Of a stretch of DNA of 64,000 nucleotides, positions 1 through 64,000 are shown piece after piece. Each line of letters opens with the position of its first letter. Within the stretch, counting starts at the first letter, position 1. The notes below the pieces were generated by a model. It made no database searches and was not told the DNA's origin. It saw only the letters and a list, made by a program, of their open reading frames with translations. The translations under genes and the position numbers were made by a program. Origin of the DNA: Anaerocolumna cellulosilytica (GTDB taxonomy: Bacteria > Bacillota > Clostridia > Lachnospirales > Lachnospiraceae). The stretch covers positions 2,481,501-2,545,500 of the forward strand of contig NZ_AP023367.1 in assembly GCF_014218335.1 (NCBI RefSeq), read 5' to 3'.

Positions 1-1
1 A

Positions 2-157
2 ATGACACAGGAATTTGTTGCGGAAAGTATTGGTGTCAGCCGGCAAGCTGTATCGAAATGGGAAAACGGCACTTCTGACCCAAGCACTTCAAATCTTTTG
101 GCACTCGCAAATCTGTACAGTATCTCAGCAGAAGATTTGCTGAAAGAAGTCGAGTAA
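2..157 (+). CDS. XRE/Cro-type helix-turn-helix protein, 5' end outside window
   Basis: The open frame at the left edge encodes about 51 residues ending EDLLKEVE. It has the second half of an XRE-family helix-turn-helix: VAESIGVSRQAVSKWENG is the classic helix 2-turn-helix 3 of Cro/C1-type repressors, followed by the Leu-rich helix of the fold (NLLALANLYSISAEDLL). The Met at base 2 sits where helix 2 begins, so the real start is almost certainly upstream of the window. The protein ends right after the DNA-binding domain, as in many small stand-alone XRE regulators. Its targets are unknown. Nothing recognisable lies between it and the next gene. Confidence 0.8.
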   Translation: MTQEFVAESIGVSRQAVSKWENGTSDPSTSNLLALANLYSISAEDLLKEVE

Positions 158-281
158 CACGGCTTAAGTTAGTCGACATATAACAACATGTCAATTTCAG
201 TGCAAACAAATTTCTATCCTATTTTTAATTTAGTAAAAAAGATTAGTAGATAAATCGAAATTTGATGAGGTGATATTTAGA

Positions 282-1043
282 ATGGATAGATATAGAAATT
301 TATTAGATAACTTTGTCATGCAAAGTAAAAACATTTTAGGTGATAACCTTGTAGGCATATACCTTCATGGTTCCGCTGTGATGGGATGTTTTAACTATAA
401 GAAAAGTGATATTGATTTACTTATTGTTATTAAGAATGAGAATTCAAATGAAGATAAACGAGACTATATGAACATGGTTGTTGAACGAAATAGGGAAGCA
501 CCAAAAAAGGGGATAGAGCTTAGTATTGTTAAAGAAAGTGTTTGTAACCCATTTGAATATCCAACACCTTTTGAACTTCATTTTTCTATAGCACATTTAA
601 ATTGGTATCAAACAAATCCTGAGGATTATGTTGAAAAGATGAAAGGGACAGATAAGGATTTAGCAGCACATATTAAAATTATTTATCACAGAGGAAAAAC
701 GGTCTATGGAAAAGAAATTAAATCCGTTTTTTCAGAAGTAAGTAGAGAAGATTATATGGATAGTATTTGGATCGATATAGAGAATGCAAAAGATGAGATA
801 ATAAAAAATCCAATGTATATCATACTGAATTTATGCAGAGTATTAGCGTACAAAAAGGATAATTTGGTATTATCAAAGCAGGAAGGTGGCGTATGGGGAA
901 TAGAGAACATAGCAGATTCTAAATATAAAAAGCTGATTTCAAATGCATTGGTAGAGTATCAAACTGGGGAAGAAATGGTTTTGGATAAATCCTTGGCAAG
1001 CATATATGCTGAATATATGTTAGAGCAAATTAAAAGCGCGTAA
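282..1043 (+). CDS. aminoglycoside nucleotidyltransferase-like protein (AadA/ANT family, DUF4111 type)
   Basis: About 253 residues. The nucleotidyltransferase signature is near the N terminus: LHGSAVMGCF followed by KKSDIDLLIVI. The GS and the paired Asp residues are the nucleotide- and metal-binding elements of the pol-beta superfamily. The remainder resembles the helical C-terminal domain of streptomycin/spectinomycin adenylyltransferases (DUF4111). Such enzymes transfer AMP from ATP to an aminoglycoside hydroxyl, but the true substrate cannot be told from sequence. I chose the ATG at 282 because GAGGTGA at 267-273 is a well-placed ribosome site; the GTG at 270 lies inside that site. The gene is monocistronic in appearance. 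Confidence 0.78.
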   Translation: MDRYRNLLDNFVMQSKNILGDNLVGIYLHGSAVMGCFNYKKSDIDLLIVIKNENSNEDKRDYMNMVVERNREAPKKGIELSIVKESVCNPFEYPTPFELHFSIAHLNWYQTNPEDYVEKMKGTDKDLAAHIKIIYHRGKTVYGKEIKSVFSEVSREDYMDSIWIDIENAKDEIIKNPMYIILNLCRVLAYKKDNLVLSKQEGGVWGIENIADSKYKKLISNALVEYQTGEEMVLDKSLASIYAEYMLEQIKSA

Positions 1044-1169
1044 ATACCATTACCATTTGCTTAAGACAAGAATCGCAATGTGAAAAAACAGAAAACCAGA
1101 ATATAAGTCTGTGGAGTATAGCAGACAAATTCATTACTGAAAATTTCATATTATACAAGGAGAAAGAGG

Positions 1170-1796
1170 ATGACAGAGTTTACTATCGGTGAGGTTATGC
1201 CATTTGGAGGTTATCATTGGCGAATTCTTGATATACAAGGAAATGCGGCCTTGCTTATAACGGAATGTATAATCGAACAGCACCCCTATAATAATAGTCC
1301 TGGTGATGTAACATGGGCTGACTGCTCGTTAAGAAAATATCTTAACGGTGAGTTTTATAATAAATTCACTGTGGCCGAACAGTCAAGAATTATTCCTGTA
1401 TTGAACAAAAACCATGACAATCAGTGGTACGGTTCAAGAGGTGGTGAAGATACAAGAGATTACATATTTCTATTAAGCATTGAAGAAGTGGCATGTAAAT
1501 ACTTTGGTGACAGTAGTAAAAACCTTGAGAACCGCAGCCCCAAACAACGATACTGGTTTCAAAAGCAAGACAAAAACAACGATAAGCGAAGAGCGACATT
1601 CGATGGATATAGATGGTGGTGGTGGCTTCGGTCGTCGGGGCGTGACAATAGAAGAGCTGTCTATATCCATGGCGATGGCAATATAGGTATACAGGGAAAC
1701 GGTACCTTTCGCTATAGTAGTAATACTATTCATCCTTCAACCGGTGATAACAGCGGAGGAGTTCGTCCAGCTCTGTGGCTGAGCCTGGAATTATAG
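1170..1796 (+). CDS. DUF6273-type protein with C-type-lectin/SUMF-like C terminus
   Basis: 208 residues, no signal peptide, preceded by AGGAGAAAGAGG. The N-terminal third resembles the DUF6273 core (GEVMPFGGYHWRILDI). The C-terminal region has the pattern WWWWLRSSG, then alternating Gly-rich hairpins, then GGVRPALWLSL. This arrangement is typical of C-type-lectin-fold or formylglycine-generating-enzyme-like folds, a scaffold also used by variable proteins of diversity-generating retroelements. No reverse transcriptase was noticed in the window. Function is unknown; ligand binding is a reasonable guess. The run of four Trp codons is unusual but occurs in the family as WWLRS. Confidence 0.7.
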   Translation: MTEFTIGEVMPFGGYHWRILDIQGNAALLITECIIEQHPYNNSPGDVTWADCSLRKYLNGEFYNKFTVAEQSRIIPVLNKNHDNQWYGSRGGEDTRDYIFLLSIEEVACKYFGDSSKNLENRSPKQRYWFQKQDKNNDKRRATFDGYRWWWWLRSSGRDNRRAVYIHGDGNIGIQGNGTFRYSSNTIHPSTGDNSGGVRPALWLSLEL

Positions 1797-1872
1797 ACCT
1801 TTGGGGCACTTTTTAACTGGTTGGATTATTATTACAACATAAATGGTATCAACGTAAAGGAGAAAATTAATA

Positions 1873-2349
1873 ATGAGTAAGTACGAGAACGCAATGAAAC
1901 TGATGGAGGAGCGATGTGGAAATGGCAAGGAAGAAGTGATTGCCCTTGCCACAATTTCGCTATCTACAAGTGCTGCCGGAAATCCCCGCCCCACTGTCCG
2001 TATGGTATGCGCCTATTATGAAGACGGTGCATTTTATGTTTCTACGGATGCCAAGAAAAATAAAATGCTGCAAATTGAGAAGAATACCGAGGTTTCTGTT
2101 GGTGGGTTAGGCTGGTATTCGTTCCAAGGTACGGCCGAAAATCTCGGTTGGGTCAAGGATGAGAAGAATGCGGAAATTAGAGCCAGGTTCAAAGATGTCT
2201 TTGATTGGTTCGATGAAGTTGGCGACGAAGACAATCCGACCTCAATCGTGCTGCGGATTAACCTTACAGAAGGCACTATTATTGACAATGAAAGAAAATA
2301 CGGTGAGCAGCAGTATGAAGTTGATTTTATCAATCATACAGCAAAATAA
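1873..2349 (+). CDS. pyridoxamine 5'-phosphate oxidase-family flavin-binding protein
   Basis: 158 residues of the FMN-binding split-barrel fold. Visible hallmarks are an N-terminal helix (ENAMKLMEERCG), the strand pair IALATISLSTSAAGNPRPTV that lines the flavin site, YVSTDAKKNKMLQIEKN, where Lys residues normally contact the FMN phosphate, and VSVGGLGWYSFQGTAENL. Proteins of this size are usually general flavin or F420-like oxidoreductase-fold proteins and not true PdxH enzymes. The gene follows the DUF6273 gene by 76 bp and has its own ribosome site (AAAGGAGA). The in vivo substrate cannot be predicted. Confidence 0.75.
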   Translation: MSKYENAMKLMEERCGNGKEEVIALATISLSTSAAGNPRPTVRMVCAYYEDGAFYVSTDAKKNKMLQIEKNTEVSVGGLGWYSFQGTAENLGWVKDEKNAEIRARFKDVFDWFDEVGDEDNPTSIVLRINLTEGTIIDNERKYGEQQYEVDFINHTAK

Positions 2350-2413
2350 ATAAATCTGTGAAGTATGAGAGAAGTAATTGATAATCAAATAAATTATGAG
2401 AGAAGATTATAGA

Positions 2414-3316
2414 ATGGAATTTCTTGCACAGATTGAATTAAACTACGGGAATGATTTTAAAAATCTAAATATGATAAGGGACTGGATAGGACAAGTCTAT
2501 GAAGTCACAAAGGATAATAAAAGATTTATAATAAAAAAATTTCGTAAAGAACACACGAAGCAGGCATTACAATCTGTAGAGGTTATGACATATTTAAAGG
2601 AGATTAACTTTCACGTTCCAAGCATTATTACGACATTAAAGAAGAAGAAACATTTTGTATATAATAACCAGGTTGTAGTTTTATATGAATACATAGTTGG
2701 AGAATGTGTAGATAAAATAGGCAATCTTTTTGCCGTTGGGAAACAATCTGGTTTCATGAGGAAATCAATGGAATCCTATAGTGGAGATGTTACGAATCAT
2801 GGTTATGAGTTCTTCATAAAGCGATATCTTGATATTATGAAGACGAAAGAATATCGAGGTATTACTAAATTTGTTGAATTAGGTGATTACCTATGGGAGA
2901 ATGTGAAAAACTTACCTCTTGGGTTTATTCATGGGGATTTGCATGTTGGAAATATGTTTTGGCAAAAGAAGAATGAAATAGTATTTTTTGATTTTGATGC
3001 ATGTGCGATTGCCAGCCCTGTATATGACGTCGCAACAGCCTGTGATGCCACAGATTATTTTGACTTATCAGCCGATAATTTTAAAAATGGATTAAAGCAA
3101 ACACAAAAAAACGTAATGGAGTTTATGAAGGGTTATGAAAATTATTTTAATTTAAGTGAGGAAGAAGAAAAAGCTATTTTTTATTTTATAGCTATACGAC
3201 ACTTTGACATTCAGTCGACCATTATTGAAAGTCAGGGATTGGCTTGTGTGAATGAGCAGTTTCTTGATAATCAATATCTTTGGCTGGAAAAATGGTTATT
3301 TGGTACATCGTTTTAG
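2414..3316 (+). CDS. aminoglycoside phosphotransferase/CotS-like kinase-fold protein
   Basis: About 300 residues of the APH/choline-kinase fold. The catalytic-loop Brenner motif is FIHGDLHVGNMFW, with catalytic Asp and metal-binding Asn. The metal-binding DFD motif follows as EIVFFDFDACA. The N-terminal lobe carries the conserved Lys in FIIKKFRK. The order and length resemble spore-coat-associated kinases (CotS) as well as antibiotic kinases, so substrate is open. The first ATG is at 2396, but GAGAGAAG at 2398-2405 sits 8 bases before the ATG at 2414, which I prefer. It is one of three kinase-fold genes in the first 15 kb. Confidence 0.7.
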   Translation: MEFLAQIELNYGNDFKNLNMIRDWIGQVYEVTKDNKRFIIKKFRKEHTKQALQSVEVMTYLKEINFHVPSIITTLKKKKHFVYNNQVVVLYEYIVGECVDKIGNLFAVGKQSGFMRKSMESYSGDVTNHGYEFFIKRYLDIMKTKEYRGITKFVELGDYLWENVKNLPLGFIHGDLHVGNMFWQKKNEIVFFDFDACAIASPVYDVATACDATDYFDLSADNFKNGLKQTQKNVMEFMKGYENYFNLSEEEEKAIFYFIAIRHFDIQSTIIESQGLACVNEQFLDNQYLWLEKWLFGTSF

Positions 3317-3397
3317 AATTTCTCTGTTTAATATGCTACAAGTTCCAAGTTGTTGGTATGGATAAATCAGAAATCAAAATTTAGAGAGGGAGTTCAT

Positions 3398-3829
3398 ATG
3401 GGGAATCCACAAATTGGTATAGAAATAATAGACAAATCTTTAACAGATAATCATTATTGGAGAAAACTTGTCACTATGTTCGCTTTGGTTGGTATGAGAT
3501 TTGAAATCCATTGCTGGAATGAAGAAACAGAGGAAATTAAAGCTGCATCTATCTATGGAGAAGTAAAAACGAGTGATTGGGAGTTTGGAACAATCATTGA
3601 AGGAATGCTTGATGAAAAATTCATTGAAATGATATATCATACAATAAAGCCACAGGATACAGAAATACACAATAAAATGACCCCTTTCTTTTCAATATTT
3701 TTTGAAAATGGATTTTCTTCGGAGCATTATGGGACAGAATTTCACATTTTATCTGCACCCACCGAGGATTTGAATTTTACAGCGTTGTTAGAAGAAATCC
3801 GGGAGTATGCAATTATCAATAAATATTAA
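3398..3829 (+). CDS. conserved hypothetical protein
   Basis: 143 residues; I do not recognise a family. The sequence is mixed alpha/beta and soluble, with no signal peptide or membrane segment. It starts MGNPQIGIEI and contains two aromatic acidic stretches (TSDWEFGTIIEGMLDEKF and HYGTEFHILSAPTEDLNF). The ATG at 3398 is chosen because AGAGAGGGAG lies just upstream; the longer frame from 3350 would place that site inside the gene. It lies between two kinase-fold genes on the same strand, with about 80-110 bp gaps, so each may be transcribed separately. Confidence 0.55.
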   Translation: MGNPQIGIEIIDKSLTDNHYWRKLVTMFALVGMRFEIHCWNEETEEIKAASIYGEVKTSDWEFGTIIEGMLDEKFIEMIYHTIKPQDTEIHNKMTPFFSIFFENGFSSEHYGTEFHILSAPTEDLNFTALLEEIREYAIINKY

Positions 3830-3941
3830 TATGAAAGTGCGGACAAATACAATATACAGACGGATGATGGAATGATTTTGGAATGAAACAACTACCACAC
3901 ATAAGCATAATCCTACTAAAAACAGATAAGGTGTTAAACAA

Positions 3942-4835
3942 ATGAAAATTCTTAATAGTACGCTTGAAAACTTATTTTGTATAGGTACTGAAGACATAAC
4001 CATTAGCCGATGTAGCAATGGGGATGTTAATTCCTCTTATATAGCAAGTTATAGAGACAAAAAATATTTTGTTAAAATCCAAGATAAAATGAATCTTCCG
4101 GATTTGTATGAAAATCAAATAGAACGAGAAGTAATAGGTGCTGCTTTATGTGAAAACCAGGAGATACCTTGTCCGAAAATTCTTTATTATAATTTGGATG
4201 AAAAATTCATTATAACAGAATATATGGATTATGAATTGCTAGGGAACTTATGGAACTTGTTCAATAGTGAGGAAAAGAAATATGTAAAAAATCAAACCTT
4301 GAGAATAATTGAAAAGATGAATCGCATGGAATCAGATTACTTTGGAGGGATATATAAAAGTGGGAAAATAAAACGGTTTAGTCAGTGGACTGATTCATAC
4401 AAAAACATTGTAGAAATAGCCTTAGGTGACTGCTTGCGTTATGGAAGTATAGCAATAAATGAATGTAACATTATAACAGATAAAGTAAATGAAAATTGTA
4501 GAAAATTAAATCAAACTGCGCAGCCTAAAGCTGTGTTTTCACACCTAGATTTGCATTGGAATAATATTTTTATTGATAAAAATACGAAACAAATTAAGGG
4601 AGTTTTTGACTTTGGAAGCGCTTTATATACCCCTGATTATATGGGGTATTTCCGTCTAGATGGAGGATTTCTTTATGGTACTGATTCTTTTTATCACAAA
4701 GAAACCATTTGTCCTGTAGAAATTAATGAAAATGAATATCAATGTGCAGAATTACTAAACACGTTAGATTATTTTACTTTTCTTTCCTATAAGAATCTGA
4801 ATTACGAAAGGGAAAAGCAAATTTTATTAAAATAA
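3942..4835 (+). CDS. aminoglycoside phosphotransferase-family protein
   Basis: 297 residues with the kinase-like APH fold. Visible motifs are YFVKIQDK (ATP-anchoring Lys), the hinge FIITEYMDY, the catalytic loop VFSHLDLHWNNIFID (Asp and Asn in the usual places; the normal HGD is HLD here) and the metal-binding motif GVFDFGSA. The full-length arrangement and intact motifs suggest an active small-molecule kinase. Whether it phosphorylates an antibiotic or a metabolite cannot be decided. It differs clearly from the kinase at 2414, so the two are not recent duplicates. Confidence 0.72.
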   Translation: MKILNSTLENLFCIGTEDITISRCSNGDVNSSYIASYRDKKYFVKIQDKMNLPDLYENQIEREVIGAALCENQEIPCPKILYYNLDEKFIITEYMDYELLGNLWNLFNSEEKKYVKNQTLRIIEKMNRMESDYFGGIYKSGKIKRFSQWTDSYKNIVEIALGDCLRYGSIAINECNIITDKVNENCRKLNQTAQPKAVFSHLDLHWNNIFIDKNTKQIKGVFDFGSALYTPDYMGYFRLDGGFLYGTDSFYHKETICPVEINENEYQCAELLNTLDYFTFLSYKNLNYEREKQILLK

Positions 4836-4952
4836 CTTAATTATATTTTATAGTGGGGTATAAGTGATGCTTTAAATCAAACCAAATCAACTTACCATTA
4901 TATTTAAAACAATTAATATGATATACTATATTACTATCAGTGGAGGTAATGA

Positions 4953-5552
4953 ATGGCTATTGAAATACGAAAGTTGACACCAGATCTTGCAGAAGAATAT
5001 GTAAACTTTTTTGATATTACGCCACACGATGATAACGTGGATGAACATAAATGTTACTGTGTGTGTTGGAGTAACGATGATTATAAGTGCAAAGACTTTT
5101 CAACAGCAGAGAAAAGAAGAGAGTTAGCCTTTCAATATGTGAAAGAAAATAATATTCAAGGTTATCTTGCCTATAATGACGGCGTGGTGGTCGGATGGTG
5201 TAACGCCAATACGAAATCTGATTGCGTGAAATGTGCTAGCTGGCAAAGATTTATGTCCTATGTGCCCTTAGAGGAATCTAACACAGATATAAAGGTGAAA
5301 TCCGTATTCTGCTTTATGATTGCACCGACAATGAAAAGACAAGGGATTGCCACGCTGCTGTTGGAGCGTGTATGTAAGGATGCAGTTCAAGATGGATTCG
5401 ACTTTGTGGAGGCATACCCGTATAAAGAATCTAGTTATCAATCATCAGATTTCGGCGGATATTTTGAGTTGTATAAAAAATTAGGATTCCAAGTGTCTTT
5501 AGAAACGGAACAAGGACTTGTTTTGAGAAAACAGTTAATGTACACTGTTTAA
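4953..5552 (+). CDS. GNAT-family N-acetyltransferase
   Basis: 199 residues. The acetyl-CoA-binding motif A is clear: VFCFMIAPTMKRQGIATLLLERV, with the RQGIAT pyrophosphate loop. The end of the fold has YFELYKKLGFQVSLE, the usual motif B of GNAT enzymes. A Cys-rich N-terminal segment (HKCYCVCWS, DCVKCASW) is characteristic of one small Firmicutes GNAT group and may bind metal or substrate. The ribosome site GGAGG at 4941-4945 fits the ATG. The acceptor substrate is unknown. Confidence 0.8.
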   Translation: MAIEIRKLTPDLAEEYVNFFDITPHDDNVDEHKCYCVCWSNDDYKCKDFSTAEKRRELAFQYVKENNIQGYLAYNDGVVVGWCNANTKSDCVKCASWQRFMSYVPLEESNTDIKVKSVFCFMIAPTMKRQGIATLLLERVCKDAVQDGFDFVEAYPYKESSYQSSDFGGYFELYKKLGFQVSLETEQGLVLRKQLMYTV

Positions 5553-5637
5553 AATAAGGAATCGAGAATTTTTGATGGCTTCCTATAAATAATTAGCCCG
5601 TTACATGACAGAATTTATATACTAGGAGGATATTATA

Positions 5638-6156
5638 ATGAAATACGATGCATTAATTATTGTTGATATGCAGACCGCTTTGGTGGAAGCAGGGCCTTAC
5701 AATAGGGAAGTTGTGATAGAAAATATAAAAGCAGTATTAAATTCTTGTAGAAATAGTCTAATCCCTGTTATTTATATCCAGCACGATGGCGGTCAAGGTG
5801 ATGAACTGGAGCATGGAAGCATCGGATGGACTATATACAGTGACATTAGTCCAATGGCAGATGAAAAAATATTTGACAAGCAGTATAATAGCGCATTTAG
5901 AAAAACAGGGCTGCATTCCTATCTTCAGGAGATAGGTGCAAAAAATATCATATTATGCGGTATGCAGACGGAGTACTGTTTGGATGCCACCTGTAAAGTG
6001 GCTTTTGAATATGGATACAATGTAACCATACCACGTTCAACCACAACTACATTTGATAATAATTTTGCTAGTGGTAAGGATTTAACAGAATATTATGAAA
6101 ATCAAATATGGAAGAACCGCTATGCGCAAATTATTAGTATAGAACAGGTCGTGTAA
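5638..6156 (+). CDS. isochorismatase-family cysteine hydrolase
   Basis: 172 residues. The catalytic triad of the family is present: Asp in LIIVDMQTAL (residue about 9), Lys in IFDKQYNSAF (about 83) and Cys in GMQTEYCLDAT (about 119). Enzymes of this fold hydrolyse amides or ethers such as nicotinamide, isochorismate or ureido compounds. The length and the TEYC signature fit the generic cysteine hydrolase group. An AGGAGG site precedes the ATG. It looks monocistronic and no neighbour suggests a pathway. Confidence 0.82.
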   Translation: MKYDALIIVDMQTALVEAGPYNREVVIENIKAVLNSCRNSLIPVIYIQHDGGQGDELEHGSIGWTIYSDISPMADEKIFDKQYNSAFRKTGLHSYLQEIGAKNIILCGMQTEYCLDATCKVAFEYGYNVTIPRSTTTTFDNNFASGKDLTEYYENQIWKNRYAQIISIEQVV

Positions 6157-6193
6157 TTGATTGAGGATCTTTCGGTTTTGGCAAATGTATTAG

Positions 6194-6298
6194 CGAGATA
6201 TTGTTCCGCGGACATTGTATAAGAAGTTTGGTTTTGTTGAAGGCGAACGGATGGAAGGATATGGTTATCCAAATCAAAGATTTATACTATATCCTTAG
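6194..6298 (+). pseudogene. GNAT acetyltransferase C-terminal relic
   Basis: Direct translation from 6194 gives the end of an acetyltransferase: RTLYKKFGFVEGERMEGYG followed by YPNQRFILYP and a stop at 6296. The LYKKFGF motif is the standard C-terminal motif of GNAT enzymes. A stop codon lies immediately upstream in this frame and no N-terminal domain can be found, so only the last 34 codons survive. Confidence 0.72.
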
Positions 6299-6423
6299 TT
6301 CTTTTTATTAGTTTGACTGAAAGGATAATAATTAGTGGTTTAACGAGGTGACTCAATTTTTATGTAAATTAGTTTATATGATTTAAGAGACTGAATAAAA
6401 ATTGGATTATGGGAGGAATAATT

Positions 6424-7083
6424 ATGACGTATATTGAGAAGACGGAAGAATTTTTAAGGAAAACATTTGAGGATAGTAATTATTTTGTACTAAATCAGTC
6501 TGAAAAGAACTATCGTTTGGAACACTCCTATCGCGTAGCTAACATTGTGAAAAAAATAGCACAGAAGGAAGGTCTGGACGAGGAAGGTCTAGTAATCGCT
6601 GGTTTGCTTCATGATATTTCATATTGCGACAAATTTGATAATGAAGAGGACTGGAAAAATCACGGCAGAAAATCTGCTCGTATTGCAAGGCGATTTCTGG
6701 AAGAAATAGGAATGGACTCAAATCGTATACAAGAAATTTGCTATGGCATTGCGATACACGTTGATGACGAAGCAGATTTTGAAGGAAAGAAAACGCCGTT
6801 TTCAATTAGTGTAGGGGACGCAGATAATATTGATCGTTTTGATGTTTACCGCATTTATGAAACATTACAGGTCGACAAATTCAGCGAGATGGGTTTACTG
6901 GAAAAGAGGGAGTATGTCACTAATAAAGTGGGTCGGCTTGGCAAACTCATGGAGGTAAATTTTGGTACTTCAACAGCAAAAGATTTGTGGTGTTCTAATC
7001 TTATGTATCAAAAAGAATTTTTTGAAAAGTTACTGTCTCAGTTAGAACACAGTGGTACAATCCTATATGAATTAGTTATTTAG
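6424..7083 (+). CDS. HD-domain phosphohydrolase
   Basis: About 219 residues. The HD metal-binding motifs are in order: H in LEHSYRVANIV, the HD doublet in VIAGLLHDISYCD, a later H in GIAIHVDDE, and the distal Asp in SVGDADNIDRFD. This is the layout of small metal-dependent phosphohydrolases acting on nucleotides or phosphate esters. GGGAGG directly before the ATG at 6424 decides the start; the ATG at 6409 lies before that site. Probably a cytosolic single-domain enzyme. Substrate unknown. Confidence 0.78.
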   Translation: MTYIEKTEEFLRKTFEDSNYFVLNQSEKNYRLEHSYRVANIVKKIAQKEGLDEEGLVIAGLLHDISYCDKFDNEEDWKNHGRKSARIARRFLEEIGMDSNRIQEICYGIAIHVDDEADFEGKKTPFSISVGDADNIDRFDVYRIYETLQVDKFSEMGLLEKREYVTNKVGRLGKLMEVNFGTSTAKDLWCSNLMYQKEFFEKLLSQLEHSGTILYELVI

Positions 7084-7111
7084 CACAAATAGTAAGGAGA
7101 AAACAAACAAA

Positions 7112-7813
7112 ATGGAAAATAGGCTGCAAATAATTGCAGAATCTTATAATAGAAGTATTGAATTTGGGAGGCAGGGAATTAACTTATACGAGAAGCTTCC
7201 AGATTATATAATAAATGATCCTGACTTTCCCGCATATCAAAAATTAAACTTAAGCGGCGAGCTGTCAGGTAGTGAAATAAAAGAAATTTACAACTATCTA
7301 TTGCCTAACAAAAATATGAAATTTATTGACCTTGGATGTTGTCTGAATCTAAGGTTTAAAGGATATGATAAATGGCCCTCAACATATTACGGGATTGATA
7401 TAAGTAGTAAAACGATTGAGCTTCTTACTGAGTTTGCTACTGCCAATAATCTACAGATTGGCTCACTTCATTGTGGAAGTATACATAAAATGCCATTTAA
7501 AGATAATATGTTTGATATAGGAGCATGTATCGGCGTGCTTGAATACTTTGAAAAAGATTACGTTGCCAAAGCAATTGTTGAAGCACACCGAGTTATAAAG
7601 CCATACGGAAAATTCGTTCTAGATATACCCAACCTTGGAACCCCTGTATGTAGAATTATGATGTTAATTGAGGAGCATATGGGCAGGACTGACAAATTTA
7701 ATATGTCACCTCAAGAGTTTGAAGAGTTGATTCAAGGCTACTTTGAAATAGAAAAAGCAATAGAAGTTGATTCTGGAGGTATGATTGAATATTATCTAAG
7801 GTGTAAAAAATAA
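7112..7813 (+). CDS. class I SAM-dependent methyltransferase
   Basis: 233 residues. The Rossmann-type SAM site is visible as MKFIDLGCCLNLRF (motif I, with GCC in place of the usual GxG), YYGIDISSKTIELL (motif II acidic residue) and MPFKDNMFDIGACIGVLEYF (motifs III/IV). The later RVIKPYGKFVLDIPN is the typical strand of UbiE/COQ5-type enzymes. The weak glycine motif could indicate an altered cofactor site. It starts 28 bp after the HD gene and may be co-transcribed with it. Confidence 0.75.
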   Translation: MENRLQIIAESYNRSIEFGRQGINLYEKLPDYIINDPDFPAYQKLNLSGELSGSEIKEIYNYLLPNKNMKFIDLGCCLNLRFKGYDKWPSTYYGIDISSKTIELLTEFATANNLQIGSLHCGSIHKMPFKDNMFDIGACIGVLEYFEKDYVAKAIVEAHRVIKPYGKFVLDIPNLGTPVCRIMMLIEEHMGRTDKFNMSPQEFEELIQGYFEIEKAIEVDSGGMIEYYLRCKK

Positions 7814-8043
7814 TATTGAGTTAATACTTTTTACTGTATGGTATTCTCTAATTAGCCATCAGCGGAGGATGACGAATAGACTTTCAGGAAGGAAAAACGT
7901 CAGCTCAAGCAGTTTGGTATTTATAAGAAGGAACAACACAGCCGTCAAGACGAAAGCCAGGTTCTTTCAAATAGAAAAACCGCTTGATGTCTTGAATTAT
8001 GCGGATATATAGGCCGATGAAAGGAGGAGACACTAGAATTAAT

Positions 8044-9567
8044 ATGAAGAATAGAACCTATATTTCAATTGACTTAAAATCTTTCTATGCTTCGGTTGAG
8101 TGTATAGAACGAGGACATGACCCATTGACAACTAACCTTGTTGTTGCTGATGCAAGCCGTACCGAAAAAACAATCTGCCTTGCTGTCTCTCCTTCCCTCA
8201 AAGCTTACGGTATTCCCGGTCGAGCGAGACTATTTGAAGTCATACAAAAGGTCAAGGAGGTAAATGCAGTACGTCTACAAAATGTGCCAGAACGAGCGTT
8301 TTCCAGTGCTTCCTTCATCGATACGGAAGTGAAATCCTCACCGAGTCTATCACTGGATTTCATTGTTGCCCCACCGAGGATGGCTTATTATATAGAGTAC
8401 AGTACTCTGATTTACAATGTTTATTTGAAGTACATTGCACCCGAAGATATTCACGTCTATTCTATTGACGAGGTATTTCTTGATGCCACCGATTATCTGC
8501 ATTCTTACAAACTCTCAGCTCGTGAGCTTGCCAAAAAAATGATTCTGGATGTACTCAAAACAACTGGTATTACAGCGACGGCAGGAATTGGCACAAACCT
8601 GTACCTTAGCAAGATTGCCATGGATATTCAGGCAAAGCATATATCTGCTGACAACGACGGTATGCGGATTGCCGAGCTGGACGAAATGAGTTACCGACAA
8701 CTCCTATGGTCACATCAACCTCTAACGGACTTTTGGCGCATTGGAAAAGGATATGCCAAGAAACTGGAAGAAAAAGGTCTGTTTACAATGGGAGATATTG
8801 CAAGATGCTCACTTGGTAGACCTAACGACTACTACAACGAGGATTTATTATATAAGCTCTTTGGTATCAACGCTGAGCTACTGATTGACCATGCGTGGGG
8901 GTGGGAACCATGTACAATTGCTGAGGTTAAAGCGTATAAGCCAAGTTCAAACAGTATTGGCTCAGGGCAGGTGTTGCACAGTGCCTATACGTTTGACAAA
9001 GCGAAGTTGATTGTGCGGGAGATGACTGACCTCTTGGTACTTGATTTGGTGGATAAAAGGCTTATGACTGACCAGCTTGTTTTGACTGTTGGATATGATA
9101 TCGATAATCTGACAAACCAGAAGCGAAAGAAATCATATCAAGGGGAGGTCACTACTGACCACTACGGGCGTACCATTCCAAAAGCCGCACATGGGTCAAT
9201 CAATCTTGGCAGACAGACCTCCTCAACAAAGCGAATCCTTGATGCCGTCACAGAGCTGTTTGAACGCATCGTTGATAAAAACCTTCTGATCAGAAGGATT
9301 AATATCACAGCGAATCATGTTATTAATGAGGCAACGGTTGAAAAGGAGGACAATTTTGAACAGCTTAATCTTTTTACGGATTACACGGCTATGTATGCAG
9401 AAAAAAAGGATGAAGATGCTGAACTTACACGAGAAAAAAAGATTCAGCTAGCGATGCTGGAAATAAAAAAGAAACACGGCAAGAACGCGATTCTAAAGGG
9501 GATGAATCTGGAGGAAGGCGCTACAACAGTAGAACGGAATAGGCAGATTGGAGGGCATAAAGCATGA
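8044..9567 (+). CDS. Y-family DNA polymerase (UmuC/UvrX-like)
   Basis: About 507 residues. Palm and fingers motifs of Y-family translesion polymerases are intact: YISIDLKSFYASVEC (first metal Asp), VYSIDEVFLDAT (catalytic DE) and ATAGIGTNLYLSKIAMD. A beta-clamp-binding motif, EQLNLF, follows the little-finger domain. The ATG at 8044 begins MKNRTYISIDLK, which matches the normal polymerase start; AAAGGAGG at 8020-8027 is somewhat far (16 bases), and the longer frame from 7999 would read through it. The stop overlaps the following YolD-like gene (ATGA), the usual partner arrangement in Firmicutes. Expected role: damage-tolerant, error-prone synthesis. Confidence 0.88.
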   Translation: MKNRTYISIDLKSFYASVECIERGHDPLTTNLVVADASRTEKTICLAVSPSLKAYGIPGRARLFEVIQKVKEVNAVRLQNVPERAFSSASFIDTEVKSSPSLSLDFIVAPPRMAYYIEYSTLIYNVYLKYIAPEDIHVYSIDEVFLDATDYLHSYKLSARELAKKMILDVLKTTGITATAGIGTNLYLSKIAMDIQAKHISADNDGMRIAELDEMSYRQLLWSHQPLTDFWRIGKGYAKKLEEKGLFTMGDIARCSLGRPNDYYNEDLLYKLFGINAELLIDHAWGWEPCTIAEVKAYKPSSNSIGSGQVLHSAYTFDKAKLIVREMTDLLVLDLVDKRLMTDQLVLTVGYDIDNLTNQKRKKSYQGEVTTDHYGRTIPKAAHGSINLGRQTSSTKRILDAVTELFERIVDKNLLIRRINITANHVINEATVEKEDNFEQLNLFTDYTAMYAEKKDEDAELTREKKIQLAMLEIKKKHGKNAILKGMNLEEGATTVERNRQIGGHKA

Positions 9568-9995
9568 AGAAGACATATGATGACATTATCAATTTACCGC
9601 ACCATGTCTCTGAGACACGTCCTCATATGGCAGCGATTGACCGGGCAGCACAGTTTTCACCCTTTGCAGCTCTGACCGGCTATGATGCCGCTATAAAGGA
9701 AACCGCAAGATTAACTGACGAAAGAGTAAAATTAGACGAATATATGAAGGATGTTTTGAGTGAAAGGCTGCAAATCATAGCAGACCGGATGAAAGAATAT
9801 CCTGAAATTGCAATTACCTACTTTCAGCCGGATAGGAAGAAAAGAGGCGGTTCTTATATTACTGCTATCAATACAGTTAAAAAGATAGACAAATATGAAA
9901 GGATTATCGTTATGGCCGATGGTACAGTCATCCCTATTGATGAAATAATTAGCATAGATGGTCAGATATATGAGTCTATGTATATGGATGAATAA
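9564..9995 (+). CDS. YolD-like protein
   Basis: 143 residues starting MKKTYDDIINLPHHVSETRP, then MAAIDRAAQFSPFAALTGYD, the characteristic opening of YolD-like proteins. The gene overlaps the polymerase gene by four bases, so the two are translationally coupled. YolD proteins occur beside UvrX/UmuC-type polymerases and are thought to act with them, in a role analogous to UmuD; that role is by association. The C-terminal half has the beta-rich pattern ending in IISIDGQIYES. Cytosolic, no membrane segment. Confidence 0.85.
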   Translation: MKKTYDDIINLPHHVSETRPHMAAIDRAAQFSPFAALTGYDAAIKETARLTDERVKLDEYMKDVLSERLQIIADRMKEYPEIAITYFQPDRKKRGGSYITAINTVKKIDKYERIIVMADGTVIPIDEIISIDGQIYESMYMDE

Positions 9996-10149
9996 TGAAG
10001 ACTCAAAAGCTCACCCTGAAACAGACATTTTTTCAAAAGGGAAATCATTTTCCTCAAAGAAAAAATTGTTTTATAGCTGTAATGCTTTATCTAGGTTATA
10101 AACAGTTATTGTAAATGATTCAAATGAATACCGAGGAGGAGATAATAAA

Positions 10150-11244
10150 GTGAAAAAGAATAAGTATATATATATTATTTTATTCATTACATTAATGTTA
10201 ATGCTTAGTGGATGTAAAAAATCCGAAAGTGTAAATGCCCCTAAGAGTTTAACTACTGCACCAACTGCTACTGTTATAGCATCCCCAACTATTACAACTA
10301 CAATAGAACCATCTACAACCCCATCAATTGTGCCGACAACAGAGTCAGCCCTCACTCTAAAAGAGCTTTCTATGGAAGCTTATGAGAAATTTATGAAAAA
10401 TGAAACCAAGGTATCTTTTGACCATTTAATGCCAATAGGTTATACGGAGGAAGCGCTCTATAAAAAGGGAAGTGAATATACACTTTCGGAAATACTTGAC
10501 GTTATTACTGCGTATTATTTTAAAAACACTTTAAATAAGAAAATTAAAAATATAGATTACAGTTATATCGATTGTGGTAAGGATGGAGTGAACGAATTGG
10601 CTCTTCGTTTCAATGGTATGGACATTTACGATAAAGACGATGATAGCACTCTCGTTTATATTATAAAATATATCGATGGGAAGCTCTCTCTTCGCTATTA
10701 TTATGAGACTTGGGCTAGAAGCGATTCCACAATGAATGAATATGGATATTATCAGTCTGGTGGCAGCAATGGAGCCAGCAATCATATGGTAGATTATAGT
10801 CTTATTGACAAAGATGGTAACTGGAAGTTTATTGTATCAATTGAAAGTGAACTTGATATGAATCAGCTTGCATGGTCGGACGAGCTGGGGCAGGTTCCTA
10901 AAGTGGCAGAGGTAAAGGGAATATCAGCCGAAATAGAGTTAGATACTATATGTTTTGATAAGGATGATAATTCAAGTGAGGTTGACAATAAAGAGTGCTT
11001 CTATACATTTTATGTTTATGACAATAATGGGGAGTTAATCAAGGATGCATCTCTTTATACGAACAGTGTATATAAAGAAATCTTCGATGAGGCAAGGGTA
11101 CCATTTATTACGCCAGATGAAGTTTCAAATATGATTGCTGAAAAAGAGGAAAAGGTTTTAGCTACAGCGGAAATCAAAGAAGGGGAAGAAATAACATGGA
11201 AAACTCTTAGTGGTAACATGTTTTCCGATTATGTGGAGAGTTAG
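10150..11244 (+). CDS. lipoprotein of unknown function
   Basis: 364 residues. A type II signal peptide is clear: MKKNKYIYIILFITLMLMLSGC with lipobox LSGC, so the mature protein is lipid-anchored at Cys22. A Thr/Ser/Pro-rich linker (about residues 30-60) follows, typical of cell-wall-spanning spacers. The remainder is a soluble acidic domain that I do not recognise; DCGKDGVNELALRF resembles a calcium-type Asp-rich loop. The start is GTG, preceded by GAGGAGGAG. The gene stands alone between the polymerase pair and a relic. Confidence 0.75.
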   Translation: MKKNKYIYIILFITLMLMLSGCKKSESVNAPKSLTTAPTATVIASPTITTTIEPSTTPSIVPTTESALTLKELSMEAYEKFMKNETKVSFDHLMPIGYTEEALYKKGSEYTLSEILDVITAYYFKNTLNKKIKNIDYSYIDCGKDGVNELALRFNGMDIYDKDDDSTLVYIIKYIDGKLSLRYYYETWARSDSTMNEYGYYQSGGSNGASNHMVDYSLIDKDGNWKFIVSIESELDMNQLAWSDELGQVPKVAEVKGISAEIELDTICFDKDDNSSEVDNKECFYTFYVYDNNGELIKDASLYTNSVYKEIFDEARVPFITPDEVSNMIAEKEEKVLATAEIKEGEEITWKTLSGNMFSDYVES

Positions 11245-11378
11245 TTTATAATCACGAAGAGAATATTTTGCGATGGGTCATGGTGAAATTAAGTAAATAC
11301 CGAAGTAATTTTCTATTAACAATAAAAGATATTTATATAATTACAAATATGATTTATTAGAATATTGAGAGGTATAAC

Positions 11379-11590
11379 ATGCGAAATGATGTAGTAATAA
11401 GACAAGCTTGGGGATAAAAAGAGTTAGAGAATACGGATATAGAGGAATTCAAGTGGAAGGAAACCCTAAGTTTTACAACAGGTTAGGGTTTGAAACATCT
11501 GCAAAATTCTTTGTATTTCCTACTGTGGGATTTGCATTGAATCATCCGGAATGTGTGATGATGCAGGAGAAACAGATAGGGGTTCCTTAA
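11379..11590 (+). pseudogene. GNAT acetyltransferase with internal deletion
   Basis: An ATG at 11379 with a good GAGAGG site opens MRNDVVIRQAWG and stops at once. In the next frame, from about 11408, the C-terminal part of a GNAT enzyme continues: YGYRGIQVEGNPKFYNRLGF and NHPECVMMQEKQ. The middle of the gene, including most of the acetyl-CoA site, is missing. The simplest reading is one deletion that also shifted the frame. Confidence 0.72.
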
Positions 11591-11694
11591 ATGGAATTAG
11601 CGGTTATATAGACCATAGTATGTATGAAAATGCTTAATATCTATTTACCATTATTTGTGATAAATCAGATATAGAATAGGGATAAAGGAATTTA

Positions 11695-11964
11695 ATGGTT
11701 AACAAAATGAATGATAGCAATAAAAGTGAACTGATTTTAAACTTAGATAAATTACATACAACTGATTTAGGAATGGTACGAATAAAGAGAAATCTTTCTT
11801 TAGAGGTGGATGATGTTGTTAACTGGTGCAGAGAGAAAATACAATGTTCTACTGCTTTTATAACTAGAAGAGGAAAGAACTGGTATGTAAATGTAGATAA
11901 CTGTGAAATAACGGTAAATGCATATAGCTACACAATAATCACAGCTCATAAGAAGCATGACTGA
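11695..11964 (+). CDS. DUF3781-family small protein
   Basis: 89 residues. The features LNLDKLHTTDLGMVRIKRNL, WCREKI, RRGKNWYVNV and ITVNAYSYTIITAHK are those I associate with DUF3781, a family of short cytosolic proteins of unknown function in Firmicutes. The order and length fit the family. There is no strong ribosome site (GGGATAAAGG is the nearest), so either Met1 or Met5 could be the start. No role can be proposed. Confidence 0.65.
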   Translation: MVNKMNDSNKSELILNLDKLHTTDLGMVRIKRNLSLEVDDVVNWCREKIQCSTAFITRRGKNWYVNVDNCEITVNAYSYTIITAHKKHD

Positions 11965-12034
11965 TAAGTTGTGAAGAAATAAAATATTCGAGATATGAAG
12001 TAATTAATGTTTCAAGAAAGGTATGTATGGCTTC

Positions 12035-12151
12035 CGTTTGATGGCACTACATTTACATGACAATAACGGAAGTTATGCTCAACACGGATTACCCTTTGAC
12101 GGAACCAGTGATTGGTCAACCACCATGAGAAAAGTAGCGGAAACGGCATGA
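12035..12151 (+). pseudogene. relic of a xylose-isomerase-like TIM-barrel protein
   Basis: Translation of this stretch gives LMALHLHDNNGSYAQHGLPF followed by DGTSDWSTTMRKVAETA and a stop at 12149. The pattern LHLHDNNG...H.LPFDGT.DW is the C-terminal part of sugar phosphate isomerase/epimerase (AP-endonuclease-2-like) barrels. No upstream part remains. Confidence 0.6.
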
Positions 12152-12198
12152 AAAGAATTTATAATTTATCAATTACTAACTTTTTGAGAGGTACAATA

Positions 12199-12762
12199 AT
12201 GAATTACATGGGAGATTCTGCATGGTGGAATAAACGATTCCAAAATAGAGAATTAAATATTATACATCATGAAAAATATTTGGAAGAAGATATTAAGAAG
12301 TTTCCTAAAGAAGGTAAAATATTAGATATTGCATGTGGTGATGGAAGGAATTCAATTTATTTAGCACGATTAGGATATGTTGTTCATGCTATTGATTTTA
12401 GTGAGGAAGCCTTAACCAGGCTAAACTACTTTTCTACAATAGAAAATCTCGATATTAAAGCTACATTAGTCGATTTATCAATAAATGATATATTCGTGAG
12501 TTTTGATAAATATGAAGCAATTATTATCAACCACTATAAATTAAATTCGCAATTATATAAAAGCTTAATGAATCATATCAACGAAGGTGGTATTCTATGG
12601 GTTAATGGATTTCGGGAAGTACCAAAAAGTAATCCTAATATTACAGAAACAGATATCTTGTCAGAAACAGATTTCATTACTTTAGATAATTATATGCTTG
12701 AGAGCAAAATATTATATGAATCAGGTTCAAGTAAGTTTTGTAGATATATGTGGAGAAAGTAA
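12199..12762 (+). CDS. TehB-like SAM-dependent methyltransferase
   Basis: 187 residues. It begins MNYMGDSAWWNKRFQNRE and has a complete SAM motif I, ILDIACGDGRNSIYLARLGY, followed by VHAIDFSEEAL. This organisation matches TehB/thiopurine-methyltransferase-like enzymes. The last third is shorter than in typical TehB. GAGAGG before the ATG at 12199 decides the start; the longer frame from 12112 runs into the relic upstream. Cytosolic; substrate unknown. Confidence 0.8.
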   Translation: MNYMGDSAWWNKRFQNRELNIIHHEKYLEEDIKKFPKEGKILDIACGDGRNSIYLARLGYVVHAIDFSEEALTRLNYFSTIENLDIKATLVDLSINDIFVSFDKYEAIIINHYKLNSQLYKSLMNHINEGGILWVNGFREVPKSNPNITETDILSETDFITLDNYMLESKILYESGSSKFCRYMWRK

Positions 12763-12803
12763 TAATTAAATATTCAATTTATTAAGGGAGGTAATAAGTT
12801 ATT

Positions 12804-13217
12804 ATGCTAACAGAGGTTCCGTCCACTGAGGTATTGTTAAGTCACTTGGGAAGCACAGCTATTACTGCATGGAATGCAATTTGTGATTTCATTGACCAAA
12901 ATTATAATATGGAATTATTTTGGGACAATGGTGGAAAATATGGGAAATATGTGTTAAGATTTAAAAAATCAGGTAAAACTCTTTGTACTTTATATGTCAA
13001 GGACAAGCAATTTGAGTGTTGGATTATCCTGGGAAAAACCGAGCGTGATAAATTTGAACTAGAAAGAAATAATTTTATGGAAGAAATTCAAACTATTTAT
13101 GATGCTACCCATGTTTATCATGATGGGAAATGGGTCATGTTAGAAGTCCCGGATATTCATCTTGTTGAAGATATTAAAAAGTTAATATTAATCAAAAAGA
13201 AGCCTAATAAAAAATAA
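12804..13217 (+). CDS. DUF3788-family protein
   Basis: 137 residues. WNAICDFIDQNYNMELFWD, KYGKYVLRFKKSGKTLCTLY and IILGKTERDKFE are the signatures of DUF3788. Proteins of this family are small, cytosolic and uncharacterised, and are often found near resistance-type or mobile single genes. It is preceded by GGGAGG. No catalytic motif stands out. Confidence 0.7.
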   Translation: MLTEVPSTEVLLSHLGSTAITAWNAICDFIDQNYNMELFWDNGGKYGKYVLRFKKSGKTLCTLYVKDKQFECWIILGKTERDKFELERNNFMEEIQTIYDATHVYHDGKWVMLEVPDIHLVEDIKKLILIKKKPNKK

Positions 13218-13281
13218 AATGATTTAAACCCCATCTGCTAAGTGAAAGAACTTTGTAGTGAATAAAATAGGAGGTTCTAAT

Positions 13282-13758
13282 ATGGAATTTAGAATAATAT
13301 CACTGCCAGCTTTCGAAGCGGCATCATCAGGAGTAGATAAGAATTTTGACTTTTCTCCTACCGGTATTTTAGGCAAATTTGATATTTATTTTTCATCTAT
13401 CAAGCCATCAGACAGAGATAATTTTATACCCCGCGATTTTTTATATTATGACGTAGAGAAACAAGGAATGGTATGGATATGGGCATTAAGTGAAGATATG
13501 GATGACGGTGGAAATGAAGTGATTCATTTTGATGGTGGTTACTATTTAACTTATACATACAAAGACGGTGATGAAGAAAACAATAATAAGTTATATAGTG
13601 AAGCATTAAAGTATATTGAAGATTCTGGCATTTTTGAAATTGATGTTCGTCCAAACCATTATAGCATGGGTCATATTATTACGCCTGCTGAAATTATTAA
13701 AGCACAAGGATGGGCACAAATGGAGACGTTTATACCCATTAAGCTTATAAGTAAATAA
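13282..13758 (+). CDS. GyrI-like/effector-binding-domain protein
   Basis: About 158 residues, stand-alone. FRIISLPAFEAASSGVDKNF, PRDFLYYD, EVIHFDGGYYLTYTYKDGDE and HYSMGHIITP match the effector-binding (GyrI-like, SOUL-type) domain that usually forms the C terminus of AraC or MerR regulators. Here no DNA-binding domain is attached. Stand-alone members bind or hydrolyse small hydrophobic molecules, so this may be a sequestering or detoxifying protein. The ATG at 13282 follows GGAGG at 13270-13274. Confidence 0.7.
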   Translation: MEFRIISLPAFEAASSGVDKNFDFSPTGILGKFDIYFSSIKPSDRDNFIPRDFLYYDVEKQGMVWIWALSEDMDDGGNEVIHFDGGYYLTYTYKDGDEENNNKLYSEALKYIEDSGIFEIDVRPNHYSMGHIITPAEIIKAQGWAQMETFIPIKLISK

Positions 13759-13804
13759 TATATGATAAACGATGATTTTATTTTATTAGAATGAGGGAGT
13801 ATGT

Positions 13805-14764
13805 ATGTACCAAGAGTTGATAGAAGAAGTTCTTGTAAAGTATGATATGTTAGGAGCGAAGACTAACCTGATACGTCATAACGAAAATATGACATATCAG
13901 GTTGCTGACAAATATCTGCTTCGGATACATAAGCATGTGGAAGGCTTTAGTACTGGTTCAATATACGATGGACTAAAGCGTATAGAACTTTACAAAGAAG
14001 AACTTACATTTATTACGCATTTAAAAACACAGGGTATGAATGTTCAAGTGCCTATACCGAATAAAATGGGTGAACTTGTGACACTCTTGGCTGATGGGAC
14101 TCCGGCGACAATGTTGACTTGGATTCCGGGTCGTACAATTGACAAAAGTGAGCTATCGCCGGAAGTATGTTACCGGATAGGAGAAATGATTGCAAAACTG
14201 CATCAGGCATCAAGGAACTTTCAAAGGGCTCAGGGACTTCAATATGATGACAGGTTGTGCGGTCAGTTGATATATAAGTTAAATAAGTTGGAGAGCAAGG
14301 GTGTTCTGGATGCTGAAAGCACTCGTATCATGGTAAGTGCTCTTGATGTGATTGCTGAAGAGATGCGGGTAACGAAACAGGATGCAATTCTTGTACATGC
14401 AGATCTCTCACTTTCTAATATATTGATTACAGAATCTGCACTTATACCAATTGATTTCTCTCTTTTTGGTTATTGCCATCCAATGATGGATATAGCTGCC
14501 ATGTATTGTAATGTAAATGGAATTGAGAACAGAAGTGCCATAGCAGCTGGATACAGAGCTTTAGGCGGCACGATTGAATTCCATACACTTGACTGTTGCT
14601 TTGCGCTGAATATATTACTGGGTGTTATATTGCACTGTGATAGCTGGACAAGTCAGGATTGGTTTTCAGACAGGCTTGCACGTTGGTGCAATGAAACCTT
14701 TGGGCCTATTGGAGAAGGAAAATCTTTGATTTCACCTGATTTTTATATGCTCAATGCAAGATAA
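13805..14764 (+). CDS. APH/choline-kinase-family phosphotransferase
   Basis: 319 residues. Key positions: YLLRIHKH (N-lobe basic strand), MLTWIPGRTI (hinge), ILVHADLSLSNILI (catalytic loop with Asp and Asn) and IPIDFSLFGY (metal Asp in place of DFD). This is the pattern of homoserine-kinase-type or fructosamine-kinase-like members of the APH superfamily. It is the third such kinase in the window and is more complete at both ends than the others. Monocistronic, with a modest ribosome site (GAGGGAG). Confidence 0.72.
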   Translation: MYQELIEEVLVKYDMLGAKTNLIRHNENMTYQVADKYLLRIHKHVEGFSTGSIYDGLKRIELYKEELTFITHLKTQGMNVQVPIPNKMGELVTLLADGTPATMLTWIPGRTIDKSELSPEVCYRIGEMIAKLHQASRNFQRAQGLQYDDRLCGQLIYKLNKLESKGVLDAESTRIMVSALDVIAEEMRVTKQDAILVHADLSLSNILITESALIPIDFSLFGYCHPMMDIAAMYCNVNGIENRSAIAAGYRALGGTIEFHTLDCCFALNILLGVILHCDSWTSQDWFSDRLARWCNETFGPIGEGKSLISPDFYMLNAR

Positions 14765-14877
14765 GTGTATCTAAGAGAGTTGCATTATGTTTATATACGG
14801 ATGAATTAAATTTATAAAAGCAACAGATAAATGAGAAGTTGTTTCGAAGATGAATTTTTACAGAAAGGTGAAACTTA

Positions 14878-15528
14878 ATGAAAAAAGAATATTCAGCTAT
14901 GCCAGAGTCCATGAAAAAGATGGAAACCTATGGCTTTTCATGGATGGATTTTGTAACTGCAATACCGTCACCATTATTTGTAGTTACTTCCTATAAATCG
15001 AACGGTAAGCCTAATGCTTGTCTGCAATCGTGGGCATGCTTTAATGGCAGTTCCAGCGGCTTCTATGCAATTCTCTCAAGTGTAAATAAGTCTGGTCACA
15101 TGTATCAAACAATAAAAGAAACCGGAGAAGCAGTACTGAATTTTCCCTCTGTTGATATTTATGAAAAATGCACAGCAACAATTACTAACAACGGATTTGA
15201 TAATGATGAAATAACATTATCAGGCCTTACGGCAGAAGAGGCTGCGAAAGTTCATGCACCACGTATCAAAGAATGTTTTCTAAATCTTGAATGCCGCTAT
15301 CTTTGGGAACGTGAGATGAAAGATGGAGATACACACGTTTTAATGTGTTTAGAAGTTGTTAATATATGTGTAGATGAAGTACATTTAGACGAAATTATTC
15401 AAGGAAGATATGGGGAGATGGGATACCTTTACAATATACATTATCCTATAAATCCGGAAAATTTTGCGGGCAAATCACATGATTGGATAGGAATATTAAA
15501 AAAGTCAAAGGATATGGGTGAATATTAA
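14878..15528 (+). CDS. flavin reductase-family protein
   Basis: 216 residues. It has the FMN-binding split-barrel pattern of flavin reductase-like proteins: PSPLFVVTSYKSNGKPNAC, then FYAILSSVNKSGHMYQTIKE, where the loop contacts the flavin, and AVLNFPS. The C terminus has GEMGYLYNIHYPINPENF. Members of this group reduce FMN or bind it as redox proteins. GAAAGGTG precedes the ATG. It is not beside a monooxygenase partner gene. Confidence 0.75.
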   Translation: MKKEYSAMPESMKKMETYGFSWMDFVTAIPSPLFVVTSYKSNGKPNACLQSWACFNGSSSGFYAILSSVNKSGHMYQTIKETGEAVLNFPSVDIYEKCTATITNNGFDNDEITLSGLTAEEAAKVHAPRIKECFLNLECRYLWEREMKDGDTHVLMCLEVVNICVDEVHLDEIIQGRYGEMGYLYNIHYPINPENFAGKSHDWIGILKKSKDMGEY

Positions 15529-15591
15529 AAAGTAGTATTATTTAAAATTTACATAATTCTCAATAACATTTATTTATTGAAAGGTAAAATC

Positions 15592-16359
15592 ATGACGAAC
15601 GAAGATATAATAAAGATTGCCATGGAACAATCTGCTTTTGACAGCAATTGTATCTTAGATGATTTTTTAAGGACAGAAAACAAAGTAGTAATTTCTAATA
15701 AAAATCCTAATGCCAGAAAATATTTGGAACTGCCGTTTTCCTGTGACTTAACCTCTTATGGCAATAATATAGTAGCATCTGTATCAGATAATTTAGTGGA
15801 AATAGTAAGTGAATATATAAACAAATATCCTGCCTATCATTGCTTCGAAACTCCTAATCTACATATATTAATTGACAAATTGAAGCCTTTTGATTTGAAC
15901 ATTTGCTTTATGGCGGAATATTTTTTACCAGATGTTAATGCCTTGAAGCCCCTTCCCTGTAAATTTGAAACAAAAGTACTGGAACCGGGACAGCTTTCTG
16001 CCTATTATTTACCGAAGTGGAGTAATGCTTTATGTGAAAAACGCAAGCAATTAGATATATTGGCTGTTGGTGCGTTTGATAACGGGGAGCTGATTGGTCT
16101 AGCAGGGTGTTCTGCCGACTGCAACACAATGTGGCAGATTGGGATAGATGTACTGCCGGAATATAGAAAACAAGGAATTGCTTCCAGCCTAACTAGTAAA
16201 CTGGCCAATGAAATTATAAAGAGGGGTAAAGTTCCCTTTTATTGTTGTGCATGGTCTAATTTAAAATCTGTGCGAAATGCAATAAAAAGTGGATTTAGAC
16301 CGGCTTGGGTGCAGGTTACAGCTAAAAAAAATGATTTTGTTGCTAAGATGAATGTGTAA
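15592..16359 (+). CDS. GNAT-family N-acetyltransferase
   Basis: 255 residues. The acetyl-CoA-binding segment WQIGIDVLPEYRKQGIASSL is near residues 180-200, followed by PFYCCAWSNLKSVRNAIKSGF, the normal end of a GNAT domain. The N-terminal 130 residues are an extra domain with no recognised family, so the protein has the two-part form seen in several Firmicutes GNATs. I use the ATG at 15592, just after AAAGG; the TTG at 15577 lies upstream of that site. Substrate unknown. Confidence 0.78.
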   Translation: MTNEDIIKIAMEQSAFDSNCILDDFLRTENKVVISNKNPNARKYLELPFSCDLTSYGNNIVASVSDNLVEIVSEYINKYPAYHCFETPNLHILIDKLKPFDLNICFMAEYFLPDVNALKPLPCKFETKVLEPGQLSAYYLPKWSNALCEKRKQLDILAVGAFDNGELIGLAGCSADCNTMWQIGIDVLPEYRKQGIASSLTSKLANEIIKRGKVPFYCCAWSNLKSVRNAIKSGFRPAWVQVTAKKNDFVAKMNV

Positions 16360-16413
16360 GTAGTTTTCTGTTTTATATATGTAATTGGTTAATCATTTAA
16401 AGGTGGTGTAGTT

Positions 16414-16774
16414 ATGGAAATGACAGAAATATCGTTTAAATATACACAGGACGAATATGTTAAAGCAGAACGGCAGTATCTATTTGGAAGCAAAACAATT
16501 ACTAAAACAAGCGTTGCCGTTTTGACTATCTATTTACTATTTTCAATAATGTATTTATTTCTATCCGCATATAGTGAAATCAGTATTATATTTCTTGGAA
16601 TTGCCCTATTCGCTTTGGTAACCGGAGATACCTTATACTTTTATATCCCAGTTTATAAGTTTAAGAAGACATCAAAATATAGTACCCAAAAGAGCATTTT
16701 TAAGTCAGGTGGTCAAACAAGATTTCGAGAAAATAGTATTATCAAACCTGAATTGTGCGAAACGTGTGTTATAA
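16414..16774 (+). pseudogene. YcxB-like membrane protein, internally deleted and frameshifted
   Basis: The first 85 codons encode a YcxB-like start (ISFKYTQDEYVKAERQYLFG) and two membrane segments (about residues 30-49 and 55-75). After KFKKTSK the family pattern stops. In the +1 frame the expected C terminus reappears: VPKRAFLSQVVKQDFEKIV, at about 16682-16740, with a stop at 16772. PKRAF is a strong marker of the YcxB C terminus. The domain in between is missing, so this is a deletion with frame change. The in-frame readthrough to 16809 is probably meaningless sequence. Confidence 0.68.
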
Positions 16775-16839
16775 ACGATGATAACAAGGTGATGATTCTT
16801 CTCCCATAATAAAAACTAGATTTATAGGAGAGTTTAGAG

Positions 16840-17514
16840 ATGATAAAAGCTATTTTTTTTGATTTATTTTTCACGTTAATTAATCCGAAATATTCCCGCG
16901 AAAATGAATATGATGTCCTTGGCATATCAGCTGCCGAGTGGGAAAAATATGCTGAGGATGATGTATTATATGAAGAAAGAGCCAGAGGAAGGGTGAAAAG
17001 TGAAAAAGAGATAATTGACAAGATTGTTCGCATGATGCCGTATGATTTGAAAGATGAACAAAAGCAAATAATACTTCATAGACGTGAAGAACGTATGAAA
17101 AGAGCATTATTAGAAATTGATAATAAAATTCTTGCATGTTTAAGACAATTACATAAAAGTAACATCAAGATAGGACTTATAAGTAATGCAGATGTAATTG
17201 ATACAAAATATTGGTATGAATCACCGTTAGCGGAGTTTTTTGACTCAGTTATATTTTCCTGTAATATAGGGATGTTAAAACCAGAAATGGGAATTTATGA
17301 TGTGGCAATGAAACGCTTACATGTTTTACCAGAGGAAAGTGTTTTTGTGGGCGATGGTGGTTCCAATGAAATGTATGGAGCAAAAATGGCAGGTATGAGA
17401 ACAATTTTTACAGAATATTTAGAGTCAAAGGCAAATAGCCAAAAAGAACAGATTATGAAGTACGCAGATTACCATGTTAAAAATTTTGACGATATACTAA
17501 AATATAGTTGTTAA
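16840..17514 (+). CDS. HAD-superfamily hydrolase
   Basis: 224 residues. Motif I is AIFFDLFFTL, with the nucleophile Asp but Phe where many phosphatases have the second Asp; this is usual in the FDLFxTL subgroup of haloacid-dehalogenase-like enzymes. Motif II is IGLISNAD, motif III includes the Lys in MLKPEMGIYD, and motif IV is VFVGDGGSNEMYGAKMAGM. All core elements and full length are present, so it is likely active, perhaps on a small phosphorylated metabolite. Good SD (AGGAGAG). Confidence 0.82.
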   Translation: MIKAIFFDLFFTLINPKYSRENEYDVLGISAAEWEKYAEDDVLYEERARGRVKSEKEIIDKIVRMMPYDLKDEQKQIILHRREERMKRALLEIDNKILACLRQLHKSNIKIGLISNADVIDTKYWYESPLAEFFDSVIFSCNIGMLKPEMGIYDVAMKRLHVLPEESVFVGDGGSNEMYGAKMAGMRTIFTEYLESKANSQKEQIMKYADYHVKNFDDILKYSC

Positions 17515-17544
17515 AGTCAATATAGAGGATAGGTGGTTAAGAAC

Positions 17545-17679
17545 ATGGTTATTGAAAAAGGAAACGAATCCGATATTGAAGAACTTGCTTTACTTTATGA
17601 CGAGCTGAATGATTATCTTGCAAAAGGAATCAATTATCCAGGGTGGAAAAAAGCATTTATCCTACTCGCTTATAGATAA
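17545..17679 (+). pseudogene. GNAT acetyltransferase N-terminal relic
   Basis: An ATG at 17545 opens MVIEKGNESDIEELALLYDE and continues LNDYLAKGINYPGWKK before running into unrelated residues and a stop at 17677. The segment is the standard N-terminal strand and helix pair of a small GNAT family. The acetyl-CoA-binding half is absent. Confidence 0.7.
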
Positions 17680-17713
17680 AGTGTAGAGTCTTTTTTGTAA
17701 GAAAGGGCAGAAT

Positions 17714-18127
17714 ATGAAGCAAAACAAAATTATCTGGGTTGTACTTGAGGTAATTGTATTAGCAATTATCTTGCTGCTGGGATTTACAGTTTTGAATACG
17801 GAATATCTGTTTGCATGGCTTGCTCATAATTGGGCATTTTATATGCTTCTAGGATTCATTGCACTTTCCTTTCTATTATTAAACAAGCAATATGTTTCTC
17901 TATGCATGACTGCTGGAATCATAACCGGTATATTTATAGGGAATTATCTTGGGAGATTTATAAAAGGAGTCAACGTATCAAAGATTGTTGAGGACATGAA
18001 TACAGAAGAGATATACAGGCTCAGACACAACCCGGGCTTTGAAATATGGATTGGAATAATTCTTATATTCATAGTCATAGGAAGTATTATACAGATAACT
18101 ATTTCAAAAAAACATGTAAACAGTTAA
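17714..18127 (+). CDS. small integral membrane protein
   Basis: 137 residues with four probable transmembrane helices: about 7-25, 38-54, 58-80 and 110-130. It starts MKQNKIIWVVLEVIVLAIIL. The loop between the third and fourth helices is charged (KIVEDMNTEEIYRLRHNPGF). I do not recognise the family and there is no catalytic motif. AGAAAGGGCAG precedes the ATG. It follows a relic and is not clearly in an operon. Confidence 0.6.
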   Translation: MKQNKIIWVVLEVIVLAIILLLGFTVLNTEYLFAWLAHNWAFYMLLGFIALSFLLLNKQYVSLCMTAGIITGIFIGNYLGRFIKGVNVSKIVEDMNTEEIYRLRHNPGFEIWIGIILIFIVIGSIIQITISKKHVNS

Positions 18128-18273
18128 AAGACGGTAAGGTATGAGGTAAGTCTTAAGTCATAAAAGTAAATGGGGGATATTTTAGATTTAGTAAAAACTA
18201 AAAAGAAACATATAGTTGCCATATAAGTTAGTATCTTTAAGTTCTTTTGAAATTATAATAGTTTAATTACACA

Positions 18274-18302
18274 TTGCAATATAAAGATATCTGTGTTATA
18301 TT
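18274..18302 (+). promoter_or_regulatory. sigma-A-type promoter of a small gene
   Basis: TTGCAA at 18274-18279 and TATATT at 18297-18302 are separated by 17 bases. Transcription would start near 18309, 40 bases before the 43-codon gene at 18349. The 146 bases between 18128 and 18273 hold nothing recognisable. Confidence 0.55.
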
Positions 18303-18348
18303 AATTAAAATATGCATATTTTAGTAAAAGTGAAAGGAGGATAAAAAT

Positions 18349-18480
18349 ATGAAATTTAATAAACAAAATCAACAGAATAGTAATGGTATTATTAGGAATT
18401 ATATCAATCAATTTTATATGGAATCATGCTGTCCGGCATATATGTTAAAATCTATCTTCCTTGAGGAAGTGCATAGTTAA
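18349..18480 (+). CDS. 43-residue small protein of unknown function
   Basis: This short frame begins MKFNKQNQQNSNGIIRNYIN and ends KSIFLEEVHS, with a CC pair at residues 27-28 (MESCCPAYML). GAAAGGAGG at 18332-18340 lies 8 bases before the ATG, a near-ideal ribosome site. A promoter lies upstream and a terminator about 130 bases downstream, so it looks like a complete one-gene unit. No family is recognised. It could be a real small protein, a peptide precursor, or the front of a decayed gene. Confidence 0.5.
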   Translation: MKFNKQNQQNSNGIIRNYINQFYMESCCPAYMLKSIFLEEVHS

Positions 18481-18606
18481 GAGACGTAGAATATAAACTT
18501 CTGACCGCATGAAATAAATCGTGCATCAGAACTTAATTTAGATAACATAAGGAGTACCTTATTCTAAAATATTCTGAAATTAATATATAAGCAGTAATTA
18601 TACATT

Positions 18607-18639
18607 AAGAAGCCCGATTTTGAATTAGGCTTCTTTTTT
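18607..18639 (+). terminator. rho-independent terminator
   Basis: AAGAAGCC (18607-18614) pairs with GGCTTCTT (18627-18634) around a 12-base loop, followed by a run of T to 18639. It ends the transcript of the 43-codon gene. The 3' region before it contains a second hairpin (TTCTGA...TCAGAA, near 18500-18533). Confidence 0.8.
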
Positions 18640-18671
18640 ATGTTTTTGAGCCAATACTTGGAGGTGTTTTT

Positions 18672-18857
18672 ATGAGTAAACTTAGAGAAACCGTATGTTT
18701 ATATTATATTTCTGCCGGGGCGTGTAAAAAAGGTAGAGAAGCCAGTCATAATGGCTATTGCCAAAAGTGTGATAAATACTACCCCAGAGCAAGAGTTAGA
18801 CATTTGAATCAAAAGAAGAAAAAATTAAATGAAATAAGAAAAAAAGAGGAATATTAA
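18672..18857 (+). CDS. Cys-rich small protein next to RtcB
   Basis: 61 residues. Four cysteines are spaced as in a zinc ribbon: Cys9 in ETVCLYY, Cys18 in GACKKG and a CxxC pair in GYCQKCDKYYPR. The C terminus is highly basic (NQKKKKLNEIRKKEEY), consistent with RNA binding. The stop codon is directly followed by the ATG of rtcB, so the two are translationally coupled. I infer an accessory role in RNA repair, but no function is established to my knowledge. A GGAGG site precedes the ATG. Confidence 0.7.
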   Translation: MSKLRETVCLYYISAGACKKGREASHNGYCQKCDKYYPRARVRHLNQKKKKLNEIRKKEEY

Positions 18858-20069
18858 ATGAATAAAATAACAGGAAAATGCAATACAGCAATTATTTATA
18901 CAGAAGTTTTAGAAGAAACGGCACGAAAACAAATTCAGACCTTGTGTAACCAGGAATTTATAAAGGAATCTAAAATACGGATAATGCCGGATGTCCATGC
19001 CGGTGCCGGTTGTACTATTGGCACAACAATGACAATAACTGATAAGATTGTACCAAATCTTGTTGGTGTTGATATTGGATGCGGTATGGAAACAATCAGA
19101 ATTAAAAACAAACATCTTGAATTAGAAAAACTTGACAAATTAATATACGAAAGAATACCATCCGGTTTTGGTATACGTGAAACTCCCCATAAATATAATG
19201 AGGAGATTGATTTAAACCAGCTTAGATGTTTACAGACAGGTAAATTAAATATTAATAGGGCACAAAAAAGTTTAGGAACTCTAGGAGGTGGAAATCATTT
19301 TATAGAAGTGAATAAGGATGAGGAAGGAAACATGTATCTTATTATTCACTCTGGCAGCAGACATTTAGGATTAGAAATAGCCACTTTTTATCAAGAAGAA
19401 GCATATCGTTCTTTACATGGGAATTCTCAAGCTGATATAGCACAATTAATTGAGGAATACAAGCAGGCAGGGCGAGAAAAAGAGATTGAGCAGGCGGTAG
19501 AGAGCATGAAAAAGGAGTTGCATATGGATATACCTAAACCACTCTCATATGCAACCGGGCAACTTTTTGAAGATTATATTCATGACATGAAGATTATTCA
19601 GCAATTTGCCATGTTAAACCGGAAGGCTATGATGTGTGAATTAATAAAAGGCATGAAGTTAAAGGTGGAGGAGGAGTTTACCACGATTCACAACTATATA
19701 GATACTGAACAGATGATACTACGTAAAGGTGCAGTTTCAGCAAAAGCAGGGGAGCAAATATTAATTCCCATTAATATGAGGGACGGTTCACTTATTTGTA
19801 TCGGAAAAGGAAACGAAGAATGGAATTTTTCTGCACCACATGGTGCTGGAAGATTAATGTCTAGAAGCGCAGCTAAGAATTCTTTTACAGTTTCGGAATT
19901 TAAAAAAGTAATGAAGGGAATTTATACATCCTCTGTCAATAAAGAAACTTTAGATGAATGTCCTATGGCATACAAAAGCATGGAGGATATTCTTAGTAAT
20001 ATAAAGGAAACCGTAGAGTTAGTAAAAGTAATTAAACCCATCTATAATTTTAAGGCCGGTGCGGAATAG
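18858..20069 (+). CDS. rtcB: RtcB-type RNA ligase (3'-phosphate/5'-OH)
   Basis: 403 residues, full length for the compact bacterial form. The metal-binding motifs are visible: IMPDVHAGAGCTIGTT, VGVDIGCGMET, SLGTLGGGNHFIEV and LIIHSGSRHLG. The C-terminal motif WNFSAPHGAGRLMSR contains the His that carries GMP in the ligase reaction. RtcB joins 2',3'-cyclic phosphate or 3'-phosphate RNA ends to 5'-hydroxyl ends using GTP and Mn(II), repairing or splicing tRNA and mRNA. It is coupled to the Cys-rich protein upstream. No archease gene is seen here. Confidence 0.93.
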   Translation: MNKITGKCNTAIIYTEVLEETARKQIQTLCNQEFIKESKIRIMPDVHAGAGCTIGTTMTITDKIVPNLVGVDIGCGMETIRIKNKHLELEKLDKLIYERIPSGFGIRETPHKYNEEIDLNQLRCLQTGKLNINRAQKSLGTLGGGNHFIEVNKDEEGNMYLIIHSGSRHLGLEIATFYQEEAYRSLHGNSQADIAQLIEEYKQAGREKEIEQAVESMKKELHMDIPKPLSYATGQLFEDYIHDMKIIQQFAMLNRKAMMCELIKGMKLKVEEEFTTIHNYIDTEQMILRKGAVSAKAGEQILIPINMRDGSLICIGKGNEEWNFSAPHGAGRLMSRSAAKNSFTVSEFKKVMKGIYTSSVNKETLDECPMAYKSMEDILSNIKETVELVKVIKPIYNFKAGAE

Positions 20070-20090
20070 GAATCACACTATTCATTGCGG

Positions 20091-20345
20091 GATTACAAGA
20101 ATATATGGGCAGAAATAAATACTTACCGCAGTGCAGACCAAGAGATATTACTAAATATCCGTAATGGAGGTTTTCAGAAGGAGGATGGCGGATATAGTAA
20201 TGAATTCTATGAATTATTAGCAGACTATGAAAAAACGGCTGAATTATGCGGCAAATAATACCCTTTTACCGATGAACCAAACTATAAGCGAATTGAAGAA
20301 GTTGTAATGTATGTCAATGAAAAGGTAGTAAAAGGCGAGATATAA
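20091..20345 (+). pseudogene. relic of an unrecognised protein with an in-frame stop
   Basis: One frame reads DYKNIWAEINTYRSADQEIL, then SNEFYELLADYEKTAELCGK, a TAA at 20256, then YPFTDEPNYKRIEEVVMYVN and a final stop at 20343. The composition is protein-like on both sides of the internal stop, so this is a decayed coding region. I do not recognise the family. The rest of the 20070-20470 gap shows nothing else. Confidence 0.5.
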
Positions 20346-20470
20346 AGTTATCCTATCTTTTTTTTGAAAGGAGGCTTTAGCGGATTGACAATGCTTTGTA
20401 ATAGGAGTATCTTTAGATGTAAATATAAGGAATACAAAACAACTATGAAATAATGCAAAGGAGAAAAATA

Positions 20471-21472
20471 GTGAAGGAATTATCTATAACCACCAATCTC
20501 AGGGTACGGACCTATCTATATAATGCATATGTTGAAAGTATAATCAGTAATCTTCCAGGGTATGAAGCTTGGTTTCATAATAATTATATACAATTGGCAT
20601 ATTATAAAAAAAATAATATTAGTGTACTTGAATATTTATCTGGAAGCATATTCGGATGTGTGCCAATGCTAAAGAATAAATCTTATGAAGACATTATGAC
20701 TCTAAAACAGGAAGACGACAAAATACACGAAAAATTTCAGGCGTGGATTGAAAGTGGAAGTTACATATATACTTTTCTAGATGAATTTTATGTCCCAGAA
20801 CGCTCAGCCTACTCAAAATTTAATTATATTCATGATGTGTTAATATACGGTTATGATACTAAAAGAAGGGTATATATGCTGACTGGTTATAATTATCAGG
20901 CCCAATATGTAAAAAGTGAAATAAACTTTGATAACATGATAAAAGCATTTCAAAATGATAGTCCATGTTTAATAGAAATACAAACTAATGATATAAACTA
21001 TAGCTTTAATTTTGATAACTTCAAAACTATGTTAGTTGAATATAGGAATGGTAGTAATAGTAGAGATACGATTGAAATGTACCTGGATATGGATTCCTAT
21101 AATGATACATTTTATGACGATAAATTAGATCATTATGCATATTATGGAATTCAGATATATGAGGGGGTATTAGAATATTTAAGCAATATGCAAATAAAGG
21201 AAGAAGACCTGGATTATCGAATGTTTTATTTGATTTATGAGCATAAAAAAAATATGAAACTTCGAATGGACTATCTTATTAAGGTGAAAAATATGAGGCT
21301 TGCTGATAATATCTTTGATGAATTGATAAATAAGAGTCAGCTTATGTTAAACGTAGCTATAAAATATAAAATGACCTTCAATCCTATATTACTTGATAAT
21401 CTAAAAAGGTATATATGGGAGATTCAAGAAGAAGAAAAGAAAGTTTTAGATAAAATTATAGGAATTATATAA
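20471..21472 (+). CDS. BtrH_N/C39-like protein of biosynthetic-cluster type
   Basis: 333 residues. The middle part (YTFLDEFYVPERSAYSKF, then YIHDVLIYGYDTKRR and YMLTGYN) has the pattern I associate with BtrH_N or C39-peptidase-like proteins encoded near non-ribosomal peptide or butirosin-type pathways; the His and Asp of HDVLIYGYD would be part of a papain-like site. An obvious catalytic Cys is not in its usual position, so it may be non-catalytic. The GTG at 20471 is chosen because AAAGGAG lies 7 bases before it. No carrier-protein or synthetase gene is nearby, but an Sfp-type transferase lies 1.7 kb downstream. Confidence 0.5.
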   Translation: MKELSITTNLRVRTYLYNAYVESIISNLPGYEAWFHNNYIQLAYYKKNNISVLEYLSGSIFGCVPMLKNKSYEDIMTLKQEDDKIHEKFQAWIESGSYIYTFLDEFYVPERSAYSKFNYIHDVLIYGYDTKRRVYMLTGYNYQAQYVKSEINFDNMIKAFQNDSPCLIEIQTNDINYSFNFDNFKTMLVEYRNGSNSRDTIEMYLDMDSYNDTFYDDKLDHYAYYGIQIYEGVLEYLSNMQIKEEDLDYRMFYLIYEHKKNMKLRMDYLIKVKNMRLADNIFDELINKSQLMLNVAIKYKMTFNPILLDNLKRYIWEIQEEEKKVLDKIIGII

Positions 21473-21629
21473 TTGGTGTGTAGAATGAAACAGTAGGTGT
21501 TCTCTTGGTTGGCTATGTATACAGATTATTATTGGAAGAAATCAGACAGTATGTATTGTAGGTATATTAATTATGCCATAATAAGTTTATTCTCTCTTTT
21601 CATAGGTTGGAATACTGAAAAAATTAGTC

Positions 21630-21673
21630 GTATATCCTTTTGTTTTGAGTTATAATAGAACAAAAGGATATAC
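21630..21673. repeat. perfect 15-bp inverted repeat with TATAAT in the loop
   Basis: GTATATCCTTTTGTT (21630-21644) is exactly complementary to 21659-21673. The 14-base spacer contains TATAAT at 21651-21656, and TTTTTAT follows the second arm. It may be a terminator hairpin for the gene ending at 21472 or an operator over a promoter for the gene at 21714. The sequence alone does not decide. Confidence 0.65.
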
Positions 21674-21713
21674 TTTTTATAAGAAATGTTATCTAAAGAT
21701 TGGAGTTGTTTTT

Positions 21714-22379
21714 ATGCCAATAGAGAATTATGGGGTTTTAAAGGGAATTGTTCTTAATGGGAAGGAAGAAAGAGACTATAACAAACCTCATTATCAAATC
21801 CACATTAGGGGTGAAAAGAATACAAATTACCGTGCAGCAATTAATGTAATGTCAGGTCCGAAACATATGGGTTCTAAGGTATTATATTATGCAGAGGAAG
21901 AATTTGTGAGTCCTGTTTTAGAAAAGCTAAACAGTCTAAAGTATGGATTTACGCCTATCAATAAGAAAAATGAGACGTTGGCACTGGATTATATCCGTGG
22001 CAGCATTATTAGCAACCCTGCTAAAATGAAACCTCTGCCTCATGATAAAGCCGGAAAAGATAATGACTTGAACGATTATTTGCATAAATATGTAGATAGG
22101 GCAATGCAGGAAAAAAAACCTTCCTCCACTATTTATGTATACGGCTCTTTATTTTTGTCAAAAGGTGAAACAGATGACATATTTCATTTCGCACCCCCCA
22201 TTGGCATTCACAACATCCATATGAATCAAGGAAATGACAGGAAAGGACCATGGGTAAAAGATAACGGTATATGGCAGGACGGTGGCATCTTAATACAGAT
22301 GAGGAGTCATTGGATTGGAATATTTCTGGCATTCCAGACTCAAGCCTGGTGTACAGATGATTATGGGCATCCTGTATAA
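21714..22379 (+). CDS. YukJ/DUF2278-family protein
   Basis: About 221 residues. It starts MPIENYGVLKGIVLNGKEER; HYQIHI, NYRAAINVMS, IYVYGSLF, GIHNIHMNQGN and DGGILIQMRSHWIGIFLAFQ are the hallmarks of YukJ (DUF2278) proteins. The family is cytosolic and uncharacterised, about 220 residues long, so this copy is complete. The ATG at 21714 follows TTGGAG; the frame open from 21645 runs back into the inverted repeat and is unlikely to be used. Confidence 0.82.
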   Translation: MPIENYGVLKGIVLNGKEERDYNKPHYQIHIRGEKNTNYRAAINVMSGPKHMGSKVLYYAEEEFVSPVLEKLNSLKYGFTPINKKNETLALDYIRGSIISNPAKMKPLPHDKAGKDNDLNDYLHKYVDRAMQEKKPSSTIYVYGSLFLSKGETDDIFHFAPPIGIHNIHMNQGNDRKGPWVKDNGIWQDGGILIQMRSHWIGIFLAFQTQAWCTDDYGHPV

Positions 22380-22469
22380 TCTAAAGAAAGAATTCTATAT
22401 GGGTTAGCTTTTACAAGATTGTGCCTGCTGCCCAAAGTTTGCAGGTATATGAAAGGGATAGATATTAGT

Positions 22470-22961
22470 ATGAGTAAAGACATATTATTCAAAACAGAGA
22501 ACGATGTATTTTCCTACCGTATAGGTGGAATTTTGATTCGGGACAATAAAATATTGCTGCAAAAACCAAAAAATGATGATGGTTTTTCTATCCCGGGCGG
22601 GCACGTAAATTTTGGTGAAGCCAGCTCGGAAGCTTTAATTCGAGAATTTAAAGAAGAAATCAATGCGGATATTAAAATTGAGAGGTTAGTATTTGTTGGT
22701 GAGAATTTTTTTCCATGGGGTAGGAGACCATGTCATCAAATCAGTTTATATTATGCTGTCTCTTTATGCAGTGAGGAACAGATTCCGCTTACTGGTACCT
22801 TTCAGGCAACGGATGATTTAGGAAATGAAAGAATTGATTTGGATTTTAGCTGGATTGCCTTGGATGAACTATCGGCTAAGAAGGTTTATCCAACAAATCT
22901 AATGGAGGATTTAATCTCGTTGCCGGAACAGGTAAAACATTTTATATATGTACAGGAATAA
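22470..22961 (+). CDS. NUDIX hydrolase
   Basis: 163 residues. The Nudix box is complete: GGHVNFGEASSEALIREFKE followed by EINADI, matching Gx5Ex7REUxEExGU closely. The preceding FSYRIGGILIRDNKILLQ is the usual first strand pair. The enzyme is expected to hydrolyse a nucleoside diphosphate linked to another group. I use the ATG at 22470 preceded by AAAGGGA; an upstream in-frame ATG at 22449 is possible. Substrate cannot be assigned. Confidence 0.85.
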   Translation: MSKDILFKTENDVFSYRIGGILIRDNKILLQKPKNDDGFSIPGGHVNFGEASSEALIREFKEEINADIKIERLVFVGENFFPWGRRPCHQISLYYAVSLCSEEQIPLTGTFQATDDLGNERIDLDFSWIALDELSAKKVYPTNLMEDLISLPEQVKHFIYVQE

Positions 22962-23134
22962 ATAGGAGAAACTAAAATCATACAGATATAGTAAATAAAT
23001 GTATAATTGTGTATAATATAACTGGAAGGTTGAAAGAAAAATAGATGAAGGAAAATGCCGCAATGTACAACTTTCAACACTTTTGATTTGTGGCAGTATC
23101 ATAGCATTGTCTGTGATAAACGATGAGGATAAGG

Positions 23135-23818
23135 ATGGAATTATATATACTAAATATTGAAGATGAGATAGAAGCAGCAGAATATCAACGATTATTTGAT
23201 TTTGTAACGCCTGAAAAGAAGGAAAGAATCAAAAGATTTCATTATGACAATGATAAAAAGCGTTCATTATATGGAAATGTGCTAACACGCTATCTCATTA
23301 GCAGAAGATTACATATTGATAATAAGGATATTGTCTTTGAAGCAAACGCCTATGGCAAACCTTATTTAGCAGGAAATAAGGAGCTTTATTTTAATCTTTC
23401 CCATTCCGGAAAGTGGATTTTCTGCGGTTTGGCAGAGAAAGAAATTGGAGTTGATATAGAGCGTCGTGGAAATTGCAAGGAAGACCTTGCAAAGCGATTT
23501 TTTTCAAAAGAAGAGTATAAGTACTTAATGGATACTCCTGAGGAAAAGTGGCGGCAGGTATTTTATGATATCTGGAGTTTAAAAGAAAGTTATATTAAAT
23601 ATAAAGGGTTAGGATTATCCATGCCTCTTAATTCTTTTGCATTTCATTTTGAAGGAGAGAGCGTTTCTTTACATACAGAAGATGAAGAGCAGGAGCTGCC
23701 CTTTGTAAAACGCTATACTTTCGATCCGGAATATAGTATGGCAGTTTGTTCCACAGAGCCACCAACGAATTATATAATCAGGATGCCCCTTCAAATCCTT
23801 GCAAATTGGGGAAAATAA
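23135..23818 (+). CDS. Sfp-type 4'-phosphopantetheinyl transferase
   Basis: About 227 residues, the length of the Sfp class, not of AcpS. Signature motifs are YGKPYLAGNKELYFNLSHSG (substrate loop), GVDIERR (Mg-binding Asp and Glu) and YDIWSLKESYIKYKG (WxxKE-A/S-xxK). It transfers phosphopantetheine from CoA to a serine of carrier-protein domains. No carrier protein is encoded in the window, so its targets must lie elsewhere; the BtrH_N-like gene upstream hints at a secondary-metabolite link. The start at 23135 is preferred to the ATG at 23123. Confidence 0.9.
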   Translation: MELYILNIEDEIEAAEYQRLFDFVTPEKKERIKRFHYDNDKKRSLYGNVLTRYLISRRLHIDNKDIVFEANAYGKPYLAGNKELYFNLSHSGKWIFCGLAEKEIGVDIERRGNCKEDLAKRFFSKEEYKYLMDTPEEKWRQVFYDIWSLKESYIKYKGLGLSMPLNSFAFHFEGESVSLHTEDEEQELPFVKRYTFDPEYSMAVCSTEPPTNYIIRMPLQILANWGK

Positions 23819-23905
23819 TAATAGGAAATTATGGAAGAGGATTTTTTAGACGGAAATTTCATAGAATGAAATAGCAAGAGTTTATAGGTACAAAAACAAC
23901 TTATT

Positions 23906-24002
23906 TGTGCTAAAGCACATTTGGATACACATATTTTTCTCATATTATGCTGTATAATCATGTTAAAATGATATAAAAATAAAATAAATGTGCTAAAACA
24001 CA
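23906..24002. promoter_or_regulatory. twin operator-like palindromes upstream of the pyrimidine operon
   Basis: TGTGCTAAAGCACA (23906-23919) is a perfect palindrome and TGTGCTAAAACACA (23989-24002) is a near-identical second copy. Their centres are 83 bp apart, close to eight helical turns. The second copy lies 20 bp before the -35 box. They are good candidates for a cooperative regulator, possibly the PucR protein encoded in the operon; this assignment is an inference. Confidence 0.55.
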
Positions 24003-24021
24003 GACTTTTTCAAAAAAACAC

Positions 24022-24049
24022 TTGCGTCGATTAGATTTCTGTGTATAAT
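24022..24049 (+). promoter_or_regulatory. probable promoter of the pyrimidine-catabolism operon
   Basis: TTGCGT (24022-24027) and TATAAT (24044-24049) are 16 bp apart. Transcription would start near 24056. A second TATAAT at 23953-23958 has no convincing -35 box. Confidence 0.55.
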
Positions 24050-24105
24050 ATAACTCATAATTAATTTACAGTTAATTTTAAGATATTTTATTTTAACTGA
24101 CCTTT

Positions 24106-24158
24106 AAAAGGGCAATGGTGCTTGCGTCAAGAAGCGCCACTGCCCTTTTTTTGTTTTT
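24106..24158 (+). terminator. strong terminator hairpin in the operon leader; possible attenuator
   Basis: AAAAGGGCA, one mismatch and TGGTGCTT pair with AAGCGCCA, one mismatch and TGCCCTTTT, followed by a T-rich tail to 24158. The hairpin lies after the likely promoter and only 50 bases before the first transporter gene. It would stop transcription of the operon unless overridden. A smaller hairpin (CAGTTAA at 24069, TTAACTG at 24093) precedes it. If the promoter call is wrong, it is simply the terminator of upstream transcripts. Confidence 0.75.
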
Positions 24159-24206
24159 TGTGTGAGCAAAGATTTGCATAATACATTTGAAAGGAGCCAA
24201 GTTCAT

Positions 24207-24977
24207 ATGGACAACAATATTGAGATAAAACTAGGCAACGTAGGAATGATATATCAGGCAGACAGTAATGAGGTCACGGCTTTAACCGGGGTAAGCCTGA
24301 ATATACAAAAAGGGGAATTTATCTCACTGTTAGGTCCTTCTGGATGTGGTAAAACAACGCTTCTTAGAATTGTAGCGGATTTGTTAAAATCCACTTCGGG
24401 TGAAGTACTAATAGAAGGGAATACCCCTGAAACCGCAAGGCTTGACAGGAAATATGGGATGGTTTTCCAAAGTCCTGTATTATATCAATGGCGTACTGTG
24501 AGAAAAAACATTGAGTTACCTTTAGAGCTAATGAAGGTTAAAAAAGAGGATAGAAGGGCAAGAGCTGAAAAAATGTTGGAGCTGGTTGGTTTGTCAAAAT
24601 TTGCAGATCATTATCCGCATCAGTTAAGCGGTGGTATGCAGCAACGTGTGGGAATCGCAAGAGCTTTAGCCATCCGTCCAGAAATCCTTCTAATGGATGA
24701 ACCTTTCTCTGCTTTAGATGAATTTACCAGAGAGAAACTCCATGAAGATTTACTTCGTATCTGGAGTAAAACGAACAAAACAGTTATTTTTGTAACACAT
24801 AATATCGCCGAAGCAGTATTTTTATCTGACCGTGTCTGTGTATTATCGCCCCATCCGGGCAGATTATCCGCAGTTGTTGATATTAATCTATCAAGGCCAA
24901 GAACTCAGGACATAAAGGATTCCCATGAATTCACCGCTTTAGTCTCTAAGGTAAGAAATAGTTTTGAGGGGGTTTGA
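24207..24977 (+). CDS. ABC transporter ATPase (SsuB/TauB-like)
   Basis: 256 residues. Walker A is LLGPSGCGKTTLLRI, the Q-loop is YGMVFQSPVLYQW, the ABC signature is LSGGMQQRVGIARALA, Walker B is ILLMDEPFSALDEF and the switch His is in VIFVTHN. The Q-loop and short C terminus fit the nitrate/sulfonate/pyrimidine (NMT1-type) importer class. AAGGAG before the ATG at 24207 decides the start; the GTG at 24162 is upstream of that site. It energises the importer formed with the next three genes. Confidence 0.92.
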   Translation: MDNNIEIKLGNVGMIYQADSNEVTALTGVSLNIQKGEFISLLGPSGCGKTTLLRIVADLLKSTSGEVLIEGNTPETARLDRKYGMVFQSPVLYQWRTVRKNIELPLELMKVKKEDRRARAEKMLELVGLSKFADHYPHQLSGGMQQRVGIARALAIRPEILLMDEPFSALDEFTREKLHEDLLRIWSKTNKTVIFVTHNIAEAVFLSDRVCVLSPHPGRLSAVVDINLSRPRTQDIKDSHEFTALVSKVRNSFEGV

Positions 24978-24979
24978 TT

Positions 24980-25810
24980 ATGAAATATAAAAAAGTTTTA
25001 TCCTCCAAAGGGATGGTAACCTTTGTGTGGGTGTTAGGTTTAGTGATAGTCTGGGAGCTATTTGCCTACTACATAGAAGGCACAAAAAGAACACCGGAAA
25101 ATATTCTTCCCCACATCTATCAGATTATTGGTTCCATCTTTAGTACCAAACCAGTCAGCAGCGGTCAGACAGCAATTCAGCTTGTTATGTCCAACGCGGG
25201 GGCAACTCTTTTTAGGGCAGGAATTGGTTTTTTAATTGGTATGACTGGTGGTTTTCTCCTGGCCTTACTTATGAATCTGTCCGGTATTGTTGAAAAGATA
25301 GCATTTCCTTATCTTATGATTATTCAGATGATTCCCATTCTTGGTATGGCACCGATTGTTCTTGCAATTACAAAGGATATTGGAGTAAGCCGTATGGTTA
25401 TTGCAGCCATCTTAACTTTTTATCCAGTATCTACCAATACGTTGGCTGGTTTTAAATCCGTAGAAAAAGAGAAGCACGATTTGATGCATATATGTGCTGC
25501 CAATCCGTTTCAAATATATACGAAGACGTTAATTCCTTCCTGTATCCCCTACTTTTTCACGGGATTAAAAATATCCGCACCAATGGCTATTACAGCTTCA
25601 ATTCTGGTAGACACCTTACAAGGAGACGGTGGATTAGGGGTTATGCTTTCCCAGTCATTAAAACATGCCATGTCAATCTATGTATTTTGGCAAATCGTAA
25701 TATTCAGTGCCGCTATCGGTATTTTAAGTTTTTATATGATGGGAGTTATTGAAAAGATATTTTTACCTCATAAACGCAGCAGAAGTAATGGAAAGAAGGT
25801 GGAAGAATAA
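24980..25810 (+). CDS. ABC transporter permease, first subunit (SsuC-like)
   Basis: About 276 residues with six probable membrane helices. The cytoplasmic coupling loop is visible as HDLMHICAANPFQIYTKTLI followed by PSCIPYFFTGLKIS, the EAA-type motif of BPD_transp_1 permeases. It begins two bases after the ATPase stop, with GAGGGGG as ribosome site, and its stop overlaps the ATG of the second permease (TAATG). Different permease genes in tandem indicate a heterodimeric channel. Confidence 0.9.
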   Translation: MKYKKVLSSKGMVTFVWVLGLVIVWELFAYYIEGTKRTPENILPHIYQIIGSIFSTKPVSSGQTAIQLVMSNAGATLFRAGIGFLIGMTGGFLLALLMNLSGIVEKIAFPYLMIIQMIPILGMAPIVLAITKDIGVSRMVIAAILTFYPVSTNTLAGFKSVEKEKHDLMHICAANPFQIYTKTLIPSCIPYFFTGLKISAPMAITASILVDTLQGDGGLGVMLSQSLKHAMSIYVFWQIVIFSAAIGILSFYMMGVIEKIFLPHKRSRSNGKKVEE

Positions 25811-26652
25811 TGGAAGCAGGAAATGTATTCACTCTGGTACAGAAGAAAAAGAGAGTGAAAGCCAGAGGAAAAATAAATTCTGTTGTATCATTTTTATATC
25901 CGGTTGCTTTCGGAGCTCTGCTAATTATTCTCTGGCAGACAGAAATACTTCATAAAATAATCGGAACAGATACTTTTACACTCCCTTTGCCTAGCAGAAT
26001 ATTTGCTATTATCGGAGAGAACTTTCCTAAGGTTATAACCAATGTGCAGGCAACAGTTATAGTGGCTTTGTGTGGACTATTGCTTGGTTCTTTGTTTGGA
26101 TATTTTGTAGCAATCATTGCAACAGTCTTTCCTAAATGGGGTGCGGGTGGACTTAACATTGTATCTGCCTTTAATGCAGTCCCTATTGTTGCACTTGCTC
26201 CGGTTATTACCAACTGGACAAAAGATGTAAGCAGCGATGCCAATACCAGAAGTATGTTTGCAAAAGCACTGGTGGTTATGGTGGTGTGTACGGCATCAAT
26301 GAGTGTAAATGCATTTCGTGGATTAACAGAAATGACACCGTTTTCAGAGGATTTGATGAAAACTTATGCTGCCGGTAGGTTTGAAACCTTTGTAAAACTT
26401 AGACTTCCCAATAGTATACCCTATGTTTTTACAGCTCTGCGGGTAAGTGTACCGGCTAGCGTCATCAGTGCCCTAGTTAGCGAGTATTTTGCAGAATATA
26501 TAATTGGTGTCGGCAGACAGATTAGAGAAAATATTGTTCTTGCCCAATATGCAACTGCATGGGCGTATATTACAGTCGCATGTTTTATCGGAATAGTAAT
26601 GTATGCTATTTTAATGGTTGTTGAAGGTGTTTTGTTGAAAAACCGCAGATAA
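25810..26652 (+). CDS. ABC transporter permease, second subunit (SsuC-like)
   Basis: 280 residues, six probable membrane helices. The EAA-type loop is MKTYAAGRFETFVKLRLPNS followed by IPYVFTALRVS. It is clearly related to, but distinct from, the first permease, as in thiamin-precursor (ThiX-like) and hydantoin/pyrimidine importers, where two permeases pair. Translation is coupled to the upstream gene by the one-base overlap. The 108 bases to the binding-protein gene contain a short hairpin. Confidence 0.88.
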   Translation: MEAGNVFTLVQKKKRVKARGKINSVVSFLYPVAFGALLIILWQTEILHKIIGTDTFTLPLPSRIFAIIGENFPKVITNVQATVIVALCGLLLGSLFGYFVAIIATVFPKWGAGGLNIVSAFNAVPIVALAPVITNWTKDVSSDANTRSMFAKALVVMVVCTASMSVNAFRGLTEMTPFSEDLMKTYAAGRFETFVKLRLPNSIPYVFTALRVSVPASVISALVSEYFAEYIIGVGRQIRENIVLAQYATAWAYITVACFIGIVMYAILMVVEGVLLKNRR

Positions 26653-26731
26653 ATGCAGGAAATCAACTGATATATAATACGAATTTAAACTTAAAAACAA
26701 AAAGCAAGTGTGAAAGTGCTCAATAATTGTA

Positions 26732-26747
26732 TGCCGCCGAAGCGGCA
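26732..26747 (+). other. compact intercistronic hairpin
   Basis: TGCCGC (26732-26737), loop CGAA and GCGGCA (26742-26747) form a GC-rich stem directly before the ribosome site of the binding-protein gene. Such a stem could stabilise the downstream message or tune translation. It has no T-tract and is not a terminator. Confidence 0.55.
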
Positions 26748-26760
26748 GAGGGAGGTTATT

Positions 26761-27903
26761 ATGAGAAAAAAAGTTTGGTTTACAATGATATCGTTGGTAC
26801 TTATTTTAGCATTAACTGCTTGTAGCAGTAATACACCGGCATCTAGTTCAGGTAATAATGCAGGTACATCCGGAGTAAGTAAGGATAGTGAAACCTCAGA
26901 TGCATATTTTGATAAAGGCACGGCAGTAAAAGATATTATAGCTAAAGCCAGCTCAGAAGGTAAAGTGGGTAACTGGGGACTAGGCAATGAATATGAAGTT
27001 CAAGCACTTTTAACTAAGTACGGTCAACCGACTACTTACTTAAGCCAGGCTTTTGATATGGATGGTTTTGATGATGATTCCATTCTGCTTGCTTCTGCTA
27101 TGACTTATAATGAATATGGGCTTGTCGTAAATGCGTATGACGGTGGTTACGATTATGGCGATAAGGTCGGCTTTATAGATATGAATGATGAAGGTGTTGC
27201 TATGTTAGAAGATAATATTTTTACCACAAAAGCGTTTGCGAGCGAGAATCCCAATACAGTAAAAGCATTTATCTATGCTTCTATGAAAGGCTGGGAATAT
27301 GCCTGTGAAAATCCGGAAGAAGCAGCAGAAATTGTTTATAAATATGGATCTTCTGTATCTACCGAACACCAGGCCTATATGGCAAGTGAAGTTAAGAAGC
27401 TGATAGAGACAGATACAACCGGTGCTTCTGTAACTGATTACGGTAAGATGGATGAAGCAGCCATGCAGCAGACGCTTGACTTGGCAAAAGAATACATTAA
27501 GCTGGATGATTCTGCTGCAGCAGATAAGTTAAAAGCATTATCCTTAGAGGATATCAGAGATACTACTTATTGGGAAGGTGCCAATGCTTCAATAGACGGT
27601 AACTTCGGTCCTCTTGAAAAAACAAGTGTTTCCATTCAGCTAAAATGGCTGCCCCAGGCACAGTTTATGGGTTATTACGTAGCACTTGAAAAAGGTTATT
27701 ATAGCGAAGTAGGCTTAGAAGTTAAAATCGTACCCGGCGGTGGTGATATCGGTGAAACAACGGCCGTATATAATGGTTCTGTTGACTTTGGTGTAACTTG
27801 GGTATCTAATCTGATCGCTGCGAATGCTGGTGGAATGGATTTATTAGAAGTGGCACAGGTATATCAGCGTTCCGGTCTGGTATTGATATACAAGACGAAT
27901 TAA
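26761..27903 (+). CDS. ABC substrate-binding lipoprotein, circularly permuted NMT1/SsuA-type
   Basis: 380 residues. A lipoprotein signal (ISLVLILALTAC, Cys21) and a Ser/Gly linker come first. From residue about 69 the protein shows what is normally the second part of NMT1-type binding proteins: KVGNWGLGNEYEVQALLTKY, LASAMTYNEYG, FIDMNDEGVAMLEDNIF and GWEYACENPEEAAEIV. From residue about 287 to the end comes the normal first part: VSIQLKWLPQAQFMGYYVAL, EKGYYSEVGLEVKIVPGG, VDFGVTWVSNL and QVYQRSGLVLIYKTN. The parts are therefore exchanged, with the break at the inter-lobe hinge. GGGAGG precedes the ATG. It should bind a pyrimidine or hydantoin-like compound outside the cell. Confidence 0.85.
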   Translation: MRKKVWFTMISLVLILALTACSSNTPASSSGNNAGTSGVSKDSETSDAYFDKGTAVKDIIAKASSEGKVGNWGLGNEYEVQALLTKYGQPTTYLSQAFDMDGFDDDSILLASAMTYNEYGLVVNAYDGGYDYGDKVGFIDMNDEGVAMLEDNIFTTKAFASENPNTVKAFIYASMKGWEYACENPEEAAEIVYKYGSSVSTEHQAYMASEVKKLIETDTTGASVTDYGKMDEAAMQQTLDLAKEYIKLDDSAAADKLKALSLEDIRDTTYWEGANASIDGNFGPLEKTSVSIQLKWLPQAQFMGYYVALEKGYYSEVGLEVKIVPGGGDIGETTAVYNGSVDFGVTWVSNLIAANAGGMDLLEVAQVYQRSGLVLIYKTN

Positions 27904-27935
27904 TATTTTAACTAAATAAGTGTAAATAAAACATC

Positions 27936-27989
27936 AAGGAGGAGAAGCATTTACTTGCCTCAGTTAATAGTAGATGCTTTTCCTTTCTT
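27936..27989 (+). terminator. hairpin between binding-protein and hydA genes
   Basis: AAGGAGGAGAAGCAT (27936-27950) pairs with ATGCTTTTCCTTTCTT (27974-27989), with several G-T pairs and a 23-base loop. The second arm is U-rich in the RNA. It may be a weak terminator or processing stem that separates transporter from enzyme expression. Confidence 0.45.
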
Positions 27990-28068
27990 ATACCCTGAAT
28001 AAGAAATAATATCTAAAGGATTAGGGTGTAATTATCTGATAAACACGTAAGCAGCAAGGAGGAAGTAT

Positions 28069-29433
28069 ATGGATTTATTAATTAAAAATGGAACACTTAT
28101 CAACTCAAAAGAGAATAGTAGAGCAGATATTGCAGTAGAAAATGGCAAAATCACAGCTATTGGAAAAGATCTGCAGGCGAAAGAAAAGACAGAAATTGTA
28201 GACGCAGCTGGTAAACTGGTATTGCCGGGAGCAATTGATGTTCATACGCATCTTGCCATGCCTTTTGGAGGCACAATATCAGCAGATGGTTATTTTTCCG
28301 GTACCAGAGCGGCAGCCTGTGGCGGGACAACTACGGTATTTGATTTTGCATTGCAGGATTTCAATGAAAATCTGGTGGATACAGTAAAAAGAAGGGACGC
28401 TCTGGCAGCCCCTGAAGCGGCGGTTGATTATGCCTTTCACGTAGGTGTTAAAGATGTACATGGTGATTTACTGAATTCCATGACCGAAGCGGTTGCATAT
28501 GGAGTTCCTTCCTTTAAAGTATTTATGGTGTATGATTTTGGTGTTACAGATGGTGTGTTTTATCAGATACTTGAAAAGGCAAAAGAATGTGGAGCACTAA
28601 TTAGCGTTCATGCAGAAAATAAAGAAATCATAAATGTGCTTACAGAGCGTTACTTATCTCAAGGAAAAACCAGTGCATGGTATCATTATAAGTCCAGGCC
28701 GGAATTCGTAGAGGCAGAAGCGGACTATCGTGCTATAAAATGGGCGAAGTCTTTAAATACATCCTTATATATTGTTCATCTTGCTAATAAAGAAGGAGTT
28801 GAAATGGTAACTAGAGCTAAAGAGGAAGGGTATGAAATCTATGCGGAAACCTGCCCTCAATACCTGCATTTTACCAAGGAAGTATACAAAAGAGAAGATG
28901 GACGTAATTTTGTGTGCTCTCCGCCAATCAAAGGAGCAGAAAGTAAGGATGCACTATGGGAAGCTATCAAAAGAGGAGATATTGATACAATCGCTACAGA
29001 CCATTGTCCGTTCCAAAGCTATGAAAAAGACTGGGGAAAAGATGATTTTACCAAGATTCCCAATGGCTGTGCAGCCATAGAAAATATGTATCCCTATATG
29101 CTGGCAGCTGCGAATGCCGGAAAGATTAGTTTCCAAAAAGCGGTAGAGTTATGCTGTGAAAACCCTGCAAGAATATTTGGCTGCCAGGAAAAAGGGTTCT
29201 TAAGTGTAGGAAAAGATGCAGATATTGTAATATATGATACCAACAAAGATTTTACCATAACCTGTGAATCCATGCATTCGGATTATGACCACACCATATG
29301 GGAAGGGTTAAACCTTCATGGATACCCTGTTCAGACCTATTCCAGAGGCAGATTGGTATACGATAAGGGAGAATTTGTAGGAGAAGCAGGCTGGGGTAAA
29401 TTAGTCAAACGTGTCCCTCGGGTTACATCTTAA
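28069..29433 (+). CDS. hydA: dihydropyrimidinase/D-hydantoinase
   Basis: 454 residues, full length. Metal ligands of the amidohydrolase barrel are in place: DVHTHLAMPF (HxH), PSFKVFMVYDF (the Lys that is carbamylated), SVHAENKEI, YIVHLANKEG and IATDHCPF (final Asp). The enzyme opens the ring of dihydrouracil or dihydrothymine to N-carbamoyl-beta-amino acids. The neighbouring dehydrogenase and carbamoyl amidase make pyrimidine breakdown the likely role, over general hydantoin use. AAGGAGG precedes the ATG. The ring-opening step is cytosolic. Confidence 0.93.
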   Translation: MDLLIKNGTLINSKENSRADIAVENGKITAIGKDLQAKEKTEIVDAAGKLVLPGAIDVHTHLAMPFGGTISADGYFSGTRAAACGGTTTVFDFALQDFNENLVDTVKRRDALAAPEAAVDYAFHVGVKDVHGDLLNSMTEAVAYGVPSFKVFMVYDFGVTDGVFYQILEKAKECGALISVHAENKEIINVLTERYLSQGKTSAWYHYKSRPEFVEAEADYRAIKWAKSLNTSLYIVHLANKEGVEMVTRAKEEGYEIYAETCPQYLHFTKEVYKREDGRNFVCSPPIKGAESKDALWEAIKRGDIDTIATDHCPFQSYEKDWGKDDFTKIPNGCAAIENMYPYMLAAANAGKISFQKAVELCCENPARIFGCQEKGFLSVGKDADIVIYDTNKDFTITCESMHSDYDHTIWEGLNLHGYPVQTYSRGRLVYDKGEFVGEAGWGKLVKRVPRVTS

Positions 29434-29508
29434 GTTACTGCAAACCTAATAAGGATATAAGATTCATGAAGTCTAAATTATGAATTCATAAGATAGGAGA
29501 TGACAGAT

Positions 29509-31014
29509 ATGCCGGTAAACCAATTGTATGCAGATATATTTTTAACACAAGAGTCAGCCAGGTGCCTTTTATGCCACGCACCGGCGTGTACAAGTGCCTG
29601 TAGTGAAAAACTTGATCCGGCAGGCTTTATCCGTGCCGTTAGATTTGAAAATAAGCAAAACAGTTATAGGCACATAAAAACTTCTGCTTGTGAAAGCTGT
29701 GATGCACCTTGTGAAAAAGCCTGTATTCACTACGATTTTTCCATCCGTATACGGGAAATGGCACAGTTAGCACGAACGCGAGAAACAAAAGCAAAAGAGG
29801 CAGATCTTTCCATTGATTTTTGTGGTATCCCCTGTGAGAATCCTTTTTTCTTATCTTCGTCTGTAGTTGCCAGTAATTACGAAATGTGTGCAAATGCTCT
29901 ACGAGCAGGCTGGGGTGGTATTGTATTTAAAACCATAGGTTTTTTACAACCAAAAGAAGTATCTCCAAGGTTTGATGCTACAAAGAAGGAAGGCACCCCT
30001 TTCGTTGGCTTTCGAAATCTGGAACAGATTGCAGAACATGCATTGGAGGAAAATCTTTTTTATTTAAAGAAATTAAAGGAAGACTTTCCGACTAAAATAA
30101 TAGTAGCATCCATAATGGGTCAGACCGATGAGGAATGGACGGAGCTTGCTAAGAGGGTAACAGATACGGGGGTTGATATGATTGAATGTAACTTTTCCTG
30201 TCCTCACATGTCTGCCCATGGTCTTGGTGCGGATGTTGGTCAGACTCCGGAGTTAGTAAAACATTATACGGAACTTACAAAAAAAGGTACCCATCTGCCT
30301 GTACTGGCTAAAATGACTCCTAATATCGGACATATGGAAATACCTGCCATTGCAGCTATGGAGGGTGGTGCTGACGGTATTGCGGCCATCAATACGATTA
30401 AGAGTATCAGTGGTTTAGAGCTTGGGAAGATGGCTCCGCCTCCGCATATTGACGGAAAATCTGCCGTTTCCGGTTATTCTGGTAAGGCAGTAAAGCCAAT
30501 TGCTTTACGTTTTATTCATGATATTGCAAAACACGAAAGGTTAAAAGGTGTGCCTATCAGCGGTATGGGCGGTATTGAAACCTGGTATGATGCAGCAGAG
30601 TTTATTGCCTTAGGCTGTGAAAATATTCAGATAACAACTGCTGTTATGCAGTATGGTTACCGTATCATTGATGATTTGATTTCAGGACTTAAAAACTATA
30701 TGGCGGAAAACGGCTATAAAAATCTGAAAGAGTTTGCAGGCAGTGCCTTGTCGAATCTGGTAAATGCTGATAAACTGGACAGAGATACAGTTGTATATCC
30801 GGTTATTGATAAAGAAAAATGTATCGGCTGTGGAAGATGTTATATATCCTGTGCAGATGCAGGACACCAGGCAATTCGTTATAATGAAGAGACTAAAAAA
30901 ACGCAGGTACTTGCAAAAGACTGTGTAGGATGTCATCTATGTCTGTTGGTTTGTCCCTGCACAGCAATCAGCACGGGAAAGAGAGTCAGAAAACCGGCAC
31001 ATATGACCGTATAA
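29509..31014 (+). CDS. dihydropyrimidine dehydrogenase, PreA type, with N-terminal Fe-S domain
   Basis: 501 residues. The C-terminal 400 match PreA: an FMN barrel with ECNFSCPHMSAHGLGADVGQ, VLAKMTPNI and GMGGIETWYDAAEFI, then two [4Fe-4S] motifs, CIGCGRCYISC and CVGCHLCLLVCPC. The first 95 residues carry another Cys cluster (ARCLLCHAPACTSACSEKLD and CESCDAPCEKAC) resembling the N terminus of PreT/GltD, but the FAD and NAD(P)H domains of PreT are absent. It should reduce uracil or thymine to the dihydro form. The electron donor is unclear. TAGGAG sets the ATG at 29509. Confidence 0.88.
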   Translation: MPVNQLYADIFLTQESARCLLCHAPACTSACSEKLDPAGFIRAVRFENKQNSYRHIKTSACESCDAPCEKACIHYDFSIRIREMAQLARTRETKAKEADLSIDFCGIPCENPFFLSSSVVASNYEMCANALRAGWGGIVFKTIGFLQPKEVSPRFDATKKEGTPFVGFRNLEQIAEHALEENLFYLKKLKEDFPTKIIVASIMGQTDEEWTELAKRVTDTGVDMIECNFSCPHMSAHGLGADVGQTPELVKHYTELTKKGTHLPVLAKMTPNIGHMEIPAIAAMEGGADGIAAINTIKSISGLELGKMAPPPHIDGKSAVSGYSGKAVKPIALRFIHDIAKHERLKGVPISGMGGIETWYDAAEFIALGCENIQITTAVMQYGYRIIDDLISGLKNYMAENGYKNLKEFAGSALSNLVNADKLDRDTVVYPVIDKEKCIGCGRCYISCADAGHQAIRYNEETKKTQVLAKDCVGCHLCLLVCPCTAISTGKRVRKPAHMTV

Positions 31015-31038
31015 ACAGCAGAAGGAGTCACAGTTTAT

Positions 31039-32205
31039 ATGGCAATTACACTATCTAGATTATTTGCTAATTCAGAGAAAAATTATAATATAAAGCTCAT
31101 AGCGGGTCAAAGAGGAATGAAGAATCTGGTTCGATGGGTGCATATGGTGGAAGATCGGGAAGTTCCGGGATTCTTACACGGGAATGAGTTGATTCTTACA
31201 ACCGGAATTGCACAAACCGGCACACAGTGGATAGAGATTTTTGTAAAAAATCTAAGAAAACATGGGGCAATAGGATTGATTTTAAATGTTGGCCCATATA
31301 TCAATTCGATACCCAGGGAGGTAATTACGTATTGTGATGATAATGAATTTCCCCTATTTACGGTACCTTGGGAAATCCATCTAATTGATGTTACCTTTGA
31401 TTTTTGTCATCGAATTATTGCGAATGAAGAGAATGAAACCAGTATAGCTACTGCCTTTCGTAACCTGATATTTTCACCTGGGAATAGGGAGGCTTATGTC
31501 AGTGCCTTAGAACGCAGAGGATTCCATAACCATGGAGAATATACCCTGCTATTGATGCAGGCAGCTAGAAACGGCACACTGATATCCGGCGACGAATGGC
31601 ATAATATCCAGTTTACCATGCAAAGTGTATTAAAGAATATTGATAAGCCCTTTTGCATTTTTGACCAGGAGAATTATCTTGTTATGACTGCATCAGGAGT
31701 AAATAGTACGCAGATGGAAGCTTATGCAAAAATTCTAAATAGCGAGTTATTCAATCAATTTAAAAATGTCACTGTTAACGTGGGTATCTCGGATACGGTT
31801 ACAGGCTATTATGATATGCATATCTGTTATAAACAGGCTTTTACGGCTTCCAATACTGCTAAACTTTTAGAGAAACAGATTCTGAACTATCAGGATACAG
31901 GAATCTATAAACTGCTATATGCAGTTGAAGATGTGAGAGTTCTAAGAAGATATATAGACGATACCTTTCATATGATAATAGAGTATGATTCGAGGCATAA
32001 TACAGATTATTTAAATACCTTAAAATGCTATCTAGAAAATAACGGCAGCATACAAAAAGTTTCCAGTCAAATGGAAGTTCATAGAAATACGATTAATTAT
32101 AAGATGAAGTTTATTCGGGAGAACTTTGGAATTAAATTAGAATACAGCGATATTGCAAGCCTTTGGTTGGCTTTTAATATGAAAGAAATAGTAGATAGAA
32201 ACTAA
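31039..32205 (+). CDS. PucR-family transcriptional regulator
   Basis: 388 residues. The N terminus is a PucR domain (LIAGQRGMKNLVRWVHMVED, then GNELILTTGIA and GLILNVG). The C terminus is the PucR-type helix-turn-helix: TLKCYLENNGSIQKVSSQME and VHRNTINYKMKFIRENF. PucR proteins sense purine or pyrimidine breakdown intermediates in several Gram-positives. Its place inside the operon suggests it controls these genes, perhaps through the palindromes at 23906-24002. GAAGGAG precedes the ATG. Confidence 0.88.
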   Translation: MAITLSRLFANSEKNYNIKLIAGQRGMKNLVRWVHMVEDREVPGFLHGNELILTTGIAQTGTQWIEIFVKNLRKHGAIGLILNVGPYINSIPREVITYCDDNEFPLFTVPWEIHLIDVTFDFCHRIIANEENETSIATAFRNLIFSPGNREAYVSALERRGFHNHGEYTLLLMQAARNGTLISGDEWHNIQFTMQSVLKNIDKPFCIFDQENYLVMTASGVNSTQMEAYAKILNSELFNQFKNVTVNVGISDTVTGYYDMHICYKQAFTASNTAKLLEKQILNYQDTGIYKLLYAVEDVRVLRRYIDDTFHMIIEYDSRHNTDYLNTLKCYLENNGSIQKVSSQMEVHRNTINYKMKFIRENFGIKLEYSDIASLWLAFNMKEIVDRN

Positions 32206-32277
32206 TGTGAAATAGAAAACGATTTTCACACCCTAATTTGAGGAAATGCTGTATTTGTATGCAGATGCGGCATACAA
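32206..32277. promoter_or_regulatory. two inverted repeats between pucR-like and aminotransferase genes
   Basis: TGTGAAA (32206-32212) and TTTCACA (32224-32230) form an 11-bp-spaced dyad directly after the regulator stop. TTGTATGC (32255-32262) and GCATACAA (32270-32277) form a second, with a 7-base loop. Their position suggests separate control of the downstream enzymes, either as operators or as RNA stems. Confidence 0.45.
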
Positions 32278-32308
32278 TAAAGAGCGAATAGGAATGGAGG
32301 ATAAACTT

Positions 32309-33631
32309 ATGACTTCTGAAGAAGTAAAAACCATGCAAACCAATTATGTTTTACAATCCTGGTCAAAACAAAAGGGGCTAAATCCCATAGCGATAAAAAG
32401 AGCAGAAGGAATCTACATGTGGGATTTTGATGATAAGAAATACAGCGATATGTCAGCACAGCTAGTCAACCTAAATGTAGGACACGGAAATCGTTATATT
32501 ATAGATGCTATAAAGGAACAGGCTGAACAGTACTGCTATATTTCACCCAGCTATGGCAGTGAGCCAAGAGCAGAGCTTGCAAAAATGCTGATTGAACGTC
32601 TGCCGGATAATATGGGAAAGGTATTCTTTACAAACGGCGGAGCGGATGCCAATGAAAATGCAATAAAGATGGCAAGAATGTATACCGGAAGAGATAAGAT
32701 ATTCTCCAGATACCGTAGTTACCATGGTTCGACCTTTGGTGCAGGTAATCTGACAGGGGAACCGAGAAGATATCCTTTAGAGCCTGGAATACCGGGGTTT
32801 GTGAAGTTCTTTGATCCTTATATTTATCGTGAAAAGATTCCTTTTGAATCTGAGGAAGCAGCGGCAGAATATTATGTGGATAAACTAAGAGAGCAGATTT
32901 GTTATGAAGGTGCTGCCAATGTGGCGGCTATTGTATTAGAAACTGTAACCGGTTCTAATGGTATTATTATTCCACCCAAAGGGTATCTAAAAGGAATCAG
33001 AAATATCTGTGATGAATTCGGAATTATGCTTATTTGTGACGAAGTAATGGCAGGTTTTGGCAGAACTGGTAAGATGTTTGCTTTTGAAAACTGGGATATT
33101 AAGCCGGATATGGTTACCTTTGCAAAGGGAGTTACCTGCGGTTATGTACAGTTGGGCGGTGTGGCAGTCAGCAAAGAAATTGCAGCATATTTTGAAGACA
33201 ATACGCTGCTTTGTGGTCTCACCTACAGCGGTCATCCCTTAGCTTGTGCGGCGGGTGTTGCCTGCCTAAAATTCTATGATGACACAAATATATTAGAAAA
33301 GGTCAATCAAGTGGGTAAAGTGCTTGGTGAGAAGCTGAATGAATTAAAAGAAAAACATGACTGTGTGGGAGATGTACGGTATATCGGTTTGTTCTCAGCA
33401 ATTGAACTGGTTAAATCCAAATCTACAAAAGAACCACTGGTACCATACGGTAGTGACACGGCGGGAATTATGAAAGGTATAATCGGAAGGCTTGCAAAAA
33501 AAGGGTTTATGACCTATTCCCATGAAAATATGATTTTGATTGCACCGCCTCTTATAATAACAGCAGAACAGCTGGTTGAAGAGCTTATTAAAGTGGATGA
33601 AGTATTAACAGAAGTAGATGCAGAAATTTAA
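32309..33631 (+). CDS. class-III aminotransferase, probable beta-alanine transaminase
   Basis: 440 residues. PLP-enzyme motifs: FTNGGADANENAIKMAR, FSRYRSYHGSTFGAGNLTGE, LICDEVMAGFGRTGKMFAFE and VTFAKGVTCGYVQLGG, where the Lys binds PLP. It resembles omega-amino acid:pyruvate transaminases. In this operon the natural substrate is beta-alanine (or beta-aminoisobutyrate), giving malonate semialdehyde; this is inferred from context. The ATG at 32309 follows TGGAGG; two longer in-frame starts lie within or before that site. Confidence 0.87.
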   Translation: MTSEEVKTMQTNYVLQSWSKQKGLNPIAIKRAEGIYMWDFDDKKYSDMSAQLVNLNVGHGNRYIIDAIKEQAEQYCYISPSYGSEPRAELAKMLIERLPDNMGKVFFTNGGADANENAIKMARMYTGRDKIFSRYRSYHGSTFGAGNLTGEPRRYPLEPGIPGFVKFFDPYIYREKIPFESEEAAAEYYVDKLREQICYEGAANVAAIVLETVTGSNGIIIPPKGYLKGIRNICDEFGIMLICDEVMAGFGRTGKMFAFENWDIKPDMVTFAKGVTCGYVQLGGVAVSKEIAAYFEDNTLLCGLTYSGHPLACAAGVACLKFYDDTNILEKVNQVGKVLGEKLNELKEKHDCVGDVRYIGLFSAIELVKSKSTKEPLVPYGSDTAGIMKGIIGRLAKKGFMTYSHENMILIAPPLIITAEQLVEELIKVDEVLTEVDAEI

Positions 33632-33649
33632 GGAGAGGAGCTTTTACAT

Positions 33650-34753
33650 ATGAATTTACAATTTTTTATGCCTACTCGGATTATTATGGGAGAGGATTGC
33701 ATCTTAAAGAATGCGGACGCACTTTATAAGCTGGGAAAAAAGGCGTTGATTGTAACCGGAAGCAAATCTGCAAAGATAAACGGTTCTTTCTCTGATGTTA
33801 CGAATACTTTAGATGTGAACGGTCAGGAATATGCGGTGTTTGATAAGGTTATGGCCAATCCGACCATTGATTGTGTTTACGAAGGAGCAGCCTATGCAAA
33901 GAAGGAAAACGCAGATTTTATTATAGCCATTGGAGGGGGATCCCCAATGGATGCAGCTAAGGCAATTGCTCTTTTAGCCTGCCAGGATATTCCTAGAGAG
34001 AATTTGTTTTCTGGGGAATACGAAGCAAAAGTACTGCCTATGGCATTTATCCCCACAACAGCAGGTACCGGTTCTGAGGTGACACAATACTCTATTTTGA
34101 CCAATGATGCAGCTCGTACGAAAACCACCTTAGCAGCACCATTTTTGTTTCCGGATGTATCTTTTTTAGACAGTAAATACATGGAAGCGTTATCAAAAGT
34201 GACTACTATTAATACGGCAATTGACGCTTTGTCTCACTCTGTGGAAAGCTTTTTATCTGTAAGATCAAACACGTTAACAGAGGTACTGGCGTTAGAGAGC
34301 ATCGGAATTATTGTAAAACAGTTAGAGAATTTAAAGAATTTTACATTAACTAGAGAGGACAGAAGTCAGCTATTGTATGCTTCAACTTTAGGTGGAATGG
34401 TAATTGCACATACAGGAACGACGGCAGTTCATTCTATGGGCTATTCCCTTACGTATTTTAAAGCGATTGACCATGGCCGAGCCAATGGTTTATTGTTAAC
34501 CGAATTTATGAAGCTCGTAGAGAAATTAAGACCTGATAAAATTAAGACTTTGTTAGTTAAAATGGGTTATACATCTCTTTTGGAATTAGAGTCAATTATC
34601 TTTGAATTACTTGGTGATACAGAATCAATAACAGTAGAAGAACTGGAAAGCTATTCAGATATTGCAATAAAAGCAAAAAACATTCCAAATGGAATCGTAG
34701 CTCCTACCAGAGAGGAATTGTTAAATATATACCGGGCTGTTTTTAAAGTATAA
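33650..34753 (+). CDS. iron-containing alcohol dehydrogenase
   Basis: 367 residues of the type III ADH fold. The NAD(P)-binding GGGSPMDAAKA is followed by IPTTAGTGSEVTQYSI and the metal-ligand region (DALSHSVESF, HSMGYSLTYF, DHGRANGLLL). In this setting it most likely reduces malonate semialdehyde to 3-hydroxypropionate, removing the toxic aldehyde and re-oxidising NAD(P)H. The substrate is an inference from gene order. GGAGAGG precedes the ATG, and it begins 19 bp after the aminotransferase. Confidence 0.87.
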   Translation: MNLQFFMPTRIIMGEDCILKNADALYKLGKKALIVTGSKSAKINGSFSDVTNTLDVNGQEYAVFDKVMANPTIDCVYEGAAYAKKENADFIIAIGGGSPMDAAKAIALLACQDIPRENLFSGEYEAKVLPMAFIPTTAGTGSEVTQYSILTNDAARTKTTLAAPFLFPDVSFLDSKYMEALSKVTTINTAIDALSHSVESFLSVRSNTLTEVLALESIGIIVKQLENLKNFTLTREDRSQLLYASTLGGMVIAHTGTTAVHSMGYSLTYFKAIDHGRANGLLLTEFMKLVEKLRPDKIKTLLVKMGYTSLLELESIIFELLGDTESITVEELESYSDIAIKAKNIPNGIVAPTREELLNIYRAVFKV

Positions 34754-34770
34754 GAGCAGGAGGTGACGCA

Positions 34771-35172
34771 ATGACAAATGAACGATTTAATAAGAGTGAA
34801 TTAGATATTATAACAATTATTCCGTCAAACCATTTTCGTACCGTTGAATCCTTTCATATGCATAAAGTTAAAGCAGAGACAAAAGTGGAAATAGAATTAA
34901 AAGACAAATTTAAGCAAGAACTTAACTTTAAGGTGCCTTGGGATGGGAAACTTTATGCTTATTATTTGAGGACAGAAGCCTTTTTGGAACTTTGCAGGGA
35001 TAAAGGTGTGGATGCAGAAGAAATAATAACTATCTATTTAGAAGACTGGGATAGAAATTTTTCTGTTATATTTGAAACTAACGATGCAAAGAGAGAACTT
35101 TCCTTTTACGCAGCCAGGCAGGACATGAAATATTTGTTGGAGAATTGCTGCCGTATACCGGAACAGCGTTAG
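34771..35172 (+). CDS. unknown protein within the pyrimidine operon
   Basis: 133 residues, no signal peptide or membrane segment. I recognise no family. Visible features are an N-terminal strand IITIIPSNHFRTVESFHMHK, an acidic/aromatic middle (KVPWDGKLYAYYLRTEAFLE) and a C terminus with a CC pair (LLENCCRIPEQR). It lies 17 bp after the alcohol dehydrogenase with AGGAGG and 50 bp before the amidase gene, so it is co-transcribed. A regulatory or assembly role for the pathway is possible but unproven. Confidence 0.6.
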   Translation: MTNERFNKSELDIITIIPSNHFRTVESFHMHKVKAETKVEIELKDKFKQELNFKVPWDGKLYAYYLRTEAFLELCRDKGVDAEEIITIYLEDWDRNFSVIFETNDAKRELSFYAARQDMKYLLENCCRIPEQR

Positions 35173-35222
35173 AAAAGTTTATGACAATAAAGAAATTTAT
35201 TTAGAAGGGATATGGTGATAGT

Positions 35223-36443
35223 ATGAGCAGTTGTAACCTGGAACGTTTAAAAGATAAAATAGAGACTTTTGCTAAGTTTGGAGATACCGGAAACGGGGGT
35301 ATCACTCGCTTCTCCCTATCTAGAGAGGCATTGGCAGCAAGAGCTGAATTTGTGAAACGGTGTGAAAGATTGGGGATGATTATTACAACGGATGATATGG
35401 CCAATGTCTATGCCACAATTTCTGGGGAGGAGGGGCTTCCAGCTATTATATCCGGTTCTCATGCTGATTCTGTAAGACAGGGAGGTAATTACGATGGTAT
35501 TCTAGGTGTGCTGACAGCCTTAGAGGCAGCAGAGACTATAGTTACGGAGAAGATTCCTCATCGTCACCCGATAACAGTGGTTATTTGGACGAATGAAGAA
35601 GGTGCACGTTTTGAACCAGCTATGATGTCCTCTGGTGTAATTACGGGCAAATTCGCTAAGGATAAAATGTTAACATCTAAGGATGCGGAAGGTGTAACCT
35701 TTAAGGAAGCCTTAGAAGTAAGCGGCTATATGGGTGAAGAGAAAAACAGGTTATCCGCTGATAAATATATGGCTTGTGTGGAATTGCACATTGAACAAGG
35801 TCCGGTATTGGAAGCAGAAGGAGTAGATATTGGTGTTGTAGAAGGTGTCTGTGGAATGATAAACTATGAATTTACCTTTACAGGACAGGCAGGTCATGCG
35901 GGTACTACTCCAATGAAATACCGTAAGGATGCCTTATATGCAGCAGTGAAAACGATTCAATATCTACATGATGAACTGGATAAATTAGATAGCAAGTTAG
36001 TTTACACAACCGGTAAGATAGCAGCTCATCCTAATATCCACACCATTATACCAGATGTAGTTAAGTTTACTCTGGATGCAAGGCATCAAGATCCGGAAGT
36101 AATTAAGCAGGTATTAGAAATAATCAAAGCTATACCGTCAGAAGTGGAAAAATGCCAGGTAAGTTATCAGGAAGCCTGGTCAAGAGCAACGGTATCTTTT
36201 TATCCGAAATATATAGATTATGTTGAAAGTAATGCCAAAAAGCTGGGTTATACTACAAAGAGACTGTACAGCGGTCCCGGGCATGATGCTCAGTTTATCA
36301 CAGATGTAATACCTACAACCATGATATTTGTGCCAAGTGTAGGCGGACACAGTCATTGTGAAGAAGAATATACACCACTTGAAGCCTGCTTAAAAGGTGC
36401 AAATGTATTGTTAGATACAATACTAAGTATAGATAAAAGTTAG
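35223..36443 (+). CDS. beta-ureidopropionase/N-carbamoyl amino acid amidase (M20 family)
   Basis: 406 residues. Zn ligands and surroundings are clear: ISGSHADSVRQGGNYDGILG (His and bridging Asp), WTNEEGARF (catalytic and bridging Glu), ACVELHIEQGPVLE and the C-terminal GHSHCEEEYTP (His). The middle has the dimerisation-domain segment GQAGHAGTTPM. This is the hydantoinase/carbamoylase subgroup. Together with hydA and the dehydrogenase it should cleave N-carbamoyl-beta-alanine to beta-alanine, CO2 and ammonia. It is the last gene before a terminator. Confidence 0.9.
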   Translation: MSSCNLERLKDKIETFAKFGDTGNGGITRFSLSREALAARAEFVKRCERLGMIITTDDMANVYATISGEEGLPAIISGSHADSVRQGGNYDGILGVLTALEAAETIVTEKIPHRHPITVVIWTNEEGARFEPAMMSSGVITGKFAKDKMLTSKDAEGVTFKEALEVSGYMGEEKNRLSADKYMACVELHIEQGPVLEAEGVDIGVVEGVCGMINYEFTFTGQAGHAGTTPMKYRKDALYAAVKTIQYLHDELDKLDSKLVYTTGKIAAHPNIHTIIPDVVKFTLDARHQDPEVIKQVLEIIKAIPSEVEKCQVSYQEAWSRATVSFYPKYIDYVESNAKKLGYTTKRLYSGPGHDAQFITDVIPTTMIFVPSVGGHSHCEEEYTPLEACLKGANVLLDTILSIDKS

Positions 36444-36469
36444 ACTGGGTTTAAGAATGGTATAAAATA

Positions 36470-36512
36470 AAAGCTGATTTATAGAGTATATCTTTATATA
36501 TCAGCTTTTTTG
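36470..36512 (+). terminator. terminator of the pyrimidine operon
   Basis: AAAAGCTGAT (36470-36479) pairs with ATCAGCTTTT (36501-36510), extended by A-T pairs inside, and is followed by T's. It lies 27 bases after the last gene. Confidence 0.85.
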
Positions 36513-36606
36513 ATTCCAAAAAGAAATTATTACTAACAACCTATTTATTTCGGCTTTTATATCCGTTATAATAACAGTATTACAATTATTACAGAGGACA
36601 AAACTA

Positions 36607-37857
36607 TTGAAGCTGATAAAAAACATGGCGGGTTACAGCCTTCCTTCTCTTATTTGTGTACTTATTGCATATTACATTACCACAAGACCGGAACTCTTAA
36701 GTGATAAGCTTATGGTTTTAGAGCCTGTCTCTTTTATTATATTACTATTGGGAGCTATTCTTGCCTGGCGTTTTAATAAAAGCTGTCTCTTTTTTGTGTT
36801 GCTTATTTTAGCAGCCAGTCTTTTTGGACTTTTCAAATTTGATGGAGCGTTAGGCAGGAAGAATGATATATATAATAGTTTATGTGTATTGATTCCCATT
36901 AATTTGCTTTTACATGTCTTTTTAAAAGAGAGAGGTATTTTAAGTATTTGGGGTATGTTAAGACTAGGACTTGTCGGAGTTCCATTTTATTATCTTTATA
37001 TAAGCATAACAGAAAAAGATTGGTTAATGCTTAATTACTTCAAGAAAAAATATATTGTACTGCCTGCGTTTACAAAAACACCCTTGCCCCAGCTTGGTAT
37101 GTTCCTGTTTATCATTGCTATGTTCCTGCTATGTCTTCGTTTATTTTATCAAAAAAGTCTTCGGGAAATTCATTACTTGGCGGTGTTGACAGTTGCTTAT
37201 ATGGCTTTACATATGAAGAATGAGATTGCTTATCTTATATTTTTTGCAGCAGCGGGTGTGATTTGCATTATAGCCATTTTACAGGCTACTTATTTTATGG
37301 CTTTTTATGATGAATTGACTGGGTTGCCATCTAGAAGAGCCTTGAAGCAGGACATGATGAAACTTGGTATGAAATACACAATAGCCATGTTGGACATAGA
37401 TTTTTTTAAAAAGTTTAATGATACTTATGGACATGATACAGGGGATGAGGTCTTGAAACTTGTGGCCTCCGTATTGCAAAATGTAAGTGGGGGTGGTAAG
37501 GCTTACCGGTACGGAGGGGAAGAATTTACTCTATTATTTCCCAGTAAAAGTAAAGAGACAGCATTTACTCACTTGGATGAGCTTCGGGAAAAGATATCAA
37601 AAAAGGGATATACCTATAATGGGAAAAAAACATCAAAAAGGAAAAAGAAGGTATCAGCAGGGAAAAGAACATCAAACAGGAGTAAGAAGTCCAAAAGAAG
37701 AAAGCAGAACAATGTATCAAAGACTCTTTATGTTACGGTAAGCATTGGTGCAGCTCAAAGAGATGAAAAATTCAAAAATACAGAAGCAGTAATAAAAGCC
37801 GCAGATGAAGCATTATATCGTGCTAAGAAAAAGGGAAGGAATTGTGTTTGTACCTAA
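36607..37857 (+). CDS. membrane-anchored diguanylate cyclase (GGDEF) with basic insertion
   Basis: 416 residues. Six to seven hydrophobic helices fill residues 10-230, without a recognised sensor fold. The GGDEF domain follows: YDELTGLPSRRALKQD, MLDIDFFKKFNDTYGHDTGD and the active site YRYGGEEFTLLF. No RxxD inhibitory site is seen before GGEEF. Between about residues 338 and 368 there is a Lys/Arg/Ser-rich insertion (KKTSKRKKKVSAGKRTSNRS and more) before TVSIGAA. It should make c-di-GMP. The start appears to be TTG, with AGAGGA upstream; an in-frame ATG at 36625 is an alternative. Confidence 0.85.
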   Translation: MKLIKNMAGYSLPSLICVLIAYYITTRPELLSDKLMVLEPVSFIILLLGAILAWRFNKSCLFFVLLILAASLFGLFKFDGALGRKNDIYNSLCVLIPINLLLHVFLKERGILSIWGMLRLGLVGVPFYYLYISITEKDWLMLNYFKKKYIVLPAFTKTPLPQLGMFLFIIAMFLLCLRLFYQKSLREIHYLAVLTVAYMALHMKNEIAYLIFFAAAGVICIIAILQATYFMAFYDELTGLPSRRALKQDMMKLGMKYTIAMLDIDFFKKFNDTYGHDTGDEVLKLVASVLQNVSGGGKAYRYGGEEFTLLFPSKSKETAFTHLDELREKISKKGYTYNGKKTSKRKKKVSAGKRTSNRSKKSKRRKQNNVSKTLYVTVSIGAAQRDEKFKNTEAVIKAADEALYRAKKKGRNCVCT

Positions 37858-38157
37858 ACTAAGATTGTAAGGATGCTATCATGCTATATTCTTAATCGTT
37901 TAACCTAAGCCTTAAACCTTTGCGTGTATAAGTAGAACCTGTTCTGTCGATATTATCTTCAAATTTTCTATAAATACAGCAAAATAACGGATAAAACCAA
38001 CGATAATTTCTTCATAATGATTATGCTACTCATTTTATTGCTATCCTTTTTAATAGTTTCCTCTAAAAAACTTCTTTAATAACCTATAAGGTATAGTGAA
38101 AATTCATATTAATTTTTTGTATAATTTTTCTAATAAGCGTTTGCTTAAAGGTCTTTA

Positions 38158-38253
38158 TTTACAAAATTGTGTAAAAGTGTTATATTTTGTTCAAAGCCAT
38201 ATACGACAAAATATGATATATTTCAACTGAATTCTCAGTTGAATTTTATTTTG
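38158..38253 (+). promoter_or_regulatory. promoter and leader hairpin of the chemoreceptor gene
   Basis: TTTACA (38158-38163) and TATATT (38181-38186) are 17 bp apart. The leader then forms a perfect 9-bp hairpin, TTCAACTGA (38222-38230), ATTC, TCAGTTGAA (38235-38243), followed by the T-rich TTTTATTTT. This resembles a terminator in front of the gene. Further on, AACTTAGT and ACTAAGTT near 38258-38297 can pair. The gap from 37858 to 38157 shows nothing recognisable. Confidence 0.5.
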
Positions 38254-38415
38254 CTACGAAACTTAGTGGGTAGGAACTGTCTTGTTGTTAAACTAAGTTA
38301 CTTCTTTCATGTATATATGGCTAATATTAGATTAGGAAAGGTAAGCCAAAGAAAGATAATCCTGTATGGGAAATGTTGTTAAGTAAGTATTTTTTTAGTA
38401 GGCGATGGGTGTAAA

Positions 38416-40410
38416 ATGAAGAGTATTAAAACAAAGTTATTAGTGTTGGTATTAAGTTTAGTTGCATGTGTTATTCTAGGCATCAGTGCAATAGCAGTTA
38501 TTACTGCCTCCAATTCTCTGCTTGATACGGCTGAAGTAACCATGGAATCGATGGTTACGCAAGGTGTACATGTAGTGTCCAGCAGACTTGAATGGCAAAA
38601 GAGTGTTTTAGAAACGATTGCTACAAATGATTACTGGTTGGATGATACACTCTCTTTAGAACAGAAGTTTATCAAATCCCAGAAATACATATCTAATAAT
38701 AAATATATAAAACTGGGGTATTCCGATTTAAGAGGAAACATACAATTTAGTAATGGGACTTCCGGTGAAATTTCTGATAGAGACTATTTTATAAAAGCAG
38801 CAGAAGGAGAAACCTATGGCTCCACACCTTTTATGAGTAGAACGGAAGGTATAATGGTAGTGGTATATTCTACTCCTGTAAAGCGCAACGGTACAATAGT
38901 TGGGGTACTTACCGCAACGAAAGATAGTGCTGAGATCAGTAATATTGTAAATGATATTACTTTTGGGGAAACCGGAAAAGCGTTTATGTTAGAGGGGACA
39001 GGCATAAAAATTGCGCACTATGACAATGAATTAATACAAAATCAGGACAATGATTTAGTAAATGTGGAAGAAGACCCCAGTTTAAAGGAACTAGTTAAAT
39101 TGGAAGAACGCATGATTAGCGGTGAAGTAGGAAGCGGCTCCTATACATATAAAGGGCAAGAGAAATTTTTGGTTTTCAGTCCGGTGGACGGCACAAATTG
39201 GTCCTTAGCAGTAGCTGTTGAAAAGTCAGAATTGTTATCAGAATTAAACGAGTTAATTCTTAGAATTGTGGTTACATCATCGATATTTTTAATTATTGCA
39301 TTTGTATTAGTCGTTTTTATAACAAATAGTATCATTAGAAGAATCAAGCTGGCAATCCGTTATATAGAACCTGTCGCTTCTGGGGATTTTTCTGTCCCAA
39401 TTAGTGAAAAGCATCTCATGATTAAAGATGAAATCGGTCAGATGATAAAAGCGATACATACTATGCAACAATCTGTAAAAAGTATGTTAAAACTTGTAAC
39501 GAGTAATTCAGCAGAAATCGATGCGGATGCCCAGAGTTTATCTGCTGTATCAGAAGAATTAAGTGCCGCCTCAAATGTAATGTCTAATTCCATACAGGAA
39601 GTGGCTAGAGGAACCGTTTCACAGAGTGAGTCACTTGCAACGGTTACGGAAAGTCTTAGTGTTTTCGCTGGTAATATCAATCAGATAGCTAAAGATGTAG
39701 AAAGTATTGATACAAATGCAAAGGAAATCAGACAATTGTCAAATAACAGCAACGAAAAAATTCATTCTTTGGCTGATTCAGTGGTGGCTACCAATTCCAG
39801 TTTTCAAAGGTTTGAGAAAGGGATGGAAAGTCTTGGAGCTAATCTGGATAAAATCAATGAGATTACTAACTTAATCAATTCAATTTCGGAGCAGACGAAT
39901 CTTTTGTCATTAAATGCTGCAATTGAAGCAGCTAGAGCAGGGGAGTCCGGGAAAGGGTTTGCAGTTGTAGCAGATGAGATTAGGAAACTCGCAGAACAAT
40001 CCAGAGAATCTTCTGTTAATATATCTGCTTTAATTGCCGATATTCAAGGCGAAAATACTACCATGATTACAGCGACAGACATGATAAGCAAAGAGATTAC
40101 CCAACAGACTGATATTATTCATGAAACCTTGGACTCTTTTCAGATTATTGTAAAAGCGGTAGAAGAAGTGCTTCCTAAAATAGATACTGTGAATAATGCT
40201 ACTTATAAAATAAATCAGGAGAAGGATGAAATACTTAGCAGGGTAGAAGATTTATCCGCTATATCGCAGGAAACATCCGCTGCCTCCGAAGAAATAACAG
40301 CTTCTACTGAAGAAATTGCCAGTTCCTCAGAGGATGTTGCGAATTCAGCAGCTAATTTAGGGCTAAGAACGAAAGAGATGCTTATGGAAGTTGAAAAATT
40401 TAAATTATAA
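38416..40410 (+). CDS. methyl-accepting chemotaxis protein with dCache sensor
   Basis: 664 residues. A membrane helix at about 8-30 is followed by an extracellular dCache-type sensor (about 35-275; [49 protein letters not shown]). A second helix (about 284-306) leads to a HAMP domain and a long cytoplasmic coiled coil. The signalling tip is [20 protein letters not shown] followed by [20 protein letters not shown], the invariant MCP hairpin that contacts CheA/CheW. The ligand is unknown; dCache receptors often bind amino acids or amines. No chemotaxis kinase gene is nearby. Confidence 0.92.
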
Positions 40411-40435
40411 GTACCTATAAAAAGTATTAAGTAAT

Positions 40436-40465
40436 TTGTTTTTGCTCCGATATATTAGTTATAAT
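40436..40465 (+). promoter_or_regulatory. promoter of the gene at 40486
   Basis: TTGTTT (40436-40441) and TATAAT (40460-40465) are 18 bp apart. The start of transcription would fall about 14 bases before the ATG, with GAGGTGAGGAG as ribosome site. Confidence 0.55.
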
Positions 40466-40485
40466 AGAGGTGAGGAGATAACAAT

Positions 40486-41055
40486 ATGAGAACATTTCTA
40501 GTTGGGAATAAGGTGGAGCAAAAGACGAATCAAACAAAACAAAATGGTTCCGGAATTAATAAAGCAATAAAGTACAGCCTAGATAAGCTAAAAGAAGCGA
40601 TGAATCCAATATCTTTTAATTCAGAAGAAGAGAAACGTGCTTATGAAGATAAAATTATACAGAAAGTTAATTCAGGTGAGAAACTTACTTCTCAGGAGCT
40701 AAGTTACTTAAGGCAAAATAATCCGGAAATGTATCAGAAAGTCGTGAGACTTGAACTAAAGCGAAAGGCTGTGGAGCAACGGTTAAAGAACTGCAAGTCA
40801 AAAAAGGAAGCAGAAGAGGTTATATCTAATGAAATAAGTAATGTGAGTGACAAAGATCCAGATAGAGCATTAATTATTAAAGTAATTGAAAATACCGTAA
40901 AAGAATTTAAAAAATCTCCGGAGTACCAAAGTCTTCCAATTCGAGAGGAAGATGAAGAGAATAAAAGGAAAAGCAGAGGGACAGGATTATATAATCAAGC
41001 TAGCAAAAACTTTTTCTTGGATTCTGATACTGAGAACTTTGATTTTAAAATTTAA
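40486..41055 (+). CDS. conserved hypothetical cytosolic protein
   Basis: 189 residues, very charged, mostly helical, without membrane or signal segments. Residues about 53-115 look like a coiled-coil or helical hairpin (EEKRAYEDKIIQKVNSGEKL, then VVRLELKRKAVEQRLKNCKS). TSQELSYLRQNNPEMYQKV is a distinctive conserved-looking segment. I do not recognise the family. It has its own promoter and a bidirectional terminator behind it, so it is a single-gene unit. Confidence 0.6.
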   Translation: MRTFLVGNKVEQKTNQTKQNGSGINKAIKYSLDKLKEAMNPISFNSEEEKRAYEDKIIQKVNSGEKLTSQELSYLRQNNPEMYQKVVRLELKRKAVEQRLKNCKSKKEAEEVISNEISNVSDKDPDRALIIKVIENTVKEFKKSPEYQSLPIREEDEENKRKSRGTGLYNQASKNFFLDSDTENFDFKI

Positions 41056-41076
41056 TTCAATATTAAAATCAATAAA

Positions 41077-41124
41077 AAAGAGTTTCTGCAAGATAGATAA
41101 AAATCTATTTTGCGGAAACTCTTT
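41077..41124. terminator. bidirectional terminator between convergent genes
   Basis: A 22-bp stem, 41077-41098 with 41103-41124 around an AAAA loop, contains two or three G-T wobbles only. Reading the minus strand, the stem is followed by a run of T's, so it mainly ends the beta-helix gene; it can also stop the plus-strand gene. Confidence 0.88.
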
Positions 41125-41146
41125 CGTTTGTTATATGTACGTGAGG

Positions 41147-43003
41147 TTATAAACTGTAATAATTTCCGTATAATAAAACCTTCTTAGAACCGGAAACTGC
41201 AATACCCATTTTGCTATTCTCTATGAATCCGGCATTGGTAATGGTATTATAGTAAATCTTAGTTTCGTTGCTGCCACTATCTAAATATATGGCCTGCTTA
41301 ACTGTATCTATAATAGTATTGCTGCCAATATAAGATTTTGGCGCGTTACTGACATATATGCCGTAACGGTTGGCAGTCTGAATCGTATTTTCTTTTAGTA
41401 TGAAATTGTTTAAGTTACCGATTTCACCATTAATATGAATGGCATCTTCACTGTTAAGTTCTGATGTACCAGTAATTGTATTGTAGGTTAAAATCGCAGA
41501 ACTGGTATTATTAATGAATATACCTCTTTTTCTGTAAGCCGTAATGGTATTGTTTGTAATCAGTGCCTCATCACTGTTATCATAAAGTGCAATCGCATTT
41601 ACACCGGCTGATTGTATCGAATTATTGGATATGGTACCTGATTTACTGTCACTATATAGAAATATACCACTTTTACCAGGAGAAGTAATCATATTATCCT
41701 CTATAGTAACATCCTTAGAAGTTGATAAACCAATTCCGCCAGCTTCTGTTCCGTAGGCTCCAGTTCTTGTTAAGTTGTTATTTAGTACTTCAGAATAATC
41801 ACTTCCGCCTATTATATAAATTCCACTATTTGTTGTCTGACGAATGGTATTCTCAGATATGGTGCAACCCGGGGAACCTTGGAGAAACATACCATATCGG
41901 TCAGCGTGGTTTATAGTATTATTGGTTATGGTGACACCAGTAAGCGGGCGGCTTTTAATACCTATGGTACGAATAGCATCCCCCCATAGAGGTGCTCCCT
42001 TCGAATCAATTTGCTTCATTTGGTAAAATTGGTTATTTTTTATAACAATATTGTAAGTCGCTGGCAAAGGTTCCTTTTTTGTTGTTTTTAAGGCGGGCAG
42101 ATAATGCTGCGCTTGATTTGTAATAAAAGTATAAGCCAAAACACCGATTCCGACATTGGATATTTTGTTATTACTCACTTCTAAATTCACATAGTTATAT
42201 GCCTTAATTGCTGCTTCATCAATATCATGCAGGTTATTGCCAGTAATTTTTATGTTTTTGTGAAAGACCCCTTTTATAGAGGTGTGAGAGCCAATCGCCC
42301 TTGGATAATTATAAATTTCACTGTTTTTTATAGTAATACCATCACATGCCAAGTCATCATATTTCAGCACATCAGACTGCATAGAAGGTACAACAACATT
42401 ATTATGCACAATATCAATTTGAATCGCCTCTTTAAAATTACTCCCTTTATAGCCGAACAAAGTACAATTGTCAACGGTACCGTTACGTACACCTGCAAAG
42501 GTTACCAGATGACTGTTTTCCGGAACGTTGCAAATTACTGCGTTTTTGATTGTGACGTTGGTTGCGTGGATAAATCGAAGGCTCTCGGTACCTTTTCCTT
42601 TAGTTGCGATTCTGGAGGAATCCCATACACCACCATCGATGGTAATGTTTTTTGTTGTATTGTATCCACCTTTATCTTTAGACAGATCATTGGCTATCAT
42701 AGCCCCTTTTTGATGATTTTTCATAAGCTTTGCATCTTTATCGGCTATAATAGTTGTGTTGCTGTAAATTCTTAATTCCTTATTGAGAGTATATTCACCG
42801 GCAGGTATGTATACAGTCAAATCATAGCCTCCGTATTTGTTATAGTCTAAAAGTTCCTGAAGCTGCGTTGAGGTAGTGTCGGGGACAGCATACACACTTT
42901 TATCATTTAAAGCTTCCGCATTAACCGGAAGTTGAAAATTTATCGCAATAAATACTAATAATATAAAAATTGTGAATTTAAAAATTTTATTCCTCATAAA
43001 CAC
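41147..43003 (-). CDS. secreted right-handed beta-helix repeat protein
   Basis: 618 residues. A Sec signal peptide (MFMRNKIFKFTIFILLVFIA, then NFQLPVNAEA) is followed by tandem parallel-beta-helix repeats from about residue 95 to the end, with regular patterns such as VTITNNTINHADRYGMFLQG, CTISENTIRQTTNSGIYIIG and GTISNNSIQSAGVNAIALYD. Asn ladders at turn positions are typical of polysaccharide lyases, epimerases and related surface proteins. No sortase signal or anchor is visible, so it is probably released or wall-associated. No catalytic site can be pointed to. The carbohydrate target is unknown. Confidence 0.85.
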   Translation of the reverse strand: MFMRNKIFKFTIFILLVFIAINFQLPVNAEALNDKSVYAVPDTTSTQLQELLDYNKYGGYDLTVYIPAGEYTLNKELRIYSNTTIIADKDAKLMKNHQKGAMIANDLSKDKGGYNTTKNITIDGGVWDSSRIATKGKGTESLRFIHATNVTIKNAVICNVPENSHLVTFAGVRNGTVDNCTLFGYKGSNFKEAIQIDIVHNNVVVPSMQSDVLKYDDLACDGITIKNSEIYNYPRAIGSHTSIKGVFHKNIKITGNNLHDIDEAAIKAYNYVNLEVSNNKISNVGIGVLAYTFITNQAQHYLPALKTTKKEPLPATYNIVIKNNQFYQMKQIDSKGAPLWGDAIRTIGIKSRPLTGVTITNNTINHADRYGMFLQGSPGCTISENTIRQTTNSGIYIIGGSDYSEVLNNNLTRTGAYGTEAGGIGLSTSKDVTIEDNMITSPGKSGIFLYSDSKSGTISNNSIQSAGVNAIALYDNSDEALITNNTITAYRKRGIFINNTSSAILTYNTITGTSELNSEDAIHINGEIGNLNNFILKENTIQTANRYGIYVSNAPKSYIGSNTIIDTVKQAIYLDSGSNETKIYYNTITNAGFIENSKMGIAVSGSKKVLLYGNYYSL

Positions 43004-43121
43004 CTATTACCTAACACATCTGTTTCAACATGTTATTGCCGTACATAGATCTGTCAACTACGGCATTCCTTTCTATGTATAAATAGTTTTATTATCAATT
43101 GGGAAATGATAAGTCCAGAGG

Positions 43122-43182
43122 TTCGAAGCAGGCAATCTCACCAAATAAAGGTGACTTGTCAATAATCGCAACCTGTTTTGAA
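43122..43182. other. foldable stem in the divergent intergenic region
   Basis: TTCGAAGCAGG (43122-43132) pairs with CCTGTTTTGAA (43172-43182) over 11 positions with G-T wobbles when read on the plus strand. Inside, TCACC (43138-43142) pairs with GGTGA (43150-43154). It could be a structured RNA in the leader of either flanking gene or an operator. Elsewhere in the 457-bp gap (43004-43460) I see no gene. Confidence 0.4.
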
Positions 43183-43460
43183 TGGTTTCGGCACATAAAA
43201 TAACAGTTTCACAATTGACTATACAAATAGCATATCCTAATGTTCTTGTATTTTATAATGAAATATGGCTAAATGCAACAGTTATCGAGTTTTTTCTTAA
43301 AACTTACTCTAGTTTACCTTAATTTTCATTGGTTGTAAACCGATGTATGTAAATTATAAATAGGTATATCCTACCATAACCATAAAATATACTTTTGAAA
43401 ATGGAATACTATGTAATTATTTTGGAAAATCTGCAAACACTATAGTCAGGAGGTTTTCAT

Positions 43461-43889
43461 ATGGATAAAAATGTTGAATTTTTAGAGTATATTTATCAGA
43501 ATACACAGATGGGTTTAGACACAATTAGTCAGCTTCTTGATATTGCGGAAGATGAGTCTTTTAAGCAATTATTAGAAGATCAGTACAAGGAATACAAAGT
43601 AATATTTGACGCAGCCGAAGAGAAATTAAAACAGCATAATACGGAAGGGAAAGATATTAGCCCATATAAAAAGGTGTCGGCATATATAATGATTAATGTT
43701 AAAACTTTAACAGATAAGACAGCCGCACACATTGCGGAGATGTTGATTCAGGGGAGTATAATGGGTGTTATTGATATTATCAAGAATCTTAAAAAATATA
43801 CAGATGTAAAGGAAGATATAAGCCTTTTAGGCAGACAGCTGCTTAAAACAGAAGAGAGCAATGTTGAGCAGTGTAAAAGATTCCTATAA
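43461..43889 (+). CDS. four-helix-bundle (ferritin-like, DUF2383-type) protein
   Basis: 142 residues, all helical by pattern, no signal. It begins MDKNVEFLEYIYQNTQMGLD and has IMINVKTLTDKTAAHIAEML and EESNVEQCKRFL. The layout, four amphipathic helices of about 25 residues, resembles DUF2383/PA2169-type ferritin-like proteins, but canonical di-iron EXXH motifs are not evident. A stress or spore-related role is possible from the family; here it is unproven. AGGAGG precedes the ATG. Confidence 0.6.
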   Translation: MDKNVEFLEYIYQNTQMGLDTISQLLDIAEDESFKQLLEDQYKEYKVIFDAAEEKLKQHNTEGKDISPYKKVSAYIMINVKTLTDKTAAHIAEMLIQGSIMGVIDIIKNLKKYTDVKEDISLLGRQLLKTEESNVEQCKRFL

Positions 43890-43941
43890 TTTTTGTTACA
43901 AGTGGTGCTACACCAGACTATAAGATAGGGTAGTGCAAAAG

Positions 43942-43993
43942 ATGCCGGCTTAAATCGCTTCATTAGTATTCAGAAGATTATTTAAGCTGGCAT
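43942..43993. terminator. terminator between convergent genes
   Basis: ATGCCGGCTTAAAT (43942-43955) pairs with ATTTAAGCTGGCAT (43980-43993), 14 pairs with one G-T, followed by AGTTTTATTT. It serves the plus-strand gene and probably also the AraC-type gene on the minus strand. Confidence 0.75.
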
Positions 43994-43997
43994 AGTT

Positions 43998-44852
43998 TTA
44001 TTTATCATAAAGAAGTCTTTTTGAAAAGGCATTGCGATACTCAGTAGGAGTCAGACCCACTATTTTTTTGAAGGCTTTCATAAAGTTATGACTGTCAGAA
44101 AAGCAAAGCAGGGAAGATATTTGGTTGATGGTATCGTTAGTATCAGTGAGCATATACTTTGCTAATCCCATTTTTTCTTGTAAAATATATTGTTTTAGAG
44201 GTAATCCTTCAATATTGCAAAAGAGATGGGAGAGATATTTTTCGTTATAACCAAAATAAATAGCTATTTCAGATACTTTTATACTTTTATATAAGGTTGC
44301 TTTTACATAATCTTTAATGTCATTGTAGATTTGGCGTTTTGTATCGGTAAGTATGGCACCGGCTTGCGGAGTACATTGATTGTGAGCCTCTGATAAAATA
44401 GTAGTGGTTGTATAATTGCAAAAAGTAATATCATAGCCTGAGCGTATGGAGTCCTGTAGTTGCTTCATCAGAATAACTACTTTTTCAGGTGCAGTTAATG
44501 TGCTTTGAGCAGGAATATATAATGTGTCAAATCTAGGCTCAGTTCTACTGATATACGGAATCTGTTTGATTTCATGGTTGCAGGAAAAGTGCAGCCAATA
44601 GAAACTACAATCAGAGGTATGGTAACCGTACCGGATATTCCCTGGGGTAGGTACTAAGAGTAAGTGCTCACCCTTAGTTACTTTATATTGGCCATTGTCA
44701 TCTGCTATATATAAGCAGCCTTCCGTCATAACTATCAGCTCATAATCCTTTAATGGGAAGATTTCATGTTTCCACGCAGGGGATGGAGCTTTAAATTTGC
44801 CGGTACGTTCATATTGTAAGGGTGTATGGACAGAAAATTCATATACAGGCAT
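43998..44852 (-). CDS. AraC-family transcriptional regulator
   Basis: 284 residues. The N-terminal 150 residues form a cupin-like sensing domain (YELIVMTEGCLYIADDNGQY, then GEHLLLVPTPG). The C terminus has both AraC helix-turn-helix motifs: KVSEIAIYFGYNEKYLSHLF and NQISSLLCFSDSHNFMKAFK followed by GLTPTEYRN. Regulators of this type often control sugar use. No sugar gene is adjacent, and an IS element lies directly upstream. Targets unknown. Confidence 0.88.
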   Translation of the reverse strand: MPVYEFSVHTPLQYERTGKFKAPSPAWKHEIFPLKDYELIVMTEGCLYIADDNGQYKVTKGEHLLLVPTPGNIRYGYHTSDCSFYWLHFSCNHEIKQIPYISRTEPRFDTLYIPAQSTLTAPEKVVILMKQLQDSIRSGYDITFCNYTTTTILSEAHNQCTPQAGAILTDTKRQIYNDIKDYVKATLYKSIKVSEIAIYFGYNEKYLSHLFCNIEGLPLKQYILQEKMGLAKYMLTDTNDTINQISSLLCFSDSHNFMKAFKKIVGLTPTEYRNAFSKRLLYDK

Positions 44853-45184
44853 GAAACTTATATCCTTTCCGTTGTTATTTTAATCCCATCTGTGTGCTTC
44901 TAGGCTACCTGCACTTGCACGCTTACATAGCAGGAGGTAGAAAAAACGCTTTTTGCTTTTTCAACCGATACGCCAATGCATTAAATATTATGAATATAAC
45001 TAAATGACACCTTATCTATCTTTTTAACAGTTGTTATGTAAGTAGACAAAACTGGTTCTCGATACTATTTTACCTATATTATATAGTATTATTACCTGTT
45101 AGTAAATATAAACAGATAAGGAGATAACAAAATATTGGCTTATTAAGGTGTAAAAATGTAATATGGAATGAACTATAGTCAAGT
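44853..45184. other. intergenic region upstream of the AraC-type gene
   Basis: 332 bases without a gene. TAAGTAGACAAAA at 45039-45051 repeats, in inverse orientation, a motif at 46395-46407 inside the right end of the neighbouring IS. No promoter for the AraC-type gene stands out. Confidence 0.5.
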
Positions 45185-45226
45185 AAGTAGACACGATTAT
45201 TAGAAAAAACTTTCTGGAAACAGTTA

Positions 45227-46129
45227 CTAAGCTTGATTCCAGAAGAGTTCCTCCTTTTCATTGGGTGTTAGCATTCCAAGAGAACTGTGTGGTCTTCTGG
45301 AGTTATAGAAACCTTCAATATACTCAAATACAGATAGCTGCAGCTCCTGTAAAGAGTAATAGGTTTTTCGGTTGGTTTCTTCTTTTTTCAAATATTTGAA
45401 GAAACATTCACAGCAGGCATTGTCGAAGGGATAACCTTTCTTAGAAAATGACTGCACTACATTAAGAGAATCCAATAACTGTCTGAATGAAAATGCAGTA
45501 TATTGAGATCCCCGATCAGAGTGGAACATGAGGCCTGTAGGGTATTTCCTTTTATCATAAGCTTTTTTGAATGCAGTCATTACCAAAGTGACATCAGGTC
45601 TTGCTGAAATGTTCCAGGAAATGATTTTGCGAGAAAATAGATCCATTACAATACAGAGATAATACCATTTCCCAGAAACTTTGATATAAGTGAAATCACT
45701 TGCCCAGACAATGTCAGGGGATTTCTGGTTGAACTCCTGATGGAGATGATTGGTGCAATTGCCAGTATCTTTATGCCGATAGTTACGATATGGCTTCACC
45801 GTTGACATTCGTGGTAATTGAAGTGTTTTCATCAGGCGGTACACTCGTCCAACACTGATGTGAATGCCATGATCACGCTGGAGGACATAAGTAATCTTAT
45901 ATGCACCAAGACGCTTGTTATAATCGGCGTAGATATGGAGAATCCGTTTGGCTATCTCCTGATTTTCCTTGGTGCGTTCAGCAGGTACTGAGTGAAAATG
46001 CTTATAATAGGTACTTCTGTTTACACCTAATACATTGCAAAGAATCTTTATGTCATGCTGAAAACGAAGCTTATGAACAGCATCTAATCGTTGCTGGAGT
46101 GTGGCGTGAAGATGGCAATCGCTTTTTTT
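45227..46129 (-). CDS. IS3-family transposase OrfB, made by -1 frameshift
   Basis: Read in this frame from the slippery site, the product continues SDCHLHATLQQRLDAVHKLR and NRSTYYKHFHSVPAERTKEN, the normal IS3 OrfB start. It ends with an integrase core: the acidic residues are in WASDFTYI, MFHSDRGSQY and DNACCECFFKYLKKEE, a DDE triad. There is no ATG in this frame before the middle of the gene; the first start-like codon is a GTG at 45844, so expression depends on frameshifting from OrfA. The core is intact and the enzyme is probably functional. Confidence 0.82.
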   Translation of the reverse strand, partial: KKSDCHLHATLQQRLDAVHKLRFQHDIKILCNVLGVNRSTYYKHFHSVPAERTKENQEIAKRILHIYADYNKRLGAYKITYVLQRDHGIHISVGRVYRLMKTLQLPRMSTVKPYRNYRHKDTGNCTNHLHQEFNQKSPDIVWASDFTYIKVSGKWYYLCIVMDLFSRKIISWNISARPDVTLVMTAFKKAYDKRKYPTGLMFHSDRGSQYTAFSFRQLLDSLNVVQSFSKKGYPFDNACCECFFKYLKKEETNRKTYYSLQELQLSVFEYIEGFYNSRRPHSSLGMLTPNEKEELFWNQA

Positions 46130-46377
46130 AGTATGAGGAGTTCCTCCTCAAGCTGAGCATTGCGTTTTTGAAGATCCTTCACTTGTTTGGCGGTCAAGAC
46201 CTCGCCATCATCCGTTTTGACGGTTGAGTATTGCTTGATCCAACGGGTAAGAGCGGTTAGGGAAACACCGTATTCTTTACAGAGAGCAGCCTGTGTTTTA
46301 CCGCCAGATTGATAAAGGTTAACGAGAGTACGTTTGAAGTCCTCGTCATACCGTGTTCCAGTTTTACTTGTGGACAT
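46084..46377 (-). CDS. IS3-family transposase OrfA
   Basis: 97 residues. The helix-turn-helix is YDEDFKRTLVNLYQSGGKTQ and AALCKEYGVSLTALTRWIKQ, followed by a Leu-zipper helix (LQKRNAQLEEELLILKKA). AAGGAGGT lies 8 bases before the ATG. Seven A's at 46129-46123 (minus strand, in the codons for LKKA) form an A-AAA-AAA slippery site where ribosomes can shift -1 into OrfB, the standard IS3 strategy. Alone, OrfA would bind the element ends. Confidence 0.85.
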   Translation of the reverse strand: MSTSKTGTRYDEDFKRTLVNLYQSGGKTQAALCKEYGVSLTALTRWIKQYSTVKTDDGEVLTAKQVKDLQKRNAQLEEELLILKKAIAIFTPHSSND

Positions 46378-46639
46378 GAGTAGATACCTCCTTTTTTTGT
46401 CTACTTAATTGTAATATATGGTTACTTATCGTGTCCACTTTTATAATATAGATCCAGAAGGATTATAAGAAGGTGATGAAATTGATGAGACAAATAGACT
46501 TATATAAATAGGATTTATATAAATATAAAATAAGTAATTATTAATAGTTGTGATGATTATATAAAATGCATATAACGGAAAGAAAAGCTCGGGAGCATTT
46601 CTTTAAAATACTGTTATAAAAAAGTACACAGCTTTTATT

Positions 46640-46660
46640 AGAAAAGTTCTGAGCTTTTCT
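46640..46660 (-). terminator. short hairpin behind the holin-like gene
   Basis: AGAAAAGTTC (46640-46649) and GAGCTTTTCT (46651-46660) are near-complementary. It lies 10 bases past the stop of the minus-strand gene. The T-tract is weak. The gap 46441-46639 shows nothing else I can support. Confidence 0.45.
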
Positions 46661-46669
46661 GATATCCAT

Positions 46670-47029
46670 TTAGGTCTTTGCTTTTGCATTCTCGACTTGC
46701 TTAAAGGTAACTTCGTATGTCCCCATAGAGGATGTTGCTACTATCACAGCATTTAGTGCTAATAAAAGAAACCGTTCAAGATTAATGTGCCCTGTAAAGA
46801 CCTCTACCAACACTAAAAGTAGAAGAGCGATGAGATAAACCACATATCTGGTATGTATTTTCCACACTTTATCCAGAGGAAATTTAAGAAATTGAACGAT
46901 AAGTGTGGTGGCAGCAATTGCTCCGGCCATGGAACCTAAAAAGTCCCAGGTCATAAACTCGCTAAGAGGTGAGTAGGAGTTAAGAAAGACGCCCCTGAAA
47001 AACCATAAGTTGTACATGGAAGTCCACAT
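46670..47029 (-). CDS. small membrane protein, possibly holin-like
   Basis: 119 residues with two to three probable membrane helices: about 30-50 (FLGSMAGAIAATTLIVQFLK), 60-80 (VVYLIALLLLVLVEVF) and 90-108 (LLLALNAVIVATSSMG). The C terminus is charged. The pattern of a short N terminus, Gly/Ala-rich first helix and basic FPLDKVWKIHTRY loop resembles some phage-type holins, but no phage gene is near. AAAGGAG sets the ATG at 47029. Confidence 0.5.
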   Translation of the reverse strand: MWTSMYNLWFFRGVFLNSYSPLSEFMTWDFLGSMAGAIAATTLIVQFLKFPLDKVWKIHTRYVVYLIALLLLVLVEVFTGHINLERFLLLALNAVIVATSSMGTYEVTFKQVENAKAKT

Positions 47030-47298
47030 AGATTCTCCTTTCAAAAGGTTAGTACCTAGGTTATTAGTTAGTATTGATTATAAACTAATTACCAAATAAT
47101 TACAATAACTATCCGTTTAGATAACCACTTACAAGTATGTATTTCTAAAATAAAACATTGTTTTTATTATTGCTATTTGTTAAGATATTATCTAAAATAT
47201 AGAGTGTGAACTTACGCTTTCTTTCACACATTGATAAGTAGCCTTTAAGAAGGTTAGATACGTAGAAGGTTTTTAAAGATAGGATTGGAGGAAATAGA

Positions 47299-47646
47299 AT
47301 GTTATTTTTGTGGTATCCAAAATGCAGTACCTGCCAACGAGCTAAAAAATGGATGGATGATAAAGGAATTATTTGCGAACTGCGTGATATAAAAACAAAC
47401 CCGCCAAGGTATGAAGAACTAAAGGAATGGTATGAGATAAGCCAACTGCCTTTGAAACGATTTTTCAATACCAGCGGACTAATTTATAAAGAACTTGGCT
47501 TAAAAGATAAGCTTAACAGTATGACAGAGGAGGAGCAGTTAAAGTTATTAGCAACCGACGGTATGCTGGTAAAACGCCCCATTCTTATTACTGAAAAGGG
47601 CGTTGTTCCAAGCTTTAAAGAAAAGCAGTGGGAAGCACTGCTTTAA
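47299..47646 (+). CDS. ArsC/Spx-family thioredoxin-fold protein
   Basis: 115 residues. The redox motif CSTCQRAKKWMDD at the N terminus, ELRDIKTNPPRYEELKEW and LVKRPILITEKGV (Arg-Pro before the last strands) are characteristic of the ArsC/Spx fold. Arsenate reductases and the Spx regulator share these features; the RP and both Cys residues are kept. No arsenic operon is near, so it may act as a redox or Spx-like regulator. GGAGG precedes the ATG. A GTGTGAA...TTCACAC dyad lies at 47204-47229. Confidence 0.8.
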   Translation: MLFLWYPKCSTCQRAKKWMDDKGIICELRDIKTNPPRYEELKEWYEISQLPLKRFFNTSGLIYKELGLKDKLNSMTEEEQLKLLATDGMLVKRPILITEKGVVPSFKEKQWEALL

Positions 47647-47655
47647 GGCTTATAG

Positions 47656-47706
47656 CTGTTATAAATCAATCATCTGCTTCAGGTCAGTTTCTTTGATTTA
47701 TAACAG
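47656..47706. terminator. bidirectional terminator between convergent genes
   Basis: CTGTTATAAATCAA (47656-47669) is exactly complementary to 47693-47706, with a 23-base loop. TTATTTT follows on the plus strand. It lies between the ArsC-like gene and the sirtuin gene. Confidence 0.75.
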
Positions 47707-47711
47707 TTATT

Positions 47712-48434
47712 TTATGAAAGGGCAGCAAATACTTGTCCCAAATCAGCTTTTATAGCCAGATTAGCCTGTGAATCATATGGTGTTTCGCTCCTGTTAATCA
47801 GTACCAGACGATTTCCTTGATAATATCTGATAAAACCAGCTGCCGGATAAACAGATAAGGAGGTTCCGCCAATTATCAGTAAATCTGCCTGCTTAATTGC
47901 ATCAATTGCTTTATTAATGATGTTTTCCTGCAAAGATTCTTCGTACAAAACAACATCAGGCTTAATGACACCATAACATTCACATCTGGGTATACCTTCT
48001 GTATTTAGTATTTTATCAATTCCATACTCTTTAAAGCAATTCACGCAATAGTTGCGATGTACACTACCATGAAGTTCCAATACTTTATTACTGCCTGCTT
48101 TTTGATGAAGCCCATCAATATTTTGGGTTATGATGCAGCTTAATGTACCCTTTTGCTCTAATTCTGCCAGTTTAGTATGAGTTATATTAGGCTGGGCGTT
48201 AAGATAGATCATTTTTTCTCGGTAGAACCGATAGAAATATGCAGTGTTCTTTTTAAAAAAAGTACGGCTTAATATAGTTTCCGGAGGGAATTCATACTTT
48301 TGATGGTAAAGACCATCTACACTTCGAAAATCAGGAATCCCGCTTTCAGTAGATACGCCGGCTCCGCCAAAAAAGACCATGCTGTTGCTTGTATCTGTCC
48401 ATAATTTCAATTGTTCTACAAGTGTAAGGCTCAT
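47712..48434 (-). CDS. Sir2-family NAD-dependent protein deacylase
   Basis: 240 residues, full length. NAD-binding motifs are VFFGGAGVSTESGIPDFRS, IITQNIDGLHQKAGS and LIIGGTSLSVYPA. The catalytic His is in LELHGSVH. Zinc ligands are CVNC and CEC (about residues 128-155). The enzyme removes acetyl or other acyl groups from lysines using NAD, giving O-acetyl-ADP-ribose. The gene is alone on this strand, with AAAGGAG as its ribosome site. Confidence 0.93.
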   Translation of the reverse strand: MSLTLVEQLKLWTDTSNSMVFFGGAGVSTESGIPDFRSVDGLYHQKYEFPPETILSRTFFKKNTAYFYRFYREKMIYLNAQPNITHTKLAELEQKGTLSCIITQNIDGLHQKAGSNKVLELHGSVHRNYCVNCFKEYGIDKILNTEGIPRCECYGVIKPDVVLYEESLQENIINKAIDAIKQADLLIIGGTSLSVYPAAGFIRYYQGNRLVLINRSETPYDSQANLAIKADLGQVFAALS

Positions 48435-48604
48435 TTTGTAAGCTCCTTTCGCTGTTGACAGGAGTTAGATTTACATAATATCCGCTATCCGTCCTGCTTA
48501 GGAATTGACTTTTGATAATATTTAGACATAATCACCAAAAGAGTTATTTGAATTTTAGCACACATTTCAATGTTTGACCATACACTAAGTTCCAGTAGAT
48601 GGGT

Positions 48605-49423
48605 TTATGTGAATGGACTTCTAAGATATCCTATGATTGCTAAAATAAATAGGTGAAGTGGATAGAATATATAAGTAAAATTCTGAAATAGCTTATGTAT
48701 GTTTCCTTTTTTATGAGTATAAGAACAAGTCACCAGAAGTCCGAGATAGGGGCCGAATACATTCAGGAAGCAGACTCGAAGCATTTCTGGGTTTGCCAAG
48801 GTATAGAAAATGAGTCTATAGCGTGAAAGTATGACAATAGGGATAAATAGCAGAATTTTTTTACGCAGGCTGCTATTTCTGAGTATATAGAGCATAAAAA
48901 TAATTAATATATACCCTTCACTGCCTTCAAACCGGAGTAACCGTGCAAGGATACCAGACAATATAATCAAACTAATGCCAAGCATTGTATACCCTTTTTG
49001 CTGACACTTGGTAAAACTCCAAAGAGATAGCAACCCCAAACCCAGTGTAAACAGAATATTCATGGAAACATCTGTCCAACTTCCTTGTATTCCATACATG
49101 CGATTTTCTGCTAATTCAAATAGTATATATGGAATCTGTGCCAGAAAGGCTGTTGCGAAGATACGCAGGAGGTATTTTTTTATGTTTTTGGTATGCAAAA
49201 AGCCCTGTACGATACAAAACATAAAAATAGGTGCTGCTAGTCTTCCGAAATATATCAGCATATGAGGAAGCCAGGTTATTAACCAAGTGCCCATAGTATA
49301 CAGACCGATTGATGTACACCAGTTACCAAGAGGATAAATAATATCTGACAAAGGAAAAATCCGTATAAAATGATCAAAAAACATGGAGCTTAGTGCAAGC
49401 AGTTTAAGTTGTTTACTGTCCAT
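48605..49423 (-). CDS. TraX-family membrane protein
   Basis: About 272 residues with seven to nine membrane helices. It starts MDSKQLKLLALSSMFFDHF, the typical TraX opening with a conserved His/Asp region, then YFGRLAAPIFMFCIVQGF and ILARLLRFEGSEGYILIIF. TraX of the F plasmid acetylates pilin; chromosomal Firmicutes copies may acylate another surface molecule. The start at 49423 overlaps the end of the M56 peptidase gene by 11 bases, so it is translationally coupled to it and probably belongs to the BlaI-controlled unit. Confidence 0.8.
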   Translation of the reverse strand: MDSKQLKLLALSSMFFDHFIRIFPLSDIIYPLGNWCTSIGLYTMGTWLITWLPHMLIYFGRLAAPIFMFCIVQGFLHTKNIKKYLLRIFATAFLAQIPYILFELAENRMYGIQGSWTDVSMNILFTLGLGLLSLWSFTKCQQKGYTMLGISLIILSGILARLLRFEGSEGYILIIFMLYILRNSSLRKKILLFIPIVILSRYRLIFYTLANPEMLRVCFLNVFGPYLGLLVTCSYTHKKGNIHKLFQNFTYIFYPLHLFILAIIGYLRSPFT

Positions 49424-51023
49424 AGGATAAATCTCCCGTTTGGTTTGTCTCAAGTACAGAATATTGTTCAACCGCTGTATTTTCATACGCTGTACTTGTT
49501 GTTTCATAGGTATTTATCTTATATTGGTAGTGATTGCGCTCGATTTCTTTTGAACGTTGGTCGAATTCACTATCGCCCTTTCTCAAGACGGTCACAGAAG
49601 AAATCTGCCCCAGGCGGTTGCGGTTTACGTAGACATCTACTTCACCCTCCTCCTTAGTCTGTACAGAACCGAGCATTCCATCCTTATATGTTCGTATGGT
49701 TTCCCCCTGATAGACATAAAAACCGTCAGGCCCTTTTGTAATTCCTTGGGTTACATATTCCCGCTCAACCTCTTCATCGCTTAGACAAAGAGTGACAACG
49801 ACTTTAAAGGCGCCTTTTTCAACTCCGAATTCCTTTGCCAGGTCCGTCAGTACTTGTGTTCTTATGATTTCAGGATCATTGGTGGCATCCGCGTCCAGTA
49901 CATTAAAAATTACATCGTCAGCACGATTACCTGCCTTTTCACCCAAAGCAATATCTCTTGCAAGTCCGGCTTTTACACCCCATCTGGAAGAAGTACTGCC
50001 ACAGAAGCTGCTTAGATAGGCAGAAAAGGGAGCTTGTCCCCCGGTGGCAAAGGCAATCGTACTGCTCAACAAGAAAAGTATGGAACATAAAAGTGTGAAA
50101 GTTGTTAGTTTTTTATAAGTTAGAATATTTTTAATACGCCGTTCCACCTCTGTTTTGGAAAAAGAACTGTAAAGCAGCGAGGAACGATTTCCCATTATTG
50201 CCATGGTGAGCAGGCTTCCGGCATAACTCTGTCGCTGTGTCGAATCCATCTGGCGTAACACCGCGGCATCACAGGCCGCTTCTAGGTCAGAGGAGAGATA
50301 TTTAGACATAAGCCAGACCAACGGATTGTACCAGTGCAGACATACTGCAATCAGCATAACGGTTTTTAACCAATTGTCTTTGCGTTTTATGTGCATTATT
50401 TCGTGATAAAGAATATGATGCAAGAGCTGAATTTGTTGAAAATCCATACCTGTTGGTAAGTAGATGCGGGGGTTAAAAAGACCGCAGACCAAAGGAGAAG
50501 AAATTTCATCATTCGAAAATACAAGGATGTGCTCCATATTCATTTCAGAAAGAATTGTTTGAATTGATCGGTTATGTTCAATCAATAGACTGTTGTTTAA
50601 TTTTTTGGTATAACGTTGTTTTTGACATAGTAGGATACCAGCTGTTGCCACGGTTCCCAAACCATTAACTAGTAACAGAATTAACCGCCAATTTGACGGA
50701 ACCATATCATGGCTTTCAGCAAAGCTATATGTTACAGATTCTTCTGTAGTTGTATCCGTAGTATCTGTAGTGGTACTTTCTACAAGATAAACAGTAGGGG
50801 CTTCTAAAAGATTCAAATGCCAGTCCGGTACAGGCGTACTAATAGGACTAGATAAGGAAAACGGAACTAATAGTCTAAAAAGCACCAAACTCCAAAGCAC
50901 CGGAAAAACAAATTTAGGTAAATGGTTCTTAAAAAGAGTGCGCAGCAAAAATACCGTTAAAATCATTATACTTCCGTGTAGTACCATTAGGAATAAGGGC
51001 ATGTTTAATCCGAAATGCAGCAT
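49413..51023 (-). CDS. BlaR1/MecR1-like M56 membrane peptidase
   Basis: 536 residues. Four N-terminal helices flank the zinc peptidase motif LYHEIMHIKRKDNWLK (HExxH), followed by WYNPLVWLMSKYLSSDLEAA and CDAAVL, all typical of M56. After a fifth helix (about 305-325) comes an extracellular domain of 200 residues that is not the penicillin-binding domain of BlaR1: no SxxK or KTG motif is visible. It therefore senses something else. The gene follows the BlaI-like gene directly (TAA-ATG) and is probably activated by cleavage to relieve repression. Confidence 0.88.
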   Translation of the reverse strand: MLHFGLNMPLFLMVLHGSIMILTVFLLRTLFKNHLPKFVFPVLWSLVLFRLLVPFSLSSPISTPVPDWHLNLLEAPTVYLVESTTTDTTDTTTEESVTYSFAESHDMVPSNWRLILLLVNGLGTVATAGILLCQKQRYTKKLNNSLLIEHNRSIQTILSEMNMEHILVFSNDEISSPLVCGLFNPRIYLPTGMDFQQIQLLHHILYHEIMHIKRKDNWLKTVMLIAVCLHWYNPLVWLMSKYLSSDLEAACDAAVLRQMDSTQRQSYAGSLLTMAIMGNRSSLLYSSFSKTEVERRIKNILTYKKLTTFTLLCSILFLLSSTIAFATGGQAPFSAYLSSFCGSTSSRWGVKAGLARDIALGEKAGNRADDVIFNVLDADATNDPEIIRTQVLTDLAKEFGVEKGAFKVVVTLCLSDEEVEREYVTQGITKGPDGFYVYQGETIRTYKDGMLGSVQTKEEGEVDVYVNRNRLGQISSVTVLRKGDSEFDQRSKEIERNHYQYKINTYETTSTAYENTAVEQYSVLETNQTGDLSYGQ

Positions 51024-51383
51024 TTATTTCGCCTCCTTAATTAGTTTAGCAAGCCTGTTGGCTTCATCCTCAGAAATTCCCTGATTCTTTAAAAATGCAG
51101 AAAAGAACAGCTCGCTGGAACCACCAAACATTTTCTCAATTAATTGTTCTGTTTCACTTTGTTGTACTTCGTCCCGGGTTACCAGTGGTTTGCACAAAAA
51201 GCCGGGTTCTTCTCGCTCAATTGCACCTTTATCAATACATTTTTTAATTACTGTATAGGTAGTGTTTTTGTTCCAGCCAATACGTTCTGTCAATACGTCT
51301 ACAATATCCCGGGCGGGTGTATTACCCTGTTCCCATAAAACCTCCATTATCTTGAGTTCAGAATCAAAAAGCTTAATATTCAT
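51024..51383 (-). CDS. BlaI/MecI-family transcriptional repressor
   Basis: 119 residues. The winged-helix pattern is clear: LFDSELKIMEVLWEQGNTPA, RDIVDVLTERIGWNKNTTYT and VIKKCIDKGAIEREEPG. The C-terminal helices form the dimerisation part. AAAAGGAG sets the ATG at 51383. Its cognate M56 partner follows immediately. The two palindromes upstream are its likely binding sites, giving autoregulation of the operon with the M56 and TraX genes. Confidence 0.9.
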   Translation of the reverse strand: MNIKLFDSELKIMEVLWEQGNTPARDIVDVLTERIGWNKNTTYTVIKKCIDKGAIEREEPGFLCKPLVTRDEVQQSETEQLIEKMFGGSSELFFSAFLKNQGISEDEANRLAKLIKEAK

Positions 51384-51400
51384 GTGAAGTCTCCTTTTTT

Positions 51401-51458
51401 GACTATTGCAGTAGTCTGATGATAATTTAAGACTATCACAATAGTCCAACCATGTCAA
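51401..51458 (-). promoter_or_regulatory. BlaI-type operator pair and promoter
   Basis: GACTATTGCAGTAGTC (51401-51416) and GACTATCACAATAGTC (51431-51446) are two 16-bp dyads 30 bp apart. On the minus strand a perfect TTGACA lies at 51458-51453, and 17 bases further TAGTCT (51435-51430) falls within the second operator. Repressor binding would block the promoter. The dyads have the ACTA...TAGT core seen in the BlaI/CopY class. Confidence 0.78.
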
Positions 51459-51554
51459 CCGTAATTTTATAATGTAAATAGAAAATGTTACTATTGCTAG
51501 TTCAGTTTTTTTCTTTTAATCTGAAATTATATTAATAATCCATAGGAATAAGGG

Positions 51555-51583
51555 TTGTGAGGTTGACATAATTCTGCTATAAT
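51555..51583 (+). promoter_or_regulatory. promoter of the molybdopterin cluster
   Basis: TTGTGA (51555-51560) and TATAAT (51578-51583) are 17 bp apart; transcription would start near 51590, some 20 bases before moaC. The nearer TTGACA is only 9 bases from TATAAT and is not usable. No molybdenum-cofactor riboswitch fits in so short a leader. Confidence 0.6.
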
Positions 51584-51608
51584 AAGCAAAAACATAAGGA
51601 GATGGCTT

Positions 51609-52109
51609 ATGGAAAATTCTTTGAATCATTTCGATACAGAAGGTAATGCGGTCATGGTTGATGTATCAGATAAGGCGGACACAGTAAGGACAGCCGTAGC
51701 GAAAGGTAAGATTATAGTAAATGAACAGGTTATGAAGGCAATGGTTGAGAAGAGAATAAAAAAGGGTGATGTTTTAGGAGTTGCCAGAGTCGCAGGGATT
51801 ATGGCGGTTAAAAGAACCTGGGAGCTGGTACCTATGTGTCATCCTCTTATGATACAAACATGTAATATTGATTTTGAGATTGAGGAAAAGAATCTTTCTA
51901 TAACAGCAATTTGTACCGTCAAAACGCAAGGGAAAACTGGCGTTGAAATGGAAGCTTTAACAGGCGTACAGATTACCCTTTTAACGATATATGATATGTG
52001 TAAGGCATTAGATAAATCCATGGTAATGTCAGAAATCCATTTGGCAAAAAAAACAGGTGGTAAAAGCGGAACCTTTCACTTTGAGAATAAAATAAATGAA
52101 TCTTTATAG
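51609..52109 (+). CDS. moaC: cyclic pyranopterin monophosphate synthase MoaC
   Basis: 166 residues, the usual length. Family motifs are [35 protein letters not shown] (active-site region) and [20 protein letters not shown], then MCKALDKSM. MoaC works with MoaA to form cPMP from GTP, the first stage of molybdenum-cofactor synthesis. AAGGAG precedes the ATG. It heads a cluster with moaA, a MOSC gene and moaB; moaD, moaE and moeA are not in the window. Confidence 0.95.
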
Positions 52110-52135
52110 AGGAGCGCTAATTCTACTTGGGCAGT

Positions 52136-52155
52136 ATCGTAAGTATACTTGCGAT
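52136..52155 (+). other. palindromic hairpin between moaC and moaA
   Basis: ATCGTAAGTATACTTGCGAT folds as an 8-bp stem with a TATA loop (one G-T pair in RNA). It may stabilise the moaC message or act as an operator. There is no T-tract. Confidence 0.5.
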
Positions 52156-52225
52156 GAGTGGGTGTTAGATTTAAAAATCGAGAAATATTACGAATCATAA
52201 TAAATAATAGAAATCGAGGCGGTTT

Positions 52226-53209
52226 ATGATAGACCAATTTAAAAGAAATATTGACTATATTCGTATATCTGTGACAGACCGCTGTAATTTACGATGTATT
52301 TACTGTATACCAGAGGGGGGCGTGCGTCTTGTTCCTCATGAAAGTATATTGACTTATGAAGAATGGATTAGACTCTGTCAATATCTTGCAAAACTTGGTA
52401 TAAAGAAGGTTAAAATTACGGGGGGAGAACCTCTGGTAAGAAAAAATCTGCCGTTTTTAATAGGGGAACTAACAAAGATAAAAGGCATTGAACAGGTTAC
52501 CCTAACTACAAATGGTGTATTATTAAAAGAACAAATGAAGGATATTGCCAAGGCGGGGCTCAATGCAGTTAATGTTAGTCTGGACACACTAAGTAAAGGT
52601 GAGTTTGCAGCTTTGACCAGATTTGACGTACTGCATCAAGTATTAGACGGAGTTGAAGAAGCATTAAAGTATCCTTCTATAAGGGTTAAGTTAAATTGTG
52701 TTCCCTTAAAATCCTATAACGATAAAGCTGGAATACTTAATATGGCTTCTTTCGCAAGAGAACATAATCTACATGTCAGGTTTATTGAAATAATGCCGTT
52801 AGGATATGGAAGGGAAGTCATAGGATATGCGGAAGAAGAAATAAAAGAGTTTATTGGCAGTGAATTTGGTGAACTGATTCCCTTCAAAGAGGAAATTGGA
52901 AATGGTCCTTCCCATTATTATAGTTTAAAAGGTTTTCAAGGGAAAATAGGTTTTATTTCTGCGGTCAGCCATCAGTTTTGTGATAACTGTAACCGGATAC
53001 GTTTAACCTCGGAAGGCTTCTTAAAAAACTGCTTGCAGTATGCATCAGGAGTAAATTTAAGAGAATTGTTAAGAAATGGTACCAGTGATAGTGAGATTAT
53101 GGAAGCTATTAAATCCTCTATTTATGGTAAACCAAAGCGGCATACCTTTGACCAGACATTAAAACATATTGAACAAGACAAACGAATAATGTCTCAGATT
53201 GGTGGTTAG
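52226..53209 (+). CDS. moaA: GTP 3',8-cyclase MoaA (radical SAM)
   Basis: 327 residues. The radical-SAM cluster motif is CNLRCIYC near the N terminus, followed by VKITGGEPLVRKNL. The second cluster is ligated by CDNCNRIRLTSEGFLKNC at the C-terminal side, and the protein ends SQIGG, the double-Gly tail that inserts in the active site. All features of a functional MoaA are present. GAGGCGG precedes the ATG. The enzyme cyclises GTP to a 3',8-cyclo intermediate used by MoaC. Confidence 0.96.
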   Translation: MIDQFKRNIDYIRISVTDRCNLRCIYCIPEGGVRLVPHESILTYEEWIRLCQYLAKLGIKKVKITGGEPLVRKNLPFLIGELTKIKGIEQVTLTTNGVLLKEQMKDIAKAGLNAVNVSLDTLSKGEFAALTRFDVLHQVLDGVEEALKYPSIRVKLNCVPLKSYNDKAGILNMASFAREHNLHVRFIEIMPLGYGREVIGYAEEEIKEFIGSEFGELIPFKEEIGNGPSHYYSLKGFQGKIGFISAVSHQFCDNCNRIRLTSEGFLKNCLQYASGVNLRELLRNGTSDSEIMEAIKSSIYGKPKRHTFDQTLKHIEQDKRIMSQIGG

Positions 53210-53242
53210 TACACGAGCTCGGCATAGAAGGAGAGAGACAGG

Positions 53243-53686
53243 ATGGGCAGAATTATTGCTGTTTGCATCAGCGAAAAAAGAGGGACAGAAAAGAAGAATA
53301 TACAAAAAGCTAGGTTTATTGAGAACTTTGGTATTGAAAAGGATGCACACGGAGGAAACTGGCACAGACAGGTCAGCCTTCTTGGTAAAGAAAAGATTGA
53401 TGCCTTTAATCAGCTTGGAGCTAAGGTTGGTGACGGTGCTTTTGGTGAAAATCTCATTGTAGAGGGCTTTGATTTCAAAGAATTGCCGGTAGGTACCATA
53501 CTTCAATGCAATGATGTTATTTTAGAAATGACTCAAATAGGCAAAGAGTGTCATGCTCATTGTGCAATTTACAATAGAGTCGGAGACTGTATTATGCCAA
53601 GAGAGGGCGTGTTTGCCAAAGTATTGCAGGGCGGTGAAATAGCAGTCGGAGATGAAATGATATTATTGTCTGGAGGCAGAGAATGA
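53243..53686 (+). CDS. MOSC-domain protein
   Basis: 147 residues. KARFIENFGIEKDAHGGNWH, then RQVSLLGKE and DGAFGENLIVEGFDFKELPV are the core of the MOSC domain; the Cys in GKECHAHC is the expected sulfur-carrying residue. MOSC proteins deliver sulfur or interact with the molybdenum cofactor. Its location between moaA and moaB supports that role. It overlaps moaB by four bases (ATGA), so the two are coupled. Confidence 0.9.
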   Translation: MGRIIAVCISEKRGTEKKNIQKARFIENFGIEKDAHGGNWHRQVSLLGKEKIDAFNQLGAKVGDGAFGENLIVEGFDFKELPVGTILQCNDVILEMTQIGKECHAHCAIYNRVGDCIMPREGVFAKVLQGGEIAVGDEMILLSGGRE

Positions 53687-54180
53687 TTCGAGTTGGAATA
53701 ATTACAGCCAGTGATAAAGGTGCTGTTGGAGAACGTAAAGATACTAGCGGCGAAGTAATCAGGGAACTGGTTGAAAAGCAGGGCTGGAAGGTAGTAGAAT
53801 ATGCAGTTGTACCGGATGAGCGGAATAAAATAGAAGCCATAATGATTGATTGGTGTGATACTTATAAAGTTGACTTACTTTTAACTACCGGAGGAACAGG
53901 ATTTTCAAAAAGAGATGTTACACCGGAGGCTACGTTACATATAGGAGAGCGGCTGGTTCCAGGAATTGCTGAGGCTATGCGCTATTTTAGTTTACAGATT
54001 ACAAAGAGAGCAATGTTAAGTCGTGGAGTCTCGGTGATACGCAAGAACACTCTGCTTATAAACCTGCCGGGAAGTCCGAAAGGAGCAAAAGAAAACTTAG
54101 AAGTTATTATTGACGCTCTGGAGCACGGAGTTAATATATTAAAGGGTGAGGCTTCAGAGTGTGGTTACGAAGTAAATTAA
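53683..54180 (+). CDS. molybdopterin adenylyltransferase, MogA/MoaB family
   Basis: 165 residues. The molybdopterin-binding fold is shown by VGIITASDKGAVGERKDTSG, LLLTTGGTGFSKRDVTPEAT (GGTG motif and the Asp that binds Mg) and TLLINLPGSPKGAKENLEVI. The enzyme adenylylates molybdopterin before metal insertion. Length and motifs fit MogA or MoaB; the two cannot be separated by eye. It ends the cluster, before a strong terminator. Confidence 0.92.
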   Translation: MIRVGIITASDKGAVGERKDTSGEVIRELVEKQGWKVVEYAVVPDERNKIEAIMIDWCDTYKVDLLLTTGGTGFSKRDVTPEATLHIGERLVPGIAEAMRYFSLQITKRAMLSRGVSVIRKNTLLINLPGSPKGAKENLEVIIDALEHGVNILKGEASECGYEVN

Positions 54181-54215
54181 TTAATGAAGTTATAACTAAA
54201 TGTATCGCCATAATA

Positions 54216-54287
54216 GATAAAAACTTTCTGACTTTCCCATACTACTTTATTTAATACAGCGAAGGGTAGGGACAGAAAGTTTTTATC
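54216..54287. terminator. bidirectional terminator between moa cluster and larE-type gene
   Basis: GATAAAAACTTTCTG (54216-54230) is exactly complementary to 54273-54287. A-rich and T-rich segments border both arms, so it can end transcripts from either side. Confidence 0.85.
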
Positions 54288-54324
54288 CAGATAGTCTACT
54301 ATTTATGTAGCCGGTTCTATTACT

Positions 54325-55131
54325 CTATGCCAATGTTTCATTCATACTTCCCATACGGTAACCCTTTAAATCAAGAGCCGTATAAGGGAAACCAAAGGTT
54401 TTGAAACGTTCTTGAATTTCTTTCATAAGTTCCAAGTCAAAGAATTTTGTGATTTCTTCCTGACCAACTTCAATTCTAGCTATTTCTCCATGATGTCTTA
54501 CTCTTATCTGACGAAAGCCTTTATCCAATAAAAGCTGTTCTGCCTTATCCACCATTTCAAGTTTTTCTTTTGTTATTTCCTGTCCATAAGGAAATCTAGA
54601 GGAGAGACAGGCGAAAGCTGGCTTATTCCAGGTCGGTAAGTCTAATTCTTTGGAGAGAGAGCGTATTTCATTTTTAGTAAGGCCTGCTTGCCGCAGCGGG
54701 CTTACAACTCCGTGCTCTTTAATTGCCTGTAATCCGGGACGGTAGTCGCTTAAATCATCCTGGTTAGAGCCTTCTGCAACATAGGAAATGCCCTTTTCTT
54801 TGGCTATATCAAGAATCTTATCAAATAATTCATTCTTACACAAATAGCAACGGTTAACCGGATTCTTGGAGAAGCCATCCACCTCTAACTCTTCAGAAAC
54901 GATTATTTCATGAGGAATTCCATGCTTTTGGGTAAAAGCGACTGCTTCTTTATATTCTCTTTCCGGATAGGTTGAGGAACGTGCTGTAACAGCTAATACT
55001 TTATCACCCAATGCATCATAGGCTGCTTTTAATAAAAAAGTAGAATCCACGCCTCCGGAAAAGGCTATGGCAACACTTTCTAATTGTTTAAGATTGGATT
55101 GCAACAAAGCGTATTTTTCCTGTAAGTCCAT
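54325..55131 (-). CDS. larE: LarE-type ATP-dependent sacrificial sulfur transferase
   Basis: 268 residues. The PP-loop is VAIAFSGGVDSTFLLKAAYD. NPVNRCYLCKNELFDKI contains the Cys that LarE gives up as sulfur donor, and FACLSSRFPYGQEIT is the second conserved Cys region. LarE sulfurates the pyridinium dithiocarboxylate precursor of the nickel-pincer cofactor. larB, larC and larA are not in the window. The ATG at 55131 begins MDLQEKYALLQSN, the normal LarE start; the 65 codons open upstream are better explained as leader RNA. The ribosome site is weak. Confidence 0.88.
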   Translation of the reverse strand: MDLQEKYALLQSNLKQLESVAIAFSGGVDSTFLLKAAYDALGDKVLAVTARSSTYPEREYKEAVAFTQKHGIPHEIIVSEELEVDGFSKNPVNRCYLCKNELFDKILDIAKEKGISYVAEGSNQDDLSDYRPGLQAIKEHGVVSPLRQAGLTKNEIRSLSKELDLPTWNKPAFACLSSRFPYGQEITKEKLEMVDKAEQLLLDKGFRQIRVRHHGEIARIEVGQEEITKFFDLELMKEIQERFKTFGFPYTALDLKGYRMGSMNETLA

Positions 55132-55293
55132 ATTTATACCAGTTTTGTGATACGAAGTTGTATCACCGCCACATGCAGGCTGGAAGAAGCTAATTGTGGC
55201 ATTCCTTCCTTTATCAGTTTTTCTTCCAACCGGATACTTAGGATAGGAGAGAACAATGAGTCTCTGCCAAATAATTTTCCTAGTAAGTCTATA
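55132..55293 (-). other. structured 5' leader of the larE-type gene, candidate riboswitch
   Basis: On the minus strand GGTTGGAAGAA (55231-55221) pairs with TTCTTCCAGCC (55188-55178) over all 11 positions. Within its loop GCCACA (55200-55195) is complementary to TGTGGC (55173-55168) just beyond the stem: an H-type pseudoknot. A further hairpin GTGATAC...GTATCAC (55166-55147) sits 15 bases before the ATG, and upstream AGAGA/TCTCT and TAGGA/TCCTA helices can form. No poly-T follows, so control of translation is more likely than termination. I do not match it to a known riboswitch. Confidence 0.5.
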
Positions 55294-55297
55294 TGTA

Positions 55298-55326
55298 ATC
55301 TTATTATAAAGAACGGATTCTGTCAA
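55298..55326 (-). promoter_or_regulatory. promoter of the larE-type gene
   Basis: Minus strand TTGACA (55326-55321) and TAAGAT (55303-55298) are 17 bp apart. The TTG of this -35 box is also the first codon of the apparent long reading frame, which argues against that longer frame being translated. Confidence 0.65.
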
Positions 55327-55583
55327 TATTCCTTCTGTAATCCTGTCTACACCCTTAAGTGGAAAAGATTTGAATTCTATGTTTAATTTGACTCATTTAA
55401 TAGTACAAATAAGAGTATTACAAAATAATGAAAGCAAACCAGATTAGGTGGAGCTAAAAATATGGAATAATAGTCCATGTTTAATCATATGATGTAATAG
55501 ACATGTACAATTATTACATTCATAGAGTAGACATTTCAATAGATGTAAAAGAAGCTTTACCACAACTTAACAACTAGATTATG

Positions 55584-55612
55584 TTGCTAAAACCTGGCTA
55601 AGATACTATAAA
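55584..55612 (+). promoter_or_regulatory. promoter of the giant surface protein gene
   Basis: TTGCTA (55584-55589) and TATAAA (55607-55612) are 17 bp apart; transcription would begin about 25 bases before the ATG at 55645, which has AAGGAGG. The rest of the gap back to 55327 shows nothing recognisable. Confidence 0.5.
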
Positions 55613-55644
55613 GTATAGAATATATCTAAATTAAGGAGGCTTTT

Positions 55645-58600
55645 ATGCACGTAAAAACAAGTAAAAGAGTGTCATTATTACTTGTTACCGTGATGCTGGT
55701 GACATCTCTTATTTCACCATTTCATCAATCGGTAACCCAGGCGGAGTCTGGGACAAAAGAAAAAATAGCGGTCTTAACATTTGCTCCCGCAGCAAATACA
55801 GAAGACGGGGTATTAGCAATTCCCGATACCATGCCCTATCATAAGGAGGAACTTGGAAGTACCATTGACACCAATGCAGCTTACGCCAAAAGTACAAATA
55901 CCCTGCTTAGGGCTACGAATTGGGAACTTGGAGATTATTGGTCGTTTGGTTTTAGGACAACCGGCTACGATAATTTCTCCATCCAATATAATCAAAGATC
56001 CTCAGGGACAGGACCCAGAGATTTTAAGTTACAATACAGCTTAAATAACAATGCGTGGATTGATGTTGGAGGGGGAGCATACGCGGTTACCGATTCCAAT
56101 TCAGCAGTATACTCCTTTGACTTACCCTTGGGTTTAAGCGGTGATCAGTTGTATCTTAGAATGGTTACAACAAGTGATATTTCCTGCCGCGCAGGGACAG
56201 GCAATTTTTCGCAGACAGAAAAGATACAGGCAGGTGGAGTGAATAATATAGGTAATATAACCCTGTCTGGTATCAGACTTGAGGGTTATGAACCGGTTAC
56301 TGTAGAGCCGGTTACGGCTAACTATGAAAGTAATTCTGTAGTTGATAAGGATGCATTCATTGAATTATACTCGCCAAGCGTTGTAACCGGCGGTGCTATC
56401 GTAACCGGCGGGGCAATTCGTTATGCTGTGAATAGCGGTTCTTTTAGAAACTATACAGAACCATTTACCTTGTCAGAGTATGGGGCGGATAAATCGAATA
56501 CAGATTTTACGATAGAAACTTATGCAGAACTGAATGGAATCAAAAGTATATATTCGACTTATTATTATTACACCAACGAAAAGGAACTGCCCGGTACGGT
56601 TATGGATCCAATTCCTAGAGAGCTGGCGGACAGCCTTGGAGCTTTCACCATTGACACAGTTTATGGACTTACGAAGAATACATCGGTTACGGTTGTAGGA
56701 CAGGTAGCTTTTAGATATGGTAATGTATACAACGGAGCCAATAGTATTAATACCGTTGTGCTACAGGATGTTATCGAGGGGGAAATCATTGGTTTACAGG
56801 TATATGACACCGGCAATGTATATACTGTAGGTGATATAGTGACAGTTACTGGTATTGTTGGCGACTATAATAATGTCAGACAGTTGTCCGGTATAACAGA
56901 GGTGAAGGTGGTAGCCAAGGCTGAACCTTTTAAACCGCAAGTTAAAACCATAGCGGAATTAAAAGCAGGAGGAGATACGTATCTTTCTGAATACATATTG
57001 ATTAAAGATGCGGTTATAGGAGTCTATAATTCTTCCGGGAACACTACAATAACAGATTCTACCGGAAGTGTAGATTTATTTAAAGGAGCCTTATTACCAG
57101 AGGGTATTAAGGAAGGCGATACCATAAGCCTGCATGCGGCATGGTCAAAATACAATTCAACGTATCAGCTTCGCAACGGAGCTGCGACAGATTATGTGGC
57201 TAAAGTAAAAGACGGCTACCTACTTGATACGTCTCTGAATTTAAAAGCGGCATCCTTTGCAGGAACGAGTGAACTGCCGGGAGTCGTAGTTTATGGAGAT
57301 AAATATACCGCCAATGATTATTTGAACACCTCCGTAAACTTAATCCATTCTTCTGGTGAAAAACCACAGTTAACGACTACCAGCGGGGGAGTAACAAGTT
57401 ATTTTCTGGGAACGAAGGGAAGCAGAGCAGGTTCTTATTATCAGATAGAACTATCTTCTATTTATTATGGGAACTTACAGTTTTCTTATTCCATGAAAGG
57501 ATCTAGCACCGGACCGAAAAATTTTAATGTACTATATAGTACGGATGGTAATACATGGATTCAGGCTAATACAGCATCTTTTTCCATAACGGGAGCAAAT
57601 AAATGGGAAAGTTTCACGGTCACCTTACCAAGTGGAGTTAATCATAAAGAAAGTCTATATATCCGGTTACAGGTGGCGGATGACATATCAATTAATAATG
57701 GGGCCATTGGCAGCAGTGGAACCAATTACCTTAGTGAAGTTACTGTGATGGGAAACCCTGTGGTTTCTGATAGCATTGTTGGTTATCCTGTCATTCGTCC
57801 TGGGGATGAGCAGATACGTCAGGGAGAAGAATTAACTCTTTCTTCTGGGACAGAGGGGGCAGAGCTTTATTACTCCTTTGACGGAACCAATTATAGTAAA
57901 TATGATAACATAAATAAGCCTATATTAACAGAACTACCGGTTACCGTAACTGTATATGGGAAAAAGGAAGGCCTAAAGGACAGCCTTTCTATCATTAAAA
58001 CATATACGCAAGCACAAACCGCATCGGTGAAAGCAGACCCGAACGGAGGTGCAAGACCCCTTGGAACTAAAGTAACCCTGACAACGGCAACGGAAGGTGC
58101 GGAGATTTCGTATTCTTTAGATGGTGGTTCTAATTGGCTTACTTATAATAAAGACAATAAGATTTCATTAGATAAATTCCCAACCGTAATACTAGCAAAA
58201 GCCCAAAAAACTGGTTATAAGGACAGTGAGAATAGTACTTTTTCCTACACGCAGCGGTTAAATGAGGACTACAATTTATATTTTGGACAATTACATTCCC
58301 ATACGGATTATTCCGACGGAGCAGGTACCTGTGACCAGGCTTTTAAATACGCTAAAAATACGGCAGAACAGATTGATTTTTTGGCAGTAACGGATCATTC
58401 TAATTCCTTTGATAATGCTGCGGCAGCTACTATCTCAGACGGCAGTATGAGTACCGAATGGGTAGAAGGGCATAGGCTGGCAGAAAACTATACCGATGAT
58501 ACTTTTGTAGGCATCTACGGTTATGAAATGACCTGGTCCAATGGCTTGGGACATATAAATACATTTAATACTCCGGGCTTTCAAAGCCGTACACAGCCGC

Positions 58601-61600
58601 AGTATAGTACGTATTCTACCGCATTAGGTAATTATTATGCTGCATTAAAGACAGAGACAGGTTCCATCAGTCAGTTTAATCATCCGGGTACAACCTTTGG
58701 TGATTTCAGTGACTTCGCTCATTATGACAAAGAAATCGATGAATTAATTACCTTAATAGAGGTTGGAAATGGTGAAGGTGCAATTGGCAGCTCTGGTTAT
58801 TTTCCTTCTTATGAGTATTACACCCGTGCACTTGATAAGGGCTGGCATGTGGCTCCAACCAATAATCAGGATAATCATAAAGGCTACTGGGGAGATTCTA
58901 ATACTGCAAGGACAGTTGTATTAGCAGACAGCCTGACGCAGGAAAATCTTTATGATGCAATGAGAAATATGCGGGTATATGCATCAGAGGACAATGACTT
59001 GGAGATACAGTATACCCTAAACGGTGAAATCATGGGAACTATACTGGATACAGTACCGGATTTAGTAAATATTAAGGTAATAATGAATGATCCTACTGAC
59101 GCAGCCATTGGAAAAGTAGAGGTTATCGTGAATGGCGGACTTAGCATAGCACAGGAAACGGTAGCTACAAACCAGGGAACAGTTGAATTTAAACTTCCCG
59201 CAAACTATTCTTATTATTATATAAGAATTACTCAACCGGATAAAAATATTGCTGTAACAGCACCGGTGTGGATAAAAGAGGTAGAGGCAGTTGGGATTTC
59301 TTCCATGAATACCACTGCTGTATTGCCGGTAAAAGGGGAGTCTCTGCCGATAAATATTGATATATTTAACAATGAGACGGAGGATTTCATAATTGATTCA
59401 ATAGAGTATACGGTTAATAATCAAGTAATTCACAGTGTAGATCTTGAAAAGGCAGGCCTAACTAGGCTAGAGGCGTACAAAACCGGTGCCTATAGCTTCT
59501 CTTATATATATCCGGAAGCTGGTACAATCACTATACATGTTATATTAAAAGGAAGTCTTGCCGGAATTCCCAAGGTTTATCAAAGTGTTCTAAAGCTGAC
59601 TTTTGTGGATCTTAATATGGTGACAAACGTTGTAGTTGACGGAACCCATTATAATGATTATGTCACGGGTTATTATGGTGGGAATATGGGGAACTTTTCG
59701 GAAATGGCAGCTAGTGAAAACATAAAAGTAAATATCGTTAAAGATAAATTTACCAAAGAAATTCTATCCAATTGTGATTTGCTTATTGTTTCTGCACCTG
59801 CCAAAAAATCCGGCACTGCAAATGCCGGTGCGTATGAAACCGCTCATTTTGAGCAGGAATTTATAGAACTTGTTACAGAATACGTAAATAATGGAGGAAC
59901 TTTGGTTCTTTGTGGCCTCGCTGATTACCAGGATACCTCGGACGGTCAATCATCTACAGAAATCAATAAGATACTTACAAGTATTGGTGCTACTACCAGG
60001 CTTAATAGTGATGAAGCGGTGGATGATAGTAACAATGGCGGACAGAACTATCGGCTGTATCTGACGGATTTTAATTCGAACTCAGCATATATCGGTGGAA
60101 TAGAGGCAGGTCAGCTTTATAGTGCCTATAGCGGTTGCACAGTATTGCTTGATGAAACAGCCGTTTTACAGGGCAGAGCAGAATATTTAGTTAAGGGGCA
60201 TCCAACTACCTATTCAATTGACAGTAAGACCTTTGGAGAAGGGTATACGGCTGTTAATAAAGGAGAGACAGTGAGTCTGGCAAGGGAAACCTTAATTAAT
60301 GGCAGTAACGTATTTGTTGCAGGTACAGTATTTATGTCAGATTTTGAAGTGAAGGTAGAATTAGATAATATATGGGATTTGCCTTATGCTAATAAGACGA
60401 TTCTGCTTAATGTACTTAAGACCATTAAAAAAGAAATATCGGTTTCTGATATATCGGAGGTAAGAAAAGGAATCAAAGGAGAAATCTATAGTGCTGAAGG
60501 AATTGTTACTGCCGGAACTGTATCCGGGAATGCATTCTTTGACACCATATATATTGAGGATGAGACCGGTGGTATAAATATATTTCCCATTAATGAGGGA
60601 CTAATTGAGATAGGGCAAAAAGTTAAAGTAACAGGGTATCTGGACGAGTATTTAGGAGATTTGGAACTGCGTGTGATTACTGCGGAAGTAACGGATACTA
60701 CTAAAAATCTCATAGAACCATTAACAGTTACTGCAAAGGAGGCTATGGAGTATGGTAAAAATGGCGGACGGCTTGTAAAAATACAGGGAAAAGTAACGAA
60801 TGTAATACATAAGAACAATATTGTTGAGACTATCTTTATTAAAGATAACAGCGGTGTAACAGCAAGGATATTTGTAGACGGCTACATAAAATATTCCAAA
60901 GAAGGTGGTCAGACACTGGAGACTATTGCAAAGACCGGTAATGAACTGAGCGCTGTTGGTTTGGTGTCCTTCGATACTGAGGGAGAACGGCTGAGGGTCA
61001 GGGACCGTTCAGAAATAACGCTTATTAAGGATAATAATACTAAACCTGGCAGCGAAACCAGCGGGGATAGTGATAACAATTCTAACGATAATAGCAATAC
61101 TTCTGTATCCGTTGAAAGAGATTTTAAGAACAATGTCCAGATTTTAACAACAATCACAAAGACAATAGATTCCATGGGGAATACTGTAATTACTAAGGTG
61201 ATTACAAAAAGTGATTTAACTTCAGGTAGTACAAAGGAAATACGTTACGAAATTGAAACAATGAATGAGAAGGCAGGTACAAAGGTACTGGCGGTTCGAG
61301 TTTATGATAGTAAGATGGTCTTAACAAAAGCGGAGGCATATGTTGCGTTAGGTAGTCTGACCGTGAAAAAGGATGAGGCTAGGATTATAAAGGCGGTAGT
61401 ACCGGAGGCTGCTTTAACTACTGCTTTGTTAAATGCCACAAGGGATGTACCACTTGAGATTACCTTGAAACTCCCTGTAAAAGAAACCATGAAACGAATA
61501 AAGGAGCAGGCAGTAAACGAAATTGATATACAGTTAAACCTGCCGGAACTGATACTTAATTCAGACCGGGCAAATATTCGTGTGATAAATCTACAGAAAG

Positions 61601-62358
61601 AAATTGTAAAAGCAGCTAAGCAGGAAGGAAAGACAATAACTCTGACTATTCTTGAAAAGGGCAGAACGGTTTATTCCTGGAAATTAAATGGAACCAACTT
61701 AAAAACCTCCAAGGAAAAAATCACAGACATAAATGTTGCACTTAAGCTGATTTCCTTAGAAAAAGCAACCACAATTCATCCTACAATAAAGCCTTACATT
61801 ACAGGAGATACAAGTAAAAACGGACTGAGTGTAAACTTCTTACACAATGGAATCCTTCCTAGTACTGCGGAAGTTACAATGTATGTAGGAAATCAAGAGA
61901 ATTATAAGCCAGGGAAAAAAGTCTATATCTATTATTTTAATGAAAAAGCCAAGTATGGAACAAAACGGAAAAATCTATCCCGTTTAGATGAGAGTAGTAA
62001 AGTAGAGGCAGTAGTCGATAAAAATGGTTATATAACGTTTAATATCAGTCATTGTTCAGCCTATGTTATTTTACCGGAGAAACCGGATAAAGCAATTGTG
62101 GCTTCCCTCATAGAACAGGTACAGGTTCCGGCTACTAAAACCCTTAGTATAGATAAAGCCGTATATATGGGAGTAAAACTTCCCATGGATATAAAACTTC
62201 CGGAAATAACTTATATATCGGGTAATCCTATGACAGCAGTCGTTAATAAAAAAGGATTAATAACTCCTAAAAAAGCTGGTGAAGTAACCATTACCACAAG
62301 AATCACAATAAACGGAACTACAAAATCCTATAAGACGAAACTTATGATAAAAAAGTAA
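55645..62358 (+). CDS. giant secreted multidomain protein with PHP (CehA-like) metallohydrolase domain
   Basis: 2237 residues. Order: signal peptide (1-33); jelly-roll-like domain (about 40-215) and a related one (about 530-705); OB-fold modules (about 325-520; another pair about 1595-1795); two chitobiase-type beta domains (about 715-870); a PHP domain (about 873-1205) with metal ligands in FGQLHSHTDYSDG, LAVTDHSNSFD, FNHPGTTFGDF and NNQDNHKGYW; a CARDB-like domain; a ThuA/GATase-like domain (about 1325-1590; LVLCGLADYQD); a Ser/Asn linker; a beta-rich region and a terminal BIG2-like domain. No LPxTG or SLH anchor is seen. PHP plus OB modules suggest an extracellular phosphoesterase, perhaps nuclease-like; this is inference. 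Confidence 0.85.
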   Translation: MHVKTSKRVSLLLVTVMLVTSLISPFHQSVTQAESGTKEKIAVLTFAPAANTEDGVLAIPDTMPYHKEELGSTIDTNAAYAKSTNTLLRATNWELGDYWSFGFRTTGYDNFSIQYNQRSSGTGPRDFKLQYSLNNNAWIDVGGGAYAVTDSNSAVYSFDLPLGLSGDQLYLRMVTTSDISCRAGTGNFSQTEKIQAGGVNNIGNITLSGIRLEGYEPVTVEPVTANYESNSVVDKDAFIELYSPSVVTGGAIVTGGAIRYAVNSGSFRNYTEPFTLSEYGADKSNTDFTIETYAELNGIKSIYSTYYYYTNEKELPGTVMDPIPRELADSLGAFTIDTVYGLTKNTSVTVVGQVAFRYGNVYNGANSINTVVLQDVIEGEIIGLQVYDTGNVYTVGDIVTVTGIVGDYNNVRQLSGITEVKVVAKAEPFKPQVKTIAELKAGGDTYLSEYILIKDAVIGVYNSSGNTTITDSTGSVDLFKGALLPEGIKEGDTISLHAAWSKYNSTYQLRNGAATDYVAKVKDGYLLDTSLNLKAASFAGTSELPGVVVYGDKYTANDYLNTSVNLIHSSGEKPQLTTTSGGVTSYFLGTKGSRAGSYYQIELSSIYYGNLQFSYSMKGSSTGPKNFNVLYSTDGNTWIQANTASFSITGANKWESFTVTLPSGVNHKESLYIRLQVADDISINNGAIGSSGTNYLSEVTVMGNPVVSDSIVGYPVIRPGDEQIRQGEELTLSSGTEGAELYYSFDGTNYSKYDNINKPILTELPVTVTVYGKKEGLKDSLSIIKTYTQAQTASVKADPNGGARPLGTKVTLTTATEGAEISYSLDGGSNWLTYNKDNKISLDKFPTVILAKAQKTGYKDSENSTFSYTQRLNEDYNLYFGQLHSHTDYSDGAGTCDQAFKYAKNTAEQIDFLAVTDHSNSFDNAAAATISDGSMSTEWVEGHRLAENYTDDTFVGIYGYEMTWSNGLGHINTFNTPGFQSRTQPQYSTYSTALGNYYAALKTETGSISQFNHPGTTFGDFSDFAHYDKEIDELITLIEVGNGEGAIGSSGYFPSYEYYTRALDKGWHVAPTNNQDNHKGYWGDSNTARTVVLADSLTQENLYDAMRNMRVYASEDNDLEIQYTLNGEIMGTILDTVPDLVNIKVIMNDPTDAAIGKVEVIVNGGLSIAQETVATNQGTVEFKLPANYSYYYIRITQPDKNIAVTAPVWIKEVEAVGISSMNTTAVLPVKGESLPINIDIFNNETEDFIIDSIEYTVNNQVIHSVDLEKAGLTRLEAYKTGAYSFSYIYPEAGTITIHVILKGSLAGIPKVYQSVLKLTFVDLNMVTNVVVDGTHYNDYVTGYYGGNMGNFSEMAASENIKVNIVKDKFTKEILSNCDLLIVSAPAKKSGTANAGAYETAHFEQEFIELVTEYVNNGGTLVLCGLADYQDTSDGQSSTEINKILTSIGATTRLNSDEAVDDSNNGGQNYRLYLTDFNSNSAYIGGIEAGQLYSAYSGCTVLLDETAVLQGRAEYLVKGHPTTYSIDSKTFGEGYTAVNKGETVSLARETLINGSNVFVAGTVFMSDFEVKVELDNIWDLPYANKTILLNVLKTIKKEISVSDISEVRKGIKGEIYSAEGIVTAGTVSGNAFFDTIYIEDETGGINIFPINEGLIEIGQKVKVTGYLDEYLGDLELRVITAEVTDTTKNLIEPLTVTAKEAMEYGKNGGRLVKIQGKVTNVIHKNNIVETIFIKDNSGVTARIFVDGYIKYSKEGGQTLETIAKTGNELSAVGLVSFDTEGERLRVRDRSEITLIKDNNTKPGSETSGDSDNNSNDNSNTSVSVERDFKNNVQILTTITKTIDSMGNTVITKVITKSDLTSGSTKEIRYEIETMNEKAGTKVLAVRVYDSKMVLTKAEAYVALGSLTVKKDEARIIKAVVPEAALTTALLNATRDVPLEITLKLPVKETMKRIKEQAVNEIDIQLNLPELILNSDRANIRVINLQKEIVKAAKQEGKTITLTILEKGRTVYSWKLNGTNLKTSKEKITDINVALKLISLEKATTIHPTIKPYITGDTSKNGLSVNFLHNGILPSTAEVTMYVGNQENYKPGKKVYIYYFNEKAKYGTKRKNLSRLDESSKVEAVVDKNGYITFNISHCSAYVILPEKPDKAIVASLIEQVQVPATKTLSIDKAVYMGVKLPMDIKLPEITYISGNPMTAVVNKKGLITPKKAGEVTITTRITINGTTKSYKTKLMIKK

Positions 62359-62434
62359 AAGGAAGCTTTGTAAAACAAATAGAGGTTCTGGCTGCTTAGG
62401 GTGTGTTAGATGCATCATAACTACAAATAACAGT

Positions 62435-62480
62435 GGACTGTTAATCTTTTATGTCAGACGTTACATAGGATTAACAGTCC
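62435..62480 (+). terminator. stem-loop after the giant gene
   Basis: GGACTGTTAATC (62435-62446) is exactly complementary to 62469-62480, with a 22-base loop. There is no strong T-tract, so it may be a rho-independent terminator of low efficiency or a message-stabilising stem. Confidence 0.6.
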
Positions 62481-62582
62481 TACTGTATTAAAAACTTTAG
62501 CCGATTGCAAAACTATTATCTTATGTGACGGATTTGGGTGGAATTACTATATTTAAGCATTTCATTTGAGGAGGAATACAGC

Positions 62583-63797
62583 ATGAGTAGTACAAAAAAA
62601 TACGGTAAATCCCCTAAATTGGATTTACATGTTCAGAATTTTCGAAAGAAAGACCAGACGATAAAAGGTATAACATTAGCAGTAGCATGTATTATAATAA
62701 TTGCTGCCGGATTCATAATACCGAATGAGGCAATGCAGAATGGTGAAAAAGGTGTTGTTTATTATAAAGGAAAAGTAATGCAGGTACAGGAAGATACTAC
62801 GGTTGTGGATGAAGCGACAGAAGGCGTTAGAAGAGGTAGCCAGAAACTATTGATAAAAATTACAGAAGGACCTGATAAGGGTAAAATTATAGCCTTGGAT
62901 AATTATTTAAGTGCACTATACAATATCTATGCAAAGGAAGGGACGAAACTCGTTCTACGTGCTACGATGTACGAAGAAGGTACCAATTATTCCATATATA
63001 ATTATGACAGGACAACGGTTTTATATGGGTTTGTGGTCCTGTTTATTTTAGTTTTATGCGTAATTGGCGGTAAAAAAGGACTGATGGCTTTATTGGGACT
63101 TTTATTTACATTACTGGCAGTAATAAGGATTCTGTTACCTTTATTAATAAAAGGGCACCCGGCTGTACCAATTACCCTTTTATTAATTATAGTAACAACC
63201 ATTATTTCTTTTATTCTTTTAGACGGTATTAACAAAAAGACAATAGCTGCAGCAGCAGGAACGATAGCTGGTGTAGTCGTATCAGGTGGTTTTGCTTATG
63301 TGGCAGGAATGATTGGTCACATCTCCGGTTTTCAGATGGAGGAAGCAGAATCTCTGCTCTTAATTGCCGGAACAGAAGGGATAAAAATCAAAAACCTGTT
63401 GGTATGCGGAGTACTGATAGCATCCCTTGGGGCGGTTATGGATGTGGCTATGAGTATAGCTTCTTCCATTCATGAACTGCAGGAAGTGAATCATACGCTG
63501 AGTAGGGCAGAGCTATTTCATTCCGGTATGAACATTGGAAAAGATGCAATGGGTACAATGGCAAATACTTTAATATTAGCTTTTACCGGTTCTTCGCTTA
63601 ACCTGTTACTAATGATTTATTCTTATGGAATTCCTTACTCACAATTAATAAATACTGATATTATTGCCATTGAAATCATAAAGGGAATCGCCGGAAGCAT
63701 TGGTATTGTACTTACAGTTCCTTTTGTAGCTTTTGTCAGTTCAAGAATTGAAGGTTATAGTATACAGCATCATAATAAAATAGAAGCCGCTTCTTAA
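62583..63797 (+). CDS. YibE/F-family membrane protein
   Basis: 404 residues. A basic N terminus and one helix (about 27-46) are followed by an extracellular beta-rich domain (YKGKVMQVQEDTTVV to SIYNYDRTTVLYG), then seven to eight helices with the YibE/F core: GLMALLGLLFTLLAVIRILL, TIISFILLDGINKKTIAA, GVLIASLGAVMDVAMSIASS and GMNIGKDAMGTMANTLILAF. The AMDVAMS and DAMGTM motifs are family hallmarks. YibE/F proteins are multi-pass transport-type proteins of unknown substrate. GAGGAGG sets the ATG at 62583. Confidence 0.87.
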   Translation: MSSTKKYGKSPKLDLHVQNFRKKDQTIKGITLAVACIIIIAAGFIIPNEAMQNGEKGVVYYKGKVMQVQEDTTVVDEATEGVRRGSQKLLIKITEGPDKGKIIALDNYLSALYNIYAKEGTKLVLRATMYEEGTNYSIYNYDRTTVLYGFVVLFILVLCVIGGKKGLMALLGLLFTLLAVIRILLPLLIKGHPAVPITLLLIIVTTIISFILLDGINKKTIAAAAGTIAGVVVSGGFAYVAGMIGHISGFQMEEAESLLLIAGTEGIKIKNLLVCGVLIASLGAVMDVAMSIASSIHELQEVNHTLSRAELFHSGMNIGKDAMGTMANTLILAFTGSSLNLLLMIYSYGIPYSQLINTDIIAIEIIKGIAGSIGIVLTVPFVAFVSSRIEGYSIQHHNKIEAAS

Positions 63798-63812
63798 TTC
63801 AGGCAATACCTT

Positions 63813-64000
63813 CTAAGAAGGAAATTTAAGCATTGCGTATTTTGATATATCTTCCGGACCTCTTACAACCGTTCGGACTACATGAAGGGCACCTGCTTCA
63901 TCGGCTTTGATTCTCCAATCCACCATAAGAATTTTGCCATCCAATATTTCAATACCTGTTAAGCCTTTTGAATGGATACAGCATCCGGTATTAAAATAGG
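63813..64000 (-). CDS. metallophosphoesterase-family protein, C-terminal end only
   Basis: The minus strand encodes at least 62 residues ending in a TAG at 63815-63813: YFNTGCCIHSKGLTGIEILD, then GKILMVDWRIK and VVRGPEDISKYAMLKFPS. The YFNTGCCIH...GIEI pattern resembles the end of calcineurin-like metallophosphoesterases, where a late His binds metal. The start lies beyond the window. It converges on the YibE/F gene with only 15 bases between the stops. Confidence 0.65.
   Translation of the reverse strand, partial: YFNTGCCIHSKGLTGIEILDGKILMVDWRIKADEAGALHVVRTVVRGPEDISKYAMLKFPS

Follow-up and report, generated by a model that had tools for sequence, protein, structure and literature searches.

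The window (the whole 64,000-nucleotide stretch of Anaerocolumna cellulosilytica DNA analysed here) carries, at 26761..27903 on the + strand, the gene of a 380-residue NMT1/THI5-like substrate-binding lipoprotein with permuted block order, identified through its open reading frame, profile and PDB matches, block models and BLAST. The frame opens with an ATG at 26761 and closes with a stop at 27901-27903. A ribosome-binding site, GGGAGG (26750..26755), lies 5 bases before the ATG, and residues 1-20 (26761..26820) form a signal peptide followed by the lipid cysteine, Cys21 (26821-26823), in the lipobox LTAC. Three genes on the same strand precede it, assigned by Pfam: the ATPase of the same ABC transporter (24162..24977, with ATG 24207 the likelier start), permease 1 (24974..25810) and permease 2 (25810..26652). 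The binding-protein gene is the fourth of this set, and its export signal (signal peptide and lipobox) together with the neighbouring ATPase and permease genes marks the system as an ABC importer. A first-pass annotation, made from the letters alone, had argued from the signal peptide, the ribosome site and the operon position that this is a working gene, and all three can be seen at the locus.

The genes that follow, all on the + strand, encode enzymes. First comes a PydB-type dihydropyrimidinase/hydantoinase (28069..29433; TIGR02033 482.9 bits, cut-off 393.25) and then a PydAc-like dihydropyrimidine dehydrogenase with two Fe-S parts (29500..31014; NF006183 589.7 bits, cut-off 335, and Pfam), in which neither Pfam nor NCBIfam finds an FAD/NADPH domain. 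Behind a PucR-type regulator (31039..32205; Pfam) lie a class III aminotransferase (32246..33631; family matches), probably a PydD-like beta-alanine aminotransferase; an iron-containing alcohol dehydrogenase (33650..34753; below NCBIfam cut-offs), probably a PydE-like malonic semialdehyde reductase; and a Zn-dependent carbamoylase (35223..36443; TIGR01879 375.7 bits, cut-off 204), probably a PydC-like ureidopropionase. Homologues of PydA, PydB, PydC, PydD and PydE are found together at family level, and 28069-36443 is apparently a complete ferredoxin-type reductive pyrimidine degradation operon with its PucR regulator. The accessible text of PMC7332683 describes the Pyd pathway with a ferredoxin-type PydAc for Clostridium chromiireducens, a species able to grow with uracil as nitrogen source. 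The clusters described there resemble ours in dehydrogenase architecture and in the enzyme set, which here stands beside a transporter; they differ in that 'transporter' and 'permease' have 0 occurrences in the text. Also inside the operon, 34771-35172 encodes a 133-residue protein with a sub-threshold B3 match in Pfam (19.4 versus 30.1 bits) and no NCBIfam match.

Two hairpins flank parts of the transporter set. A long one between the binding-protein and dihydropyrimidinase genes (27936..27989, + strand; -23.2 kcal/mol, z -4.9, equalled by none of 200 shuffles) may be a cap or attenuator of the transporter transcript. Another strong hairpin, followed by a T-rich run, lies just before the ATPase gene at 24106-24149, where a 136-base stretch folds at z -3.6; it would either terminate transcription of the gene before it or act as an attenuator in the leader of the operon. 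There was no Rfam match across 20000-38500, and the promoter/terminator scan did not rise above shuffles.

Because the operon encodes reductive pyrimidine degradation and because the solved relatives of the binding protein include the pyrimidine-binding protein 3ix1 and the pyrimidine-precursor enzyme THI5, the imported ligand is most likely uracil, thymine or a close derivative or reduced form of these. It could instead be a non-pyrimidine, for example hydantoin or an N-carbamoyl amino acid, with the downstream enzymes serving hydantoin use; TIGR02033 (dihydropyrimidinase) and TIGR01879 (carbamoylase) are, after all, families also named for hydantoins. We consider this unlikely, as the same operon holds a dihydropyrimidine dehydrogenase of PydAc architecture and a class III aminotransferase, as do the Pyd clusters in the accessible text of PMC7332683, and the same two solved relatives speak against it. 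A pyrimidine ligand also sits with the gene order of the best 80 of 153 relatives: a permease gene is directly upstream in 80/80 loci, an ATPase gene at most 4 kb away in 76/80, and a dihydropyrimidinase gene directly downstream in 70/80. Among the remaining ten, three (L049, L083, L088) stop no more than 1 kb past the binding-protein gene. The others are seven spirochaete loci, and in five of them dihydropyrimidinase and dehydrogenase matches at 38-45% identity occur on the other strand. At the seven spirochaete loci the link to the pathway is weaker, since the dihydropyrimidinase gene is not directly downstream.

The first-pass annotation had claimed that the two blocks of this protein stand in the reverse of the usual order, and had proposed aligning them separately, building a structure model and looking for the same order in relatives. 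The window protein scores 101.7 bits against PF09084 (NMT1; curated cut-off 20.5), and 65/65 members of A1 match this profile at E <= 0.001. The window protein does not follow the profile as one stretch in its own order. Instead, two stretches are matched in swapped order: profile 2-81 corresponds to the C-terminal residues 300-379 (Pfam scan) and profile 157-216 to residues 127-188 (front part of the protein scanned alone). The solved homologue 4nmy aligns through chain 7-73 with residues 289-356 and through chain 101-287 with residues 58-249, and both 4nmy and 3ix1 show the swap in single-sequence as well as profile searches, the second stretch of 3ix1 being weak. As a control, unswapped sisters from genomes G621, G007 and G288 match PF09084 as one stretch, 2-216. 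Both NMT1 blocks are complete and present once each in the one open reading frame. The block that is second in ordinary members occupies residues 67-274 (26959..27582, +), the linker between the former chain ends residues 275-286 (27583..27618, +; set by the block matches and junctions), and the block that is first in ordinary members residues 287-380 (27619..27900, +), both blocks being delimited by profile, PDB and BLAST matches. The claimed swap is borne out by the separate PF09084 stretches, the 4nmy alignment, the block models and a BLAST comparison with four queries (below), and by block order the window protein is confirmed as a circularly permuted NMT1/THI5-like substrate-binding protein.

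Comparison with an unswapped sister gives the anatomy of the swap. In G621 the order is '...DEITIQLKWLPQAQFMGYYVA...YQRSGLVLVAKKESGVASGKDITNATKVGNWMGGNEYE...DPSYWEEAVK', then stop. A typical permuted protein begins with the signal, a low-complexity spacer and '..I...A...GKVGNWGLGNEYE...DTSYWEAA', and passes through the linker into 'PEKTDVSIQLKWLPQAQFMGYY...YQRSGLVLVYK', then stop; set against G621, this order shows the former C-terminal end running on into what was the start of the mature protein. Across 93 permuted reading frames the gap between the block matches is 5-13 residues, a linker as short as a circular permutant should have, an EK pair (residues 286-287 of the window protein) lies within the gap or at its edge in 93/93, and the tail after the last block is 1-7 residues. 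The break point lies immediately behind the strand 'SGLVLVYK'; in the unswapped sisters that strand continues into '..SGI.(S/T)..DLKGKKVGNW'. This is where the first-pass annotation had put it, at what it called the hinge between the lobes, and we take the strand to be the first hinge strand, or crossing, of a Type II binding protein; the NMT1/THI5 family, matched here by profile and PDB, presumably belongs to that type. Judging from the topology of such proteins and the secondary structure of the model, the new chain ends would lie at a loop.

The AlphaFold2 model that the first-pass annotation had called for, built from an alignment of 65 permuted proteins including the window's, is confident, at a pLDDT of 90.5 and a pTM of 0.88, with pLDDT below 50 at residues 22-46, the spacer after the lipid cysteine. 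In a sequential Foldseek search against the PDB, the top four matches all come from Bacillus subtilis OpuAC; their E values span 2.2e-6 to 7.4e-5, and they superpose loosely (TM 0.34-0.50, rmsd 11.5-15.2). The best 50 of 832 matches also contain further Type II proteins, such as ProX 1sw1 and EgtUC, and no ordinary NMT1 structure of the kind of 4nmy or 3ix1. A permuted Type II chain could produce a list topped by OpuAC. With the OpuAC matches loose and other Type II proteins in the list, this supports, without showing, a model in which the permuted chain would rebuild the Type II fold of the unpermuted protein.

How widely is the swapped order found? Separate block models, scanned over the reading frames of the collected loci, identify 126 distinct frames with both blocks, 93 of them swapped (the window's included) and 33 unswapped. 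Permuted frames score at least 165 (N-block) and at least 362 (C-block) bits, and the best unswapped one, G621, scores 153 and 262. When four unswapped sisters serve as BLAST queries, the order is swapped in 93/93 for each query. A scan of the genome collection confirms 153 relatives, and the best 80 of these 153 are permuted without exception (80/80; 60 Bacillota, 16 Spirochaetota, 4 unassigned), so the search for the same order in relatives that the first-pass annotation had suggested turns out positive. Of 15 genomes of the genus, 8 contain a match at E <= 1e-10; the order is permuted in six, counting the window's own genome, and unswapped in two. In the wider samples, of family, class and phylum, only a few top candidates were scored in each genome, and some copies may have escaped. 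In the family-level sample 16/397 genomes match (own included), each with one match running through both blocks in permuted order; in the class-level sample 12/391 do, eight permuted (own included), three with the unswapped form alone, and one whose match is divided between two contigs; and in the phylum sample of the Treponema genome G405 3/296 do, two permuted and one unswapped. A profile search of 299 genomes of the window's own phylum finds 43 that match, of which only the own genome and G118 match both blocks in permuted order. The plasmid collection holds 140 matching records, all below 60% identity, and in no record does a single place span 80% of the query; the three plasmid records whose block order was examined are all unswapped (3/3).

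A misassembly joining two genes, the concern raised in the first-pass annotation, or a local rearrangement in a single strain could in principle give such a sequence, and we regard the chance of either as negligible. The same order is present in 93 distinct reading frames from many assemblies, a recurrence that excludes misassembly, and the genome that the window comes from is assembled as a single 5.43-Mb contig. A frame artefact is ruled out by the same recurrence.

The unswapped sisters bear on where the permuted form came from. The closest, in G621 (from the Treponema phylum sample), is identical at 65/90 positions (72%) of the N-block and 107/210 (51%) of the C-block, and its operon runs parallel to ours in both transporter (ATPase 68%, permeases 50 and 44%) and enzymes (dihydropyrimidinase 61%, dehydrogenase 56%, carbamoylase 62%, aminotransferase 72%, alcohol dehydrogenase 53%). 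Unswapped proteins also directly adjoin dihydropyrimidinase genes in G007 and G009, have such genes nearby on the other strand in G288, and lie within a similar gene set in Deinococcus taeanensis. In a tree from both blocks (36/93 permuted and 13/33 unswapped rows, with 19 weak distant unswapped rows and the long-branch L145 left out) the order changes once, with 99/98 support, and G621 is the sister row of the permuted group (100/100), on a long branch. The C-block tree alone agrees with one change (99/99). In a quick permease tree, into which L145 was entered with the same reading frame for both permeases, the permuted group forms one side of a branch (SH-aLRT 100, stem 1.33 changes per column) and G621 sits in an unresolved fork, not shown as sister of the permuted group. 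The ATPase tree does not hold the permuted group together and needs four changes.

A tree from the 92 columns of the N-block, taken by themselves, has G621 nested among the permuted proteins, and its starred branches cannot be reconciled with fewer than two changes of order. This placement, and the unequal similarity of the blocks to G621 (72% versus 51%), are what one might cite for a chimera in which the C-block of one binding-protein gene was fused to the N-block of a different, non-sister gene. We find this quite improbable: by identity, G621 is the nearest of the four unswapped sisters for both blocks, the other three show the same gap (52-58% for the N-block versus 42-46% for the C-block), which fits slower change of the N-block, and an AU test on the N-block does not reject one permuted clade (p 0.397). 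With the shared nearest sister and the AU test against it, we disfavour a chimera of two genes.

We therefore return to a single permutation and hold it to be about 85% likely that this is a pyrimidine-importer lipoprotein, permuted at the hinge once, in an ancestor of a Clostridia/Spirochaetota clade, within a pyrimidine-degradation operon. One ancestor of that clade would have had, in its operon for reductive pyrimidine degradation, a binding protein of the ordinary NMT1/THI5-like form. A circular permutation at the hinge of this protein, presumably of single origin, would then have connected its C-terminus, '..DTSYWEAA', by way of a short linker with its mature N-terminus, '..EKTDVSIQLKWLPQ'. 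The chain would have been reopened behind the first hinge strand 'SGLVLVYK', so that the signal peptide and lipid anchor now stand ahead of the former second part. Judged by homology, both lobes would be kept, each contiguous in sequence, with a single covalent crossing between them in place of two and the final strand running out in the hinge, and the permuted protein would presumably still work as a Venus flytrap. The route may have been an in-frame tandem duplication followed by loss of the outer parts. None of the 174 reading frames examined contains a block twice (N-C-N, C-N-C or duplicates), and hence no tandem-duplication intermediate was found; single-block frames number 8 with the N-block only and 2 with the C-block only.

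After its origin the gene seems to have travelled. Spirochaete rows sit among Bacillota rows in the both-block tree, and this, together with the mixed-phylum loci, suggests that the permuted gene spread between phyla. Over the core, dN against eight relatives is 0.09-0.17 (two of the eight, L006 and L016, gave identical dN/dS values and are probably one genome), and dS is mostly saturated or near saturation; Biopython returned a dS of -1 in 11/24 values, and dN alone was used. Such dN values at near-saturated dS argue that the binding-protein gene is under strong purifying selection.

The first-pass annotation knew of no described example in this family. For the family itself this stands: in open-licence PMC papers we found no permuted NMT1/THI5 or pyrimidine-binding protein. 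It does not extend to binding proteins in general, where permutation is already a known kind of event, as the published TpMglB-2 and OpuAC/ProX relations show. The permuted NMT1/THI5 protein is thus new to the described cases, and natural permutation of a binding protein as such is known. According to the accessible text of PMC4990184, TpMglB-2 (Tp0684) of Treponema pallidum is a natural circular permutation of an ABC binding lipoprotein ('Type Ic'). Like our protein, it is a permuted ABC binding lipoprotein with the former first strands near the C-terminus and with relatives in treponemes and Gram-positive bacteria; unlike ours, it has the Type I (Cluster B) fold and binds glucose, and its permutation adds a lobe crossing whereas the window protein should lose one. 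The window protein has no sign of a TpMglB-2-like Type I / Cluster B assignment, its profile and PDB matches being to NMT1/THI5.

OpuAC (2b4l) is described, in the available part of PMC2395249, as forming a circular-permutation family with ProX (1r9l, 1sw1) and the molybdate-binding proteins; the section of that paper on glycine betaine-binding proteins is silent on which form is derived, and the text of the OpuAC structure paper contains neither 'permut' nor 'dislocation' (PMC2861598). The likeness to our case lies in that published permutation relation and in OpuAC providing the four best Foldseek matches; the differences are the glycine betaine ligand and the absence of OpuAC and ProX from the window protein's sequence matches. 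With the ordinary NMT1/THI5-like proteins (PF09084; 4nmy, 3ix1) the window protein shares matches in both blocks and a whole-protein score above the curated cut-off, and it departs from them in its swapped blocks and in a signal peptide and lipid anchor placed ahead of the former second part.

Is the permutation of any use to the cell? The accessible text of PMC4990184 contains the idea that permutation is an adaptation to lipid anchoring. The simple lipobox pattern is present in 83/93 permuted reading frames; of the 10 that lack it, 8 have no lipobox-placed cysteine when inspected by eye, namely the spirochaetal L024, L025, L030, L039, L047, L051 and L056, plus L069. Unswapped sisters such as L011 and L103 do have such a cysteine, and these two facts weaken the lipid-anchoring idea. 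A broader adaptive reading, which strikes us as rather doubtful, is that an anchor and chain ends at the hinge, with the changed permeases, might alter how the tethered protein closes and docks, and that the front part of a binding protein would have been relocated to the C-terminus independently at least twice in the same two groups, TpMglB-2 being the other case. If it were true, such proteins would make up a recurrent class, 'permuted, anchor-at-the-hinge', with both lobes unbroken in sequence.

Two aspects of the distribution deserve attention here: operons of this same type still contain unswapped orthologues, and the permuted form shares its two bacterial groups (Clostridia-type Gram-positives and spirochaetes) with TpMglB-2. 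Because permuted and unpermuted orthologues both survive, the ancestral form, the break point, the linker and the partner permeases can be compared directly, and the questions of why binding proteins become permuted and whether the permease follows are open to direct tests. Such proteins may be under-recognised, since profile annotation sees two fragments, and the permuted protein offers a natural template for permuted biosensor scaffolds.

Two smaller observations concern individual loci. One of the eight permuted genomes of the class-level sample, G353, carries both forms, a permuted member and an unswapped one (L114, G353:C49, and L115, G353:C36), with no dihydropyrimidinase match within 19 kb around the unswapped member. 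The seven spirochaete loci whose proteins have no lipobox-placed cysteine are the same seven at which no dihydropyrimidinase gene lies directly downstream.
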